From NCBI GenBank assembly GCA_030144725.1, contig JASKMD010000029.1, forward strand, positions 8,235,443 to 8,299,442: a DNA stretch of 64,000 nt. Reading direction: 5' to 3'. Below are positions 1-64,000 of this stretch, piece by piece. The notes beneath the pieces were generated by a model. The model did not search any database, was not told the DNA's origin, and saw only the letters and a list, made by a program, of their open reading frames with translations. Each line of letters starts with the position of its first letter. Position 1 is the first letter of the stretch. This DNA is from Haematococcus lacustris (lineage: Eukaryota > Chlorophyta > Chlorophyceae > Chlamydomonadales > Haematococcaceae). The position numbers and the translations under genes were made by a program.

Positions 1-239
1 CAATCCGCCGTCGCGGTCACGCCCCCAGCTTGGGAGATGGTATCGATGCGTGCTGGGACGCAGCAACACTGTCGCGTGCTGACCTGAAAATTTGAATTGT
101 CCGTCGCGGGTTGGGGCCAGCCACCCGGCAAATCGTTGGGGCTGGCTGCACTCTAGTTAGGCCATAAGCAGCTCATCGCACCAATCGGCGGCCTCATCCG
201 TGCAGAAATGAGTAAGCAAGGTATCTCTTGAGCCACGGG
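1..239. other. no recognisable gene
   Basis: I see no coding exon, repeat or RNA here. It precedes the first Fanzor remnant and may hold its lost upstream part, but no RuvC-I motif is readable. Confidence 0.3.
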
Positions 240-966
240 GGTGCAGCCAATGGCGGGGGTGACCAAGTGCAAGCTGGCCAGGGGCCAGGTGCGGCATGAC
301 CGTGGCCTAACCCAGGCACCTCCCTGGTGCCCATCCAGCGGCATGTGGCTGTCACCCTGGCCACCTGGGATGCAGTGTGGAGGAGTACCTGGACCCCAAG
401 GGGCTGTACAGTGCGCAGGAGAGGGTCCTGGATCACTTTTCAAGAAGGTGAGTGTGCCAACGGAAGGGGGGAGAGGCATGGCCAGAAACTGACGAATGCC
501 CCCCATGTGACGTGCTACATACTATGCCCCTATCCTTCCCATAATACCATGCGTGTGTTTTGTGTGCCATGCAACTGGAGGAGGAGGTGGGGTGGAGGTG
601 GAAGTGGGGCCCCAGCAGCGGTGGGGACACACAAGCAGTCAGTGGTGTTCTTTGGCAGTTAAAGATCTGTGCCCAGGTCAGGCCTGGGGTCAGATGCAGG
701 ACCGCTTGTTGCGGTCAGCCTGCAGCCAGCGGTTGGGCTTCATGTGGTGTCCCTGGCTGAACCAGGCCACCCGAGGCAAACGACCGAGGCAAGTAGGTGG
801 ACAGCTCCAGCGGGCATTGGAGGCCTCATGGCGCCCGCTGAAGCTGTGCTGGTGGCCACACCGTGCAACGGCTCCAGCCCTACACAAGGAGTACCCAGGC
901 CTGGGCTTCAAGCGGCTGCAAAACCGAGCATCCAAGGCCCAGGCCCAGCAGCCTGTAGCACAGTGA
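240..966 (+). pseudogene. Fanzor remnant Fz-1 (TnpB-like nuclease), decayed
   Basis: Recognised by piecewise similarity to the better copies at 7475-8652 and 49046-51465. In order: KCKLARGQVRHDRG (about 268-308), then after a frame change QRHVAVTLATWDAVW (about 334-380), then a phenylalanine-lysine exon end followed by a splice-donor-like GTGAGT (about 449). The C-terminal block runs from about 690 (MWCPWL) to KEYPGLGFKRLQNRASK and a stop at 964-966. RuvC-I is absent, the segment holding the RuvC-II VDEF motif is deleted, and the DRDxNAA motif has become unreadable (RPRQVGGQL). Several frame changes are needed. A catalytically dead relic; the intron between the blocks is kept, which argues against an mRNA-derived copy. 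Confidence 0.75.
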
Positions 967-1121
967 TGTGTGCACTAGGCAATGCAATGTTGTTATCTTT
1001 ACAAGAGCACGTGGTCCATGCCAAAGTCTATTGCCCCACCTTCAAAAGGGGGCAGGGGCAGAGAATTAGGTATTGGCCCGGACATCCAATCCGGGTTACA
1101 GATAGCGCAGCCCTAAATTGT
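967..1121 (+). ncRNA. conserved 3' tail of Fz-1, candidate guide-RNA scaffold
   Basis: About 155 bp just after the Fanzor stop align with the tail of Fz-2 (7318-7474, minus) and with a solo copy at 59495-59585 (minus). Shared core: AATTAGGTATTGG (1064-1076), then a perfect stem CCCGGA/TCCGGG (1077-1082 with 1090-1095), TTACA, and a CAGCCC block near 1108. In TnpB and Fanzor systems the guide RNA is made from the 3' end of the gene and element, so position and structure fit. Transcription is not shown by sequence. It could simply be a conserved element end. Confidence 0.4.
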
Positions 1122-1609
1122 AGGGTAAATATGTGCTCATGTAACTTGTGTCACACCCTCACAATATAACTGGCAAGTATGTGTGCATTATGACTGCATC
1201 ACACAAAATCACCCACCCACCCTTCCTGCCCCCATGTACAGTGCAGCACCCTTCCTGCCCCCATGCTCAAAGTACCACCCAGCACCCAAACAATGTTGCA
1301 CATAGCATGCATGGCCATCACCACCAGTACATGCGGGCAGTTTACATCGGTCCATGTCTGTCATGCCACATTAGCGGGCAAGGCCTGTTGAGGTGCAGGC
1401 CAGTGGAGAGAGGGCAGGAAGGGTGATGTGTACATTGCCTGGGGTCTGGGACTGGCCATCTTAGCCTAGTGCAGGCTGAAAAGCTGGTATCTCAAACCTT
1501 GCACGGGGTTTTCTCCTGACTCTTTCCCTAGGTGATCACATCTGAGCCCTGATCTCTAAGCGAGGGTTTCATTGAGGTGTGCAAGACCATGCTTGGCGGC
1601 GCCCGCTGC
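1122..1609. other. intergenic, 3' flank of the Mia40-like gene
   Basis: No exon recognised. It contains imperfect duplicates of a CCTTCCTGCCCCCATG word (about 1221 and 1250) and C/A-rich sequence. The minus-strand 3' UTR of the Mia40-like gene should lie at its right end. Confidence 0.3.
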
Positions 1610-2097
1610 TCACAAGGGCTGCAGGTTGCCTCCAGGGGGTCCAGGAGGGACGACAATCGCCCCTGGGCTGTCAGGTAACACTGTTGGGTGCAGTCGCAGG
1701 CACTCCTGCACACATGCATGCACAGAGCAGCTGCTAAGATGAGAAGCATGGCCAGAGTAGCTCAGCTCACAATGTTGAGCCCTACAGCAAAAGCCATGTG
1801 GGCAGCGAAGCAGCTGTAGCCTTTAGGGACCTCTTTGCTCTTGTGAAAACATGTGAAGGCCGCTTCAAAGGCCTGGCCACATTTGCTCTCCCGTAGATGT
1901 TTCACGCAGGGACAATCTAGAGCTTGTCTAATCAAGGCGTCTTCTTGCTCCTGTGGCAACCAATCGCACGAGCCAGTTAGTGTACGTCCGGCCTGCTGAT
2001 GCGCGATCATCTCGCACCTCCTCTGGTAAGCTCTGTGCCAGTGCAGCAACCATGCTTCACATCTGGACTGGCATCGACGACCACCCCTAAGGACCAT
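1610..2097 (-). CDS. MIA40: Mia40/CHCHD4-like mitochondrial intermembrane-space import oxidoreductase
   Basis: Two exons inferred: 1786-2097 and 1610-1705, with an 80-bp intron (donor GTAGGG, acceptor TGCAG), giving about 135 residues, close to animal CHCHD4. The chosen start is the first ATG (2095-2097); codons upstream in frame are not ATG. The redox-active CPC motif is followed by a twin CX9C helical hairpin: CGQAFEAAFTC is the first CX9C. The second is completed only by splicing, as CFAAHMAFA joins to EC, giving exactly nine residues. Family role: the CPC disulfide oxidises small twin-cysteine proteins entering the intermembrane space, working with the sulfhydryl oxidase Erv1. No targeting peptide is obvious, as in non-fungal members. 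Head to head with kinesin-13. A TATA-like TATATA lies near 2148 on this strand. Confidence 0.8.
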
Positions 2098-2545
2098 GCC
2101 GGCCCCAAGCGGCGTCACTGAAGCCAACCCTACAATAGCAGGGGAGATATATACAACTGCCTAGTTAAGGTTAGGGATTGGCACTCGTGTGTGTGGCACT
2201 GGTCACACGGCAGTAGAACGTGGCTGATGTTGTCACTACTTTAATTTGACGCTAGTAAGTGAGCTCTAACATGTGGCAGATTACGGCGGGTTTTGACACA
2301 ATGTAGTCAAAACAAAGTCAACAGCTTCAAGCTTTTGACCATGACATGGACACTACTCGATCACATTGAACCTGGTGCTAGCATCGACCTGTACAATTGT
2401 GAAGGGCAGCGCAGCGCCAGCTGACGCGCTGATCTTGGCACCCCTTGGCATCGCTCCGCATCTAAGTGTCAAGAACACAATGTGTGCCTAGCCGCGAAGC
2501 GGGCTACTGGGGAGCTGTTATTTAAATTCATCGACAGCTCGCAGC
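2098..2545. promoter_or_regulatory. shared divergent promoter region, Mia40-like / kinesin-13
   Basis: 448 bp separate two divergent start codons. A TATATA element near 2148 suits the minus-strand gene. No specific transcription-factor site could be assigned. The functional claim rests on gene arrangement. Confidence 0.45.
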
Positions 2546-6549
<4,004 letters not shown>

Positions 6550-7048
6550 TGAGAGACAATCTGCCCGCCTGTGGTGGCGTCAATGACGTGCTGGGCCCTG
6601 TGGGTCTGGTTTGCAACTGTTAGGTCGTGCAGACAATAGTACTGGCGCGTGAGCCAGTTCTCTGCACCGCTTAGATTGAACACAGCAGGATGCTCATCAA
6701 GTGATGCGTGCATATGGCGGCAGGGTGGCAGCTAGCCATGCACTAGTGTGAACAAAAACCGTTAACTATGCTATACCATGTACAGTACTCCTGCAAAGGT
6801 TCACTGCCTTGCCCTGCCAGCTTGTGACGCTATTGCACCCGGTAGTTTTGGTCGCTCAGGTGCTCTGCCTTGCACTTGTGCATGTCGTCCATGTCTTCCT
6901 GTACATGTCCAGTCTCCCTGCTTCCAGTAGTGTTTAGTTCCCTCGCATGAGGATAGTGTTTAGTTCGCATAGTGTTTAGTTCCCTCGCATGAGAACGATT
7001 CAAGGGTTGACGAGGGACGATGCATGATAGCAGCTGCATACGATGTGT
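6550..7048. other. intergenic with short direct repeats
   Basis: 3' flank of kinesin-13. A word containing TAGTGTTTAGTTC and CCTCGCATGA recurs about three times between 6930 and 7000. No gene seen. Confidence 0.35.
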
Positions 7049-7317
7049 GGCTTACACCGCTTAAGCCGTCAGCCGTTAGGCTGCTAGGCCGCCCTCCCCC
7101 TCTAGGGGTTCGGGACTTTCTGCAACGCACTTCAAAGCAAGGTGCACATACAAAGGTGCACATGCGCTCAACATGAAGTCATGCAAGTTCTCATTATTGT
7201 TCTGTACAGTCATGGCAAACTCCGGCTGCTCTCTGATGGAACTCGTGGCAGTGCACTCAAAGATGAAATGCATGGCGTCATCCACTACCCCCTCTGTGCA
7301 TCTGGTGCATGTGCGAT

Positions 7318-7474
7318 GTAGGGGCTGTGAAATGTGTAATCCGAACTGTTTGCATGCAACAAGCATCCGGTACCAATACCTAATTTCCCACGCCTCCCCC
7401 TTCGCGAGAGTCAGGCGATCGATGTTGGCGTGAAACACATGCTCTGATGTAAGCAACAGTTCAAGCATTGTGTG
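7318..7474 (-). ncRNA. conserved 3' tail of Fz-2, candidate guide-RNA scaffold
   Basis: Lies directly after the Fanzor stop. Its outer end is fixed at about 7318, because LINE sequence resumes there when compared with the uninterrupted LINE at 52514-53600. It contains AATTAGGTATTGG (7373-7385, minus), a CCGGA/TTCGG stem with one wobble pair enclosing a TGCATGCA-containing loop, GGATTACA, then CACAGCCCCTAC at the terminus. This matches Fz-1 and the solo tail, with stem bases that vary but still pair. Confidence 0.45.
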
Positions 7475-8652
7475 CTACTGTGCTACAGGCTGCTGGGCTT
7501 GGGCCTTGGGGGCTCGGTCTCGCAGCTTCTTGAAGCCCAATGCTGGGTACTCCTTGCCCTTGGCTGGAAGCCTTGCTCGGTGTGGCCACCTGCACAGCTC
7601 CAGTGGGCGCCACTTGCTCTCCCCTGCCCGCTGGAGGTTGAGGGCTGCGTTGCAGTCCCTGTCCACCCATTTGACAAGATCCACAGGGGTGGCCTGAGCC
7701 AGCCAAGGGCACCACATGAGCCCCCGCACTGGCGCCTCAAACCGCTTGCTCCAGGCTGACAACAACAAGCGGTGCTGCACCTGACCCGGCTTGGGCTTCC
7801 AGTCCTCAGGCCTGGTGGGCTTGCTGCTGTCCAGCTCCTCCTCACAGGGCTGGGGGCTGTTCATGATTGAGCTGACCCTGCTGGTGCCGAACTCATCCAC
7901 TGTCACCACCTTGCCTTGCAGCCTGTCTGTTGGCTTGCCGCGGTTAAGCCTCTCCACCACCTTGCGGCAGGCCTGCAGCACGGCCTTGGCCCCCCACCCA
8001 CCTCGGTTGCCAATGCCTGCGTTGCCAAAGACCACCACCAGCTGCTTGCGGGCCCCCCACTGCAGCTGGGACACGCTGGCTGCCTCCTCCTCCAACTGCA
8101 TGGCACACAAGGCACCCACCGCGCATGACATCCTTGGCAGAACTGGAGACATGGGCACCTAGCAGGTCACATGTGGGGCAGTCATCATCACCTGGCCCTG
8201 CCCCTCCCCCCCTACCCTTGGCACTCCCACCTTCTTGAAGTAGCGTTGTAGGACCTTATCCTGCGCACCATGCAGCCTCATCTTCTGCTCAGCCCACTTG
8301 GGATGCAGATACTCCCCCCACACTGCATCCCAAGTGGCCAGGGTGACGGCCACATGCCGTTGGATGGCCACCAGGGAGGTGCCTGCTGGGGTGGCTGCTG
8401 CCAGGTGCTGCAGCTCGAGCTTGATGTTCTCATTCACTGCTGAGTGTTGTGGCGAGCCTGGATTAGGCCGCTGTCATGCTGCACCTGGCTCCTGGTCAGC
8501 TTGCACCTGTAGAAGCCTTGCAAGCAGCCATCCTCACGCCACACCCCTGAAGCTGCGCTGACTGCCTGGATGGCACCAGGGTCCAGCCTCATGCCCATCT
8601 GAGTGGCTGGGTCAAACAGGAACGCCCGCTTGTCAGAAAGGCCGCTGCCAAA
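7475..8652 (-). pseudogene. Fanzor copy Fz-2 inserted in a LINE, 5'-truncated
   Basis: Starts in mid-protein with FDPATQMGMRLDPG, keeping the RuvC-I aspartate (8581-8583). A frame break follows near 8430 (HNTQQ then a stop), then QRHVAVTLATWDAVW and an exon end before an intron (about 8159-8240). The long final exon (from 8158) has VVTVDEFGTS (RuvC-II, Glu codon 7892-7894), PQPCEEEL and LMWCPWL in place of a zinc ribbon, then WVDRDCNAALNLQR (RuvC-III, about 7640-7670), KGKEYPALGFKKLRDR and a stop. All three RuvC motifs can be read, but the N-terminal half is missing and the frame is broken. Compared with intact LINE copies the insertion removed 20 bp of target and made no target duplication. 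Family role: RNA-guided DNA endonuclease. Confidence 0.82.
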
Positions 8653-9455
8653 AACCGAGCCTTCTCCACCCCCAGACCGTTGTTGCCTAATCTGAACCTA
8701 GTCAGGCTCGTGCGAACTTCTGTAGAGAGCTGTCTGTTAAGCAGGTGTGGTGCCATGTGATTGATGCCAATGCCGTCCCCATGCTTGAACCATGCAGCAT
8801 ACGAACATCTCTCCCGATGCACCGTCTCAGGCAGTCTAGGGTCTCCCTCAAACCCAACCCAACGCCTCCCCCACCTCTCGAGCCACTTGACTTCCATAGC
8901 CTTGGTGCCTAGGACCATGTCCGGGCTCAAAGTAAACTCACACCCCATCAGCTCTCTAACGGCCAGCTGGAACTGAGCACTCCAGCTGGTCTGGCAACTC
9001 CTGCCTAACTCCACATCTGCCTTGATGACCCTCATAAGCAGGTCACTGTGGGATAGTTTGGCAGTGTTCCAGAACTTGCATGCAGCCCTTAGCCAGTAAA
9101 GCTGGAGGGGCAGCTGCCCCAACTCATGCAGCACCATCAGGCCTGACACTGAGCTACGTACCCTGGCAGCAAACCTGAGAAAGCTGAGCATGCGTGTTTG
9201 CACTGGGTTGGAGAGTTGCACACCATGCCCAAGGAAGGCAGTGCCCCATACCTGGCTGCCATACAGCCCCAAGGGGAGCACAAACGCTCTAATGAGGTGA
9301 CACAGGGCATATGGATCATGCAGGACCCCATACTCTCTGGCACGCTTGCACGCCTGGCGCATGGCGAAGAACATGCCAGCCCTCATATGAGTGGCAGCAA
9401 AAGCAGGGGTGGCGCTGGGGTTGAAGTGCATGCCTAAGTACTTGAACTCTCTCAC

Positions 9456-9723
9456 CATATCGCGCAGCCATGTCCACCACCTCCTCCTGCTAGCAGCCCG
9501 CGCGGACATATGGCATATCGCGCAACCATGTCCACCACCTCCTCCTTCTAGCAGCCCGCGCGGACATATGGCATATCGCGCAGCCATGTCCACCACCTCC
9601 TCCTGCTAGCAGCCCACGCGGACATATGGCATATCGCGCAGCCATGTCCACTACCTCCTCCTGCTAGCAGCCCGCGCGGACATATGGCATATCGCGCAGC
9701 CATGTCCACCACCTCCTCCTGCT
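9456..9723 (+). repeat. 58-bp tandem repeat, about 4.6 units
   Basis: Period 58 measured from successive CATATCGCGC words (9456, 9514 and onward). Each unit carries a near-palindromic GACATATGGCATATC. It lies where the LINE reading frame stops, so the array grew at a LINE breakpoint. Confidence 0.85.
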
Positions 9724-9951
9724 CACATCGTTCCTCAGTCATCCAACACCTTTCTTCACTTCCATCTTCACCTCCACCTCCTTCTCCACCTCCATCTTCC
9801 ACTACACCTCCACCTCCTTCTTCACCTCCACCTCCTGTTCACCTGCACCTCCTTCTTCACCTGCACTTGCCTCTTCACCTACTCCCCACCCCCCATCGCC
9901 ACATACACCCCCATCTCCACCCTAACCCTCATCTTCGACCTGGACCCTCGT

Positions 9952-11640
9952 TGGTCACCCTGCCTCCCCCAGCCCCTCCTTCAAGCTCAGCCTTTGACCC
10001 TCCCCCTCCTACCTCCCTTAGCCCCTCACCCACCTGGACCCCTTGTTGGTCACCCTACCTCCTCCCGCCCCTCCTTCAAGCTCAGCCTTTGACCCTCCCC
10101 CTCCTACCTCCCTTAGCCCCTCACCCACCTGGACCCCTCGTTGGTCACCCTACCTCCTCCCGCCCCTCCTTCAAGCTCAGCCTTTGACCCTCCCCCTCCT
10201 ACCTCCCTTAGCCCCTCACCCACCTGGACCCCTTGTTGGTCACCCTACCTCCTCCCGCCCCTCCTTCAAGCTCAGCCTTTGACCCTCCCCCTCCTACCTC
10301 CCTTAGCCCCTCACCCACCTGGACCCCTCGTTGGTCACCCTACCTCCTCCCGCCCCTCCTTCAAGCTCAGCCTTTGACCCTCCCCCTCCTACCTCCCTTA
10401 GCCCCTCACCCACCTGGACCCCTCGTTGGTCACCCTACCTCCTCCCGCCCCTCCTTCAAGCTCAGCCTTTGACCCTCCCCCTCCTACCTCCCTTAGCCCC
10501 TCACCCACCTGGACCCCTCGTTGGTCACCCTACCTCCTCCCGCCCCTCCTTCAAGCTCAGCCTTTGACCCTCCCCCTCCCCCTCCTACCTCCCTTAGCCC
10601 CTCACCCACCTGGACCCCTCGTTGGTCACCCTACCTCCTCCCGCCCCTCCTTCAAGCTCAGCCTTTGACCCTCCCCCTCCTACCTCCCTTAGCCCCTCAC
10701 CCACCTGGACCCCTCGTTGGTCACCCTACCTCCTCCCGCCCCTCCTTCAAGCTCAGCCTTTGACCCTCCCCCTCCTACCTCCCTTAGCCCCTCACCCACC
10801 TGGACCCCTCGTTGGTCACCCTACCTCCTCCAGCCCCTCCTTCAAGCTCAGCCTTTGACCCTCCCCCTCCTACCTCCCTTAGCCCCTCACCCACCTGGAC
10901 CCCTTGTTGGTCACCCTACCTCCTCCCGCCCCTCCTTCAAGCTCAGCCTTTGACCCTCCCCCTCCTACCTCCCTTAGCCCCTCACCCACCTGGACCCCTC
11001 GTTGGTCACCCTACCTCCTCCAGCCCCTCCTTCAAGCTCAGCCTTTGACCCTCCCCCTCCTACCTCCCTTAGCCCCTCACCCACCTGGACCCCTCGTTGG
11101 TCACCCTACCTCCTCCCGCCCCTCCTTCAAGCTCAGCCTTTGACCCTCCCCCTCCTACCTCCCTTAGCCCCTCACCCACCTGGACCCCTCGTTGGTCACC
11201 CTACCTCCTCCCGCCCCTCCTTCAAGCTCAGCCTTTGACCCTCCCCCTCCTACCTCCCTTAGCCCCTCACCCACCTGGACCCCTTGTTGGTCACCCTACC
11301 TCCTCCCGCCCCTCCTTCAAGCTCAGCCTTTGACCCTCCCCCTCCTACCTCCCTTAGCCCCTCACCCACCTGGACCCCTCGTTGGTCACCCTACCTCCTC
11401 CCGCCCCTCCTTCAAGCTCAGCCTTTGACCCTCCCCCTCCTACCTCCCTTAGCCCCTCACCCACCTGGACCCCTCGTTGGTCACCCTACCTCCTCCCGCC
11501 CCTCCTTCAAGCTCAGCCTTTGACCCTCCCCCTCCTACCTCCCTTAGCCCCTCACCCACCTGGACCCCTCGTTGGTCACCCTACCTCCTCCAGCCCCTCC
11601 CTTCAAGCTCAGCCTTTGACCCTCCTGCCTCCCTTAGCAC
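9952..11640 (+). repeat. 95-bp minisatellite, about 17-18 units
   Basis: Nearly identical C/T-rich 95-bp units, each with TTGGTCACCCTACCTCCTCC. Two alternative bases recur (CCCG or CCAG; CTCG or CTTG) in a shuffled pattern, and one unit near 10570 has a 6-bp CCCCCT gain. This pattern indicates unequal exchange. The many overlapping Pro/Ser-rich open frames are by-products. It separates two parts of the same LINE. Confidence 0.92.
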
Positions 11641-12045
11641 GTGTCGCAGTATTTACCTCTTCTCTATAAGCTCCTTTTCCTTTGGTCCCAGAGTTCTCTT
11701 CTCCTAGTTTGTTTCCCTCTTTTGCTTTACGTTCAGTTCAACTCTTCGGCTTTCTACCTTTGGAGGTTGGCTTGTATCCATCCAAGCCCTGCCTCCTCAG
11801 TGTAACAACTACTACTACCACAGGCAGGATCTCATGCTTGTACCGAATGCCGAAACCGAAAATGCTAGGTGCTGCAGTTTGTGAGTTGCCATTGAAGACC
11901 ATCACCTTTGACTTGCCCACATTGACTGAAAGGGAAGTGGCAACATGGTAGGCTTGTGCCGGGCTTGATATATTTCCCTGCCGTACCGCCAAACGACTCA
12001 TAAAGCAGCCAGGCTGGCCAAAGCAAAGCTGATATTTCTGGTGTA

Positions 12046-12214
12046 TGTTGCGTTAGCGGCTATAGTGTTCTGAGGTATCCATCGTAGATCAGGGCGTAGT
12101 CCATCTACCTGGGAATCGGACCCAGCCTCAGAACACCTCACCACTAACACTTTCTCACATGGGAGTAGAGATCTCAGATCCGCATGCTACTTTACTCAGC
12201 ATGGTCACGTAACA
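12046..12214 (-). repeat. Gy1 3' LTR
   Basis: 169 bp, reading TGTTACGTGA...CGCAACA on the minus strand. Includes a tRNA T-arm-like hairpin (12109-12125) preceded by an A-box-like TGGTGAGGTGTTC. Confidence 0.95.
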
Positions 12215-12325
12215 TTCCCCCCCACCTGGCTCAGCTGCACTCAGCTGACCACCGTGGTGTTGCCCCGCTCAGGCACATTGTGCCGTCACTCGCGCCCACA
12301 CTAGCGCTAGGTGTCTGAGTTCCTT

Positions 12326-15300
12326 TCATGGCCTCCTCACATCAGCCTCAGCCGTACCAGCCTCCAAACCGAGCTTCTGTAGGTAGGCAGTCAACATCTC
12401 CTGGCACCCCACCAGCTGTGACCTGGACTCCCACGTGTTGTGCTCGTCCCCATGGCCCTGCCACTTGACCAGGAACTCCAACTGCCTCTTCTTGGGCTTG
12501 TCACCCCGCTTGCCTTGGCTCTTGGCCAGCCGGTGATCCACCACCTTCTCCACCTTGTACTCTGGCTCTCCATCTAGCCACTGCAGTGGGGGTGGGCCTG
12601 CGTGCCCAGGCACCTGGTCAGAGGCATCGTAGGTCCTGTAAGTCAGGCGTTCCCAACATGGGGTTGGTAATCTTCATGCAACTGCAGCCCATCTACTCCA
12701 TCATTTCATGTAACGTTTGCTGCGTCTGGTGCAATGCGACAATGCGCGTTTAATGTAAGACTGGAGTTGCCATCGGAGTCATTCGATGCGGGCAGCCACA
12801 TGTGACCCCGGATGTGTCCCAAACACAGACCGTGGTTAGCTACACTGGTAAGCTACGTCCTTGGCTATCCGTTAGCGATGCACGACATGTTGGTGGCGCA
12901 CACCACCGAAGTCCGGCAAACATGGCTGCGCGAGCTTCCTGATGGTGCAGGCCGCTTGGCGAGGATGTGAAGAAACTCGAAACTGTGTGTGGCAGCGCTG
13001 TATCGTTGTAATGGTGGGCGGCACAGTAGGGACTAGTCACCCCCTCCAGCTATGATCCGCTTTATGTTTTGGACCATTGAACATTTATGTTTTGTTTTAT
13101 GTTTTTGAACAGAACATTTATGTTTTTGTTTTATGTTTTTGAACATTTATGCTTTATGTTTTGGACCATTGAACATTGCACCCCTCAGCAGCAGCAACAG
13201 CTGGCAGCCGCAAGCACGTCACGTAAGCGTGAGGCACCTGCAGCTAACAAGTCGAGGGCAGCAAAGCAAGGTGAGACAACACCACGTACTGCACCTAGCA
13301 CCTTGTTTAAGCGCAGTACAGCAGCCGGTAATGCACTAGCGCCAGCAGCAGCTCCAAAAGCTAATAGTGGTATCCAGTCGTCACGACTGCCGTCGTCGCG
13401 TCCACATGCCAAAAGCAAAACATGTTCCGACTGCTGCTGCGCGTTGCAGGTGCCACTCACAACAGTGTGGCGAAGCGTGCTAGTGCGGCGCGCCTCGCAT
13501 GGGGCGAAACCGCATGAATTCAAACGTCGATCTTTGGGCAGGCACTGAGCACCGCTGAGAGCGAGATAGTTTATGCTGCGTCTGCCATCTCGTAGCTATG
13601 AGTCTCCTCTGTTTAAAGCACTGTTTACATATATTTTTGACTGAGTGGTTGCGGAGATACGGGCTTCCTATCACAGGAGGGTGGTTTTCAGGTAGTTGGG
13701 AACGCCTGACTGTAAGGCTTCACAAGGGACACATGAAACACGTTATGGATCCGAGACCACTCCTCAGGCAGGTCCAGCTTCACTGCTGCTCTGCCCACCA
13801 TGTACTCAACTCGGAAAGGACCGACATAGCGTGGCTTCAGTTTTCTGGCACCAGGCTGGCCCACTCTGCCCCTCATGTTTTGTGTGCTCAACAACACCAT
13901 GTCGCCAGGTTCAAACACCGCGTCACGCCGCTTGGTATCCTGGTAGGCCTTCATGCGCTTCTGCGCTCGGGCTAGGCATTGCCTGGCCTGCTCCACCGCC
14001 TGCCTCGCATTGGCCACGAACTCGTGCGCCTGCGGCACTCTCTGGGGCAGGTCCAGCAGCTCAGCCACTCGCGGATGGTAGCCGTAGTTTAGGTAGAAGG
14101 GCGTGCAACGGGTGGACTCCTGCTTGGCATTGTTGATGGCGAACTCGACGAGGGGTAAGTGTTCCGCCCAGTCCTTCTGGTCGGGCCTGATGTAATGCCT
14201 TAGCATCTCCTCTATCACCCGGTTCATGCGTTCCGTTTGACCATCGGTCTGGGGGTGGTAAGCACTCGACAGGTCCAGGTCCACCTGGAGCAGCGCCGCA
14301 AGCTCAACAAAGAACCTGTTGTTGTTCAGGTTAGGTCCCCTGTCGCTCACAATGCTGTCTGGCCAGCCGTGTAGGCGAAACACATTGTCGACAAAGAGCT
14401 TGGCATATTGTACCGCTGTCATGCGCTCCCAGGTCCTGGCCAAGTGCACCATCTTGGTCAGCCGGTCCACAATCACCAAGATTGAATCATGCTTGGCTGG
14501 TCCACTTGCAGGGAGCTTCACAATGAGGTCAAGCGACACGGAGCCCCAAGGCCTCAAGGGGATAGGCAGCGGCTGTAGCTTGCCAGCGGGCTTCTGGGCG
14601 CTGGACTTGTTTAGTTGGCACGAGTGGCAGGTGCGTACGTAGTGCTTGACAGCCTCTGACACACCCTGCCAGTCAAAATAGCGTGTTACTTGCTCAAGGG
14701 TCTTTGTCATGCCCAAGTGACCCGCAGACTTGGCATCGTGCATGGTGTGTATCACTCTCCTCCTCAGCTTCTCATCATTAGGCACCACCACCTGGCCACG
14801 CTCTGTTAGCCACAGCCCCTCCAGCCGGTGTAGCTTTGAGGTGAAGGCAGCCTCGTCAAACCGCTTGTCCGCCCCGTAGGCCTGCTTGACTGCTTGCAGC
14901 AGCGTTGTGGGGTCTGACCCGTCACTGGCCTCTTGTTGCTCTGTGTCCTGCCGCAGGGTTTCCCCCCCACCTGGCTGCAGCCCTCTAGGCGTGCCGGCAG
15001 CCATGTCAGCAGGCGGGGTCAGCTTGCCAGCCTCATAGGCCCTCTCCCTGGCCACAGCCTGCTCTCTCTCAGCCACCTTGCGGAGCTCAGCTGCTGTGCG
15101 GCGGGTGGTGGCAGCCAGCACTGCACCGTCATGTCCAGGCACCAGCAGTAGCACCGGGCAGCTCTCTGTGGCAGGCATGCTTAGCGCCGGGTTGCGGCTG
15201 ATGGGATCAGCCACATTGTCCGCACCAGGATGGTATCTGATTTCATACTTGTAACGGGACAGCTCCTCCATCCACCGTGTCTGCCGCCTTGACAGGTTTG

Positions 15301-17353
15301 CTTGCGTTTGAAGGTAGATTAGGGGGTTGTGATCAGTTTGTATTGTAACATCCACAGCTCCATCCAGGTAGCACCTCCATTCCCTCACAGCCCTGATGAT
15401 GGCTAGCAGCTCCTGGTCTCCTGTAGAGTACCTTGTTTCAGGTGGTGACAGCTTTTTGCTGGTGTAAGCTATGGGTCTGCCTTCTTGCAGCAGCACTGCT
15501 CCAGTGCCCACCAGCGACGCGTCAGTGCACACCACAAAGGGCTTTGTGAAGTCAGGCAGTGCCAACACAGGAGCAGAGCACAGGGCGTCTTTCAGGCCAT
15601 TAAATGCTTTCAAATGTGCCCCCCCGAACTTTTGCCAGTCGAACTGTGCCGCAGCCGTCTTGCTGGTCAGGTCGGTCAGTGGCGCGGCGATAGCGCTGAA
15701 GTTAGGAATGAAGCGCCGAAAGTAGTTCGCCAATCCCAGAAAGGCCTGCAGATCCTTCAGGTTGCGCGGAACGTGCCACTCCCGGACCACTTTCACTTTT
15801 GCTGGGTCGACAGCAATGCCATGTTCGCCCACAATATGGCCGAGGAACGCCAGCTCTGTTTTGTTGAACTCGCATTTGGAGCGTTTGGCGTAGAGCTTGT
15901 GTTGTCTCATGAGCTCCAGCACCTCTTTCAGATGTCGCACATGCTCCTCAGCAGTATTGCTCATGACCAGGATGTCATCAATGTAAACCAGCACAGACTT
16001 GTTGATCAGAGGTCGAAACACGTTGTTCATGACTCGTTGGAAGGTAGCAGGAGCGTTTGTAAGCCCGAAGCACAGCACTTTAAACTGGAACTGCCCCATG
16101 GGCGTCAGGAATGCTGTCTTGGGCCGGTCCGCCTCTGTGATCCTGATTTGATGGTACCCGGATTGGAGATCAAGGGAGCTAAACACTTTCTTGCCAGCCA
16201 ACCTGTCAAAGAGGTCATCAATCCTCGGCAGGGGATATCTGTCTTTCACCGTCAGTTTGTTTAGTGCTCTGTAGTCAATACACATCCTCAACGACCCGTC
16301 CTTCTTCTCCACAAACAGCACAGGGGCTCCATAGGGGCTACCGCTGGGCTCTATCAGCCCCCTGGCTTGCAGCTCTGACACCTGTCTCTTGACCTCAGCC
16401 TCCTCCCTGGGGCTCAGCTTGTAAGGCCGCTTGTATGGTGGCGGAGCATCAGACTCCATCCTGATGGTGTGCCCTACACCCCTGTCTGGGGGCAGACCTG
16501 GCGGCATGTCCTGGAACACATCAGAGTACTCATCTAGCACAGCCTGCAGCTCTGCATCTGTGACCAGCTCAGATCCATCCTTTCCACTGCTCTCCTTGCA
16601 GCCTGCCACTGCAGCAGCCAGGCTCCCCTTGTGCCAGCCCTCTGTGTCACTTTCACTGCCAGGCTGCACCAACAGCAGCAAGCTGCGGCATCCCTTGCGA
16701 AGCAGCCTCGCCGTCTGTCCCACGCTGAGCGGTTCCGCTGGCTCGACTAGCCCTCCTGAGGCTACGGCAGCCTGAGCTACGGCTTCAAAAGATGGCAGGT
16801 GTTTCGAGCGAAGTGCCAGCAGGTTCGCCGGTTTGCCCTCAGGCGACAATAACGTGCACACCCCGTGCTTCGGTTTCATCACCACGTCGTTGGCGAACAG
16901 CCAGTCCGATCCCAGGATTAAGTCGACACCCTCAATTACTCTGGGCATGACTCTGGCCATTACGATGGTCTTGCTCTTCTGAATCTCCAGCAGGCCTGTC
17001 CTCTTCTCATTCAGCACCACACGCTCATTGTTGGCAGTCAATACTGGTGTTGGCCTCATGGCTTCCTTTTCCAACGTAGCATCAGATGGGTCTATCTTGT
17101 GCTTTTGCAGCCACTGGTCACTGATGATGCTGAAGGTAGCGCCAGTGTCCATCATAATCTGGCATGGCCTGCCTCCAAAGCGGCCCACATACATGAAGGG
17201 TAGCTGTAGCGTTTCAGCCTTGTCACTGAGAGTCCCCGTCGGTGCGGTAGCCAAGATGAGCTTCTTACATGTTGACCTCTCATCAAACACAGGTATAGGC
17301 TCATACAAAGGCGGTCCTGGCAGGTCTGCACCTCGTTCCCACCAGGCAAAGCC
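12326..17353 (-). CDS. Gy1 pol: protease, reverse transcriptase, RNase H, integrase, chromodomain
   Basis: Follows gag in the same frame after TAG at 17354-17356. Main part down to 13711, then split by the TIR element 12642-13710 and finished by 12326-12641. Counting from the first Met at 17308: protease MMDTGATF at about 54; RT RMCIDYRALNK and YIDDILVMS near 440; RNase H DASLVGTGAVLL; integrase HHCC zinc finger (about 855-900, HDAKSAGHLGM ... CHSCQLNK); DDE core with SLDLIVKL, SDRGPN and GQTERMNRVIEEM. Next to the insertion, VKPY continues as RTYDAS across the removed element. The tail reads LEFLVKWQGHGDEHNTWE, a chromodomain that in chromoviruses directs integration by binding histone marks. 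Intact apart from the insertion. Confidence 0.93.
12642..13710. mobile_element. nonautonomous TIR DNA transposon nested in Gy1 pol
   Basis: 1,069 bp with perfect 16-bp terminal inverted repeats GTCAGGCGTTCCCAAC and a 5-bp duplication TGTAA (12637-12641 and 13711-13715). Excision at these points rejoins the pol frame. Inside: AT-rich direct repeats (13060-13180, word TTATGTTTTGGACCATTGAA) and a short open frame rich in Lys, Ala and Ser (about 13187-13548) with no recognised domain. No transposase seen. The TIR resembles hAT ends, but a 5-bp duplication is short for hAT, so the superfamily is left open. Confidence 0.88.
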
Positions 17354-18658
17354 CTATTGATCATCATTGTGAGCCCCACGGCTACCACGGTGCTGTTGCT
17401 TGTTGGCACAGTCTTTGGCGTAGTGTCCTCGCCCTCCACACTCGTAGCACACGTCACTGGGCTGGTTGGGCCCCTTGTGTCTCTTACGGTCACGGTCACG
17501 GTCACGGTCGTCTGCGAACGACACATGGCGGGCGTCCCGGCTTGGACTGCGGCCTCTGTTGTGCCCGCGACCCTCATCACGACGCCGCAGGTCCACTGGC
17601 TGGAACCGGTCCAGTCGCTCATTCAAACGACCCTGCAAGGTACGCCCACCATCAGCAGAACGGCTTCGTGAGCGCCCATTGCTCCTTCCACTGAAGCTGC
17701 GCCCTCGCCCCGCAAACACGGCCACACTAGGCCCACCATCAAACTCCTCGTCGTCAAGCTGGGGTGCAGCAGTGACAGCGGTGACAGCACGCACAGACAC
17801 TTTGGCAGCTCGCGCAGCAACATCACGCCCACGTGCAAAAGCAAGCAGCGCATCCAGCGATTCCCATCGCTTCCCATCAGGCATAGTCGCACACTCCCGC
17901 TTCAGCTCAGGTTTCAGGCCAGCGATGAAGTACATACACAGGAGGTCCTGGGGCAAACGATGCAAGCGCATGGACATCAGCGAAAACTGCAGACAGTAAC
18001 TCATCAACTCCGCTCCCTTCTGGTGATACTCCCGATCCACCAGCTTCTGCATCAGATCCGCCTCATTATTCTGATTGGTGCACCCAGTGGCCCTCCTAAG
18101 CCACGCTTCTAGCTCCGCATCAGTAAGATCTTTGCCTTGCTGCCTGTAGCTGCTCACCAGCTGTACCACAGCAGCTTTCAGATCACCACTCAGGGCCTGC
18201 AGCACTCCCGCCACCAATGGCTGCTGCGTTGCACGGCACCACTGGCCCACAAGCCAAAAGTAAGACTCAAAGTCCCTGTTTCGCAGCACATCATCAATCT
18301 TCCAAGCCTCAGGCAGGCTCACGTTCGTTCTGACCACATGCTGTGCCGCTGGTGCTCCTGGCAGCGACCGACCACTTGCGTCTCCCAGGCCAGCTCCGCC
18401 AAGGTTTGCAAGTGCGCCATGCTGGCTTGCACCACCTCCGGCCGCGCTTCCAGAATGTGCCTCTCGGCGCTCAATCGCCTCACGCCCACTACTTCCTGGG
18501 CCACCACTACGCTTCCCTTGCTCGCGGGACTCTTGCAACTCCCGCTCTTTTGCGGCCAACTGAGCTTGCAAGGTCTCCACAGTTCTTTGCAAGTCCTCAG
18601 GACTATTGCCCCTTTCCATCGCCGCTCTCGCAGAATCTCCCTCAGCCGACTGGGTCAT
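17354..18658 (-). CDS. Gy1 gag (nucleocapsid polyprotein)
   Basis: 434 residues from ATG at 18656-18658 to TAG at 17354-17356. N-terminal coiled-coil-like stretch (TVETLQAQLAAKERELQE), a central retrotransposon gag region (SYFWLVGQWC ... LPQDLLCMYFIAGLKPEL), an Arg/Ser/Asp-rich linker, and one CCHC zinc knuckle CYECGGRGHYAKDC. The stop context is CAA TAG GGC, with pol open in the same frame beyond it. Confidence 0.92.
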   Translation of the reverse strand: MTQSAEGDSARAAMERGNSPEDLQRTVETLQAQLAAKERELQESREQGKRSGGPGSSGREAIERREAHSGSAAGGGASQHGALANLGGAGLGDASGRSLPGAPAAQHVVRTNVSLPEAWKIDDVLRNRDFESYFWLVGQWCRATQQPLVAGVLQALSGDLKAAVVQLVSSYRQQGKDLTDAELEAWLRRATGCTNQNNEADLMQKLVDREYHQKGAELMSYCLQFSLMSMRLHRLPQDLLCMYFIAGLKPELKRECATMPDGKRWESLDALLAFARGRDVAARAAKVSVRAVTAVTAAPQLDDEEFDGGPSVAVFAGRGRSFSGRSNGRSRSRSADGGRTLQGRLNERLDRFQPVDLRRRDEGRGHNRGRSPSRDARHVSFADDRDRDRDRKRHKGPNQPSDVCYECGGRGHYAKDCANKQQHRGSRGAHNDDQ

Positions 18659-18904
18659 TGTACCGCATAAAGGTCTTCCGCACGCAGGCTCACTAGCCAC
18701 ACAGGCTCTCAGCTCTCACAGGCTCACTAGCCACTCAGCGTCCGCACTCCGCCGTCGCCTCGCGACTTTTACAAACACTGGCGCACTACACTGGCGCACT
18801 ACAGTCGCTTCAATACAACCGTGCTTCCACACGCCAACCAGGACGCTCTCTGTCGCTCGGCTCAAACACACCCAGTCCGGCTCAGGGCATCGGTCGGAAA
18901 CCAC

Positions 18905-19073
18905 TGTTGCGTTAGCGGCTATAGTGTTCTGAGGTATCCATCGTAGATCAGGGCGTAGTCCATCCACCTGGGAATCGGACCCAGCCTCAGAACACCTCAC
19001 CACTAACACTTTCTCACATGGGAGTAGAGATCTCAGATCCGCATGCTACTTTACTCAGCATGGTCACGTAACA
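18905..19073 (-). repeat. Gy1 5' LTR
   Basis: 169 bp, matching the LTR at 12046-12214 except one T/C difference. Flanked outside by the GTGTA duplication. Expected to hold promoter and R region. Confidence 0.95.
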
Positions 19074-19078
19074 GTGTA

Positions 19079-19556
19079 CTCTTGCACTGTAAAGCCGGGA
19101 AGCACGAATGAGTGAGCAGGGCATGGCAGGAAACTTCTGATGCACCATGTATGTGTATTGGACCGCACTTTTGGCCAGACCCTCCCAACTCCACTGTGGC
19201 GGAAATGGCGGTGCGCATATTGACAGTCTGGCTTAAGCGAAGCTGGGATCTGGCCTCTTCATGTTCTGCCGCTGTGGCAGCAGCTGAAGACATAAGGATT
19301 TGCTGTTGCTGGGCTGCTGCTGCAAGAGCTGCTGCTGCCGTGGTCCTGCTGCAGAAGCCTGTACCGGCCTTCTGTTGTGTCGGCCTGAACATGGATCCGT
19401 TTAATTGGCCCTACCCGCCTTGGTGCATTTGCTGCCCTACACGCCTTGGTGCATTTGCTGATATCCCCCATAGGGTGGCTGGCTCAGCTTGGGTCAGGCT
19501 CAGCTTGGCAATAGGTGGAGGCGGGCTAGGAGGTGGTGGGGATCATCGTGGTGGGC
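19079..19556. other. unassigned sequence between Gy1 and the GGGGC array
   Basis: An open frame with Cys/Ala-rich text crosses here into the repeat, but has no domain I recognise and continues as pure repeat. I do not call a gene. Confidence 0.3.
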
Positions 19557-20727
19557 GGGGCGGGGCGGGGCGGGGCGGGGCGGGGCGGGGCGGGGCGGGG
19601 CGGGGCGGGGCGGGGCGGGGCGGGGCGGGGCGGGGCGGGGCGGGGCGGGGCGGGGCGGGGCGGGGCGGGGCGGGGCGGGGCGGGGCGGGGCGGGGCGGGG
19701 CGGGGCGGGGCGGGGCGGGGCGGGGCGGGGCGGGGCGGGGCGGGGCGGGGCGGGGCGGGGCGGGGCGGGGCGGGGCGGGGCGGGGCGGGGCGGGGCGGGG
19801 CGGGGCGGGGCGGGGCGGGGCGGGGCGGGGCGGGGCGGGGCGGGGCGGGGCGGGGCGGGGCGGGGCGGGGCGGGGCGGGGCGGGGCGGGGCGGGGCGGGG
19901 CGGGGCGGGGCGGGGCGGGGCGGGGCGGGGCGGGGCGGGGCGGGGCGGGGCGGGGCGGGGCGGGGCGGGGCGGGGCGGGGCGGGGCGGGGCGGGGCGGGG
20001 CGGGGCGGGGCGGGGCGGGGCGGGGCGGGGCGGGGCGGGGCGGGGCGGGGCGGGGCGGGGCGGGGCGGGGCGGGGCGGGGCGGGGCGGGGCGGGGCGGGG
20101 CGGGGCGGGGCGGGGCGGGGCGGGGCGGGGCGGGGCGGGGCGGGGCGGGGCGGGGCGGGGCGGGGCGGGGCGGGGCGGGGCGGGGCGGGGCGGGGCGGGG
20201 CGGGGCGGGGCGGGGCGGGGCGGGGCGGGGCGGGGCGGGGCGGGGCGGGGCGGGGCGGGGCGGGGCGGGGCGGGGCGGGGCGGGGCGGGGCGGGGCGGGG
20301 CGGGGCGGGGCGGGGCGGGGCGGGGCGGGGCGGGGCGGGGCGGGGCGGGGCGGGGCGGGGCGGGGCGGGGCGGGGCGGGGCGGGGCGGGGCGGGGCGGGG
20401 CGGGGCGGGGCGGGGCGGGGCGGGGCGGGGCGGGGCGGGGCGGGGCGGGGCGGGGCGGGGCGGGGCGGGGCGGGGCGGGGCGGGGCGGGGCGGGGCGGGG
20501 CGGGGCGGGGCGGGGCGGGGCGGGGCGGGGCGGGGCGGGGCGGGGCGGGGCGGGGCGGGGCGGGGCGGGGCGGGGCGGGGCGGGGCGGGGCGGGGCGGGG
20601 CGGGGCGGGGCGGGGCGGGGCGGGGCGGGGCGGGGCGGGGCGGGGCGGGGCGGGGCGGGGCGGGGCGGGGCGGGGCGGGGCGGGGCGGGGCGGGGCGGGG
20701 CGGGGCGGGGCGGGGCGGGGCGGGGCG
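19557..20727 (+). repeat. (GGGGC)n array, about 234 units, no interruption
   Basis: About 1,170 bp of uninterrupted pentamer. Each unit has a four-G run, so the plus strand can form G-quadruplexes along its whole length. All frames are open (AGRGG one way, PPRPA the other), which is a composition effect. Confidence 0.97.
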
Positions 20728-21249
20728 CTAACCATAAAACACCCTAGGGCCAGCAGTGTTTGTTAGCATACACCACTTGCTAAACACGCTCAATTTGATA
20801 GAGTGTTTTGGACAAAGACAACGCAAAACATCAACCAACTTCTAAACCCTGCAGCCATTATGGCTCTCCGAAATAAAGCAAGACTTTAATGACCGGGAAC
20901 TGCAGGAGTGCCCGCGCATAACATACCATAGAGACCGGGAACATCAACCATCGAGATGCAAGCGCTCAATAGGTCACAGACGCACAGCTGCGCCGGATTT
21001 TACCGCAAGTCATCATGTTCCTTGCCCCGTGCTCGTGTGGCAGCAGCATCAATAGCAGCAACATCTGGGATTGCAAGGTGCTCATGACTTCAGCCTGGGG
21101 CTACTGGTCATGGGTTCTCAAAGACACTGGTGCAAGCCCAGCTGCCCTGTTGGAGCTGGCTGCAGCATGTGTCATAGCATCCGCGGAGCCAGCGTCTGCT
21201 TCAGCCTAGCAATGCACGCTTGGGTTAGCTGCATCCAGGGTGGGGCACA
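20728..21249. other. upstream region of the HMA gene
   Basis: No exon recognised. It should contain the promoter and 5' UTR of the HMA protein gene. No core promoter motif stands out. Confidence 0.3.
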
Positions 21250-22335
21250 ATGGCTTCCTTGCCCATTAAAGTGCGCGCCTCTCACCCTTCCCCAGGTTCA
21301 AGCAGCCACCATCTCATGTTCCAGTCCCGGGAAAGCATGTGCATGGACCTCATTTACAATGGAGGCATGTCAAGGGTCAAATGTGCTGGGCTGTCGACCC
21401 AATGTCAGCTGAAGGCAAGTACCCTGGCAGCCGCTGGCCCACTACCGCCTGTCGCTACTGCAATGCTGGTGCTGGTGCACCCGTGGTCCAGACAACTAGC
21501 TGAGCAAGCCAAGCACACACTGTGTTTCTGGGCTGCTATCTGCGGGCAGGCGAGGATGCAGCCCAGCCTGTGTGGAACAGCCTGCTACAGAGCAGCCCAC
21601 TGACGCCCATTGCCCCATGGTGTGCCTAGTTTGAGGTGTTGTTGTGCTGCATGCAGCTGACGGCACGGTTGAGCTGGAGATTAAAGTAGGGGGCATGATG
21701 TGTGATGGCTGCACATCACGTGTGTCAGAGGCCTTGCGCAATGCATGCCCTGGGAAGGTGGTCAACGTAGAGGTAAACGTTTTGGACCAGCACTCCTTTT
21801 CAGACAGTACGAGTATTGCCAGGGTGTTGATCTGTTGGTAGTCTCCCTCTACCAGAGAGATGCAGCTCCCAGACACCCAGAGCAGGCTTCTGCATCAGAA
21901 CAGCAACGCCTTACAAGAGCGCGTTTTCAGCCCTGTGGTTGCTGCTTGTTGTGCCCATGGTCCTCATCCTTACATCACCTCACTTCACCTCAACTCTTTG
22001 GCCGTCATTGCATGGTGTCTGCCGTGTATGGTGCTGCTGCAAACTCAGCGCCACCAGTTGGAATGTTGACCTGTTGTTGTTGTTCCCATGTTGCTATGCA
22101 TCCTCCTATCATTACCATTATCATCATCATTACTAGTCGCTGTCATGGCATGCACCCTTCTGTGCTCGTGTTGTGATTGCTGCAACCCGGCACTGCTCAG
22201 GTATCCCTTCCTGAGCTGGCACGCGTTGAGGTCAGGGCTTCCTCCCAGCTGGACGCGGTCCAGATGCTGCCCACATTCTTGCAGACAGTCGAGGCCCTGG
22301 GTTTCACAGCAGAGCCACAGATTGAGGGACTATAG
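21250..22335 (+). CDS. HMA-domain metal-binding protein (copper-chaperone-like), complete copy
   Basis: Three exons inferred, phases consistent: 21250-21418, 21657-21772, 22201-22335, about 139 residues. Exon 1 begins at ATG 21250 and encodes a basic, Ser-rich leader (MASLPIKVRASHPSPGSSSH) that could be an organelle transit peptide. Exons 2 and 3 form one HMA fold: VELEIKVGG, the metal site GMMCDGCTSRV (CxxC), a helix, VVNVE, then VEVRAS and a second helix ending VEALGFTAEPQ. Such domains carry Cu(I) or Zn(II) to partner ATPases or enzymes. The duplication breakpoint (21483) lies in intron 1, so this is the only copy with its exon 1. The exon 1 link is my inference from phase. Confidence 0.72.
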
Positions 22336-22418
22336 GTTGCAAACAGAGCTTGGACGAGAAAGGGCGGTTTCGAGAGGATGTGTTTAGAAGGCAACATTCT
22401 TCAGTCTCGACCACACTC

Positions 22419-22500
22419 CAATTGTCCCATTGGCTCTGCTGTTGTGCCCTGATGCCAGTTTCAACTGAATGTGTTTGGTGGGTGGCACCAGGGTGCCCAT
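22419..22500 (+). repeat. 82-bp dispersed repeat, four copies
   Basis: Starts CAATTGTCCCAT and ends CACCAGGGTGCCCAT. Other copies: 38419-38500, 42661-42742, 56646-56727. Two independent sites per duplicon, in the same orientation. One lies downstream of the HMA gene, the other in the upstream region of the polyQ gene. No coding sense is apparent. Function unknown. Confidence 0.8.
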
Positions 22501-23007
22501 CTCTCGTTTAATGTTTTGTTATGTCGGATTTTCTTGCTGGCTACCGCTGCAACATGCGCCGCCACTTGTGCAGCAGGGCCTTGTCGGGATTTATCACCCA
22601 GTCCTTGCTTGTCTTGCCCAGTTTTTGGCATGGTTGGGCGGCCATTCCATTAGCACAGCTCAGTGGGGCGTGGGCCTGGGCCAAGTGCACAACGGCGAAT
22701 GTTTAGCGCGGCTGTCACGTCCCGGCCATAGAACCTGCACATGGGTGTGGGACATGCATGAAGTCAAGCCATGTGCCATGCCATGTGGAGTATGTTCATG
22801 TCATGCACATTTGTAGGGTAAGGTCAGTGCTTACCTGATGTTGTTGTTGTTGCTTGTTTGAGCACATCAAGCCCCTGATTTGGGACCGCTTTGCCTTGCT
22901 GTACACTGGCCGCAGCTACCTGCTCATTTGTAAGGTTTCTCCATGAGCTTTTACCTTGATCCTACCTAGCCACCTCGACCCCACCACCTCCCAACACTAC
23001 CAACCCC

Positions 23008-23275
23008 TCACCTTGGCCCTATCCCACACCCCTCACCTGAAGGACTCAGGCGGCGCTTCAGTGAGGGTCTCGCTGGGGTTGTTGTTGACTGAGCTGACCC
23101 GGTTTTGGTGCGGAATTCATCAACCATTACCACTCGCCCTGCTGGGAACTGCCTCAGCGCCTCATGGCCAATGCTGGTAAGGGCTATTGCTATCAACCGT
23201 GGGATGCGCGCCCCGGCAGTTCGATCGACCAGCCTCCTCGCCATAGCTGATCGATCGAAGTGCTGCACAGCGGCC
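23008..23275 (-). pseudogene. Fanzor RuvC-II exon fragment Fz-3A
   Basis: Reads IGHEALRQFPAGRVVMVDEFRT on the minus strand in short stretches, matching the region before and around VDEF in Fz-2. The DNA also aligns (TGAGCTGACCC and GAACTCATC-like words). After VDEFRT the frame drifts. Nothing of RuvC-I or RuvC-III is nearby in this orientation. It abuts the RWD gene exon at 23287 on the opposite strand. Copy B: 43269-43512. Confidence 0.65.
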
Positions 23276-23286
23276 GTACTGCACAG

Positions 23287-24240
23287 AGCTGCAAACCGAA
23301 GAGCTGTGCGCCCTGCAAGCGATATACGCCGATGATTGCCAGGTGGACACAGTTGGTCGCACCGCCCAGGTGACTCATGCAGAGTAAAGAATCGCAAGCG
23401 TCTGTACCCGGGGTTGCTGACAGCACTGGCCGAGCTGTCCTTCCAGCATCAGGCCTCCTCATAAAGCTATTGATACACTAACTACACCCCCCCCCCCCAT
23501 GCCAGCAAGACACACCACCCTGCCTTGACTACTCGCACTCAGCTGTGTGGCGTGCCTCGAAACGAGGGTTTGAGGGGACGACTGAATGAGTACAGCACCC
23601 ACCTGCACCAAGCGAGTCTTGATTTGGACATGCCTGACTGCATGGCGTCTGACTGTTGTCCCTCCTGTGCTCAGGTGTACATCCCTCATGCAAAGCATGT
23701 GCCGTCATGCGTCCTGACCATCCTCATGCCGGACAGCTACCCTTCCTCCTTACCCCCAGTGGCCCAGCTACACGCAACGCACCTGTCAGACGATGTGTGC
23801 CAGGCTGCTTGTGCTCATCTAGAGCAGCTCTGGGCACCAGGTGGGTGCGCACAGGTCCCTGCCCGATGCCAGGCCAGCAACGCCAGACGGCACAGATGAT
23901 TAGAGCTAAGGTCTATCAGTGCCGGGTCAACAGGGCACAACGACATCAGAATAAGCAACTGTGCTGGCACAGCAGCAGCTCCCCTGCGGGGTGGCCCCAG
24001 ACCCAGACCCAGACCCTGGCCCTGACCCTGACCCTGACCCTGACCCTGACCCTGACCCTGACCCTGACCCTGACCCTGACCCTGACCCTGACCCTGACCA
24101 TCCGCTGCTCCTGCCTCTCCCCTGCCAATCCAGGGGAGGTAGTGGTGCACACCCGGGTGGAGTGGCTGAAGGAGCAGCGCCACCTGTTCACTGTAGGGGG
24201 CCAGCCAGAGGCAGCCCAGGCAGACAGCCATGGGCCATGA
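23287..24240 (+). CDS. RWD-domain protein, copy A (start exon not found)
   Basis: Exons 23287-23369, 23675-23840 and 24134-24240, joined in consistent phase. The first reads ELQTEELCALQAIYADDC, the classic RWD opening (EE...AL.AIY.DD). The second has YIPHAKHVPSCVLTILMPDSYPSSLPP, with the conserved proline/tyrosine core, then LEQLWAP. The third reads GEVVVHTRVEWLKEQ and ends at TGA 24238-24240. RWD domains mediate protein-protein contacts, in GCN2 kinase, RING E3 ligases such as RNF14/RNF25 and RWDD proteins. No RING or kinase is visible, so a small RWDD-like protein or a longer unrecovered gene are both possible. Intron 2 holds a TGACCC array. The initiator exon is probably upstream, where the Fanzor fragment sits. 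Confidence 0.68.
24020..24099 (+). repeat. (CCCTGA)n array in RWD intron, copy A
   Basis: About 13 hexamers, shorter than the same intron array in copy B (44253-44380, about 21 units). Confidence 0.93.
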
Positions 24241-25560
24241 AGAAGGAGGAGGAGGAGGGGGAGGAGGGGGGCTGGGTTCCTGAGGTGAGTGGACCCAGTT
24301 GATCTCCCCATGAGACCATGTCCTATGGCATGTGCTTGCACACCAATGAATGGCGGAAATGCATGACTCAGCACATGGCAGCAGCTGCCCCAGGCATGCG
24401 CAACAGGCTGTTGGCAGAGCTTTCATGCCATGGCCTATAGTGCGCATAATTGGCTGCTGACTCTGTTGATGCAATGCAAACTCAGGTTGCTTGCTAGCTG
24501 GCCTGACACTGCTGTGTGGTTTACAGTGTATTCTACTTGCGCTTGGACGTTGAGTCGCCACTATCCCTTTTATAAGATGCACTCTCAACTTGACCCTGGC
24601 CCTGACCCTGACCCTAAACTTGACCCTGACCCTAACATGTCAATCTGCTGCTGCAGCATGAAGGGGAGGATGAGAAGCAGCGGCAGGACCATGGAGGAGT
24701 GATAGGGGTCGCCCAGTGCTCAGCCCGCCTCGGCGGCGGCAGGGGGCCAGTAGAGGGTCAGCTGACGCAGAGCGGACCAAGGGCAAAGCAAGTGAGGCCC
24801 AGTCAACAGGAGGAGTGGTGCTGCAGGTCAGGCGGGCTGCAGCACATAGCAGCAGCAGCCAATGAGCTGTCACACTCTGCCCGAAGTCACACTGTGAGAA
24901 GATGACATATCATGTACACCCACATGGAAGCTCACAAGGGTGTGTTTATGACCCTAAGCAGGTGCCTGACCCTAAGCAGCTGCCCGACCCTAAGCAGGTG
25001 GTTCAAAATCCCGTTCGGACCCCACCTATAAGTAAGACGTTTGATCACTGGTGCCAACTTCACTTCTTCCTTGTTCCTCTGTGTACAGGCCCCTACTGGT
25101 CAGCGCTTGGCAAGACACCACGACACCCCATGGTCCAAGCCATCACCATGAGCGTGTGTCCTAGAAGTCAGGCCAGAATCATCGCGCAACTCGCAAACCA
25201 CACTGTGTTCAGATTGTGCCGTGCATGTGCCGTGTGCCGTGTCTGCACTCCGCCCATGTCAGACCCAGGTGTTTGGACGCAGGCGTTAGCAAGCATGCCA
25301 CAGCTTGTCTGGTCCTTTGTCCTTGTCCCGTGCATTGGTTGATTTCGTTGTAGCTCTCCCGCACGGCGCACCCTTGCCCGCATCCGAAGCAACAAGACTG
25401 CAAGCATGACTGGACGTATACGCATTTGTTGAACGTCTGAGCCTAGAGCGGTGCATCATTTGACCAACTTCTGGTAAGGAAATGCGCATGCGACGGTCGA
25501 ACGCTTCTGCTATTAGCATGACAATACGCAGGAGGCGTTTGCTCCTTCTTTGTCTTGCAG
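24241..25560. other. unassigned region downstream of the RWD exons
   Basis: Contains a GAAGGAGGAGG acidic-coding stretch (24240-24285) ending in a good splice donor, a short CCCTGACCC cluster (24595-24640), and open frames without recognised domains. One or more exons of the RWD gene or of the following gene could lie here. I cannot place them. Confidence 0.3.
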
Positions 25561-27037
25561 GTTGAGTCGTACGAGAAGATCGCTAGTGTTTGGGTCTACT
25601 CAGATTCCTCCGGCGCAACGGTGAGCTCAGAAGCAGGCATCAACCCCGTTGCAGATTGCATCAGGCTCACCTATCTAGCCGCGGTCATGGAAGCAGTCGG
25701 GAAGTGCTGCGTTCTTGTACTGTGAGTCTGCAGCACAGCTGGTTTCTGTGTCAGGCATTTGTTGATGGTGCAGCAGCCTATCCTCAGCATGCATCGCGTA
25801 TGCCTATTCTGGCATACTTCTTTTCCAACTTTCGCCCTTATGGTCCATGCTTCATGCTCCCTCGACCAAACGACCAAACGAGACATGTGCTTGCTGCTTG
25901 GGTTGCAGATGGCAGAAAAGATTGTAGTAAGCGTTGTGGATGCGAGTGGCATCAGGTCCGCTCAGACCTTCATGGAGGATGGGCAAACGGCCACCATGAC
26001 AGCTTCCCTTAATTCAGCAGGGTGTGGATAGGTCTAGGATAGGTCTGTGTAACCGATGCCCAGCTTTAGGACGTCAAGTTCAGCTCGGCCACATGGGGAC
26101 AACACCATGTCATATATGTGTAATGGATCTCACTTCCGCCTCATTCCGGTTGTCGCCACTCCGGTTGGATGGCGACCTGATGCACCCCCCAGCATGGCCA
26201 CTGCGCTTGGATAATGTTGCCGAAGCCCTCAAATGTCGCGGAATAAGAAACGCAAGCGCCCCGTCTCCCGCGCACAGGGTGCAGCCGGTAAGCCCCCCTC
26301 CCCCTCCCCCAGCCCAGGAGCCACCTCCCCCTCCCCCTGCCCAGGCCCAGCCCCCTCCCCCTGCCCAGGACCAGCCCCCTGCCCAGCCCCCACATGGCCC
26401 AGTACAGCGACCCCAGGCCCCCCCATGGGGCAGGTGGTTGGACCGGGACACCAACCCGTGCCTCAACTTCCAGCGCATTGGGGAGAGCATGCAGCGCCCC
26501 CTGGAGTTGTGCCGCTGGGAGGGCTTGGAGGCTCTGCCCCCCATTGGCAAAGAGTACCAGCAGGGCTACAAGCGGGTCAATGACCGGCTGCCCAAGGTCA
26601 GGCAGCAGCTGCACCGGGCTGCAGAGTACCGGCGGGGGATTGATGGACGGGCCCGCAACAATGCATAGGCCCTACTAGTTTACACAGGTTGTTAGCCTTA
26701 CAAAGCATTAAGCTGTTAGTTTTGATGAGGTGCCCAGTGGTCAAGGGGGATTAGCCCCAGGAAAGAGTGCCACCGGAGTGGGGTTTGTAGTCATCAAGGG
26801 TGCGACCGATGATGCTACGTGTTAGTAGCTGAGTGAGATTACCCACAGGCCGACATGTTGTTCCTTGTTGAATGAGTTTTGTTTGTCTGCTCAGACTTTC
26901 AGGCGGTAAGACACATCAAGCGGTCACAGGGGTCTTAGAAAAAGCTTTTGGTGTGGGGTGCTTGGTGAATGTACAAGGTGACACTGTTACACCCGATGAT
27001 CCAGTGGCAGCTGGTCCCTACACTTACACCGTGACAG
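25561..27037 (+). CDS. unrecognised multi-exon gene, copy A
   Basis: Exons seen by splice sites and cross-copy conservation: 25561-25620 (VESYEKIASVWVYSDSSGAT), 25909-26021 (MAEKIVVSVVDASGIRSAQ ... SLNSAG), 26895-27037 (LSGGKTHQAVTGVLEKAFGVG ... PYTYTVT). The 873-bp intron before the last exon contains the Fanzor fragment Fz-4 in the sense direction. I do not recognise the family. The mix of beta-strand-like VVSVVDASG and VNVQGDTVTPDDP suggests a small beta-rich domain. It could be the N-terminal part of the kinase-like gene downstream (28913), but no exon chain links them. Confidence 0.5.
26230..26668 (+). pseudogene. Fanzor C-terminal exon fragment Fz-4 (RuvC-III)
   Basis: A Pro/Ala/Gln-rich linker (about 26290-26425) is followed by GRWLDRDTNPCLNFQRIGES, RPLELCRWEG and IGKEYQQGYKRVNDRLPKV, ending at a stop (26666-26668). 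The DRD of RuvC-III is kept, but the usual NAA is NPC. RuvC-I and RuvC-II are absent. It differs from Fz-1 and Fz-2 in its long linker and tail, so it is a separate subfamily. In the 3' flank GGGG/CCCC form a small hairpin around 26747-26760, but the tail shared by Fz-1 and Fz-2 is missing. Deleted from copy B. Confidence 0.75.
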
Positions 27038-28912
27038 GTGAGTCTGCAGCTATGGGTGCTGTGTGCTCTACCCAGCCGCTCACATATTGAATACGCTGCT
27101 ACCTTGACGCGCATGACTGTGTGTCCAGCAGCTCTCAACGCCGTATGTGTAAGACATGCACTGCATGTCACCACACATGCACAACAACAACACTTGGATC
27201 ATGCACAGCAACAGCTTCAATCACAGCGCGTGCCCGTCCAACGCATGTGTGTGTGTGTGAGATGCAAGAGAGCGCCAAGCGTGTGATGTGTGTGATGTCA
27301 GCAGCTCCACACACTGATAATCACCTTCAGATGTGCATGTATGAATTGCGGCATTGGTGCCTGTTGACCAATCATTGTCCGTGAACGCACCACACTTGCT
27401 GCATTACGACTCATTCTGGTCATCAGTGAAGTGGACAGCAGGCTTTATGGTGCATGCTGCACACACAAGCACACATCAAGGTTTGGGCATGCTCCGCTTG
27501 TGTTTGTATGGTCTGTGCTTAGCTCCATACATTCGCTCCCTGTGTGCTTTACATCTCGCGCCATTGATAGCATTGCGTGCGATGCACGTTGCTTGTAGCT
27601 CAAAGTGTACACATGTATACTGCAAGGTGCTGATTCAGACATCCCTTTCGAGAAAATCACAAACCGTTACATACCCCTGAAAGCAGATTACCGTAGTCTC
27701 TTCTAACTAGACGACAGCACTAGTGGCCTTAACGCCTGACCACGTCACATGGGGCACTACACCTCGCTCATAAAGTCGTGGTTCTCCTGCTGCTGCTGGC
27801 AGTGGCGGCATATCTCATCATCTGCCTCGAAGCATTCAGTCTACTCTTGCAGCCACCCCGCCTTGGCCGGCTTCCCGTGTATGACCAACCGCCTCCCCCC
27901 TTGACATGGTTGCCAGTCTGGTTGCCACCCTTGCCTGTCCTGTGACCCCAGCCTTTGCCCCAGCCTGGCTCACCTGCCTCGACCTTGCCTGGGGCAAAGC
28001 AGCCACCCTGCTTGCCGCCCTGGCCTGGCCCACCGCCCTAGCCTTTGCCCCAGCCTGGCCCGCCTCCCCCTGGAAAGGTGGGCTGAATCTTAGCAGGATG
28101 CCACCTGTTCTCATGCGTCTTGCCGGTGTGCTGGGCGATGGAGAAGGCCCAAAGTTAGTAGTCCCAGGTAGTCGCTTCTCAATCATTGTCGCTTGACGAT
28201 CGAGAGACATTTGGATGCGTTGTGCATCGTGCACAAGGAGCTCGCGGTGCAGATTATCAGCTGCGTCGGCGGCACTGATGCCCCGGAACACAAGCTGGTC
28301 CATTGCTGGCAACTTCGTCAAGGTCAACTAATTGTTTGACTACTTCCCGAAAGACCAACAAAATACATTGTTTAATCATTCCCGGTTTCCCGAAGGACAA
28401 AAAACGGTTCGGGATAGGGAATCAAAAGGGAGAGTACGGTATTCAGAGGTCGGGACGTGTGAGGGCTGTTACGGGGTTGATTATCACAATTCCAGCTTGG
28501 AAAAAGACAGCAGGAAAACGAAACGCGCACCACCCTGAACTCAACCAATCAGCACCCTAGAACTTACAACGCAATGCTCTAACCCTGCCACACGTAATTA
28601 TTTGCTTACACAAATAAAGACAGATGACGTTCGGGTGAAGAAATCTGCACGTGATCAAAACGCGATTGGCGACAATAATGGCGACGGCAATACGGGAGCA
28701 GTCTGCCCACGGCAATTGAGCGTCGAGCAAAACAAAGCTAGGGTTAAGCATGGTGAGGCATGGGCGGCAGCTAGAGGAACATGACGCGTCGAGCACATGC
28801 TATATGCACCTAGGCATAAGGGGCAGTAGGCCGGAAGGGCAGGAGCTAGGGGTAACAGCGTCAGCGGCAGCAGCTGGGCGCGACACACGGCATGGGCAGC
28901 AGCTAGGGCAAC
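27038..28912. other. region between the unrecognised gene and the kinase-like gene, copy A
   Basis: Contains a GTGTGTGTGT tract near 27246, a minus-strand open frame (27836-28327, listed separately) and an imperfect inverted repeat ATTCCC...TCCCGAA / TTCGGGA...GGGAAT at about 28378-28424. No recognised plus-strand exon before 28913. Confidence 0.35.
27836..28327 (-). CDS. hypothetical open frame, Gly/Ala/Arg-rich C-terminus, copy A
   Basis: 163 residues. The first part (MDQLVFRGISAADAADNLHREL) is of ordinary composition; the rest is low-complexity QAGAKA/GQARAA repeats. Kept open in copy B (47237-47728) with few substitutions, which is weak evidence given how recent the duplication is. No domain recognised. 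May be a mobile-element remnant. Confidence 0.3.
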   Translation of the reverse strand: MTLTKLPAMDQLVFRGISAADAADNLHRELLVHDAQRIQMSLDRQATMIEKRLPGTTNFGPSPSPSTPARRMRTGGILLRFSPPFQGEAGQAGAKARAVGQARAASRVAALPQARSRQVSQAGAKAGVTGQARVATRLATMSRGEAVGHTREAGQGGVAARVD

Positions 28913-30242
28913 ATGCCACGTCCTTTTCTCATGCAAGCAGGGCCACAGGGTCCGCAGACTCTGCAGGACCTGAAAGCAAGGCTCAGGGGCAGCATGGCTA
29001 GAGTTGATGCACGCGTGGTCCAGGACCTGATTCGCTTCTGTGCTCCGCAGCTGCCGTACGCTGATGACCAGCTGCTCTTGCAGCTGTACCAATATGTTGC
29101 AGCCACCCCCCACACTAGCACCAAAGTACGGTTTCAGAGAAGTGATGGGCTGGTTTTCAACGGCCCATACAGCAGCGGCATGTCTGCAAGGTGTGCCTTG
29201 CCTGCGGGCCAATGTGTCAGGAATGGGCTGGATGCTCTTCAATGCTAGGCATAAGCTGATTGGCAGGCTGTGTGCTTGGCTGCCGTCGCAGGGCCATGCT
29301 GCTGATTGCGTTCCAAAACCACACGCAGCCTCTGCTGGCCAAGTTCACACTGGACCCAACGGACATTGAGCACGAGCATAGGGTGCTTTCTGCGCTTGCT
29401 GACGTACCAGGCATTGTGGGTCCTGTGCGCCTTGTCAGGAGCTCAAGTGGCGACTTCATCACTCCCAGCAAGCGGTGTGTGGTGCAAACTCACATGTGGT
29501 GTTGTACAAGTGCATGCCATGCTTGCACGTGTTGCTGCCAGCATTGCTTTGGTGCGTTCAATGCATGCTTGTAGTTGTGGATTTTGTATGCACACATCCA
29601 GGACAAAGTGTGCGTACCAAGTGCGCCCTGCTGATGCCATTGTACGGCGACTGTGACTGAGTTGCTCCTGATGGTAGGGCAGCAGCAAGCCTTTGTCCCA
29701 TGCCCCATGGATACCGCATGCTTGCTGCGCTGCGGACAACAGCTCAAAAACACTCTAGACTGCATCCATGACAAAGGCTATGGGCACAATGACATCAAGG
29801 CGGCCAACGTGTTCTTAGACAGCAAGGGTGAGTGAGCAAGCATGGTGGTGCGTTGCATGGTTGCTGCTTTTGTGCTTAGCCTAGAAAGGCCCTCACTCCA
29901 CCACCAATTTTGTATGCTTTGCGTGTTACAGGCGACTGCATACTTGGTGATTTCGGGGCTGCACAGAGTCTTGGCATGGTTGCTAAAGAAGGCACAAACA
30001 CGCACTGGCCTGCTGACGTGACGGAGACATCAACTGCAGCTGACTTCTTCATGTTGGCAGTCATGTTGTTGGAGCGTGCGGGGGTCCATGAGCTGTGCCG
30101 GGACCCCACCCTAGCAACGATACGTGCGTCAGCTGAAAGGCTTGCTGCTGCCCTACCATCAGGAGCAACTCAGTCACAGTCGCCGCAGCTGCAGCTCTAC
30201 GCATTTGTCGTGGAACTGATTGAAGCGTGTTCGCTACACTAG
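28913..30242 (+). pseudogene. protein-kinase-like gene, copy A, broken by a 49-bp inverted filler
   Basis: Possible N-terminal exon 28913-29248 (start MPRPFLMQ). N-lobe exon from 29292: LLAKFTLDPTDIEHEHRVL supplies the beta-3 Lys and alpha-C Glu. A hinge-like ALLMPLY lies at about 29622-29645. The catalytic loop HDKGYGHNDIKAANVFLD (to 29827) has HND instead of HRD. After a GT-AG intron, exon 29932-30242 has LGDFGAA (the DFG metal site) and a short C-lobe ending in a stop. A 49-bp inverted copy of 30136-30184 sits at 29646-29694 in the hinge, adding stops. Without it the frame runs straight from MPLY to VPCPMDTA. Substrate unknown; the C-lobe is short for a full kinase. Confidence 0.65.
29646..29694 (-). 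repeat. 49-bp inverted copy of the kinase C-lobe coding sequence
   Basis: Perfect reverse complement of 30136-30184, about 440 bp away. Its right edge (29694/29695) is the exact point where homology with copy B resumes after the Fanzor-bearing insertion (51596/51597). Absent as such from B. Confidence 0.95.
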
Positions 30243-30613
30243 TGTACTGAGTGTACACACCGAGGTTGCTGAGGTTGCAGCATTGAGTGTGTGGCATGCA
30301 TCTAGAGCACAGCGTCTGTGTTGCTCCCGCATGCTCATCTCAGGAATGCATGCTGCCATCAGCAGCAGCCATCAAAGTCTCCTGGAGCTGGCAGCTGCAT
30401 GTGGCCCCGGATGTGTCCCAGGCACATGTAGCTGAGTGAGGTTACATCTTGTTCCATGCTGCGGTCATACGATTATGGGTAGGGTTTCTCTAACTCGATC
30501 GAAGATAGAAGGTTTGTGTGGAGTCCGAAATGCTTGCTTGTGCAACGACTAGTGTTTCCTGCAACCGCTGGTTTATGTGTTCTGTTCAGCACTGAAATGT
30601 TGTATAGTGATAG
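30243..30613. other. 3' flank of the kinase-like gene
   Basis: No gene seen. Conserved in B (52148-52513). Probable 3' UTR followed by the LINE 3' end. Confidence 0.35.
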
Positions 30614-30630
30614 GTGGCTTACACCGCTTG

Positions 30631-30793
30631 TGTTACGTGATGATGTAATGCTGAGGCAATATTCGTAACGCCCCTATGAGAAGTGTGACGTGGTGCGGTG
30701 ATCTGAGGCCGGGTTCGATTCCCGGGCAGACTTCCTGACAACGCCCAGTCTGTCATGGAGAACTCTGTCACTGTCACCGGACGTCTCGTAACA
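30631..30793 (+). repeat. Gy2 5' LTR
   Basis: 163 bp, TGTTACGTGA...CTCGTAACA, identical to 35410-35572. Carries a tRNA T-arm-like hairpin at 30709-30725 and an A-box-like TGGTGCGGTGATC just before it. Confidence 0.96.
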
Positions 30794-31274
30794 GTTGGTT
30801 TCCGACCCATGTTCCTGAGTCCGACTGGATCTATTTGCCACGTATCTGCCTGAGGATGAGCGGCAGAGGACGTCCTGGTGTGAAAACGCGGTTGAGTCGG
30901 AGCTGGCTGTAGTGCGCCAGTTGTGGAATTGTCGCGGAGCGACGGTTGTGTGTGGGCTCTGAGCTGAGCGAAGAGGCTAGAGAGCCTGAAACCAGTGGCT
31001 AATGAGCCTTTGTGCGGTACAACCAGTCGGCGGAGGTTGGTTCTGCGAGAGTGGCGATGGAGGTGACAGTAGTCGTCGAGAGGCCGGTGATGGCTCAGTT
31101 GGGTGCGAAGAAGTTGCGTGACCCAGGAGCGCGAGAGGCGTAGTAGTGGTTCCGGAAACAGTGGACGCTGGTGCAAGCCGAAGTATTGTTAGGCGGGCTT
31201 GGCCTGGGAGAAGATCTTGATCTTGTGCCTATGTTTGAGGCCAACTCTGCGTGTAAGAGAACGGCTATGGGGCT

Positions 31275-34200
31275 ATGGATACACCACCGAATGCTGCAGA
31301 GGCACAGCCTGGAAGGCTGCAGCTGCCTTTTCTGTTTGAGGGTCGGCTAGGTAAAAAGCCGTGCAGAGCCATGCTTGACACAGGTGTCAGTTGCACCATA
31401 ATCAGCAAGGAGTGGTTGGAAAGACATGAACGCAATGTTAACCCTGCTGCACTACAAAGGAAGATCATGATGAAACCTCTGAGAGTGCTGACCGCAACCA
31501 AGCAGCCTGTGGTAATCACTGAACGTCGTTGTGGCCTGCTGGAGGTGCAAAAAAGCAAGACGAATTGCAATGCAGTGGTCATGCCAGGAATGCTCAACGG
31601 TGTCGACCTGATCCTAGGTGTCGATTGGATGCACGAGCACGATGCAGTGCTGAAGGTTAAGCACGGGGTGTGCACGCTGTTTGAGGCACTCGGAGAGTCG
31701 GGGAAGCCTGTCAACTTGTTCGCACTGCAACCAAAGCACCTGCCTGGGTTTGCGGCTGTGGCTGCTATGAAAGAGCAATGGGAAAGCGCAGCCGAGATTA
31801 ATCTGCTCAGTCCGGGCCAGGCCGTGCGACAACTGCGGAAAGGTTGCAGCAGCTGGCTGATGCTAGTGAAGCCTGGCGATGCTGGCGACCAGGAGGGCTG
31901 GCACCAGGGCAGCTTGGCAGCTGTAGTGGCTGGATGCAGTGAGCAGAACACGAAGGCTGAGCAGGACCCCGAGTTGGTGCCACAAGCTGTGCTAGATGGG
32001 TTGCTATCTGAGTATGCTGATGTGTTTGGGGACATGCCACCGGGGTTGCCCCCTGACAGGCCAGTGGGGCACACAATCAGGACACCACCCAGGGCTGAAG
32101 CTCCCTACAAACGTATGTACAAGCTCAGCCCTGAAGAGGAGGCTGAGGTGAAGAAGCAGATGGCTGAGCTGCTGGCCAAAGGGTTGTTTGAGCCAAGCAA
32201 CAGCCCATACGGGGCACCAATCTTGTTTGTGCAAAAGAAAGATGGGAGCCTGAGAATGTGTATTGATTACCGTGCTCTCAACAAGTTTACAGTAAGGGAC
32301 AGGTACCCCCTGCCCAGGATTGATGACCTATTTGACAAGCTGGCTGGCAAGAGGGTGTTTAGCTCCCTAGACCTGCAGTCTGGGTACCACCAAACCAGGA
32401 TTACAGAGGAGGATGTGCCCAAGACTGCCTTCTTGACGCCAACGGGCCAGTTCCAGTTCAAGGTGCTCTGTTTTGGGCTGACCAACGCCCCTGCTACGTT
32501 CCAACGGATGATGAATAACGTATTCAAGCCTTTGATCAATGAGTGTGTGTTGGTGTACATTGATGACATTCTGGTGATGAGCAATACCCCTGAGGAGCAT
32601 GTGCAGCACCTGAGGCAAGTCCTGCAGCTCATGCGAGAAAACAAGTTCTACGCCAAACTGGCAAAGTGCGAGTTCAACAAAACGCAGCTGGCGTTCCTGG
32701 GCCACATCGTGGGCAGCAATGGCATTGCTGTCGACCCTGCGAAAGTGCAAGTCGTAAAAGAATGGCCGACGCCGCGCAACTTAAAAGACCTGCAGGCCTT
32801 CCTGGGGCTGGCAAACTACTTCAGGCGGTTCATACCCAACTTCAGCTCTCTGGCTGCGCCGTTGACGAATCTGACCAGCAAGCAAGTGGCTGCTGCGTAT
32901 GACTGGGAACACTTTGGGGGTAGCGAGCTAGAAGCATTCGATGGCCTGAAAGAGGCGCTGTGCTCTGCTCCTGTGCTGGCTCTGCCTGATTTCAGCAAGC
33001 CTTTTGTAGTGTGCACTGATGCGTCGCTGGTAGGCACCGGTGGGGTGCTGATGCAAGATGGCAGGCCAATTGCTTACACAAGTAAAAAGATGTCCCCAGC
33101 TGAGACGCGCTATGCCACTGGAGAGCAGGAGCTGCTGGGTATAATCAGAGCAGTCAGAGAGTGGAGGTGCTATTTCAATGGAGCGGTTGATGTTACAATC
33201 CTGACTGATCACAATCCCCTCATCTACCTGCAAACACAGCCCAACTTGTCGAGGCGGCAGGTTAGATGATGGAAGAGCTATCACGCTACAAGTATGAGAT
33301 CAAATACATACCCGGTGCAACTAATGTGGCTGACCCTATCAGCCGTAACCCCGCTCTGGCCAATGAGGTGGCGCTTACATGCTCATCATCACCACACAAT
33401 GCTGACTCTGAAGACGCCATGACTGTGATCATGACGCTAAGCTCCCGGGCTGAAGGGCTGATCTACGCCATCACTACACGCCGCACTGCTGCCCGGCTGC
33501 GAGAGAGTGCTGAGCTGGGGCAGGTGGCTGCCCGGGAGGCTGCCCAAAGAGCAGGCCAATTGGCCCCACCTGATGATTTGGCTGCTGCCCATACGCCTGG
33601 CCAGGCAAGAATGACAAGTGCACATAAAAAGGGGGCGCAGCCAGGTGGGGGGGAAGCCCTGCGGCAGCAACAACAAACAACAGAGTCACAAAACAAATCA
33701 AACAAACAAGGTGGTGACGAGCAGTCCACAACTGAGTCGGGTCCCTTAACCCTAATGCAGGCAATCAAACAAGCCTATGCGGCTGACACACGCTTTGCTG
33801 ATGAGGCCTTCACATCGCAGCTGTACCAGCATGAGGGGCTGTGGCTGACTGAGTGGGGCAGAGTGGTGGTTCCTGATGACGCTGCGCTGCGGAAGAAAGT
33901 GATATACACCATGCATGACACCAGGTCTGCTGGTCACCTGGGTATGACGAAGACCCTAGAGCAGGTGACGCGCTGGTTTACATGGCCCGGTGTTTCAGAG
34001 AATGTGAAGAGCTACGTGCGCAGCTGCCACTCGTGCCAAGTGAACAAGTCAAGTGCCAAGAAGCCTGCTGGCCTGCTGCAGCCGCTGCCCATACCTGAGA
34101 AACCGTGGGACAGCGTATCAATGGACCTCATAGTGAAGCTTCCTGCAAGTGGGCCCAACAAATATGACTCAATATTAGTGTTTGTGGACAGACTAACAAA

Positions 34201-35284
34201 GATGGTACACCTGGTGAAAACCTGGGAGAGCATGACTGCCACACAGTATGCAAAGCTGTTCCTTGAGCATGTCTTCCGGCTGCATGGGATGCCGAGGAGT
34301 GTGGTCAGTGACAGAGGGCCCCAGTTCCACAACAAGTTCTGGGCTGAGGTGACCAAGCTGCTCCAGGTCCAGGTGAACCTATCCAGCGCCTACCACCCTG
34401 AAACAGATGGCCAAACAGAGCGTGTTAACCGGGTGATCGAGGAAATGCTAAGGCACTTCATCAGGCCTGACCAGCGGGACTGGGCGGAGTACTTACCTCT
34501 GGTGGAGTTCGCCATCAACAATGCCTGGCAGGAGTCGGTCCGCAGTACGCCCTTCTACCTGAGTTATGGCTATCATCCGCGGCTGGCGGAGCTGCTCGAC
34601 CTGCCACAGAAGGTGCCGCAGGCGCATGATTTTGTGAAGGGCATGAAGACAGCGGTTGAGCAGGCGAGGCAGTGCCTAGCGCGGGCGCAGAAGCGCATGA
34701 AGTCATATCAGGATAACAAACGGCGTGAAGTACTTTACCTGCCTGGTGACATGGTGCTGCTGAGCACACAGAACATGAGGGGTAAGGCTAACCAGCCTGG
34801 AGTCCGTAAGCTGAAGCCTCGCTATGTGGGCCCATTCAATGTGCAGTACATGGTGGGCAAGGCAGCTGTGAAGCTGTGGCTGCCAGATGAGTGGTCTCGA
34901 CTCCACAACGTGTTTCATGTGTCCTTGGTGAAGCCCTATCGCACAGATCCTTCAGGGGCAGTGCCTGGGCTGGCTGGACCACCTCCTGTGCAGTGGCTAG
35001 ATGGAGAGCCCCAATACACAGTGGAGAAGGTGGTGGGCCACAGGCTGGAGCCCAGCAAAGGCAAGCGCAAGGGCAAGAGTAAGAAGAGACGGCTTGAGTT
35101 CCTGGTCAAGTGGCAAGGACACGGTGACGAGCATAACACATGGGAGTTGAGCACACAGCTGGTGGGCTGCCAAGAGCTGATGGCCAGGTACATGGCAGAG
35201 CACAACCTGGGTGCCGAGGCTGAGGAGGCGGCTGATGGCGAGGCTGAAGCTAAGGATGATGTTGAGGCTGAGGCCCAGGCCTGA
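31275..35284 (+). pseudogene. Gy2 pol with one frameshift
   Basis: Two overlapping frames (31275-33269 and 33266-35284) together make a full chromovirus pol: protease MLDTGVSCTII; RT CIDYRALNKF and VYIDDILVMS (about 32560); RNase H DASLVGTGGVLM; integrase zinc finger HDTRSAGHLGM ... CHSCQVNK; DDE core SMDLIVKL, SDRGPQFHNKF, DGQTERVNRVIEEM; chromodomain LEFLVKWQGHGDEHNTWE. Compared with Gy1, one G is missing at about 33268, between RNase H and the next segment, creating an early TGA. All catalytic motifs remain. An acidic ALA/GLU tail ends the protein. Confidence 0.93.
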
Positions 35285-35409
35285 TGGTAGTGGCATGGTT
35301 GGAACTCAGACACCAAGCGCTAGTGTGGGCGCGAGTGACGGCACAATGTGCCTGAGCGGGGCAACACCACGGTGGTCAGCTGAGGACAGCTGAGCCAGGT
35401 GGGGGGGAA

Positions 35410-35572
35410 TGTTACGTGATGATGTAATGCTGAGGCAATATTCGTAACGCCCCTATGAGAAGTGTGACGTGGTGCGGTGATCTGAGGCCGGGTTCGATTC
35501 CCGGGCAGACTTCCTGACAACGCCCAGTCTGTCATGGAGAACTCTGTCACTGTCACCGGACGTCTCGTAACA
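35410..35572 (+). repeat. Gy2 3' LTR
   Basis: Identical in all 163 positions to the 5' LTR, implying insertion within a very short time. Confidence 0.96.
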
Positions 35573-38098
35573 GCTTGAGCCGTCAGCCGTTAGGCTGCTA
35601 GGCCGCCCTCCCCCTCTAGGGGTTCGGGACTTTCTGTAACGCACTTCAAAGCAAGGTGCACATACAAAGGTGCACATGCACTCAACATGAAGTCATGCAA
35701 GTTCTCAATATTGTTCCGTACAGTCATGGCAAACTCCGGCTGCTCTCTGATGGAACTCGTGGCAGTGCACTCAAAGATGAAATGCATGGCGTCATCCACT
35801 ACCCCCTCTGTGCATCTAGTGCATGTGCGATCAATGAAAGTTACCCCCTCGAACCGAGCCTTCTCCACCCCCAAACCGTTGTTGCCTAACCTAAACCTAG
35901 TCAAGCTCGTGCGAACTTCTGTAGAGAGCTGTCTGTTCAGCAGGTGTGGTGCCATGTGATTGATGCCAATGCCGTCCCCATGCTTAAACCATGCAACATA
36001 CGAGCATCTCTCCCGATGTACCGTCTCAGGCAGTCTAGGGTCTCCCTCAAACCCAACCCAACGCCTCCCCCACCTCTCGAGCCACTTGACTTCCATAGCC
36101 GGTCACCCCTCCCATTGAACAACCAACCCCCCTAACGATAAGGGACAACGGCTTTTCCGGACTCATTTCTGCACGGGTTTACACGCGGACTGCAGCGTCA
36201 GAATGCGGCCGCGCTGAGCCACACGCTGAGCTGGTCGGGCATGCTGCCGGGTATCTGACCCTACAGAGCCTGCGGACTTGATGTACGTTGACCCAGTAGT
36301 AGTGAGTCCATGTTTAACGCGATGGTTAGTGCGTGATGTGCGAGGAGCCCGACTTCATGTCCAACATCGTGACCAACATGCGCTGGCCCAGGGGCTCTGA
36401 AACTAGGAGGAGACCACAGTAAGAGCACAGCAGTGGCAACTGCATCGATCCCTTGTTGATTAGGCTCCAAGAGGTGGGCAAACACTCCTCCATGCTGACC
36501 AATCTGCTGATGCCAGTCTCGCAACCATCGAAGTGAATTGAAGTCTCCAGCCCTGCGTCACTAGCTAGGGAACTCAACTGTGGACCCCCTGCCAAGCTCT
36601 CAACTCTTCCCGAGATTTCCCAAGAGGAGTTTCTGAAGTTGCCGTGTCCACATGCCTGCAGGCATGGGCTTGTTCTCCAAATCCCACCCTTACAAACGGC
36701 AAGGGGGCCAGGCTGCCCGCTGTGCGTGTTGTGTGAGGTCCACGCCAGCTGGCAGCACTGGCTGGGTGGAGATCCATGTGGAGGGGGAGGCAGCTTCTTA
36801 CAGATCCGGATGCAATCACACAGCCATTGGCCAGGTCACAGCCATGATGTCTGAAGTCATCAGGGCCTGCAGCAACCTGGAGCCTCAACAGGTTCCACTG
36901 GCCCACAGAGCATGTGCTGAGGCTGCTGCAGCTGCGCATGCTGTGGGCCAGCGGCTGCGTGGGCAGGAGCCAGCCAGCCAGCTCCATCCCATGCCCAGTC
37001 TCTGCTCCACACCCACGCAAGCAGCTGCACGGCCTGGGCTAGCCCATGCCCCCTGCCCCCACCATCTCCCAGACCAACCACTCTCGCACCCATCTCAGTC
37101 TCAGCTGCTGCACGTACCGGGGCTCTCCATCCTCACCAGGCCTGCCACCAGTGGGGTTGCATGTGCCAGCCAACACCTTGCGTGCTGACCTACGATACAT
37201 GGTGCTGGAGCATCTGAATGAGCAGGCGCAGTGCGACTGAGCTGGCTGTGTAAGATGATGTTGAGAAAACTGGGCTCCATGCGTAAAGTGTACCGCAGTG
37301 TATCGCAGCGGAGAACTCTGCATCTTGCGTTGTGGGTGTTGCGGAGCAGCGCTTGAAAGGCATATAACGCAGAGCGAAACCGTTCGCGTGCCAGGCAGAC
37401 ACCGTGGGTCACCGTGGGTGCCAGCAGCTCGAGCGCGCAGGTGCAAGCGCGACGCAGAAATAGGGCGTTCCGTGTTAAAATGACAACTCAACTCTCACCA
37501 GCCACGCCACAAAGTCAAATGTCCCTTACGTGGTCGTTCAATGGGAAGGGTGACCAGCCTTGGTGCCTAGGACCATGTCCGGGCTCAAAGTAAACTCACC
37601 CCCCATCAGCTCTCTGGCGGCAAGCTGAAACTGAGCACTCCAGCTGGCCTGACACCTCCCGCCTAACTCCACATCTGCCTTGATGACCCTCATTAGCAGG
37701 TCACTGTGGGATAGTTTGGCAGTGTTCTAGAACTTGCATGCAGCCCTAAGCCAGTAAAGCTGGAGGGGCAGCTGCCCCAACTCATGCAACACCATCAGGC
37801 CTGACACTGAGCTACGTACCCTGGCAGCAAACCTGAGAAACTTGAGCATGCGTGTTTGCACATGGTTGGAGAGTTGCACACCATGCCCAAGGAAGGCAGT
37901 GCCCCATACCTGGCTGCCATACAGCCCCAAGGGGAGCACAAACGCTCTAATGAGGTGACACAGGGCATATGGATCATGCAGGACCCCATACTCTTTGGCA
38001 CGCTTGCACGCCTGGCGCATGGCGAGGAACATGCCAGCCCTCACATGAGTGGCAGCAAAAGCAGGGGTGGCGCTGGGATTGAAGTGCATGCCTACACT
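35573..38098 (-). mobile_element. LINE fragment, copy A, split by a TIR element
   Basis: Minus-strand ORF2 C-terminal half: zinc-knuckle end CTRCTEGVVDDAMHFIFEC (35573-36100), continued at 37556-38098 (GLYGSQVWG, MHFNPSATPAF). Gy2 landed in its 3' tail and the TIR element 36101-37555 in its coding part. A TAG replaces the Trp of CKFWNTAKL, as in copy B, so it was dead before the duplication. 5'-truncated at about 38098. Confidence 0.85.
36101..37555. mobile_element. TIR DNA transposon, 4-bp target duplication
   Basis: 1,455 bp, absent from copy B at 53056. Ends GGTCACCC(C/T)TCCCATTGAAC in inverted orientation; target duplication AGCC (36097-36100 and 37556-37559). Inside is an open frame of 178 residues (36652-37188), Ala/Cys/His-rich with no recognised domain, and no transposase motif. 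Nonautonomous; superfamily unknown. Confidence 0.88.
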
Positions 38099-39219
38099 CG
38101 TGCAAATTAAGGTCTGGCTGGCTTGAAAAACCTGGGAGTTGAGGTCTGTAACTTGGTATGTGGGTTGCTGTGACATAGGAGAGTACTAGACTCTCTCGGG
38201 CCAAAGTGCGATTCCCACTCGGTGTCGAGTTGCTGGACCAGGTGTGGGGTTGCGACCCTGATTTTGACGAAGGGAGTTGCCACCGAGTGACCAAAGTGAA
38301 CTGACATGAAATGTGAGTATGAGCGATTGTAAAGGATGGTTACAGCGTACCAATGTGTGTTGAGGATGTAATAGTCGATGAGATAGTCGACATCTGTGCA
38401 CAGGTCAGCAGGACCCTGCAATTGTCCCATTTGCTCTGCTGCTGTGGCCTGATGCCAGTTTCAACTGAATGTGTTTGGTGGGTGGCACCAGGGTGCCCAT
38501 GAATATGCCTTGTGGGCGCAGGCAGCTGCCGTGGGATGTGGGAATGAGGCGTGCCAAGAAAGGAGCAGGGACGATAAGAAACCAATCCAGCGGCTGGCTT
38601 GTGCAAGGCAGGGCGCGCAACGTGCGCAATATGGGACGCCAGTTTCATTACTATATTGCGATCGCTGCTGCGCCAACGCATCGAGCTGCACCGGACTTGA
38701 AATGCAATCCCCGATCACGCCGTCCAAGCCCCTGAGCCAGCCAGCACACCCCACACCCAGGTCGCGCGGACCGTGTTCCCGCAGAATTCCCGCAGAGCTT
38801 GAAGCCGCGGTTGACCGAGTAGACGCGCTGATATTGGGGCGTTGTCGCAGCATTGGGCGCAGTACGCATTAAAACAAAAACTGAGCGCAGGACGCTGCCT
38901 GTGTGCGATGCGATGATACAGGTCCATCTGACCTTGACAAGTTTGCATGCGCGTCTCACGGTCCCGCGGTCATCGCCCGCATCACTCTCGGACCGCGCGT
39001 GGGCGATGAAAGTGCGCGTTTCTTGCGCGCGCAGGCCCAGCTGCAGCGAACCAGAGTCATCAAAAGCGGCAAACAGGAGCACGCACGCACGCCCGCACGC
39101 ACACAGAAGCAATTGGCAGCTGAGGCAGGCAGCAGGAGGCGGCAAGAGCTGGCAGCAGGCTCAGGCAGCTGGCAATACCTACTGCCATTACACAGACCCT
39201 GCACTGATCCAGCTGCACC
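38099..39219. other. upstream region of the polyQ gene, copy A
   Basis: Includes the dispersed 82-bp repeat (38419-38500), a CGCACG-rich stretch near 39078 and probably the promoter and 5' UTR. No separate gene recognised. Confidence 0.35.
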
Positions 39220-40846
39220 ATGCGGCGCCCCACGGCTCAGCCGCCTCCAGCCAACCAGCGCGTGTACTTCAAGTACCACATGCAGCGCTTGCAGACTACC
39301 GCAAACCATGTGCTCTTCTACGTAGTGGATGCAAACAACGCAGCCAAGCTGGCCCTTGTGGTGAGGCACAGCTTGCCACCCGCCCACCCCACACCCACCC
39401 ACTTGTTGCCCCACACTGCTTGGTGCCGCCACAAGCATCAGCTTTGTGAGGGTGTGCGTGGCAATGCGATGCTGTACACTGCTCACGGCTGCTGCTGGCT
39501 GGGCTGGGTCCCTCTCCTGGCTTGCACAGGGCACGGACGTACGGCTGTCAGGCCACTTTGTGTACTGCACCCTTCCTGAGTTCAAGGAGGCCCCACCCAT
39601 CCGCTGCACCAACCGTGTCAAGGTAGGACGCCCACTTGCTGCCCCATGCTGCCTGGTGCCGACAGCTGTTGCCAACAGCTGTTGCCAACAGCTTTGTAAG
39701 GTAGGACGCATACAGCTCTCACACTGCACCACACACCAACCTCAGCTCCGGCAGCATTGGCTGTTTTGTCTACCTCACTCATGCTGGTACGCTGGTCGAG
39801 CACCATGTGGCCAGAGCAAGGGGCCAGGTCAAGGGGTCAGGTCAAGGGGTCAGGTCAAGGGGTCAGGTCAAGGGGTCAGGTCAAGGGGTCAGGTCAAGGG
39901 GTCAGGTCAAGGGGTCAGGTTAAGGGGTCAGGTTAAGGGTCAGGTCAAGGGGTCAGGTTAAGGGTCAGGTCAAGGGGTCAGGTTAAGGGTCAGGTCAAGG
40001 GGTCAGGTTAAGGGGTCAGGTCAAGGGGTCAGGTCAAGGGGTCAGGTCAAGGTCGAGAACACTATGCACAGCTTCCGGGGCCGCTGTGCTCTCAGGCCAG
40101 AGCCCAGTCCTTCACTGGCTTGCTGCTTTGCTCATGCCCATCAATGCGTGGCGATGATGCAGCACAGCACCGGCCACGAGGAAGCCAGCCAGGGTAGGGG
40201 CGCAGCTTCAGCGACCCCTGCATACTCCAGCAAAGCACGCAGCAGCCGTAGTCAGGGATGGCCCTGGACAGCCTCCTGCCCTGCAATGGGCAGGGATTGG
40301 GGCTCCACTGGTGCAGTACCCCTGCCCTGGCCTCCATGGCCTTGGGCCTTGGCAGGCCGGACAGGAGTGGCCGCCACAATAGGCTGGGAAGGCTTCGGGA
40401 GGCCTGGGCTGGGCGCCATGCCACCCCTGGTGCACACCCCGTGCCCTCCTCTCACTCTCATGGGCACCTGGGTCACCCACAATGCCACACACATGAGACC
40501 ACCAGGTCACAGACTTATGGGATTCATAGGGCTTATAGGGCTTATAGGGTTTGTATATTGTATGAGCTTTAATGAGGGGTTTAGGGTTTGTAGGATTTGT
40601 AGCGTTTAAATGCCGCAGGTACCCGCTTCTGTGACTCTTCACACCAGGGCAAACAGACCAGACAACCCTGGCACCTGGCCAAGGGGAGTGGCGCTGGCTA
40701 GTCGAACTGCCTCCCTACTTCCCTGTGTGTGGCCCTCCTCTGGGCGAGCAGACCTAGCATGGTGCTGCATGGCATGGTACATGCAGGTCATGGAGTGGCT
40801 GACGCGTCTGGGGGCCACCGAGGCTGCTGACCCAGACCAAGTGCAG
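39220..40846 (+). pseudogene. polyQ gene, copy A, exons 1-3 only
   Basis: Same exons as 57440-58952: 39220-39360, 39530-39622, 40787-40846. The duplication boundary (40968) falls in intron 3, so the second domain, the polyQ region and all later exons are missing. The sequence is almost unchanged (one Arg/Cys difference in exon 3), so it could still be transcribed and would make a truncated product. Confidence 0.8.
39823..40052 (+). repeat. 13-bp AGGTCAAGGGGTC tandem array, copy A
   Basis: About 18 units including GGTTAAGGG variants, in intron 2 of the polyQ gene. The copy B array (58041-58158) has about 9 units with no GGTTAA variants. Confidence 0.93.
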
Positions 40847-40968
40847 GTGCGGTGGGAGCGTCCGGAGCTAAACTGCTGCTGCTAGGCTAACTACCTGCAT
40901 CAACTGGCCACCGGTTTGACCAGCTGACGTTGCCAGGCAGACTGGCTTTCACATCATCAGCCTGACAG

Positions 40969-41724
40969 AGTATACAGTACTGTAGGTGGCTACAGTACTG
41001 TAGGTGGCTACAGTACTGTAGGTGTCTACAATATTGTAGGTGGCTACAGTACTGTAGGTGGCTACAGTATTGTAGGTGGCTACAGTACTGTAGGTGGCTA
41101 CAGTGCTGTAGGTGGCTACAGTACTGTAGGTGACTTGCAGTATGACCTAGGGTTTGTGACGGCATGCAGGGCGCCCTAGCTTGAGGACCTTTCTATGGAC
41201 TCTGGTGGCATGTTTGGACAGCGGGCTCGTGTAATTCTGGTGTTCTTGGCACTGCCTTCAACGATGTTGTTTCAGGTCATGTTCAGGTCATGTTATTCAA
41301 AGATGTTATGTCATGTTAGGTTATCTAAAATAGGCTCGGCCGGATGTTCCTGATAGTTCGTGTTGGGTGTTTTAAAGTTGAGAAGTGTGCATCACATCTC
41401 CATTGCATGGCATAGTGCAGAAATCTGCCTACAGTCTGGTCGCAATTGCATCGCCCCACTGCACAGTCGAATTTCAGCTCATCATTAAGTGCCACTGCAT
41501 GGGCATACAGTGGCTTGTAAATGTCCCACTGCGTGTGCATATTGAAGATGTTACATATTTTCCCACTACATGGAGAGTTACCCCGGGCCAACTACTGACT
41601 GACTGAAGGCTACTGTTAGTGTGCCTAATGCCCATTCAGCTCAATCATTCTGGTGTATGTGCGTGTAGCTGAAGCTCCCTTAGTAGCTCCAACCCACACA
41701 CATCCCCTTTGCGAAGGGTTGACG
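40969..41724. other. spacer between the two duplicons
   Basis: 756 bp unique to the junction. It begins with a palindromic satellite, then CAGGTCATGTT direct repeats near 41274-41320. No gene recognised. Confidence 0.6.
40973..41138 (+). repeat. palindromic satellite, 18-bp unit, about 9 copies
   Basis: Each unit holds the perfect palindrome CTACAGTACTGTAG separated by GTGG. It starts five bases after the end of copy A homology. Confidence 0.92.
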
Positions 41725-41898
41725 GTGGTCCAGACAACTAGCTGAGCAAGCCAAGCACACACTGTGTTTCTGGGCTGCTATCTGCGGGCAGGCGAGGATG
41801 CAGCCCAGCCTGTGTGGAACAGCCTGCTACAGAGCAGCCCACTGACGCCCATTGCCCCATGGTGTGCCTAGTTTGAGGTGTTGTTGTGCTGCATGCAG

Positions 41899-42577
41899 CT
41901 GACGGCACGGTTGAGCTGGAGATTGAAGTAGGGGGCATGATGTGTGATGGCTGCACATCACGTGTGTCAGAGGCCTTGCGCAATGCATGCCCTGGGAAGG
42001 TGGTCAACGTAGAGGTAAACGTTTTGGACCAGCACTCCTTTTCAGACAGTACGAGTATTGCCAGGGTGTTGATCTGTTGGTAGTCTCCCTCTACCGTAGA
42101 GATGCAGCTCCCAGACACCCAGAGCAGGCTTCTGCATCAGAACAGCAACGCCTTACAAGAGCGCGTTTTCAGCCCTGTGGTTGCTGCTTGTTGTGCCCAT
42201 GGTCCTCATCCTTACATCACCTCACTTCACCTCAACTCTTTGGCCGTCGTTGCATGGTGTCTGCCGTGTATGGTGCTGCTGCAAACTCAGCGCCACCAGT
42301 TGGAATGTTGACCTGTTGTTGTTGTTCCCATGTTGCTATGCATCCTCCTATCATTACCATTATCATCATCATTACTAGTTGCTGTCATGGCATGCACCCT
42401 TCTGTGCTCGTGTTGTGATTGCTGCAACCCGGCACTGCTCAGGTATCCCTTCCTGAGCTGGCACGCGTTGAGGTCAGGGCTTCCTCACAGCTGGACGCGG
42501 TCCAGATGCTGCCCACATTCTTGCAGACAGTTGAGGCCCTGGGCTTCACAGCAGAGCCACAAATTGAGGGACTATAG
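41899..42577 (+). pseudogene. HMA-domain gene, copy B, first exon missing
   Basis: Exons 41899-42014 and 42443-42577 equal exons 2 and 3 of the copy at 21250, with the CxxC site GMMCDGC intact and Lys to Glu before VGG. The duplication starts inside intron 1, so leader and promoter are lost. It is expressed only if a new start was gained in the spacer. Confidence 0.75.
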
Positions 42578-43268
42578 GTTGCAAACAGAGCTTGGACGAG
42601 AAAGGGCGGTTTCGAGAGGATGTGCTTAGAAGGCAACATTCTTCAGTCTCGGCCACACTCCAATTGTCCCATTTGCTCTGCTGCTGTGCCCTGATGCCAG
42701 TTTCAACTGAATGTGTTTGGTGGGTGGCACCAGGGTGCCCATCTCTCGTTTAATGTTTTGTTATGTCGGATTCTCTTGCTGGCTACCGCTGCAACATGCG
42801 CCGCCACTTGTGTAGCAGGGCCTTGTCGGGATTTATCACCCAGTCCTTGCTTGTCTTGCCCAGTTTTTGGCATGGTTGGGCGGCAATTCCATTAGCACAG
42901 CTCAGTGGGGCGTGGGCCTGGGCCAAGTGCACAACGGCGAATGTTTAGCGCGGCTGTCACGTCCCGGCCATAGAACCTGCACATGGGTGTGGGACATGCA
43001 TGAAGTCAAGCCATGTGCCATGCCATGTGGAGTATGTTCATGTCATGCACATTTGTAGGGTAAGGTCAGTGCTTACCTGATGTTGTTGTTGTAGCTTGTT
43101 GAGCACATCAAGCCCCTGACTTGGGACCGCTTTGCCTTGCTGTACACTGGCCGCAGCTACCTGCAAAGACACATAGGTCGATGCTCATTTGTAAGGTTTC
43201 TCCATGAGCTTTTACCTTGATCCTACCTAGCAACCTCGACCCCACCACCTCCCAACACTACCAACCCC

Positions 43269-43512
43269 TCACCTTGGCCCTATCCCACACCCCTCACCTG
43301 AAGGACTCAGGCGGCGCTTCAGTGAGGGTCTCGCTGGGGTTGTTGTTGACTGAGCTGACCCGGTTTCGGTGCGGAATTCATCAACCATTACCACTCGCCC
43401 TGCTGAGAACTGCCTCAGCGCCTCATGGCCAATGTTGGTAAGGGCCGTTGCTATCAACCGTGGGATGCGCGCCCTGGCAGTTCGATCGATCAGCCTCCTC
43501 GCCATAGCTGCC
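43269..43512 (-). pseudogene. Fanzor RuvC-II exon fragment Fz-3B
   Basis: Duplicate of Fz-3A with VVMVDEFRT kept. About 24 bp shorter next to the RWD exon. Confidence 0.62.
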
Positions 43513-43523
43513 GTACTGCACAG

Positions 43524-44522
43524 AGCTGCAAACCGAAGAGCTGTGCGCCCTGCAAGCGATATACGCCGATGATTGCCAAGTGGACACAGTTGGTCGCACC
43601 GCCCAGGTGACTCATGCAGAGTAAAGAATCGCAAGCGTCTGTACCCGGGGTTGCTGATAGCACTGGCCGAGCTGTCCTTCCAGCATCAGGCCTCCTCATA
43701 AAGCTATTGATACACTAACTACACCCCCCCCCAATGCCAGCAAGACACACCACCCTGCCTTGACTACTCGCACTCAGCTGTGTGGCGTGCCTCGTAACGA
43801 GGGTTTGAGGGGACAACTGAATGAGTACAGCACCCACCTTCACCAAGCAGTTCTTGATTTGGACATGCCTGACTGCATGGCGTCTGACTGTTGCCCTCCT
43901 GTGCTCAGGTGTACATCCCTCATGCAAAGCATGTGCCGTCATGCGTCCTGACCATCCTCATGCCGGACAGCTACCCTTCCTCCTTACCCCCAGTGGCCCA
44001 GCTACACGCAACGCACCTGTCAGACGATGTGTGCCAGGCTGCTTGTGCTCATCTAGAGCAGCTCTGGGCACCAGGTGGGTGCGCACAGGTCCCTGCCCGA
44101 TGCCAGGCCAGCAACGCCAGACGGCACAGATGATTAGAGCTAAGGTCTATCAGTGCCGGGTCAACAGGGCACAACGACATCAGAATAAGCAACTGTGCTG
44201 GCACAGCAGCAGCTCCCCTGCGGGGTGGCCCCAGACCCAGACCCAGACCCTGGCCCTGACCCTGACCCTGACCCTGACCCTGACCCTGACCCTGACCCTG
44301 ACCCTGACCCTGACCCTGACCCTGACCCTGACCCTGACCCTGACCCTGACCCTGACCCTGACCCTGACCCTGACCCTGACCATCCGCTGCTCCTGCCTCT
44401 CCCCTGCCAACTCAGGGGAGGTAGTGGTGCACACCCGGGTGGAGTGGCTGAAGGAGCAGCGCCACCTGTTCACTGTAGGGGGCCAGCCAGAGGCAGCCCA
44501 GGCAGACAGCCATGGGCCATGA
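43524..44522 (+). CDS. RWD-domain protein, copy B
   Basis: Exons 43524-43606, 43909-44074 and 44416-44522, same splice phases as copy A and nearly identical protein, with the EELCALQAIYADDC opening intact. The intron array is longer than in A. As in A, the first exon is not identified. Confidence 0.65.
44253..44380 (+). repeat. (CCCTGA)n array in RWD intron, copy B
   Basis: About 21 hexamers against about 13 in copy A: length change since the duplication. Confidence 0.93.
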
Positions 44523-45831
44523 AGAAGGAGGAGGAGGAGGGGGAGGAGGGGGGCTGGGTTCCTGAGGTGAGTGGACCCAGTTGATCTCCCCATGAGACCA
44601 TGTCCTATGGCATGTGCTTGCACACCAATGAATGGCGGAAATGCATGACTCAGCACATGGAAGCAGCTGCCCCAGGCATGCGCAACAGGCTGTTGGCAGA
44701 GCTTTCATGCCATGGCCTATAGTGCGCATAATTGGCTGCTGACTCTGTTGATGCAATGCAAACTCAGGTTGCTTGCTAGCTGGCCTGACACTGCTGTGTG
44801 GTTTACAGTTTATTCTACTTGCGCTTGGACGTTGAGGCGCCACTATCCCTTTTATAAGATGCACTCTCAACTTGACCCTGGCCCTGACCCTGACCCTAAA
44901 CTTGACCCTGACCCTAACATGTCAATCTGCTGCTGCAGCATGAAGGGGAGGATGAGAAGCAGCGGCAGGACCATGGAGGAGTGATAGGGGTCGCCCAGTG
45001 CTCAGCCCGCCTCGGCGGCGGCAGGGGGCCAGTAGAGGGTCAGCTGACACAGAGCGGACCAAGGGCAAAGCAAGTGAGGCCCAGTCAACAGGAGGAGTGG
45101 TGCTGCAGGTCAGGCGGGCTGCAGCAAATAGCAGCAGCAGCCAATGAGCTGTCACACTCTGCCCGAAGTCACACTGTGAGAAGATGACATATCATGTACA
45201 CCCACATGGAAGCTCACAAGGGTGTGTGTATGACCCTAAGCAGGTGCCTGACCCTAAGCAGCTGCCCGACCCTAAGCAGGTGGTTCAAAATCCCGTTCGG
45301 ACCCCACCTATAAGTAAGACGTTTGATCAAGGGTGCCAACTTCACTTCTTCCTTGTTCCTCTCTGTACAGGCCTCTACTGGTCAGCGCTTGGCAAGACAC
45401 CACGACACCCCATGGTCCAAGCCATCATCATGAGCGTGTGTCCTAGAAGTCAGGCCAGAATCATCGCGCAACTCGCAAACCACACTGTGTAACAGATGTG
45501 CCGTGCATATGTCTGCACTCCGCCCATGTCAGACCCAGGTGTTTGGACGCAGGCGTTAGTAAGCATGCCACAGCTTGTCCGGTCCTTTGTCCTTGTCACG
45601 TGAATTGGTTGAATTCGTTGTAGCTCTCCCGCACGGCGCACCCTTGCCCGCATCCGAAGCAACAAGACTGCAAGCAAGACTGGATGTATACACATTTTGT
45701 TGAACGTCCGAGCCTAGAGCGGTGCATCATTTGACCAACTTCTGGTAAGGAAAGGCGCATGCGACGGTCGAACGCTTCTGCTATTAGCATGACAATACGC
45801 AGGAGGCGTTTGCTCCTTCTTTGTCTTGCAG

Positions 45832-46380
45832 GTTGAGTCGTACGAGAAGATCGCTAGTGTTTGGGTCTACTCAGATTTCTCCGGCGCAACGGTGAGCTCA
45901 GAAGCAGGCATCAACCCCGTTGCAGATTGCATCAGGCTCACCTGTCTAGCCGCGGTCATGGAAGCAGTCGGGAAGTGCTGCGTTCTTGTACTGTGAGTCT
46001 GCAGCACAGCTGGTTTCTGTGTCAGGCATTTGTTGATGGTGCAGCAGCCTATCCTCAGCATGCATCGCGTATGCCTATTCTGGCATACTTCTTTTCCAAC
46101 TTTCGCCCTTATGGTCCATGCTTCATGCTCCTCGACCAAACGACCAAACGAGACATGTGCTTGCTGCTTGGGTTGCAGATGGCAGAAAAGATTGTAGTAA
46201 GCGTTGTGGATGCGAGCGGCATCAGATCTACTCAGGCCTTCAGCCCACCCAAGACATATCAAGCGGTCACAGGGGTCTTAGAAAAAGCTTTTGGTGTGGG
46301 GTGCTTGGTGAATGTACAAGGTGACACTGTTACACCCGATGATCCAGTGGCAGCTGGTCCCTACACTTACACCGTGACAG
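45832..46380 (+). pseudogene. unrecognised gene, copy B, with internal deletion
   Basis: Exon 45832-45891 matches copy A. The two later exons are fused (46179-46380) because about 930 bp, including the MEDGQTATM part, the intron and Fz-4, is missing. The join lies at CTCAGNCCTTCA, matching direct repeats that flank the lost piece in A (about 25961 and 26891). The frame stays open, so a shortened product is possible. Confidence 0.5.
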
Positions 46381-48304
46381 GTGAGTCTGCAGCTATGGGT
46401 GCTGTGTGCTCTACCCAGCCGCTCACATATTGAATACGCTGCTACCTTGACGCGCATGACTGTGTGTCCAGCAGCTCTCAACGCCGTATGTGTAAGACAT
46501 GCACTGCATGTCACCACACATGCACAACAACAACACTTGGATCATGCACAGCAACAGCTTCAATCACAGCGCGTGCCCGTCCAACGCATGTGTGTGTGTG
46601 TGAGATGCAAGAGAGCGCCAAGCGTGTGATGTGTGTGATGTCAGCAGCTCCACACACTGATATTCACCTTCAGATGTGCATGTATGAATTGCGGCATTGG
46701 TGCCTGTTGACCAATCATTGTGGCTATCAGTATCCGTATGTTGTGCATGTGGCACGCGCTGGCTTTACCTTCATCCTATGGCGGAACGCACCACACTTGC
46801 TGCATTACGACTCATTCTGGTCATCAGTGAAGTGGACAGCAGGCTTTATGGTGCATGCTGCACACACAAGCACACATCAAGGTTTGGGCATGCTCCGCTT
46901 GTGTTTGTATGGTCTGTGATTAGCTCCATACATTCGCTCCCTGTGTGCTTTACATCTCGCGCCATTGATAGCATTGCGTGCGATGCACGTTGCTTGTAGC
47001 TCAAAGTGTACACATGTATATTGCAAGGTGCTGATTCAGACATCCCTTTCGAGAAAATCACAAACCGTTACATACCCCTGAAAGCAGATTACCGTAGTCT
47101 CTTCTAACTAGACGACAGCACTAGAGGCCTTAACGCCTGACCACGTCACATGGGGCACTACACCTCCCTCATAAAGTCGTGGTTCTCCTGCTGCTGCTGG
47201 CAGTGGCGGCATATCTCATCATCTGCCTCGAAGCATTCAGTCTACTCTTGCAGCCACCCCGCCTTGGCCGGCTTCCCGTGTATGACCAACCGCCTCCCCC
47301 CTTGACATGGTTGCCAGTCTGGTTGCCACCCTTGCCTGTCCTGTGACCCCAGCCTTTGCCCCAGCCTGGCTCACCTGCCTCGACCTTGCCTGGGGCAAAG
47401 CAGCCACCCTGCTTGCCGCCCTGGCCTGGCCCACCGCCCTAGCCTTTGCCCCAGCCTGGCCCGCCTCCCCCTGGAAAGGTGGGCTGAAACTTAGCAGAAT
47501 GCCACCTGTTCTCATGCGTCTTGCCGGTGTGCTGGGCGATGGAGAAGGCCCAAGGTTAGTAGTCCCAGGTAGTCGCTTCTCAATCATTGTCGCTAGACGA
47601 TTGAGAGACATTTGGATGCGTTGTGCATCGTGCATAAGGAGCTCGCGGTGCAGATTATCAGCTGCGTCGGCGGCACTGATGCCCCGGAACACAAGCTGGT
47701 CCATTGCTGGCAATTTCGTCAAGGTCAACTAATTGTTCCCGAAAGACCAATAAAATACATTGTTTAATCATTCCCGGTTTCCCGAAGGACAAAAAACGAT
47801 TCGGGATAGGGAATCGAAAGGGAGAGTACGGTATCCAGAGGTCGGGACGTGTGAGGGCTGTTACGGGGTTGATTATCACAATTACAGCTTGGAAAAAGAC
47901 AGCAGGAAAACGAAACGCGCACCACCCTGAACTCAACCAATCAGCACCCTAGAACTTACAACGCAATGCTCTAACCCTGCCACAAGTAATTATTTGCTTA
48001 CACAAATAAAGACAGATGACGTTCGGGTGAAGAAATCTGCACGCGATCAAAACGCGATTGGCGATAATAATGGCGACGGCAATACGGGATCAGTCTGCCC
48101 ACGGCAATTGAGCGTCGAGCAAAACAAACCTAGGGTTAAGCATGGTGAGGCATGGGCGGCAGCTAGAGGAACATGACGCGTCGAGCACAAGCTACATGCA
48201 CCTAGGCATAAGGGGCAGTAGGCCGGAAGGGCAGGAGCTAGGGGTAACAGCGTCAGCGGCAGCAGCTGGGCGCAACACACGGCATGGGCAGCAGCTAGGG
48301 CAAC
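46381..48304. other. region between the unrecognised gene and the kinase-like gene, copy B
   Basis: Parallel to 27038-28912, with one insertion of about 67 bp near 46722-46790 (TGGCTATCAG...) not in A, and the minus-strand open frame listed separately. Confidence 0.4.
47237..47728 (-). CDS. hypothetical open frame, copy B
   Basis: Duplicate of 27836-28327, still open with a handful of substitutions (HELLM, NRLAT). No domain recognised. Confidence 0.3.
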   Translation of the reverse strand: MTLTKLPAMDQLVFRGISAADAADNLHRELLMHDAQRIQMSLNRLATMIEKRLPGTTNLGPSPSPSTPARRMRTGGILLSFSPPFQGEAGQAGAKARAVGQARAASRVAALPQARSRQVSQAGAKAGVTGQARVATRLATMSRGEAVGHTREAGQGGVAARVD

Positions 48305-49045
48305 ATGCCGCGTCCTTTTCTCATGCATGCAGGGCCACAGGGTCCGCAGACTCTGCAGGACCTCAAAGCAAGGCTCAGGGGCGTCATGGCTAGAGTGGAT
48401 GCACGCGTGGTCCAGGACCTGATTCGCTTCTGTGCTCCGCAGCTGCCGTACGCTGATGACCAGCTGCTTTTGCAGCTGTACCAATCTGTTGCAGCCACCC
48501 CCCACACTAGCACCAAAGTACGGTTTCAGAGAAGTGATGGGCTGGTTTTCAACGGCCCATACAGCAGCGGCATGCCTGCAAGGTGTGCCTTGCCTGCGGG
48601 CCAATGTGTCAGGAATGGGCTGGATGCTCTTCAATGCTAGGCATAAGCTGACTGGCAGGCTGTGTGCTTGGCTGCCGTCGCAGGGCCATGCTGCTGATTG
48701 CGTTCCAAAACCACACGCAGCCTCTGCTGGCCAAGTTCACACTGGACCCAACGGACATTGAGCACGAGCATAGGGTGCTTTCTGAGCTTGCTGACGTACC
48801 AGGCATTGTGGGTCCTGTGCGCCTTGTCAGGTGCTTAAGTGGCGACTTCATCACTCCAGCAAGCGGTGTGTGGTGCAAACTCACATGTGGTGTTGTGTTG
48901 TGACATGGTGGCGCCAGGTTAAGCATGGTACAGTCAACTACCTTTTCATGTCATACCCATGCTTCCTACCAATCCACCATCTTCCAGCTCTTAACCCTAC
49001 CTCCCTCCCACCCACCTTCCCACCCACCTTCCCACCCACCCTCAC

Positions 49046-51465
49046 CTTCTTGAAGAACTGCTCCAGTGTCCGGTCCTAGGCTCCGTACAGCCTCAGCCGC
49101 TGCTCTGCCCACTTGGGGTCCAGGTACACCTCCCACACCGCATCCCAGGTGGCCAGGGTGACGGTGATGTGCTTCAGGTTGGCCTCCAGGGAGGTGCCGG
49201 CCGAGCTGGCTGCTGCCAGGTGCTGGAGGTGGGGCTTGATCGGTGCTAGCCACCGCTCTGTGTCACGGCGGGCATTGTTCAGGCCACTACCATGCTTGAC
49301 CTGGCCCTTGGTCAGCTTCCACCGGCGCAGCTGGTCTGCCTTGAGCTGGCCTGTTGCTGGATCCCACACCCCAGAGGCTGCGCTGACTGCCTGGGTGACG
49401 CCGGGGTCGATTCCCACCCCAATCTGAGTGTCTGGGTTGAACACAAACTCACGCTGCTCAGCTAGGCCCTTGCCAATGCGGGGCAGTCCCAACTCATGAG
49501 CCGCTGCTGCCGCTGCACTTGGGCGGCTGCTGGTGCTGCTGTTGCTGCTGGAGGGGCCTGTTGCTGAGGGTGGGGCAGGAGGAGGGGGGAGGGGGCGGGT
49601 GTAGTGCACACATACACTGACACCATCGGTCTCCACTGTCCGCTCGAACTCAAAGCCTTGGTTGGCCAGCTTGCCTGTGCTGAACCACCTGTCCCAATGG
49701 TTGCTACGGGCTGGCTCTGCGGTGAACTCATCCTCTGTCTCTCTTGTGAGCCCCAGCTGCTGGCACACCCCATGCAATACCCTGCTGTCCACCTTGACGA
49801 AGTGCACCCCTGCCCTGGCCAAGGGGGTGAGGGTGAAGGGGGGTGGGCAGGTCAGGACCCGGGGCCCCTCCCTACGCCCGCCACGCTTTGGCTTGCCTGG
49901 CACGGGTGTGGTGGGGGGCTGCTGCCACTGCTCCAGGCACCTGCACACGTGCACCGCATGGCGCATGCGGCAGGGCAGGGGTACGGTGTCCTGCAAGGAG
50001 TCTCCCTCCTCCAGGGCCAGCAGTCTCCGCTGCTTGGCTGCCTCCTCCATCAGGTCGTTGACATGCGCCTTGTCCAGGTGGGCAGCCTGCAGCTCAGGGC
50101 TGTCAGTGTTGAGGCTGTACCCACACGTCAGCTTGACGAAGAGCTGAGCCTCCTCCCCGCTCCAGCCTAGCTGGGCCCTGGCAGCCTTGGCGTAGAGCTT
50201 GACTATGCGCTCTGCAGGTCAGGTCAGGTCAGGTCAGGTCAGGTCAGGTCAGGTCAGGTCAGGTCAGGTACCAGGTCAGGTCAGGTACCAGGTCAGGTCA
50301 GGTCAGGTCAGGTCAGGTCAGGTCAGGTCAGGTCAGGTCTATGTCAAGTCTATGTCAGGTCAGGTCAGGTATATGTCAGGTCAGGTCTATGTCAAGGTCC
50401 AGGTGCCACCACCACCACTTGCCTGGGTTGGAGTAGTGCTGCTGCATGGCGACCGCCAGCTGCATGGAGTGATGGCTGATGGTGTTGTGGTCACCGGTGA
50501 AGTTGGCGCTGCCCAGCTGCTGCAGCTTGGCTAGTAGCTCCTGGTTGCTGGGGTCATCAAAGGCAGGCTTGATGCTGAAGTGCTTGTTCTGCCCAGCGCG
50601 CCCAAGCCGCCGCTGCAGCTGGTTGTAGGGGGTGAGGAAATTGGAGTTGGCAAAATACAGGCAAAACACCTTGAGCTGTTGCAGCAGGACTGGGTCTTCA
50701 CTGTCCAAGGGCATGGGTGGCCCAGTGGGAGCTGCTGGTGGGGGGTGGCGGGCAGCAAGGCGGGCGCTGGGTGGGCGCAGGGTGGGTGGCGCTGGGGCAG
50801 GCTCTGGCTCTGGCTCAGGCTCATGGTCAGGGTCTGGCTCAGGAGCCCAGTCCATTTCCATGCTGGCTGGCTGGGCAGGGACACGCAGGGGGAGTGGGGG
50901 TAGGGGTGCAGCATCAAGTGCACGGGGAGGCTGCACGGCTGGAGGTGTAGGGGCGCTGGGGTACCCCTGGGTGGAGTAGCCTATAAGGCAGGTCAGGAAT
51001 ATCCTGAGCACATACAATGACGCGATTACGCGGAGCTGAGAGTGGATGCCGGCCCGCAGCTGGAAATGGGCCAGCAGCTTGCGCCTCGTCTTCTTGCAGC
51101 CGCGCAGCACAGCGCCACCCGGGACTTTGATAACCTGCAGGCAATTACGATCAAAATTTTGACAGGCCGGCAATGCGGGGACACCAATAGTGCGGGGACA
51201 CGAGCAGTGCATGGGCATACAAGGCGGGGGTGCGTACCTGTCGGCGCTGGGTTTTCCATTCAGCCCTTCGCTCCTCGCGTTGTTTGGCTGGAGGGGTCCT
51301 ATGACCTGCGCTGGCATGAACAGAAGCGAAGTGAGCAGCGCGGAGCTCATCCGGACTGCACAGTTGCAGCGGACCACACTGCGACTACGACGAACCTTGT
51401 TTTCGCGGGCTTTCAATCGGAAGCGGATCTTGCTCCGCGGCACTGGGCCGCTTCCTCGGAGGCAT
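49046..51465 (-). pseudogene. Fanzor gene Fz-5: N-terminal half and RuvC-I, 3'-truncated
   Basis: Exons: 51396-51465 (MPPRKRPSAAEQ, basic), 51238-51305 (KQREERRAEWKTQRRQ, very basic), 51134 to about 50410 (VIKVPGGAVLRGCKKTRRK, then an Asp/Glu/Pro linker and HYSNPGK), 50211-49046. The first three join in phase. The basic exons look like a bipartite nuclear signal, expected for a nucleus-acting Fanzor. The big exon carries the helical middle (RIVKLYAKAARAQLGW) and NPDTQIGVGIDPGVTQAVS, with the RuvC-I Asp codon at 49406-49408, then TLATWDAVW and an end at GTGAGG. The RuvC-II and RuvC-III exons are absent. The splice joining exons 3 and 4 across the AGGTC repeat does not fit a clean GT-AG phase. 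No catalysis expected. Confidence 0.85.
50217..50400 (+). repeat. CAGGT pentamer array inside a Fanzor intron
   Basis: Repeated AGGTC with ACC and TATGTCA interruptions, located between Fanzor exons 3 and 4. Confidence 0.93.
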
Positions 51466-52513
51466 TGCGCCACTAGGCTCATACCTACTAACACCTGCTG
51501 AGCTCCTACTTATACCCAGGAGGCGATGTCACTCTCCCAAAGGGCACACTCCCAAAGGGCACTCGCACTTTCAGCCTGAGGTTGCAACTGCAACACGTCC
51601 CATGCCCCATGGATACCGCATGCTTGCTGCGCTGCGGACAACAGCTCAAAAACACTCTAGACTGCATCCATGACAAAGGCTATGGGCACAATGACATCAA
51701 GGCGGCCAACGTGTTCTTAGACAGCAAGGGTGAGTGAGCAAGCATGGTGGTGCGTTGCATGGTTGCTGCTTTTGTGCTTAGCCTAGAAAGGCCCTCACTC
51801 CACCACCAATTTTGTATGCTTTGCATGTTACAGGCGACTGCATACTTGGTGATTTCGGGGCTGCACAGAGTCTTGGCATGGTTCCTAAAGAAGGCACAAA
51901 CACGCACTGGCCTGCCGACGTGACGGAGTTGACATCAACTGCAGCTGACTTCTTCATGTTGGCAGTCATGTTGTTGGAGCGTGCGGGGGTCCATGAGCTG
52001 TGCCGGGACCCCACCCTAGCAACGATACGTGCGTCAGCTGAAAGGCTTGCTGCTGCCCTACCATCAGGAGCAACTCAGTCACAGTCGCCGCAGCTGCAGC
52101 TCTACGCATTTGTCTTGGAACTGATTGAAGCGTGTTCGCTACACTAGTGTACTGAGTGTACACACCGAGGTTGCTGAGGTTGCAGCATTGAGTGTGTGGC
52201 ATGCATCTAGAGCACAGCGTCTGTGTTGCTCCCGCATGCTCATCTCAGGAATGCATGCTGCCATCAGCAGCAGCCATCAAAGTCTCCTGGAGCTGGCAGC
52301 TGCATGTGGCCCCGGATGTGTCCCAGTCACATGTAGCTGAGTGAGGTTACATCTTGTTCCATGCTGCGGTCATACGATTATGGGTAGGGTTTCTCTAACT
52401 CGATCGAAGATAGAAGGTTTGTGTAGAGTCCGAAATGCTTGCTTGTGCAACGACTAGTGTTTCCTGCAACCGCTGGTTTATGTGTTCTGTTCAGCACTAA
52501 AATGTTGTATAGT

Positions 52514-53600
52514 GATAGGTGGCTTACACCGCTTGAGCCGTCAGCCGTTAGGCTGCTAGGCCGCCCTCCCCCTCTAGGGGTTCGGGACTTTCTGTAACGC
52601 ACTTCAAAGCAAGGTGCACATACAAAGGTGCACATGTACTCAACATGAAGTCATGCAAGTTCTCAATATTGTTCTGTACAGTCATGGCAAACTCCGGCTG
52701 CTCTCTGATGGAACTCGTGGCAGTGCACTCAAAGATGAAATGCATGGCGTCATCCACTACCCCCTCTGTGCATCTAGTGCATGTGCGATCAATGAAAGTT
52801 ACCCCCTCGAACCGAGCCTTCTCCACCCCCAAACCGTTGTTGCCTAACCTAAACCTAGTCAAGCTCGTGCGAACTTCTGTAGAGAGCTGTCTGTTCAGCA
52901 GGTGTGGTGCCATGTGATTGATGCCAATGCCGTCCCCATGCTTAAACCATGCAACATACGAGCATCTCTCCCGATGTACCGTCTCAGGCAGTCTAGGGTC
53001 TCCCTCAAACCCGACCCAACGCCTCCCCCACCTCTCGAGCCACTTGACTTCCATAGCCTTGGTGCCTAGGACCATGTCCAGGCTCAAGGTGAACTCACCC
53101 CCCATCAGCTCTCTGGCGGCAAGCTGAAACTGAGCACTCCAGCTGGCCTGGCACCTCCCGCCTAACTCCACATCTGCCTTGATGACCCTCATTAGCAGGT
53201 CACTGTGGGATAGTTTGGCAGTGTTCTAGAACTTGCAAGCAGCCCTAAGCCAGTAAAGCTGGAGGGGCAGTTGCCCCAACTCATGCAACACCATCAGGCC
53301 TGACACTGAGCTACGTACCCTGGCAGCAAACCTAAGAAACCTGAGCATGCGTGTTTGCACTAGGTTGGAGAGTTGCACACCATGCCCAAGGAAGGCAGTG
53401 CCCCATACCTGGCTGCCATACAGCCCCAAGGGGAGCACAAACGCTCTAATGAGGTGACACAGGGCATATGGATCATGCAGGACTCCATACTCTTTGGCAC
53501 GCTTGCACGCCTGGCGCATGGCGAGGAACATGCCAGCCCTCATATGAGTGGCAGCAAAAGCAGGGGTGGCGCTGGGATTGAAGTGCATGCCTACACTCGT
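52514..53600 (-). mobile_element. LINE fragment, copy B, uninterrupted
   Basis: Continuous minus-strand ORF2 C-terminus, from MHFNPSATPAF through GLYGSQVWG and WLERWGRRWVGF to CTRCTEGVVDD, broken only by the TAG at 53227 shared with copy A. It is the reference for locating Fz-2, Gy2 and the 36101 element. Confidence 0.85.
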
Positions 53601-53762
53601 GCAAATTAAGGTCTGGCTGGCTTGAAAAACCTGGGAGTTGAGGTCTGTAACTTGGTATGTGGGTTGCTGTGACATAGGAGAGTACTAGACTCTCTCGGGC
53701 CAAAGTGCAATTCCCACTCGGTGTCGAGTTGCTGGACCAGGTGTGGGGTTGCGACCCTGATT

Positions 53763-56488
53763 CGTCGGACATTTTCCCCCCCATCGATCCCGCCTCGATT
53801 GCGGACCGATAGGGGGGTTCGACGCCGACTGAATTCGGCCCATTGCGTCGATGGGGTTAGGTGATCGATTCGATGGGGGTATCGATTTTTGTGATTTCGA
53901 GGTCTGTTCGAGGCCTGTTCGAGTCGGTTGCATCCATCGAATCGATGGGGGATCGATAATTGCTGGACACTCATCGATGTTACACTAGCTTAATGCCAAA
54001 GCACAAGACCTACGGGAATGCTGACTGCACTAGCGCCCCGCAACACAACACCAACAATAACACCATCACCAAGGCCAACACAACATTACCACCACCGACA
54101 ACTCAACAACAAGCCATGTCGCACACCAAGCACGGACTGGCAACCACCCAAGTGCTTGGCTTGGCTTGGCTGTCCCACTGGCTTGGCTGTCCCCTTGAGA
54201 GAAGGATGGGATGGTCATTGTTGTGTGTGGGCATGACATGGCTAGTGAGGGTTGTGTTGGCTGCTACTACTAGCGCTGGCTCCAGGCTGCCCGCTCCAGG
54301 CTGCCCAGGCTGCCCACTCCAAGTGCTCCAGGCTGCCCGCTCCAGGCTGCATAGGGGGTTGCGTACTGGTGGTGGTGGTGGGACAGCAGAGGGACGGAGG
54401 AAGAGGCCAAGGGGCAGGAGGCCAGCTGGGCTGGGTGTCAGCCACGTACCGGCAGGTGGTTAGCCACTTCTTAGAGGTGTTAGGGAGAAGAGGGAGAAGG
54501 GGGAGAAGAGAGGGCAGGCAGGAGAGGGAGAAGAGGAATGAGATTTGGCAGGGAGAAGAGGGACAAGAGGGGGCTTCCTCCTGGCTGCTGGGTAGGGTAG
54601 GGAGGGGACTCTGAAAGTGAGGGGGAGGGGAAAATGGGGGCGTAGGAGACTTGGAGGTGTTGGTGATGGGACAGGGTAGGGTTAGGGGGAAGGGGCCAAG
54701 GGGTTGGAGTGTGACTGTAAGACCTGCAGCAAGCAAGGGGCATGCTTGTGATCAACAAACAAGGACATGCATGACTAGAGGTGGGCAGGCTGGTCAAACA
54801 CCCCAACAACATTTGCACTCACCTTGGCTCTTGGCTGCTGGCAGGGGAGGGGAGGGGAGGGGAGGGGAGGGGAGGGGAGGGGAGGGGAGGGGAGGGGAGG
54901 GGAGGGGAGGGGAGGGGAGGGGAGGGGAGGGGAGGGGAGGGGAGGGGAGGGGAGGGGAGGGGAGGGGAGGGGAGGGGAGGGGAGGGGAGGGGAGGGGAGG
55001 GGAGGGGAGGGGAGGGGGGGGGGGGGGAGGGATGGGGGGGGGGAGGGGAGGGGGGGGGAGGGGAGGGGAGGGGAGGGGAAGGGATGGGGGGGGGAGGGGA
55101 GGGGGGGGGAGGGGAGGAGAGGGGAAGGGATGGGGGGGGGGGGGAGGGATGGGGGAGGGGAAGGGATGGGGGAGGGGAGGTGCTGGTGGTAGTGGTAGTG
55201 GAAAGGGTAATGGGTGCGACCATTAGAACCTGCAAAAAAAACAAGGGCATGACAGCGGTCAGACCAGGTACATGGAGCCACACATTTGCAAAGGCTAGCC
55301 ACTCACAATTCGCTAGGTGAAGTGTGTGAGGGGGGGGGAAATGGGGTTTGGTGTGGGGTGAGGGGGGGGGGGCGGCAAGGGGGGGAGGTTGTTGCTCATC
55401 GCTGCCGCTTCCAACTGCTCCTTGCTGCTCATGGCTGCTCATGGCTGCACTGCCAAGCTTCTTGGGTTCTGGCTTACGACTGCCCTTGATCTCCAGGCTC
55501 CTCCAGGCTCCTCCAGGCTCCACTTCCATCTCCAATCCACTTCACCTGCAAGCAATCCATGCAACATGAGACACACATTCTTTACCAATAGTTGCTATCT
55601 CGGCTTTGCATTTGTCGATGATCATCGTACCTTCCCGGTGCTACTTGGGGTAGGCTGTGGAAGCTCCTCCGTTAATGCACGTCAAATCTTCTGTCTGACT
55701 GGATTTCTTCTTCAGCTACAAGGCACTCAACATGAGCCACGAAATTGATGAGCGCCGCACCTTGCTCCTCACAGTGCACCTTTCCCCTGGCTTACTATTC
55801 TTTCTCCTCGCTGCCCCTTGCTCCTTTCGCTCAACCTGGTCGCAGGCTTGCTATGGCTGCTGGCTGGCGACGCCTGGTTTGCTCGTAGCTACGCTTTTGG
55901 CTGCGGATTGTTCCTGGCTGCTCCTGGCTCCTCCTGGCTGCCAGCTTCTCCTGGCTGCTAGCTCCTCCTGGATGCGTGTTTGGTGTGGCAGTGTGCTGTC
56001 CTTCGCGATCCCTTTGCTTCCTTCGCGCTTCCTTTGCGAAACATACATGCAACCTGAAAGTTTGAAACCTTGGGGCATACCGTGTGGTTAACAACGACCT
56101 GACATGCTGTTTGCCGGTCTCGCCCGTCTCAGCCCATCGGTCGGCAGCTTTCAACCAACTTCGACCGCAATCGACCCTATTTCGATGACCCTGTCGACTT
56201 TGCAACGATCGACAGGTTTCGTTGACCCGGGGGAAGTCTCTGGCGGCCAGCCCATCGATTGCTCGGCAGCTTTCAACCAGCTTCGACCGCAATCGATCCT
56301 ATTTCGATGACCCCATCGATTTTGCTACAATCGACAGGTTTCGATGACCCTGGGAAAGTCTCTGGCGGCCACCCAACATATTTCGATCAGCTTCGACCGC
56401 CTTCGATCGCAATCGATCCCCTTTCGATGACCCCATCGAATTTGCAAAAATCGACAGGTTTCGATGACCCGGGGGAAAATGTCCGACG
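53763..56488. mobile_element. TIR element, 2.7 kb, subterminal repeats, TT duplication
   Basis: Absent from copy A at 38268. Ends CGTCGGACATTTTCCCCC in inverted orientation. Flanked by TT (53761-53762 and 56489-56490). The right subterminal region holds three imperfect units of about 120 bp (starting near 56148, 56268, 56385) with AATCGA and TTCGATGACCC words; the left end is also rich in ATCGAT. The middle is simple G-rich repeat and Cys/Leu-rich sequence. No transposase recognised. Superfamily unknown. Confidence 0.85.
54843..55180 (+). repeat. (GGGGA)n and long G runs
   Basis: About 35 clean GGGGA units, then degenerate runs of 8-12 G with GGGATGG words. Potential G-quadruplex on the plus strand, inside the TIR element. 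Confidence 0.93.
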
Positions 56489-57439
56489 TTTTGACGAAGG
56501 GAGTTGCCACCGAGTGACCAAAGTGAACTGACATGAAATGTGAGTATGAGCGATTGTAAAGGATGGTTACAGCGTACCAATGTGTGTTGAGGATGTAATA
56601 GTCGATGAGATAGTCGACATCTGTGCACAGGTCAGCAGGACCCTGCAATTGTCCCATTTGCTCTGCTGCTGTGGCCTGATGCCAGTTTCAACTGAATGTG
56701 TTTGGTGGGTGGCACCAGGGTGCCCATGAATATGCCTTGTGGGCGCAGGCAGCTGCCGTGGGATGTGGGAATGAGGCGTGCCAAGAAAGGAGCAGGGACG
56801 ATAAGAAACCAATCCAGCGGCTGGCTTGTGCAAGGCAGGGCGCGCAACGTGCGCAATATGGGACGCCAGTTTCATTACTATATTGCGATCGCTGCTGCGC
56901 CAACGCATCGAGCTGCACCGGACTTGAAATGCAATCCCCGATCACGCCGTCCAGCCCCTAAGCCAGCCAGCACACCCCACACCCAGGTCGCGCGGAGCCG
57001 AATTCCCGCAGAATTTCCGCAGAGCTTGAAGCCGCGGTTGACCGAGTAGACGCGCTGATATTGGGGCGTTGTCGCAGCATTGGGCGCAGTACGCATTAAA
57101 ACAAAAACTGAGCGCAGGACGCTGCCTGTGTGCGATGCAATGATACAGGTCCATCTGACCTTGACAAGTTTGCATGCAGCGCGTCTCACGGTCCCGCGGT
57201 CATCGCCCGCATCACTCTCGGACCGCGCGTGGGCGATAAAAGTGCGCGTTTCTTGCGCGCGCAGGCCCAGCTGCAGCGAACCAGAGTCATCAGAACCGGC
57301 AAACAGGAGCACGCACGCACGCCCGCACGCACACAGAAGCAATTGCAGGCAGCAGGAGGCGGCAAGAGCTGGCAGCAGGCTCAGGCAGCTGGCAATACCT
57401 ACTGCCATTACACAGACCCTGCACTGATCCAGCTGCACC

Positions 57440-60400
57440 ATGCGGCGCCCCACGGCTCAGCCGCCTCCAGCCAACCAGCGCGTGTACTTCAAGTACCACA
57501 TGCAGCGCTTGCAGACTACCGCAAACCATGTGCTCTTCTACGTAGTGGATGCAAACAACGCAGCCAAGCTGGCCCTTGTGGTGAGGCACAGCTCGCCACC
57601 CGCCCACCCCACACCCACCCACTTGTTGCCCCACACTGCTTGGTGCCGCCACAAGCATTAGCTTTGTGAGGGTGTGCGTGGCGATGCGATGCTGTACACT
57701 GCTCACGGCTGCTGCTGGCTGGGCTGGGTCCCTCTCCTGGATTGCACAGGGCACGGACGTACGGCTGTCAGGCCACTTTGTGTACTGCACCCTTCCTGAG
57801 TTCAAGGAGGCCCCACCCATCCGCTGCACCAACCGTGTCAAGGTAGGACGCCCACTTGCTGCCCCATGCCGCCTGGTGCCGACAGCTGTTGCCAACAGCT
57901 GTCGCCAACAGCTTTGTAAGGTAGGACGCATACAGCTCTCACACTGCACCACACACCAACCTCAGCTCCGGCAGCATTGGCTGTTTTGTCTACCTCACTC
58001 ATGCTGGTACGCTGGTCGAGCACCATGTGGCCAGAGCAAGGGGCCAGGTCAAGGGGTCAGGTCAAGGGGTCAGGTCAAGGGGTCAGGTCAAGGGGTCAGG
58101 TCAAGGGGTCAGGTCAAGGGGTCAGGTCAAGGGGTCAGGTCAAGGGGTCAGGTCAAGGTCGAGAACACTATGCACAGCTTCCGGGGCCGCTGTGCTCTCA
58201 GGCCAGAGCCCAGTCCTTCACTGGCTTGCTGCTTTGCTCATGCGCATCAATGCGTGGCGATGATGCAGCACAGCACCGGCCACGAGGAAGCCAGCCAGGG
58301 TAGGGGCGCAGCTTCAGCGACCCCTGCATACTCCAGCAAAGCACGCAGCAGCCGTAGTCAGGGATGGCCCTGGACAGCCTCCTGCCCTGCAATGGGCAGG
58401 GACTGGGGCTCCACTGGTGCAGTACCCCTGCCCTGGCCTCCATGGCCTTGGGCCTTGGCAGGCCGGACAGGAGTGGCCGCCACAATAGGCTGGGAAGGCT
58501 TCGGGAGGCCTGGGCTGGGCGCCATGCCACCCTTGGTGCACACCCCGTGCCCTCCTCTCACTCTCATGGGCACCTGGGTCACCCACAATGCCACACACAT
58601 GAGACCACCAGGTCACAGACTTATGGGATTCATAGGGCTTATAGGGCTTATATGGTTTGTATATTGTATGAGGCTTAATGAGGGGTTTAGGGTTTGTAGG
58701 ATTTGTAGCGTTTAAATGCCGCCGGTACCCGCTTCTGTGACTCTTCACACCAGGGCAAACAGACCAGACAACCCTGGCACCTGGCCAAGGGGAGTGGCGC
58801 TGGCTAGTCGAACTGCCTCCCTACTTCCCTGTGTGTGGCCCTCCTCTGGGCGAGCAGACCCAGCATGGTGCTGCATGGCATGGCACATGCAGGTCATGGA
58901 GTGGCTGACGTGTCTGGGGGCCACCGAGGCTGCTGACCCAGACCAAGTGCAGGTGCGGTGGGAGCGTCCGGAGCTAAACTGCTGCTGCTAGGCTAACTAC
59001 CTGCAGCAACTGGCCACCGGTTTGACCAGCTGACGTTGCCAGGCAGACTGGCTTTCACATCATCAGCCTGACAGCATGCACACCTTCTTTCCGGTTGGCC
59101 ATTTCATCAGTAGCTGGGATCCACATGCATGTTTTCTTACCAAGGCTCCATGCCATGCAGCAGCAGCTGCATGTCGGCTCAGCATGGCCTGGGGTAGCTG
59201 TAGGACTCGGCTGATCCTCCTCAGTGCTGGTGCCGCGCAGGTTCCCAGCATATCCAGCAAGGAGCTGGAGATGCTGCTCACCAGTGACCCCATGTTCAGC
59301 AAGCCAAAGATGGACAGGTGAGGCTCCCTCCTCACACCACTCCATCTCCCTCCCCATCTCCCTCCCCATCTCCCTTACTAGTCATCCATCTGTTTTAGAC
59401 ATGAAAAGGCACAGTCGTCTTAATGAAGGTAATCTGCGGCTTCTCAACTAATTCTCAACTAATCCTCATGCATACAGCACATTATTCTCCTACTAATGGG
59501 TAGTGGCTGTGTCATCTGTAATCCGCACTGAGTAACTGCGACCTACAGCCGGTACCAATACCTGATTTCCTACCCCAATCCACTTGCGAAGGTGGTGCTG
59601 CTTCTCCTGGTGCAGGGAGTACACTGCTGCTGCTGCTCATCTAGTGGTGATGCCCCTGCTGCTGCTGCTGCTGCTGCTGCTGCGCCTGGTGCTCCTGGTG
59701 CAGGGAGTACAACAGCTGGCGTGAAGAGGGAGGCCGCTTGCCCGATGGGCGGCACTTCAAGAACTTTTACCTGGTTGACAGCAGTGGGCAGGAGGCCCAG
59801 GAGCGGCTGGTCATCACGGCGGAGGACAGCCACCGCAAGGACAGGTGACTGAGCACAGCTGTCTGCCTCTTGCTAGGTTGTGTTGTTGGGTGGGGCCCAT
59901 GGGTCGATTCGAATAGCACCTCAAGACCCAGGTCGCTGGGTGCACCAGGTTGCCGCAGTGCAGGTAGAAATGGTGCATCAGGTCGCCCCTCTCAGGTCAG
60001 GTGGCCAAAACAGCTCCAGCAGCCACCTTAAGCCCCAATGCACATGGTCCAACGCAGCCTGGTTCTTGGCTGCTCAGGTCCAGCCACCTGGCAGGCTGGG
60101 GACTGTTGCTTGGCTGCCTTGTCCCTGACAGCTGGGGCGGCTGAGGTTGCCACACCAGCTCTCCCCTGTGTGCTGTGGCAGCTGTTCCGAAGGCTGTGCC
60201 CACATGGGGGCACCATGTTGGGCTGTGTCAATGACTATTGTACCATTAGCTCCTACTGTGCCCTAGTGTCACAGTGCCAAGCATGACAAAGCGCCACCAC
60301 CTCCCAATCTGGCACCATGGCCACTCTACTCCCTCTCCCACCTTGCTGCTGGAAGTGTGATGGCGTCGTACCAGGGGTCACACCAGGAACTACACCAGGT

Positions 60401-61741
60401 TCATCAGTTCAGACTGCAGCAAGGGGCCAGGAGTACCGAGCTTGATGCTTGCATTGCAGTTACAGCTGAAGCATCAGTCATGAGAGTGAGCAAGAATAAG
60501 TGCATAGCCAAAATCCATTACATTGTATGGTGCAGGCGATACAACTACAAAGCCGTGCCAGACATGGGTGGATTTGCTTTCGAGGTAAGACCAAGCCTGC
60601 ATGACATGAAGCTTAATCACTTGCGCAGTGTGTAAGAGAGGTGCAAAGATGCCAAGGGCTCTGCGCCTGGTCATTGCTGCTTTGCCATGCAGCACTTGCC
60701 GACAAGCATTGCTGCACAACACACTACACACAGGGCTGTGCATGGGTCCTGGCTGCCGTGAGGCGGCTCAGCATTGCCCTTGATAGGTCCACTAGGCAGC
60801 TGATGTGAGCAAACCCTGCTGCCCCTGCTGCTGCTGCCCATTGTATTGTCGCTGCTGCTGCCGCTGCTGCCGCTGACGCTGCCTCCAGTTCTGCCCCGCC
60901 TGCTCCTGCTGCCAATGTCACTGCCGCCACAGAACGGCCAAGCAGTGAAGGAGTGGCTAGACTTCGTGACCGGCAAGCCGTCAGGCCCGCCCGTGAGCCG
61001 GCCCCTGCCCCCCAAGGCTGCCGCCCGGGCTGCTGCTGCCAGCTCTGGTGCCGCCCCTTCCGCCTTAGTCACTGCAGGCTATGTGGTAGGCGGCAGGGCA
61101 GCTGTGGCCGTGCCTCGAGGCCAGCGGGGCAAAGACCATGGCCAGGCCTCCAGCTCCGGAAAGCAGCAGCAGCAGCAGCAGCAGCAGGGGCGAGGGGGTC
61201 CTGCTGACCAGGTAGGCAGCATGGCAGCTGGCGTGGTGGCGGGCCTGGGCCAGGGCCAGGGCCAGGGCCAGGGCCAGGGCTTCAGTTCAGGCCTGGTGCA
61301 CACTGGCATGGATCAAGGTCATGGGGGCTTCCCAGCCTCCATGCGGCCACTGGGGGTCTCCCCACAGCAGCAGGCGGGCCCCCTGCTGACCATGGCTCCT
61401 CTTGAGCAGCCATCACTAATGAGCCTGCATGGTGACCTCCCCTTCACCACTCCCTCCGCCCTCACCTCAGCTGGAAAGGAGCAGGTGTTCATGTCTGGGC
61501 CGGGGCTCATGAGTTGGAACCACCCCAGCCAGTCAGAGCAAGGCAGGAGCAGCGGCTTCTGGCACCCCAACTCAGCGGCTGCCACACATCACCATGACAC
61601 CTCCATGCAAGCTGCAACCACTGCGGCTGCTGCAGCTGCCCTTGCGGCTCAATCGCATGACAGCGGCAGCGGAGCCATACTCCTGGACTGGGATTTAAAC
61701 ACGGGCCAGCTGCAGCAGCAGCAGCAGCAGCAGCAGCATTT

Positions 61742-61795
<54 letters not shown>

Positions 61796-63977
61796 ACATC
61801 AGCAGCAACAACACCAGCAACATCAGGGGCAGGGTGGGGAGCCTTGTGATCCTAACTGGGCAACCCAGCCCCATACCCCAAGCATCAGCCAGGTCAGCCT
61901 GGCAGCCCCGCCGGCCCTGGACAACACACCTCAGGGCCCCAGACACAGTCACACCTTAAGGTCACACGCCCACATGCAATCTCACTCTCTCTCTCACCCC
62001 CTGCTGCCTGCTCCCCAACCATGCCCAGCCCAAGCCCATGGGCCTGCTGTCAACCGGGGTCTGGGTGTAGCCCCGTCGAGTGTGACCCCATTGGCCAAAA
62101 GAATGAAATTTGAGAGTATCAGCGCACGACCCAGCCCATGTGGCCAGAATCTCAGTGCAAGCACTGCCTGTGCATGGCCACCCAGTGCAGCAGCTGCAGA
62201 GGCCCGTCCCCAGCCTGGCACCAGCAGCAACAGCCGGCCGCTAGATTGGGAGAGTGGAGAGTGGAAGTCTGGGGGGCACCCTATGAGTGATACGGAGGGA
62301 GAGGAAGCTGCCACGCAGCTGCCTACCATGTCGCAATACTTGCATGCTAAGGTGAGCAGCTGCGTGTGTGGCGGTCTGTTATGGCCGGTGAAGCGACCAT
62401 CCCAATCCACCCCTCCTCCCCGGGCTGTGCTGCAGCTGCTTGGCTGCTTGGGGCCTGTGAAGAGCAGTGCATGGGGCCGCTGCATGGTAACACCACAAGC
62501 TGCTGGATGATGCAGCTTTGTCAATGCCACACCATGCCAGTCTAACCCTAACCCTCTACCCAACCCTCCACCCAACCCTGACCCTGACCCTGACCCTGAC
62601 CCTGACCCTGACCCTGACCCTGACCCTGACCCTGACCCTGACCCTGACCCTGACCCTGACCCTGACCCTGACCCTGACCCTGACCCTGACCCTGACCCTG
62701 ACCCTGACCCTGACCCTGACCCTGACCCTGACCCTGACCCTGACCCTGACCCTGACCCTGACCCTGACCCTGACCCTGACCCTGACCCTGACCCTGACCC
62801 TGACCCTGACCCTGACCCTGACCCTGACCCTGACCCTGACCCTGACCCTGACCCTGACCCTGACCCTGACCCTGACCCTGACCCTGACCCTGACCCTGAC
62901 CCTGACCCTGACCCTGACCCTGACCCTGACCCTGACCCTGACCCTGACCCTGACCCTGACCCTGACCCTGACCCTGACCCTGACCCTGACCCTGACCCTG
63001 ACCCTGACCCTGACCCTGACCCTGACCCTGACCCTGACCCTGACCCTGACCCTGACCCTGACCCTGACCCTGACCCTGACCCTGACCCTGACCCTGACCC
63101 TAACCCTAGCCCTGCCAGACTAAGCAACGATGTCAAAACCAGCGCCCAGTTGGGGTCCCACCCCACCCTCAGCCCACCCTCCTCCGCGCCGCTCTCCTTA
63201 CCCTTAGCTCAGGCCTCGCTGCGCTTGCCATTTGCCTTGTGTGCATCACAGCCAGCCTACAACAGCCAGACGCTCCCCGATATTCCGACCTCCGGCCAGC
63301 CGGTCAGCGATCACGGCGTGGGCAGCGACGTGCTGAATGTCTTCCAGGACGACCGACTGCTATGCAGCTGGGTCACTGGCATTCCTGACCCCGTCCAGCT
63401 GGCCAAATTCGGTCTGTGGCGCGGGAAGCTGCTTGTCGCCATTGCCGCAGCGTCCTTCCCACCCCAAGCAGGGGAAGCAGTTGGGTGGGCGCAGCGGCGG
63501 CAGCAGGTGCTGCAGGCGGAGGGGTGCGGTGGGGAGGCTGGGAGCTGCCCCCTGGTCGGCCCGGCTGCTGGTATGGCAGCAGCGGAGGCGTTGTTGGTGA
63601 TGAGGGAGTTGGAGCTGGAGCCCGTCAGCCTCAGACTGCTGGAGCAGACGCAGGTGGGCCTAGCGGGGGGCCTGCAGGGGGCCTGGCGAACTGAAGGTGG
63701 AGGGCTGGTGATGGTGGTGGTGGCGATGGGGTTAGGAATCCAGCAAGCAGCGGTTGGCAGGGCTGGCCCTCAGGCACCAGCTGGTGGGCAGGGCCAGGGT
63801 AGAATGGGTCAGCCCTAGGCCCTGGATGTGTTTGTCCAGGCATAGGCACTGTCCAAGGTCACACTGGCGCAAGCCAGGTCACACTGGCACTGGCCAAATC
63901 ACACTGGCACTGGCTAGGTCACACTGGCATGATGTCTTTGCTGAGGTGCCAGACTTCACTTTCACCAAGGACACATA
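57440..63977 (+). CDS. large protein with two copies of an unrecognised domain and a polyQ region
   Basis: Exons in consistent phase: 57440-57580, 57750-57842, 58893-58952, 59241-59317, 59716-59844, 60536-60584, 60933-62351, 63213-63653, and probably 63945-63977. The start MRRPTAQPPPANQ is the first ATG of exon 1. Exons 1-3 and 5-7 look like two copies of one domain: VYFKYHMQ...VLFYVVDA, SGHFVYCTLPEF, RCTNRVKVMEWL; then HFKNFYLVDS, LVITAEDSHRKDR, YNYKAVPDM, GQAVKEWLDFV. The long exon 7 is disordered, with Gln tracts (61709-61794) broken by His, consistent with a transcriptional or RNA-associated regulator. The last long exon reads SWVTGIPDPVQLAKFGLW. The family is not recognised. Intron 7 contains the TGACCC array. 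Confidence 0.7.
58041..58158 (+). repeat. 13-bp AGGTCAAGGGGTC array, copy B
   Basis: About 9 clean units in intron 2 of the polyQ gene; copy A has about twice as many. Confidence 0.93.
59495..59585 (-). ncRNA. solo Fanzor 3' tail, candidate guide-RNA scaffold relic
   Basis: On the minus strand: AATCAGGTATTGGTACCGG, a hairpin closed by CCGG/GCGG, GGATTACA, then CACAGCCACTAC. Aligns over about 75 bp with the tail of Fz-2. No Fanzor coding sequence is attached. It lies antisense in intron 4 of the polyQ gene. Confidence 0.45.
62570..63106 (+). repeat. (CCCTGA)n array, about 88 units, in intron 7 of the polyQ gene
   Basis: About 530 bp, essentially pure. Flanked by telomere-like CTAACCCTAACCCT (about 62541) on the left and CCCTAACCCTAGCCC on the right. 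Equivalent to TCAGGG repeats on the other strand. Confidence 0.95.
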
Positions 63978-64000
63978 GTATTGCCGCTGACACGTCCATA

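Follow-up and report, generated by a model that had tools for sequence, protein, structure and literature searches.

A recurrent tail as the probable 3' terminus of a Fanzor1-like transposon family in Haematococcus lacustris

The analysis of a stretch of 64,000 nucleotides of the Haematococcus lacustris genome (the window), located at 8235443-8299442 of contig C166, revealed that the tail following the stop codon of a decayed Fanzor1-like gene copy, Fz-2, represents a real similarity that recurs in the host genome. A genome search carried out with this tail matched 40 of the 40 places scored (E <1e-47; 1574 first-look candidates), and the Fz-2 open reading frame (ORF) retrieved 478 relatives, the best 120 of which all belong to Haematococcus lacustris. 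In our opinion, the tail is probably the 3'-terminal region of a multi-copy and probably non-autonomous Fanzor1-like transposon family with one-ended mobility, which might also act as a guide-RNA scaffold. As a kind, such a family is nothing unusual; its details are what make it informative.

The tail is present three times in the window, and a profile search of the 64 kb disclosed no copy beyond these three. The Fz-2 tail (7318..7474, minus strand) spans positions 2-158 of the 182 of the family model and thus stops 24 nt short of the family 3' end. The Fz-1 tail (967..1137, plus strand) reaches the family terminus ATGTGCT at 1131-1137 and embeds a terminal hairpin (CCCTA, 1111-1115; TAGGG, 1121-1125), and a solo tail (59476..59598, minus strand), 5'-truncated and reduced to the 3' end, terminates at 59476 and exhibits the arms of the same hairpin at 59503-59500 and 59493-59490. 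The similarity among them, recognised by the initial annotation, is confirmed by the comparison of the Fz-2 tail with the solo tail (76.6% over 77 bp, E 2e-11) and with the Fz-1 tail (70% over 80 bp, E 8e-4), as well as by the motif AATYAGGTATTGG, identical in all three. The further idea that the tail has been conserved while the coding part decayed holds only for the gaps: the Fz-1/Fz-2 alignment is far more broken in the exons (95 gap columns out of 262 and 238 out of 615) than in the tail (20 out of 157), but the identity of the aligned columns falls from 86% and 83% (the two exons) through 78% (intron) to 74% (tail). Hence, between copies, the tail is less gapped than the coding part without being more similar; moreover, neither the longest invariant run across the three tails (9 columns, P ~0.10) nor their best 13-column window (P ~0.06) speaks for preferential conservation. 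A derivation of the tail from a LINE was rejected on the lack of any DNA match to the LINEs of the window, and a coding nature because the reading frame left open in Fz-2 is interrupted by stops in the solo copy.

Two further Fanzor1-like remnants lie in the window, that is Fz-4 (49079-50218, minus strand), harboring the TDG and DPG motifs, and Fz-3 (26432-26665, plus strand), corresponding to the RuvC-III end; both share ~55-57% identity with relatives of Fz-2 over the matching parts. The sequence downstream of Fz-3 (26669-26900) was considered as a possible fourth tail and discarded, no clear similarity being detected (P 0.04 with Fz-1, 0.14 with the solo tail and 0.81 with Fz-2). The window also contains two long Ty3/gypsy-like elements encoding protease, reverse transcriptase, RNase H and integrase, one at 13688-18715 (minus strand) with an adjoining CCHC gag-like ORF and the other at 31257-35284 (plus strand) with a chromodomain.

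Fz-2 as a whole (7318..8652, minus strand), as delimited by comparing its flanks with two uninterrupted copies of the LINE in which it resides, is a 5'-truncated and 3'-trimmed Fanzor1-like copy whose start lies a short way upstream of the RuvC-I DPG motif and which retains its intron, the motifs being in frame. Its C-terminal ORF (7475..8158, minus strand), the stop-to-stop frame of which starts within the intron, contains the motif VDEFGTS with the alternative glutamate, a degenerate zinc finger and the RuvC-III motif DRDCNAAL. On one side, the LINE (7047..7317) matches 52519-52789 and 35570-35831 at 97-98% and, by eye, includes a zinc-knuckle-like end of a LINE ORF on the minus strand; on the other side (8653..9436), it matches 52810-53593 at 96% and, in part, 35852-36100 and 37556-38094. 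The assignment to a LINE follows the initial annotation and motifs judged by eye, and a Pfam search with the neighbouring frame 8589-9605 gave no match. With respect to the two LINE copies devoid of the insertion, Fz-2 fills 7318-8652 and 20 bp of LINE sequence are gone there; these are found at 52790..52809 and, identical, at 35832-35851. With the final 24 nt of Fz-2 absent, together with 20 bp of the LINE, the most satisfactory reading of the 7317/7318 junction is that of a scar left by a deletion; a single later deletion would have removed the end of Fz-2, any target-site duplication (TSD) and the 20 bp of LINE. The resumption of the LINE at 7317 had been taken to fix the outer end of the element; the LINE does resume there, but it does so without those 20 bp, and Fz-1, the solo tail and 25 more distinct genomic copies proceed ~24 nt further. 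Close to this locus, at 9456-9723, the window harbors a tandem repeat with a unit of ~58 bp and copies ~96-97% alike.

The 3' border of the family emerges from the comparison of 30 fetched loci, whose copies end with CACAGCC(Y)CTAC, a loop and GTAGGGGAATAATGTGCT, followed by varied flanks. Whether all copies end at CACAGCC(A/C)CTAC had been raised as a check; this was not borne out, given that 27 of the 31 distinct tails (Fz-1 and the solo tail of the window included) pass CAGCC(Y)CTAC and continue for ~24 nt through a short loop, GTAGGGG and ~11 nt ending with ATGTGCT, one of them (L031) with altered last bases (ATGTT). The four tails without the full pattern are Fz-2, L028, L037 and an older copy in L026, which extends to model position 180 with the end pattern unmatched. 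The terminus model was built on 27 tails, leaving out L023 (which is Fz-2), L028, L037 and identical copies. In the window itself, the resemblance between Fz-1 and the solo tail extends over the 22 bp that follow the supposed end, with agreement in 17 of 22 columns of an alignment counted by hand (P 0.027). The early end of L037 (reverse strand) is explained by a nested insertion of ~0.9 kb that splits the terminal hairpin; this insertion is flanked by an 8-bp duplication, CCCTACGC, and its ends, TAGGGCACGAC and GTCATGCTCTA, form imperfect inverted repeats of ~11 bp, hAT-like by eye.

Directly after ATGTGCT, TSDs of 12 and 13 bp were detected at two independent insertions, GTGATGGGGGTA in L055 and GGGAGAGAAGGCG in L061, chance matches at the two junctions (GCT and T) making the exact terminus uncertain by 1-3 bases. 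Overall, TSDs were found in three of the 26 rows examined, two of which are independent, as the flanks of L053 are those of L055 and represent one duplicated insertion. Their absence from the other rows is weak evidence, because the 5' junctions were roughly estimated against a single reference copy and were unplaceable in three rows. Of 27 copies, not all independent, 25 have a G as the first base beyond the terminus. Flanks are common to the pairs L047/L049, L043/L052 and L035/L041, as expected for duplicated segments. L053 and L055, located on the contig of the window (C166) near 8.30 Mb and 9.25 Mb, have both Fanzor copies and flanks in common, in opposite orientation, which suggests either an inverted segmental duplication of large size or a duplication in the assembly.

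As for the secondary structure, the Fz-2 tail can be drawn as a hairpin at 7341..7370 (minus strand), with an outer stem CCGGA (7370-7366)/TTCGG (7345-7341) and an inner stem TTGT (7362-7359)/GCAA (7353-7350). According to the initial annotation, the bases of the stem differ between copies and still pair. In the register aligning the three window copies, this does not hold, none of the six pairs being compensatory and four of 18 cells being unpaired. The analysis was extended to an alignment of 36 tails, mostly close copies, comprising the 34 distinct sequences among 66 hits covering model positions 95-150 (the 66 including overlaps between loci) plus two partial tails. Here, 154 of 169 cells of the proposed stem are paired, but only one is a double-change cell, and three Fz-1-type rows are out of register in these columns; thus, in its own columns, that hairpin is unsupported as a conserved structure. 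The inner stem, TTGY/RCAA in the family, contains one covarying pair (C-G in 11 tails, T-A in 12, T-G in six, C-A in none and other combinations in three), which is paired in 29 of 31 tails and whose columns changed at least five and at least four times on a tree of 31 of the 36 tails constructed with the hairpin columns excluded (permutation P 0.002). The terminal hairpin, CCYCTAC/GTAGGGG, ~11 nt before the terminus, has 211 of its 226 cells paired, none of them showing a double change. When the combined structure was compared with 500 shuffles, which leave kinship uncontrolled, its paired cells and its covariation score were each reached by four and its double-change cells by one, whereas the pairs changed on both sides were reached by 82 and the further pair types by 247, and the same structure slid by +1 yields five pairs changed on both sides. 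The predicted minimum energies of the tails do not differ from those of shuffled sequences (z -1.5 to +0.7). On the whole, these comparisons suggest that a hairpin is likely to exist in the tail. Its inner stem is dispensable in the Fz-1 subtype, given that 14 nt of the hairpin are absent from Fz-1 and from the copies related to it in L026 and L053.

Other structural signals were tried and set aside. An alternative helix predicted by RNAalifold (AAUYAGG..CGGAUU) is paired in 29 of 30 cells in the three tails and in 295 of 349 in the 36 tails, with one double change; an upstream hairpin is paired in 28 of 33 cells in the three tails, a value reached by 175 of 500 shuffles, and in 342 of 379 in the 36 tails, again with one double change. 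Lastly, the wobble asymmetry counted on 34 of the 36 tails (16 inferred changes from Watson-Crick to G.U versus eight to A.C and 10 to other mismatches) is not claimed as a proof of RNA pairing, because these changes are too few.

The protein encoded by the family appears to be Fanzor1-like with a degenerate zinc finger, rather than a canonical Fanzor1. The motifs considered, including the displaced RuvC-II glutamate, are those given for Fanzor1 in passages of PMC10711439, and the counts refer to the proteins, among the 188 fetched, in which the pattern located the place. The RuvC-I DPG is present in 33 of 36 (two DSG, one DRG), the alternative RuvC-II glutamate, which precedes the zinc-finger position by six residues, in 113 of 121, and the TDG of the WED domain in six of eight (one IDG, one NDG); DPG also occurs in Fz-2 and Fz-4, and TDG in Fz-4. 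The first CxxC of the C4 finger is missing from all 122 proteins, mostly replaced by S..L, S..M or S..V, and the later single cysteines are mostly retained. It is because of this absence that the protein is filed as Fanzor1-like; according to portions of PMC3627910, the C4 finger belongs to the common Fanzor motif, and sections of PMC10711439 describe it in many, not all, Fanzor proteins. The TNB domain of Pfam matched weakly 24 of 42 members (E up to 1, best 0.001), a search of the PDB for the protein family gave no related match, and the AlphaFold model was poor (mean pLDDT 48.7, too low for a fold search).

A further question concerns the way in which these elements have moved. The fetched copies have the 3' end in common and begin at scattered points, the earliest within the REC region or RuvC-I and the latest in the last codons; their length varies between ~114 bp and 3.4 kb or more, the 3' ends being intact. 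The intron is intact in the ten copies aligned unbroken to L062, that is Fz-2 and nine fetched ones (L053, L055, L058, L059, L061, L066, L068, L069 and L070, the first two being one duplicated insertion), and no spliced copy occurs among these ten; the intron was called from splice-like boundaries judged by eye and from gene models skipping it (P0051) or reading into it (P0127). Internal deletions also occur in L061, L066 and L072. The many points of 5' truncation and the retention of the intron in long copies point to a one-ended, DNA-like mobility, in which copying would begin at, or require, the fixed 3' end and would then stop early. This would be a one-ended transposition of the Helitron2 type, as described for the Chlamydomonas elements CRe-1, CRe-2 and CRe-3. 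The two duplications follow GGCT and CATT, contrary to the target rule of Helitrons, which insert after TTTT or other T-rich bases. Looking for a 5' terminus or a 5' inverted repeat, only a 15-bp satellite was apparent near the start of the element. Short arrays of this 15-bp unit, which resembles TGTTGCCAATGTAAC, lie in L026 (681-755), L030, L042 and L066, immediately upstream of the Fanzor start in L026, L042 and L066, and it is possible that they represent the 5' end of the element.

The combination of 5' truncation and TSDs is also compatible with retrotransposition. LINE/SINE pairs have common 3' tails with a 3' hairpin, 5' truncation and TSDs, all features observed also in the Haematococcus family; by analogy, a LINE reverse transcriptase might recognise the 3' hairpin of the unspliced Fanzor RNA and yield 5'-truncated copies, in agreement with the fixed 3' end and the duplications of 12-13 bp. 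However, the family differs from such pairs in keeping its introns, as the ten long copies compared reveal, and in having a 3' end free of terminal repeats, simple repeats or poly(A); furthermore, the window contains no partner LINE, nor does any further place in it, LINEs included, have the same end. We regard this mechanism as rather unlikely. One might also imagine that the tail is the ordinary 3' UTR of an mRNA, common by descent and functionless in itself, which would fit the lack of excess conservation in the three window copies and their ordinary folding energies. This is extremely improbable, given that a solo tail of ~120 bp exists and that 27 of 31 copies stop at the same sharp 3' border, which comes with TSDs and a terminal hairpin, and a transposon terminus remains the reading that we prefer.

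Could the tail also act as a guide-RNA scaffold? The passages of PMC10432273 on this subject report that Fanzor1 guide RNAs derive from the right end of the transposon, where the scaffold of SpuFz1, 75 nt long, is located and is used with a guide of 14-15 nt; parts of PMC10711439 predict that inverted repeat and TSD form part of the scaffold, and parts of PMC11423790 that its structure differs between species. As known Fanzor1 scaffolds overlap the right end of the transposon, a scaffold role is plausible for the tail as a second role beside that of transposon 3' end, the two readings being not mutually exclusive. If so, the tail of intact copies would be transcribed, its stem-loops would act as the scaffold, and the guide would correspond to the flank after GTGCT, ~24 nt beyond the border first indicated. 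The original proposal of a guide scaffold is sustained by the right-end position in a Fanzor1-like element, by a plausible hairpin and by one covarying pair in 36 tails, but most of these features are explained by the tail being the transposon 3' terminus. Its corollary, that the terminus of the tail sets the start of the guides, fails for the point indicated: 7318..7474 is devoid of the last 24 bases of the element, so guides would not start there. In its strictest form, with the tail being purely an omega-RNA scaffold whose terminus CAGCC(A/C)CTAC determines where guides begin, the proposal agrees with the position after the stop codon, with the SpuFz1 arrangement described in those passages of PMC10432273 and with the covarying apical pair. 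It appears very unlikely in view of the extension of 27 of 31 distinct copies ~24 nt past CTAC, the single double-change cell of the 169 in the proposed stem, the unexceptional folding energies and the lack of preferential conservation. It is also conceivable, though quite unlikely, that the 5'-truncated right ends scattered through the genome by one-ended transposition, most of them with their own flank after GTGCT, would, if transcribed, form a set of guide-RNA genes on which a small number of intact Fanzor proteins could draw in trans, in a Fanzor1 lineage that has lost the zinc finger.

The closest known systems agree with the preferred reading of a transposon 3' terminus to different extents. 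CRe-1, CRe-2 and CRe-3 of Chlamydomonas reinhardtii, described by Bao and Jurka (2013; PMC3627910) as Fanzor1 families of non-autonomous Helitron2 elements, have copies that are often 5'-truncated and almost all 3'-intact, with TSDs of 7-19 bp. The Haematococcus family resembles them in having a Fanzor1 gene with introns in a green alga of the same order, 5'-truncated or internally deleted copies with intact 3' ends, a hairpin near the 3' end and TSDs (12 and 13 bp) within that range, whereas their preference for T-rich tetranucleotides is not seen in it. The likeness is drawn from the published descriptions of these elements; Helitron2 elements of this type are further recognised by asymmetric terminal inverted repeats (ATIRs) at the 5' and 3' ends, a 5' hairpin and an autonomous RepHel partner having the same ends. 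A second parallel is that with the SpuFz1 omega-RNA and the "ghost" loci of Spizellomyces punctatus: in the sections of PMC10432273 dealing with them, a non-coding right end follows the Fanzor gene, and loci keep the end without the gene. According to the same sections, Spu-1 terminates in inverted repeats of 30 nt and both ends persist in the ghosts, unlike the gene-poor copies of Haematococcus, which are 5'-truncated.

Searches for relatives of the tail elsewhere gave no result: pattern scans returned four viral and 18 genome stretches, none of which is the tail by profile (best E 0.026), and a protein-guided viral scan together with a phage search revealed no relatives. One frame of the Fz-2 tail, compared with a protein database, gave one candidate and none at E <= 1, and among the matches listed between the fetched proteins and the tails nothing was better than E 0.09. 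Among the papers listed by a literature search for a link between the Haematococcus genome assembly and Fanzor, one (PMC12633428) names both Fanzor and Haematococcus, and it does so separately.

These results define, in an industrial alga, where a multi-copy Fanzor1-like family ends on its 3' side, and this fixes the point at which any guide would start. After Chlamydomonas, this is the second case, in the same algal order, of Fanzor elements with 5' truncation, fixed 3' ends and TSDs. Both the mode of movement of the family and the possible guide role of its solo tails thereby become testable.
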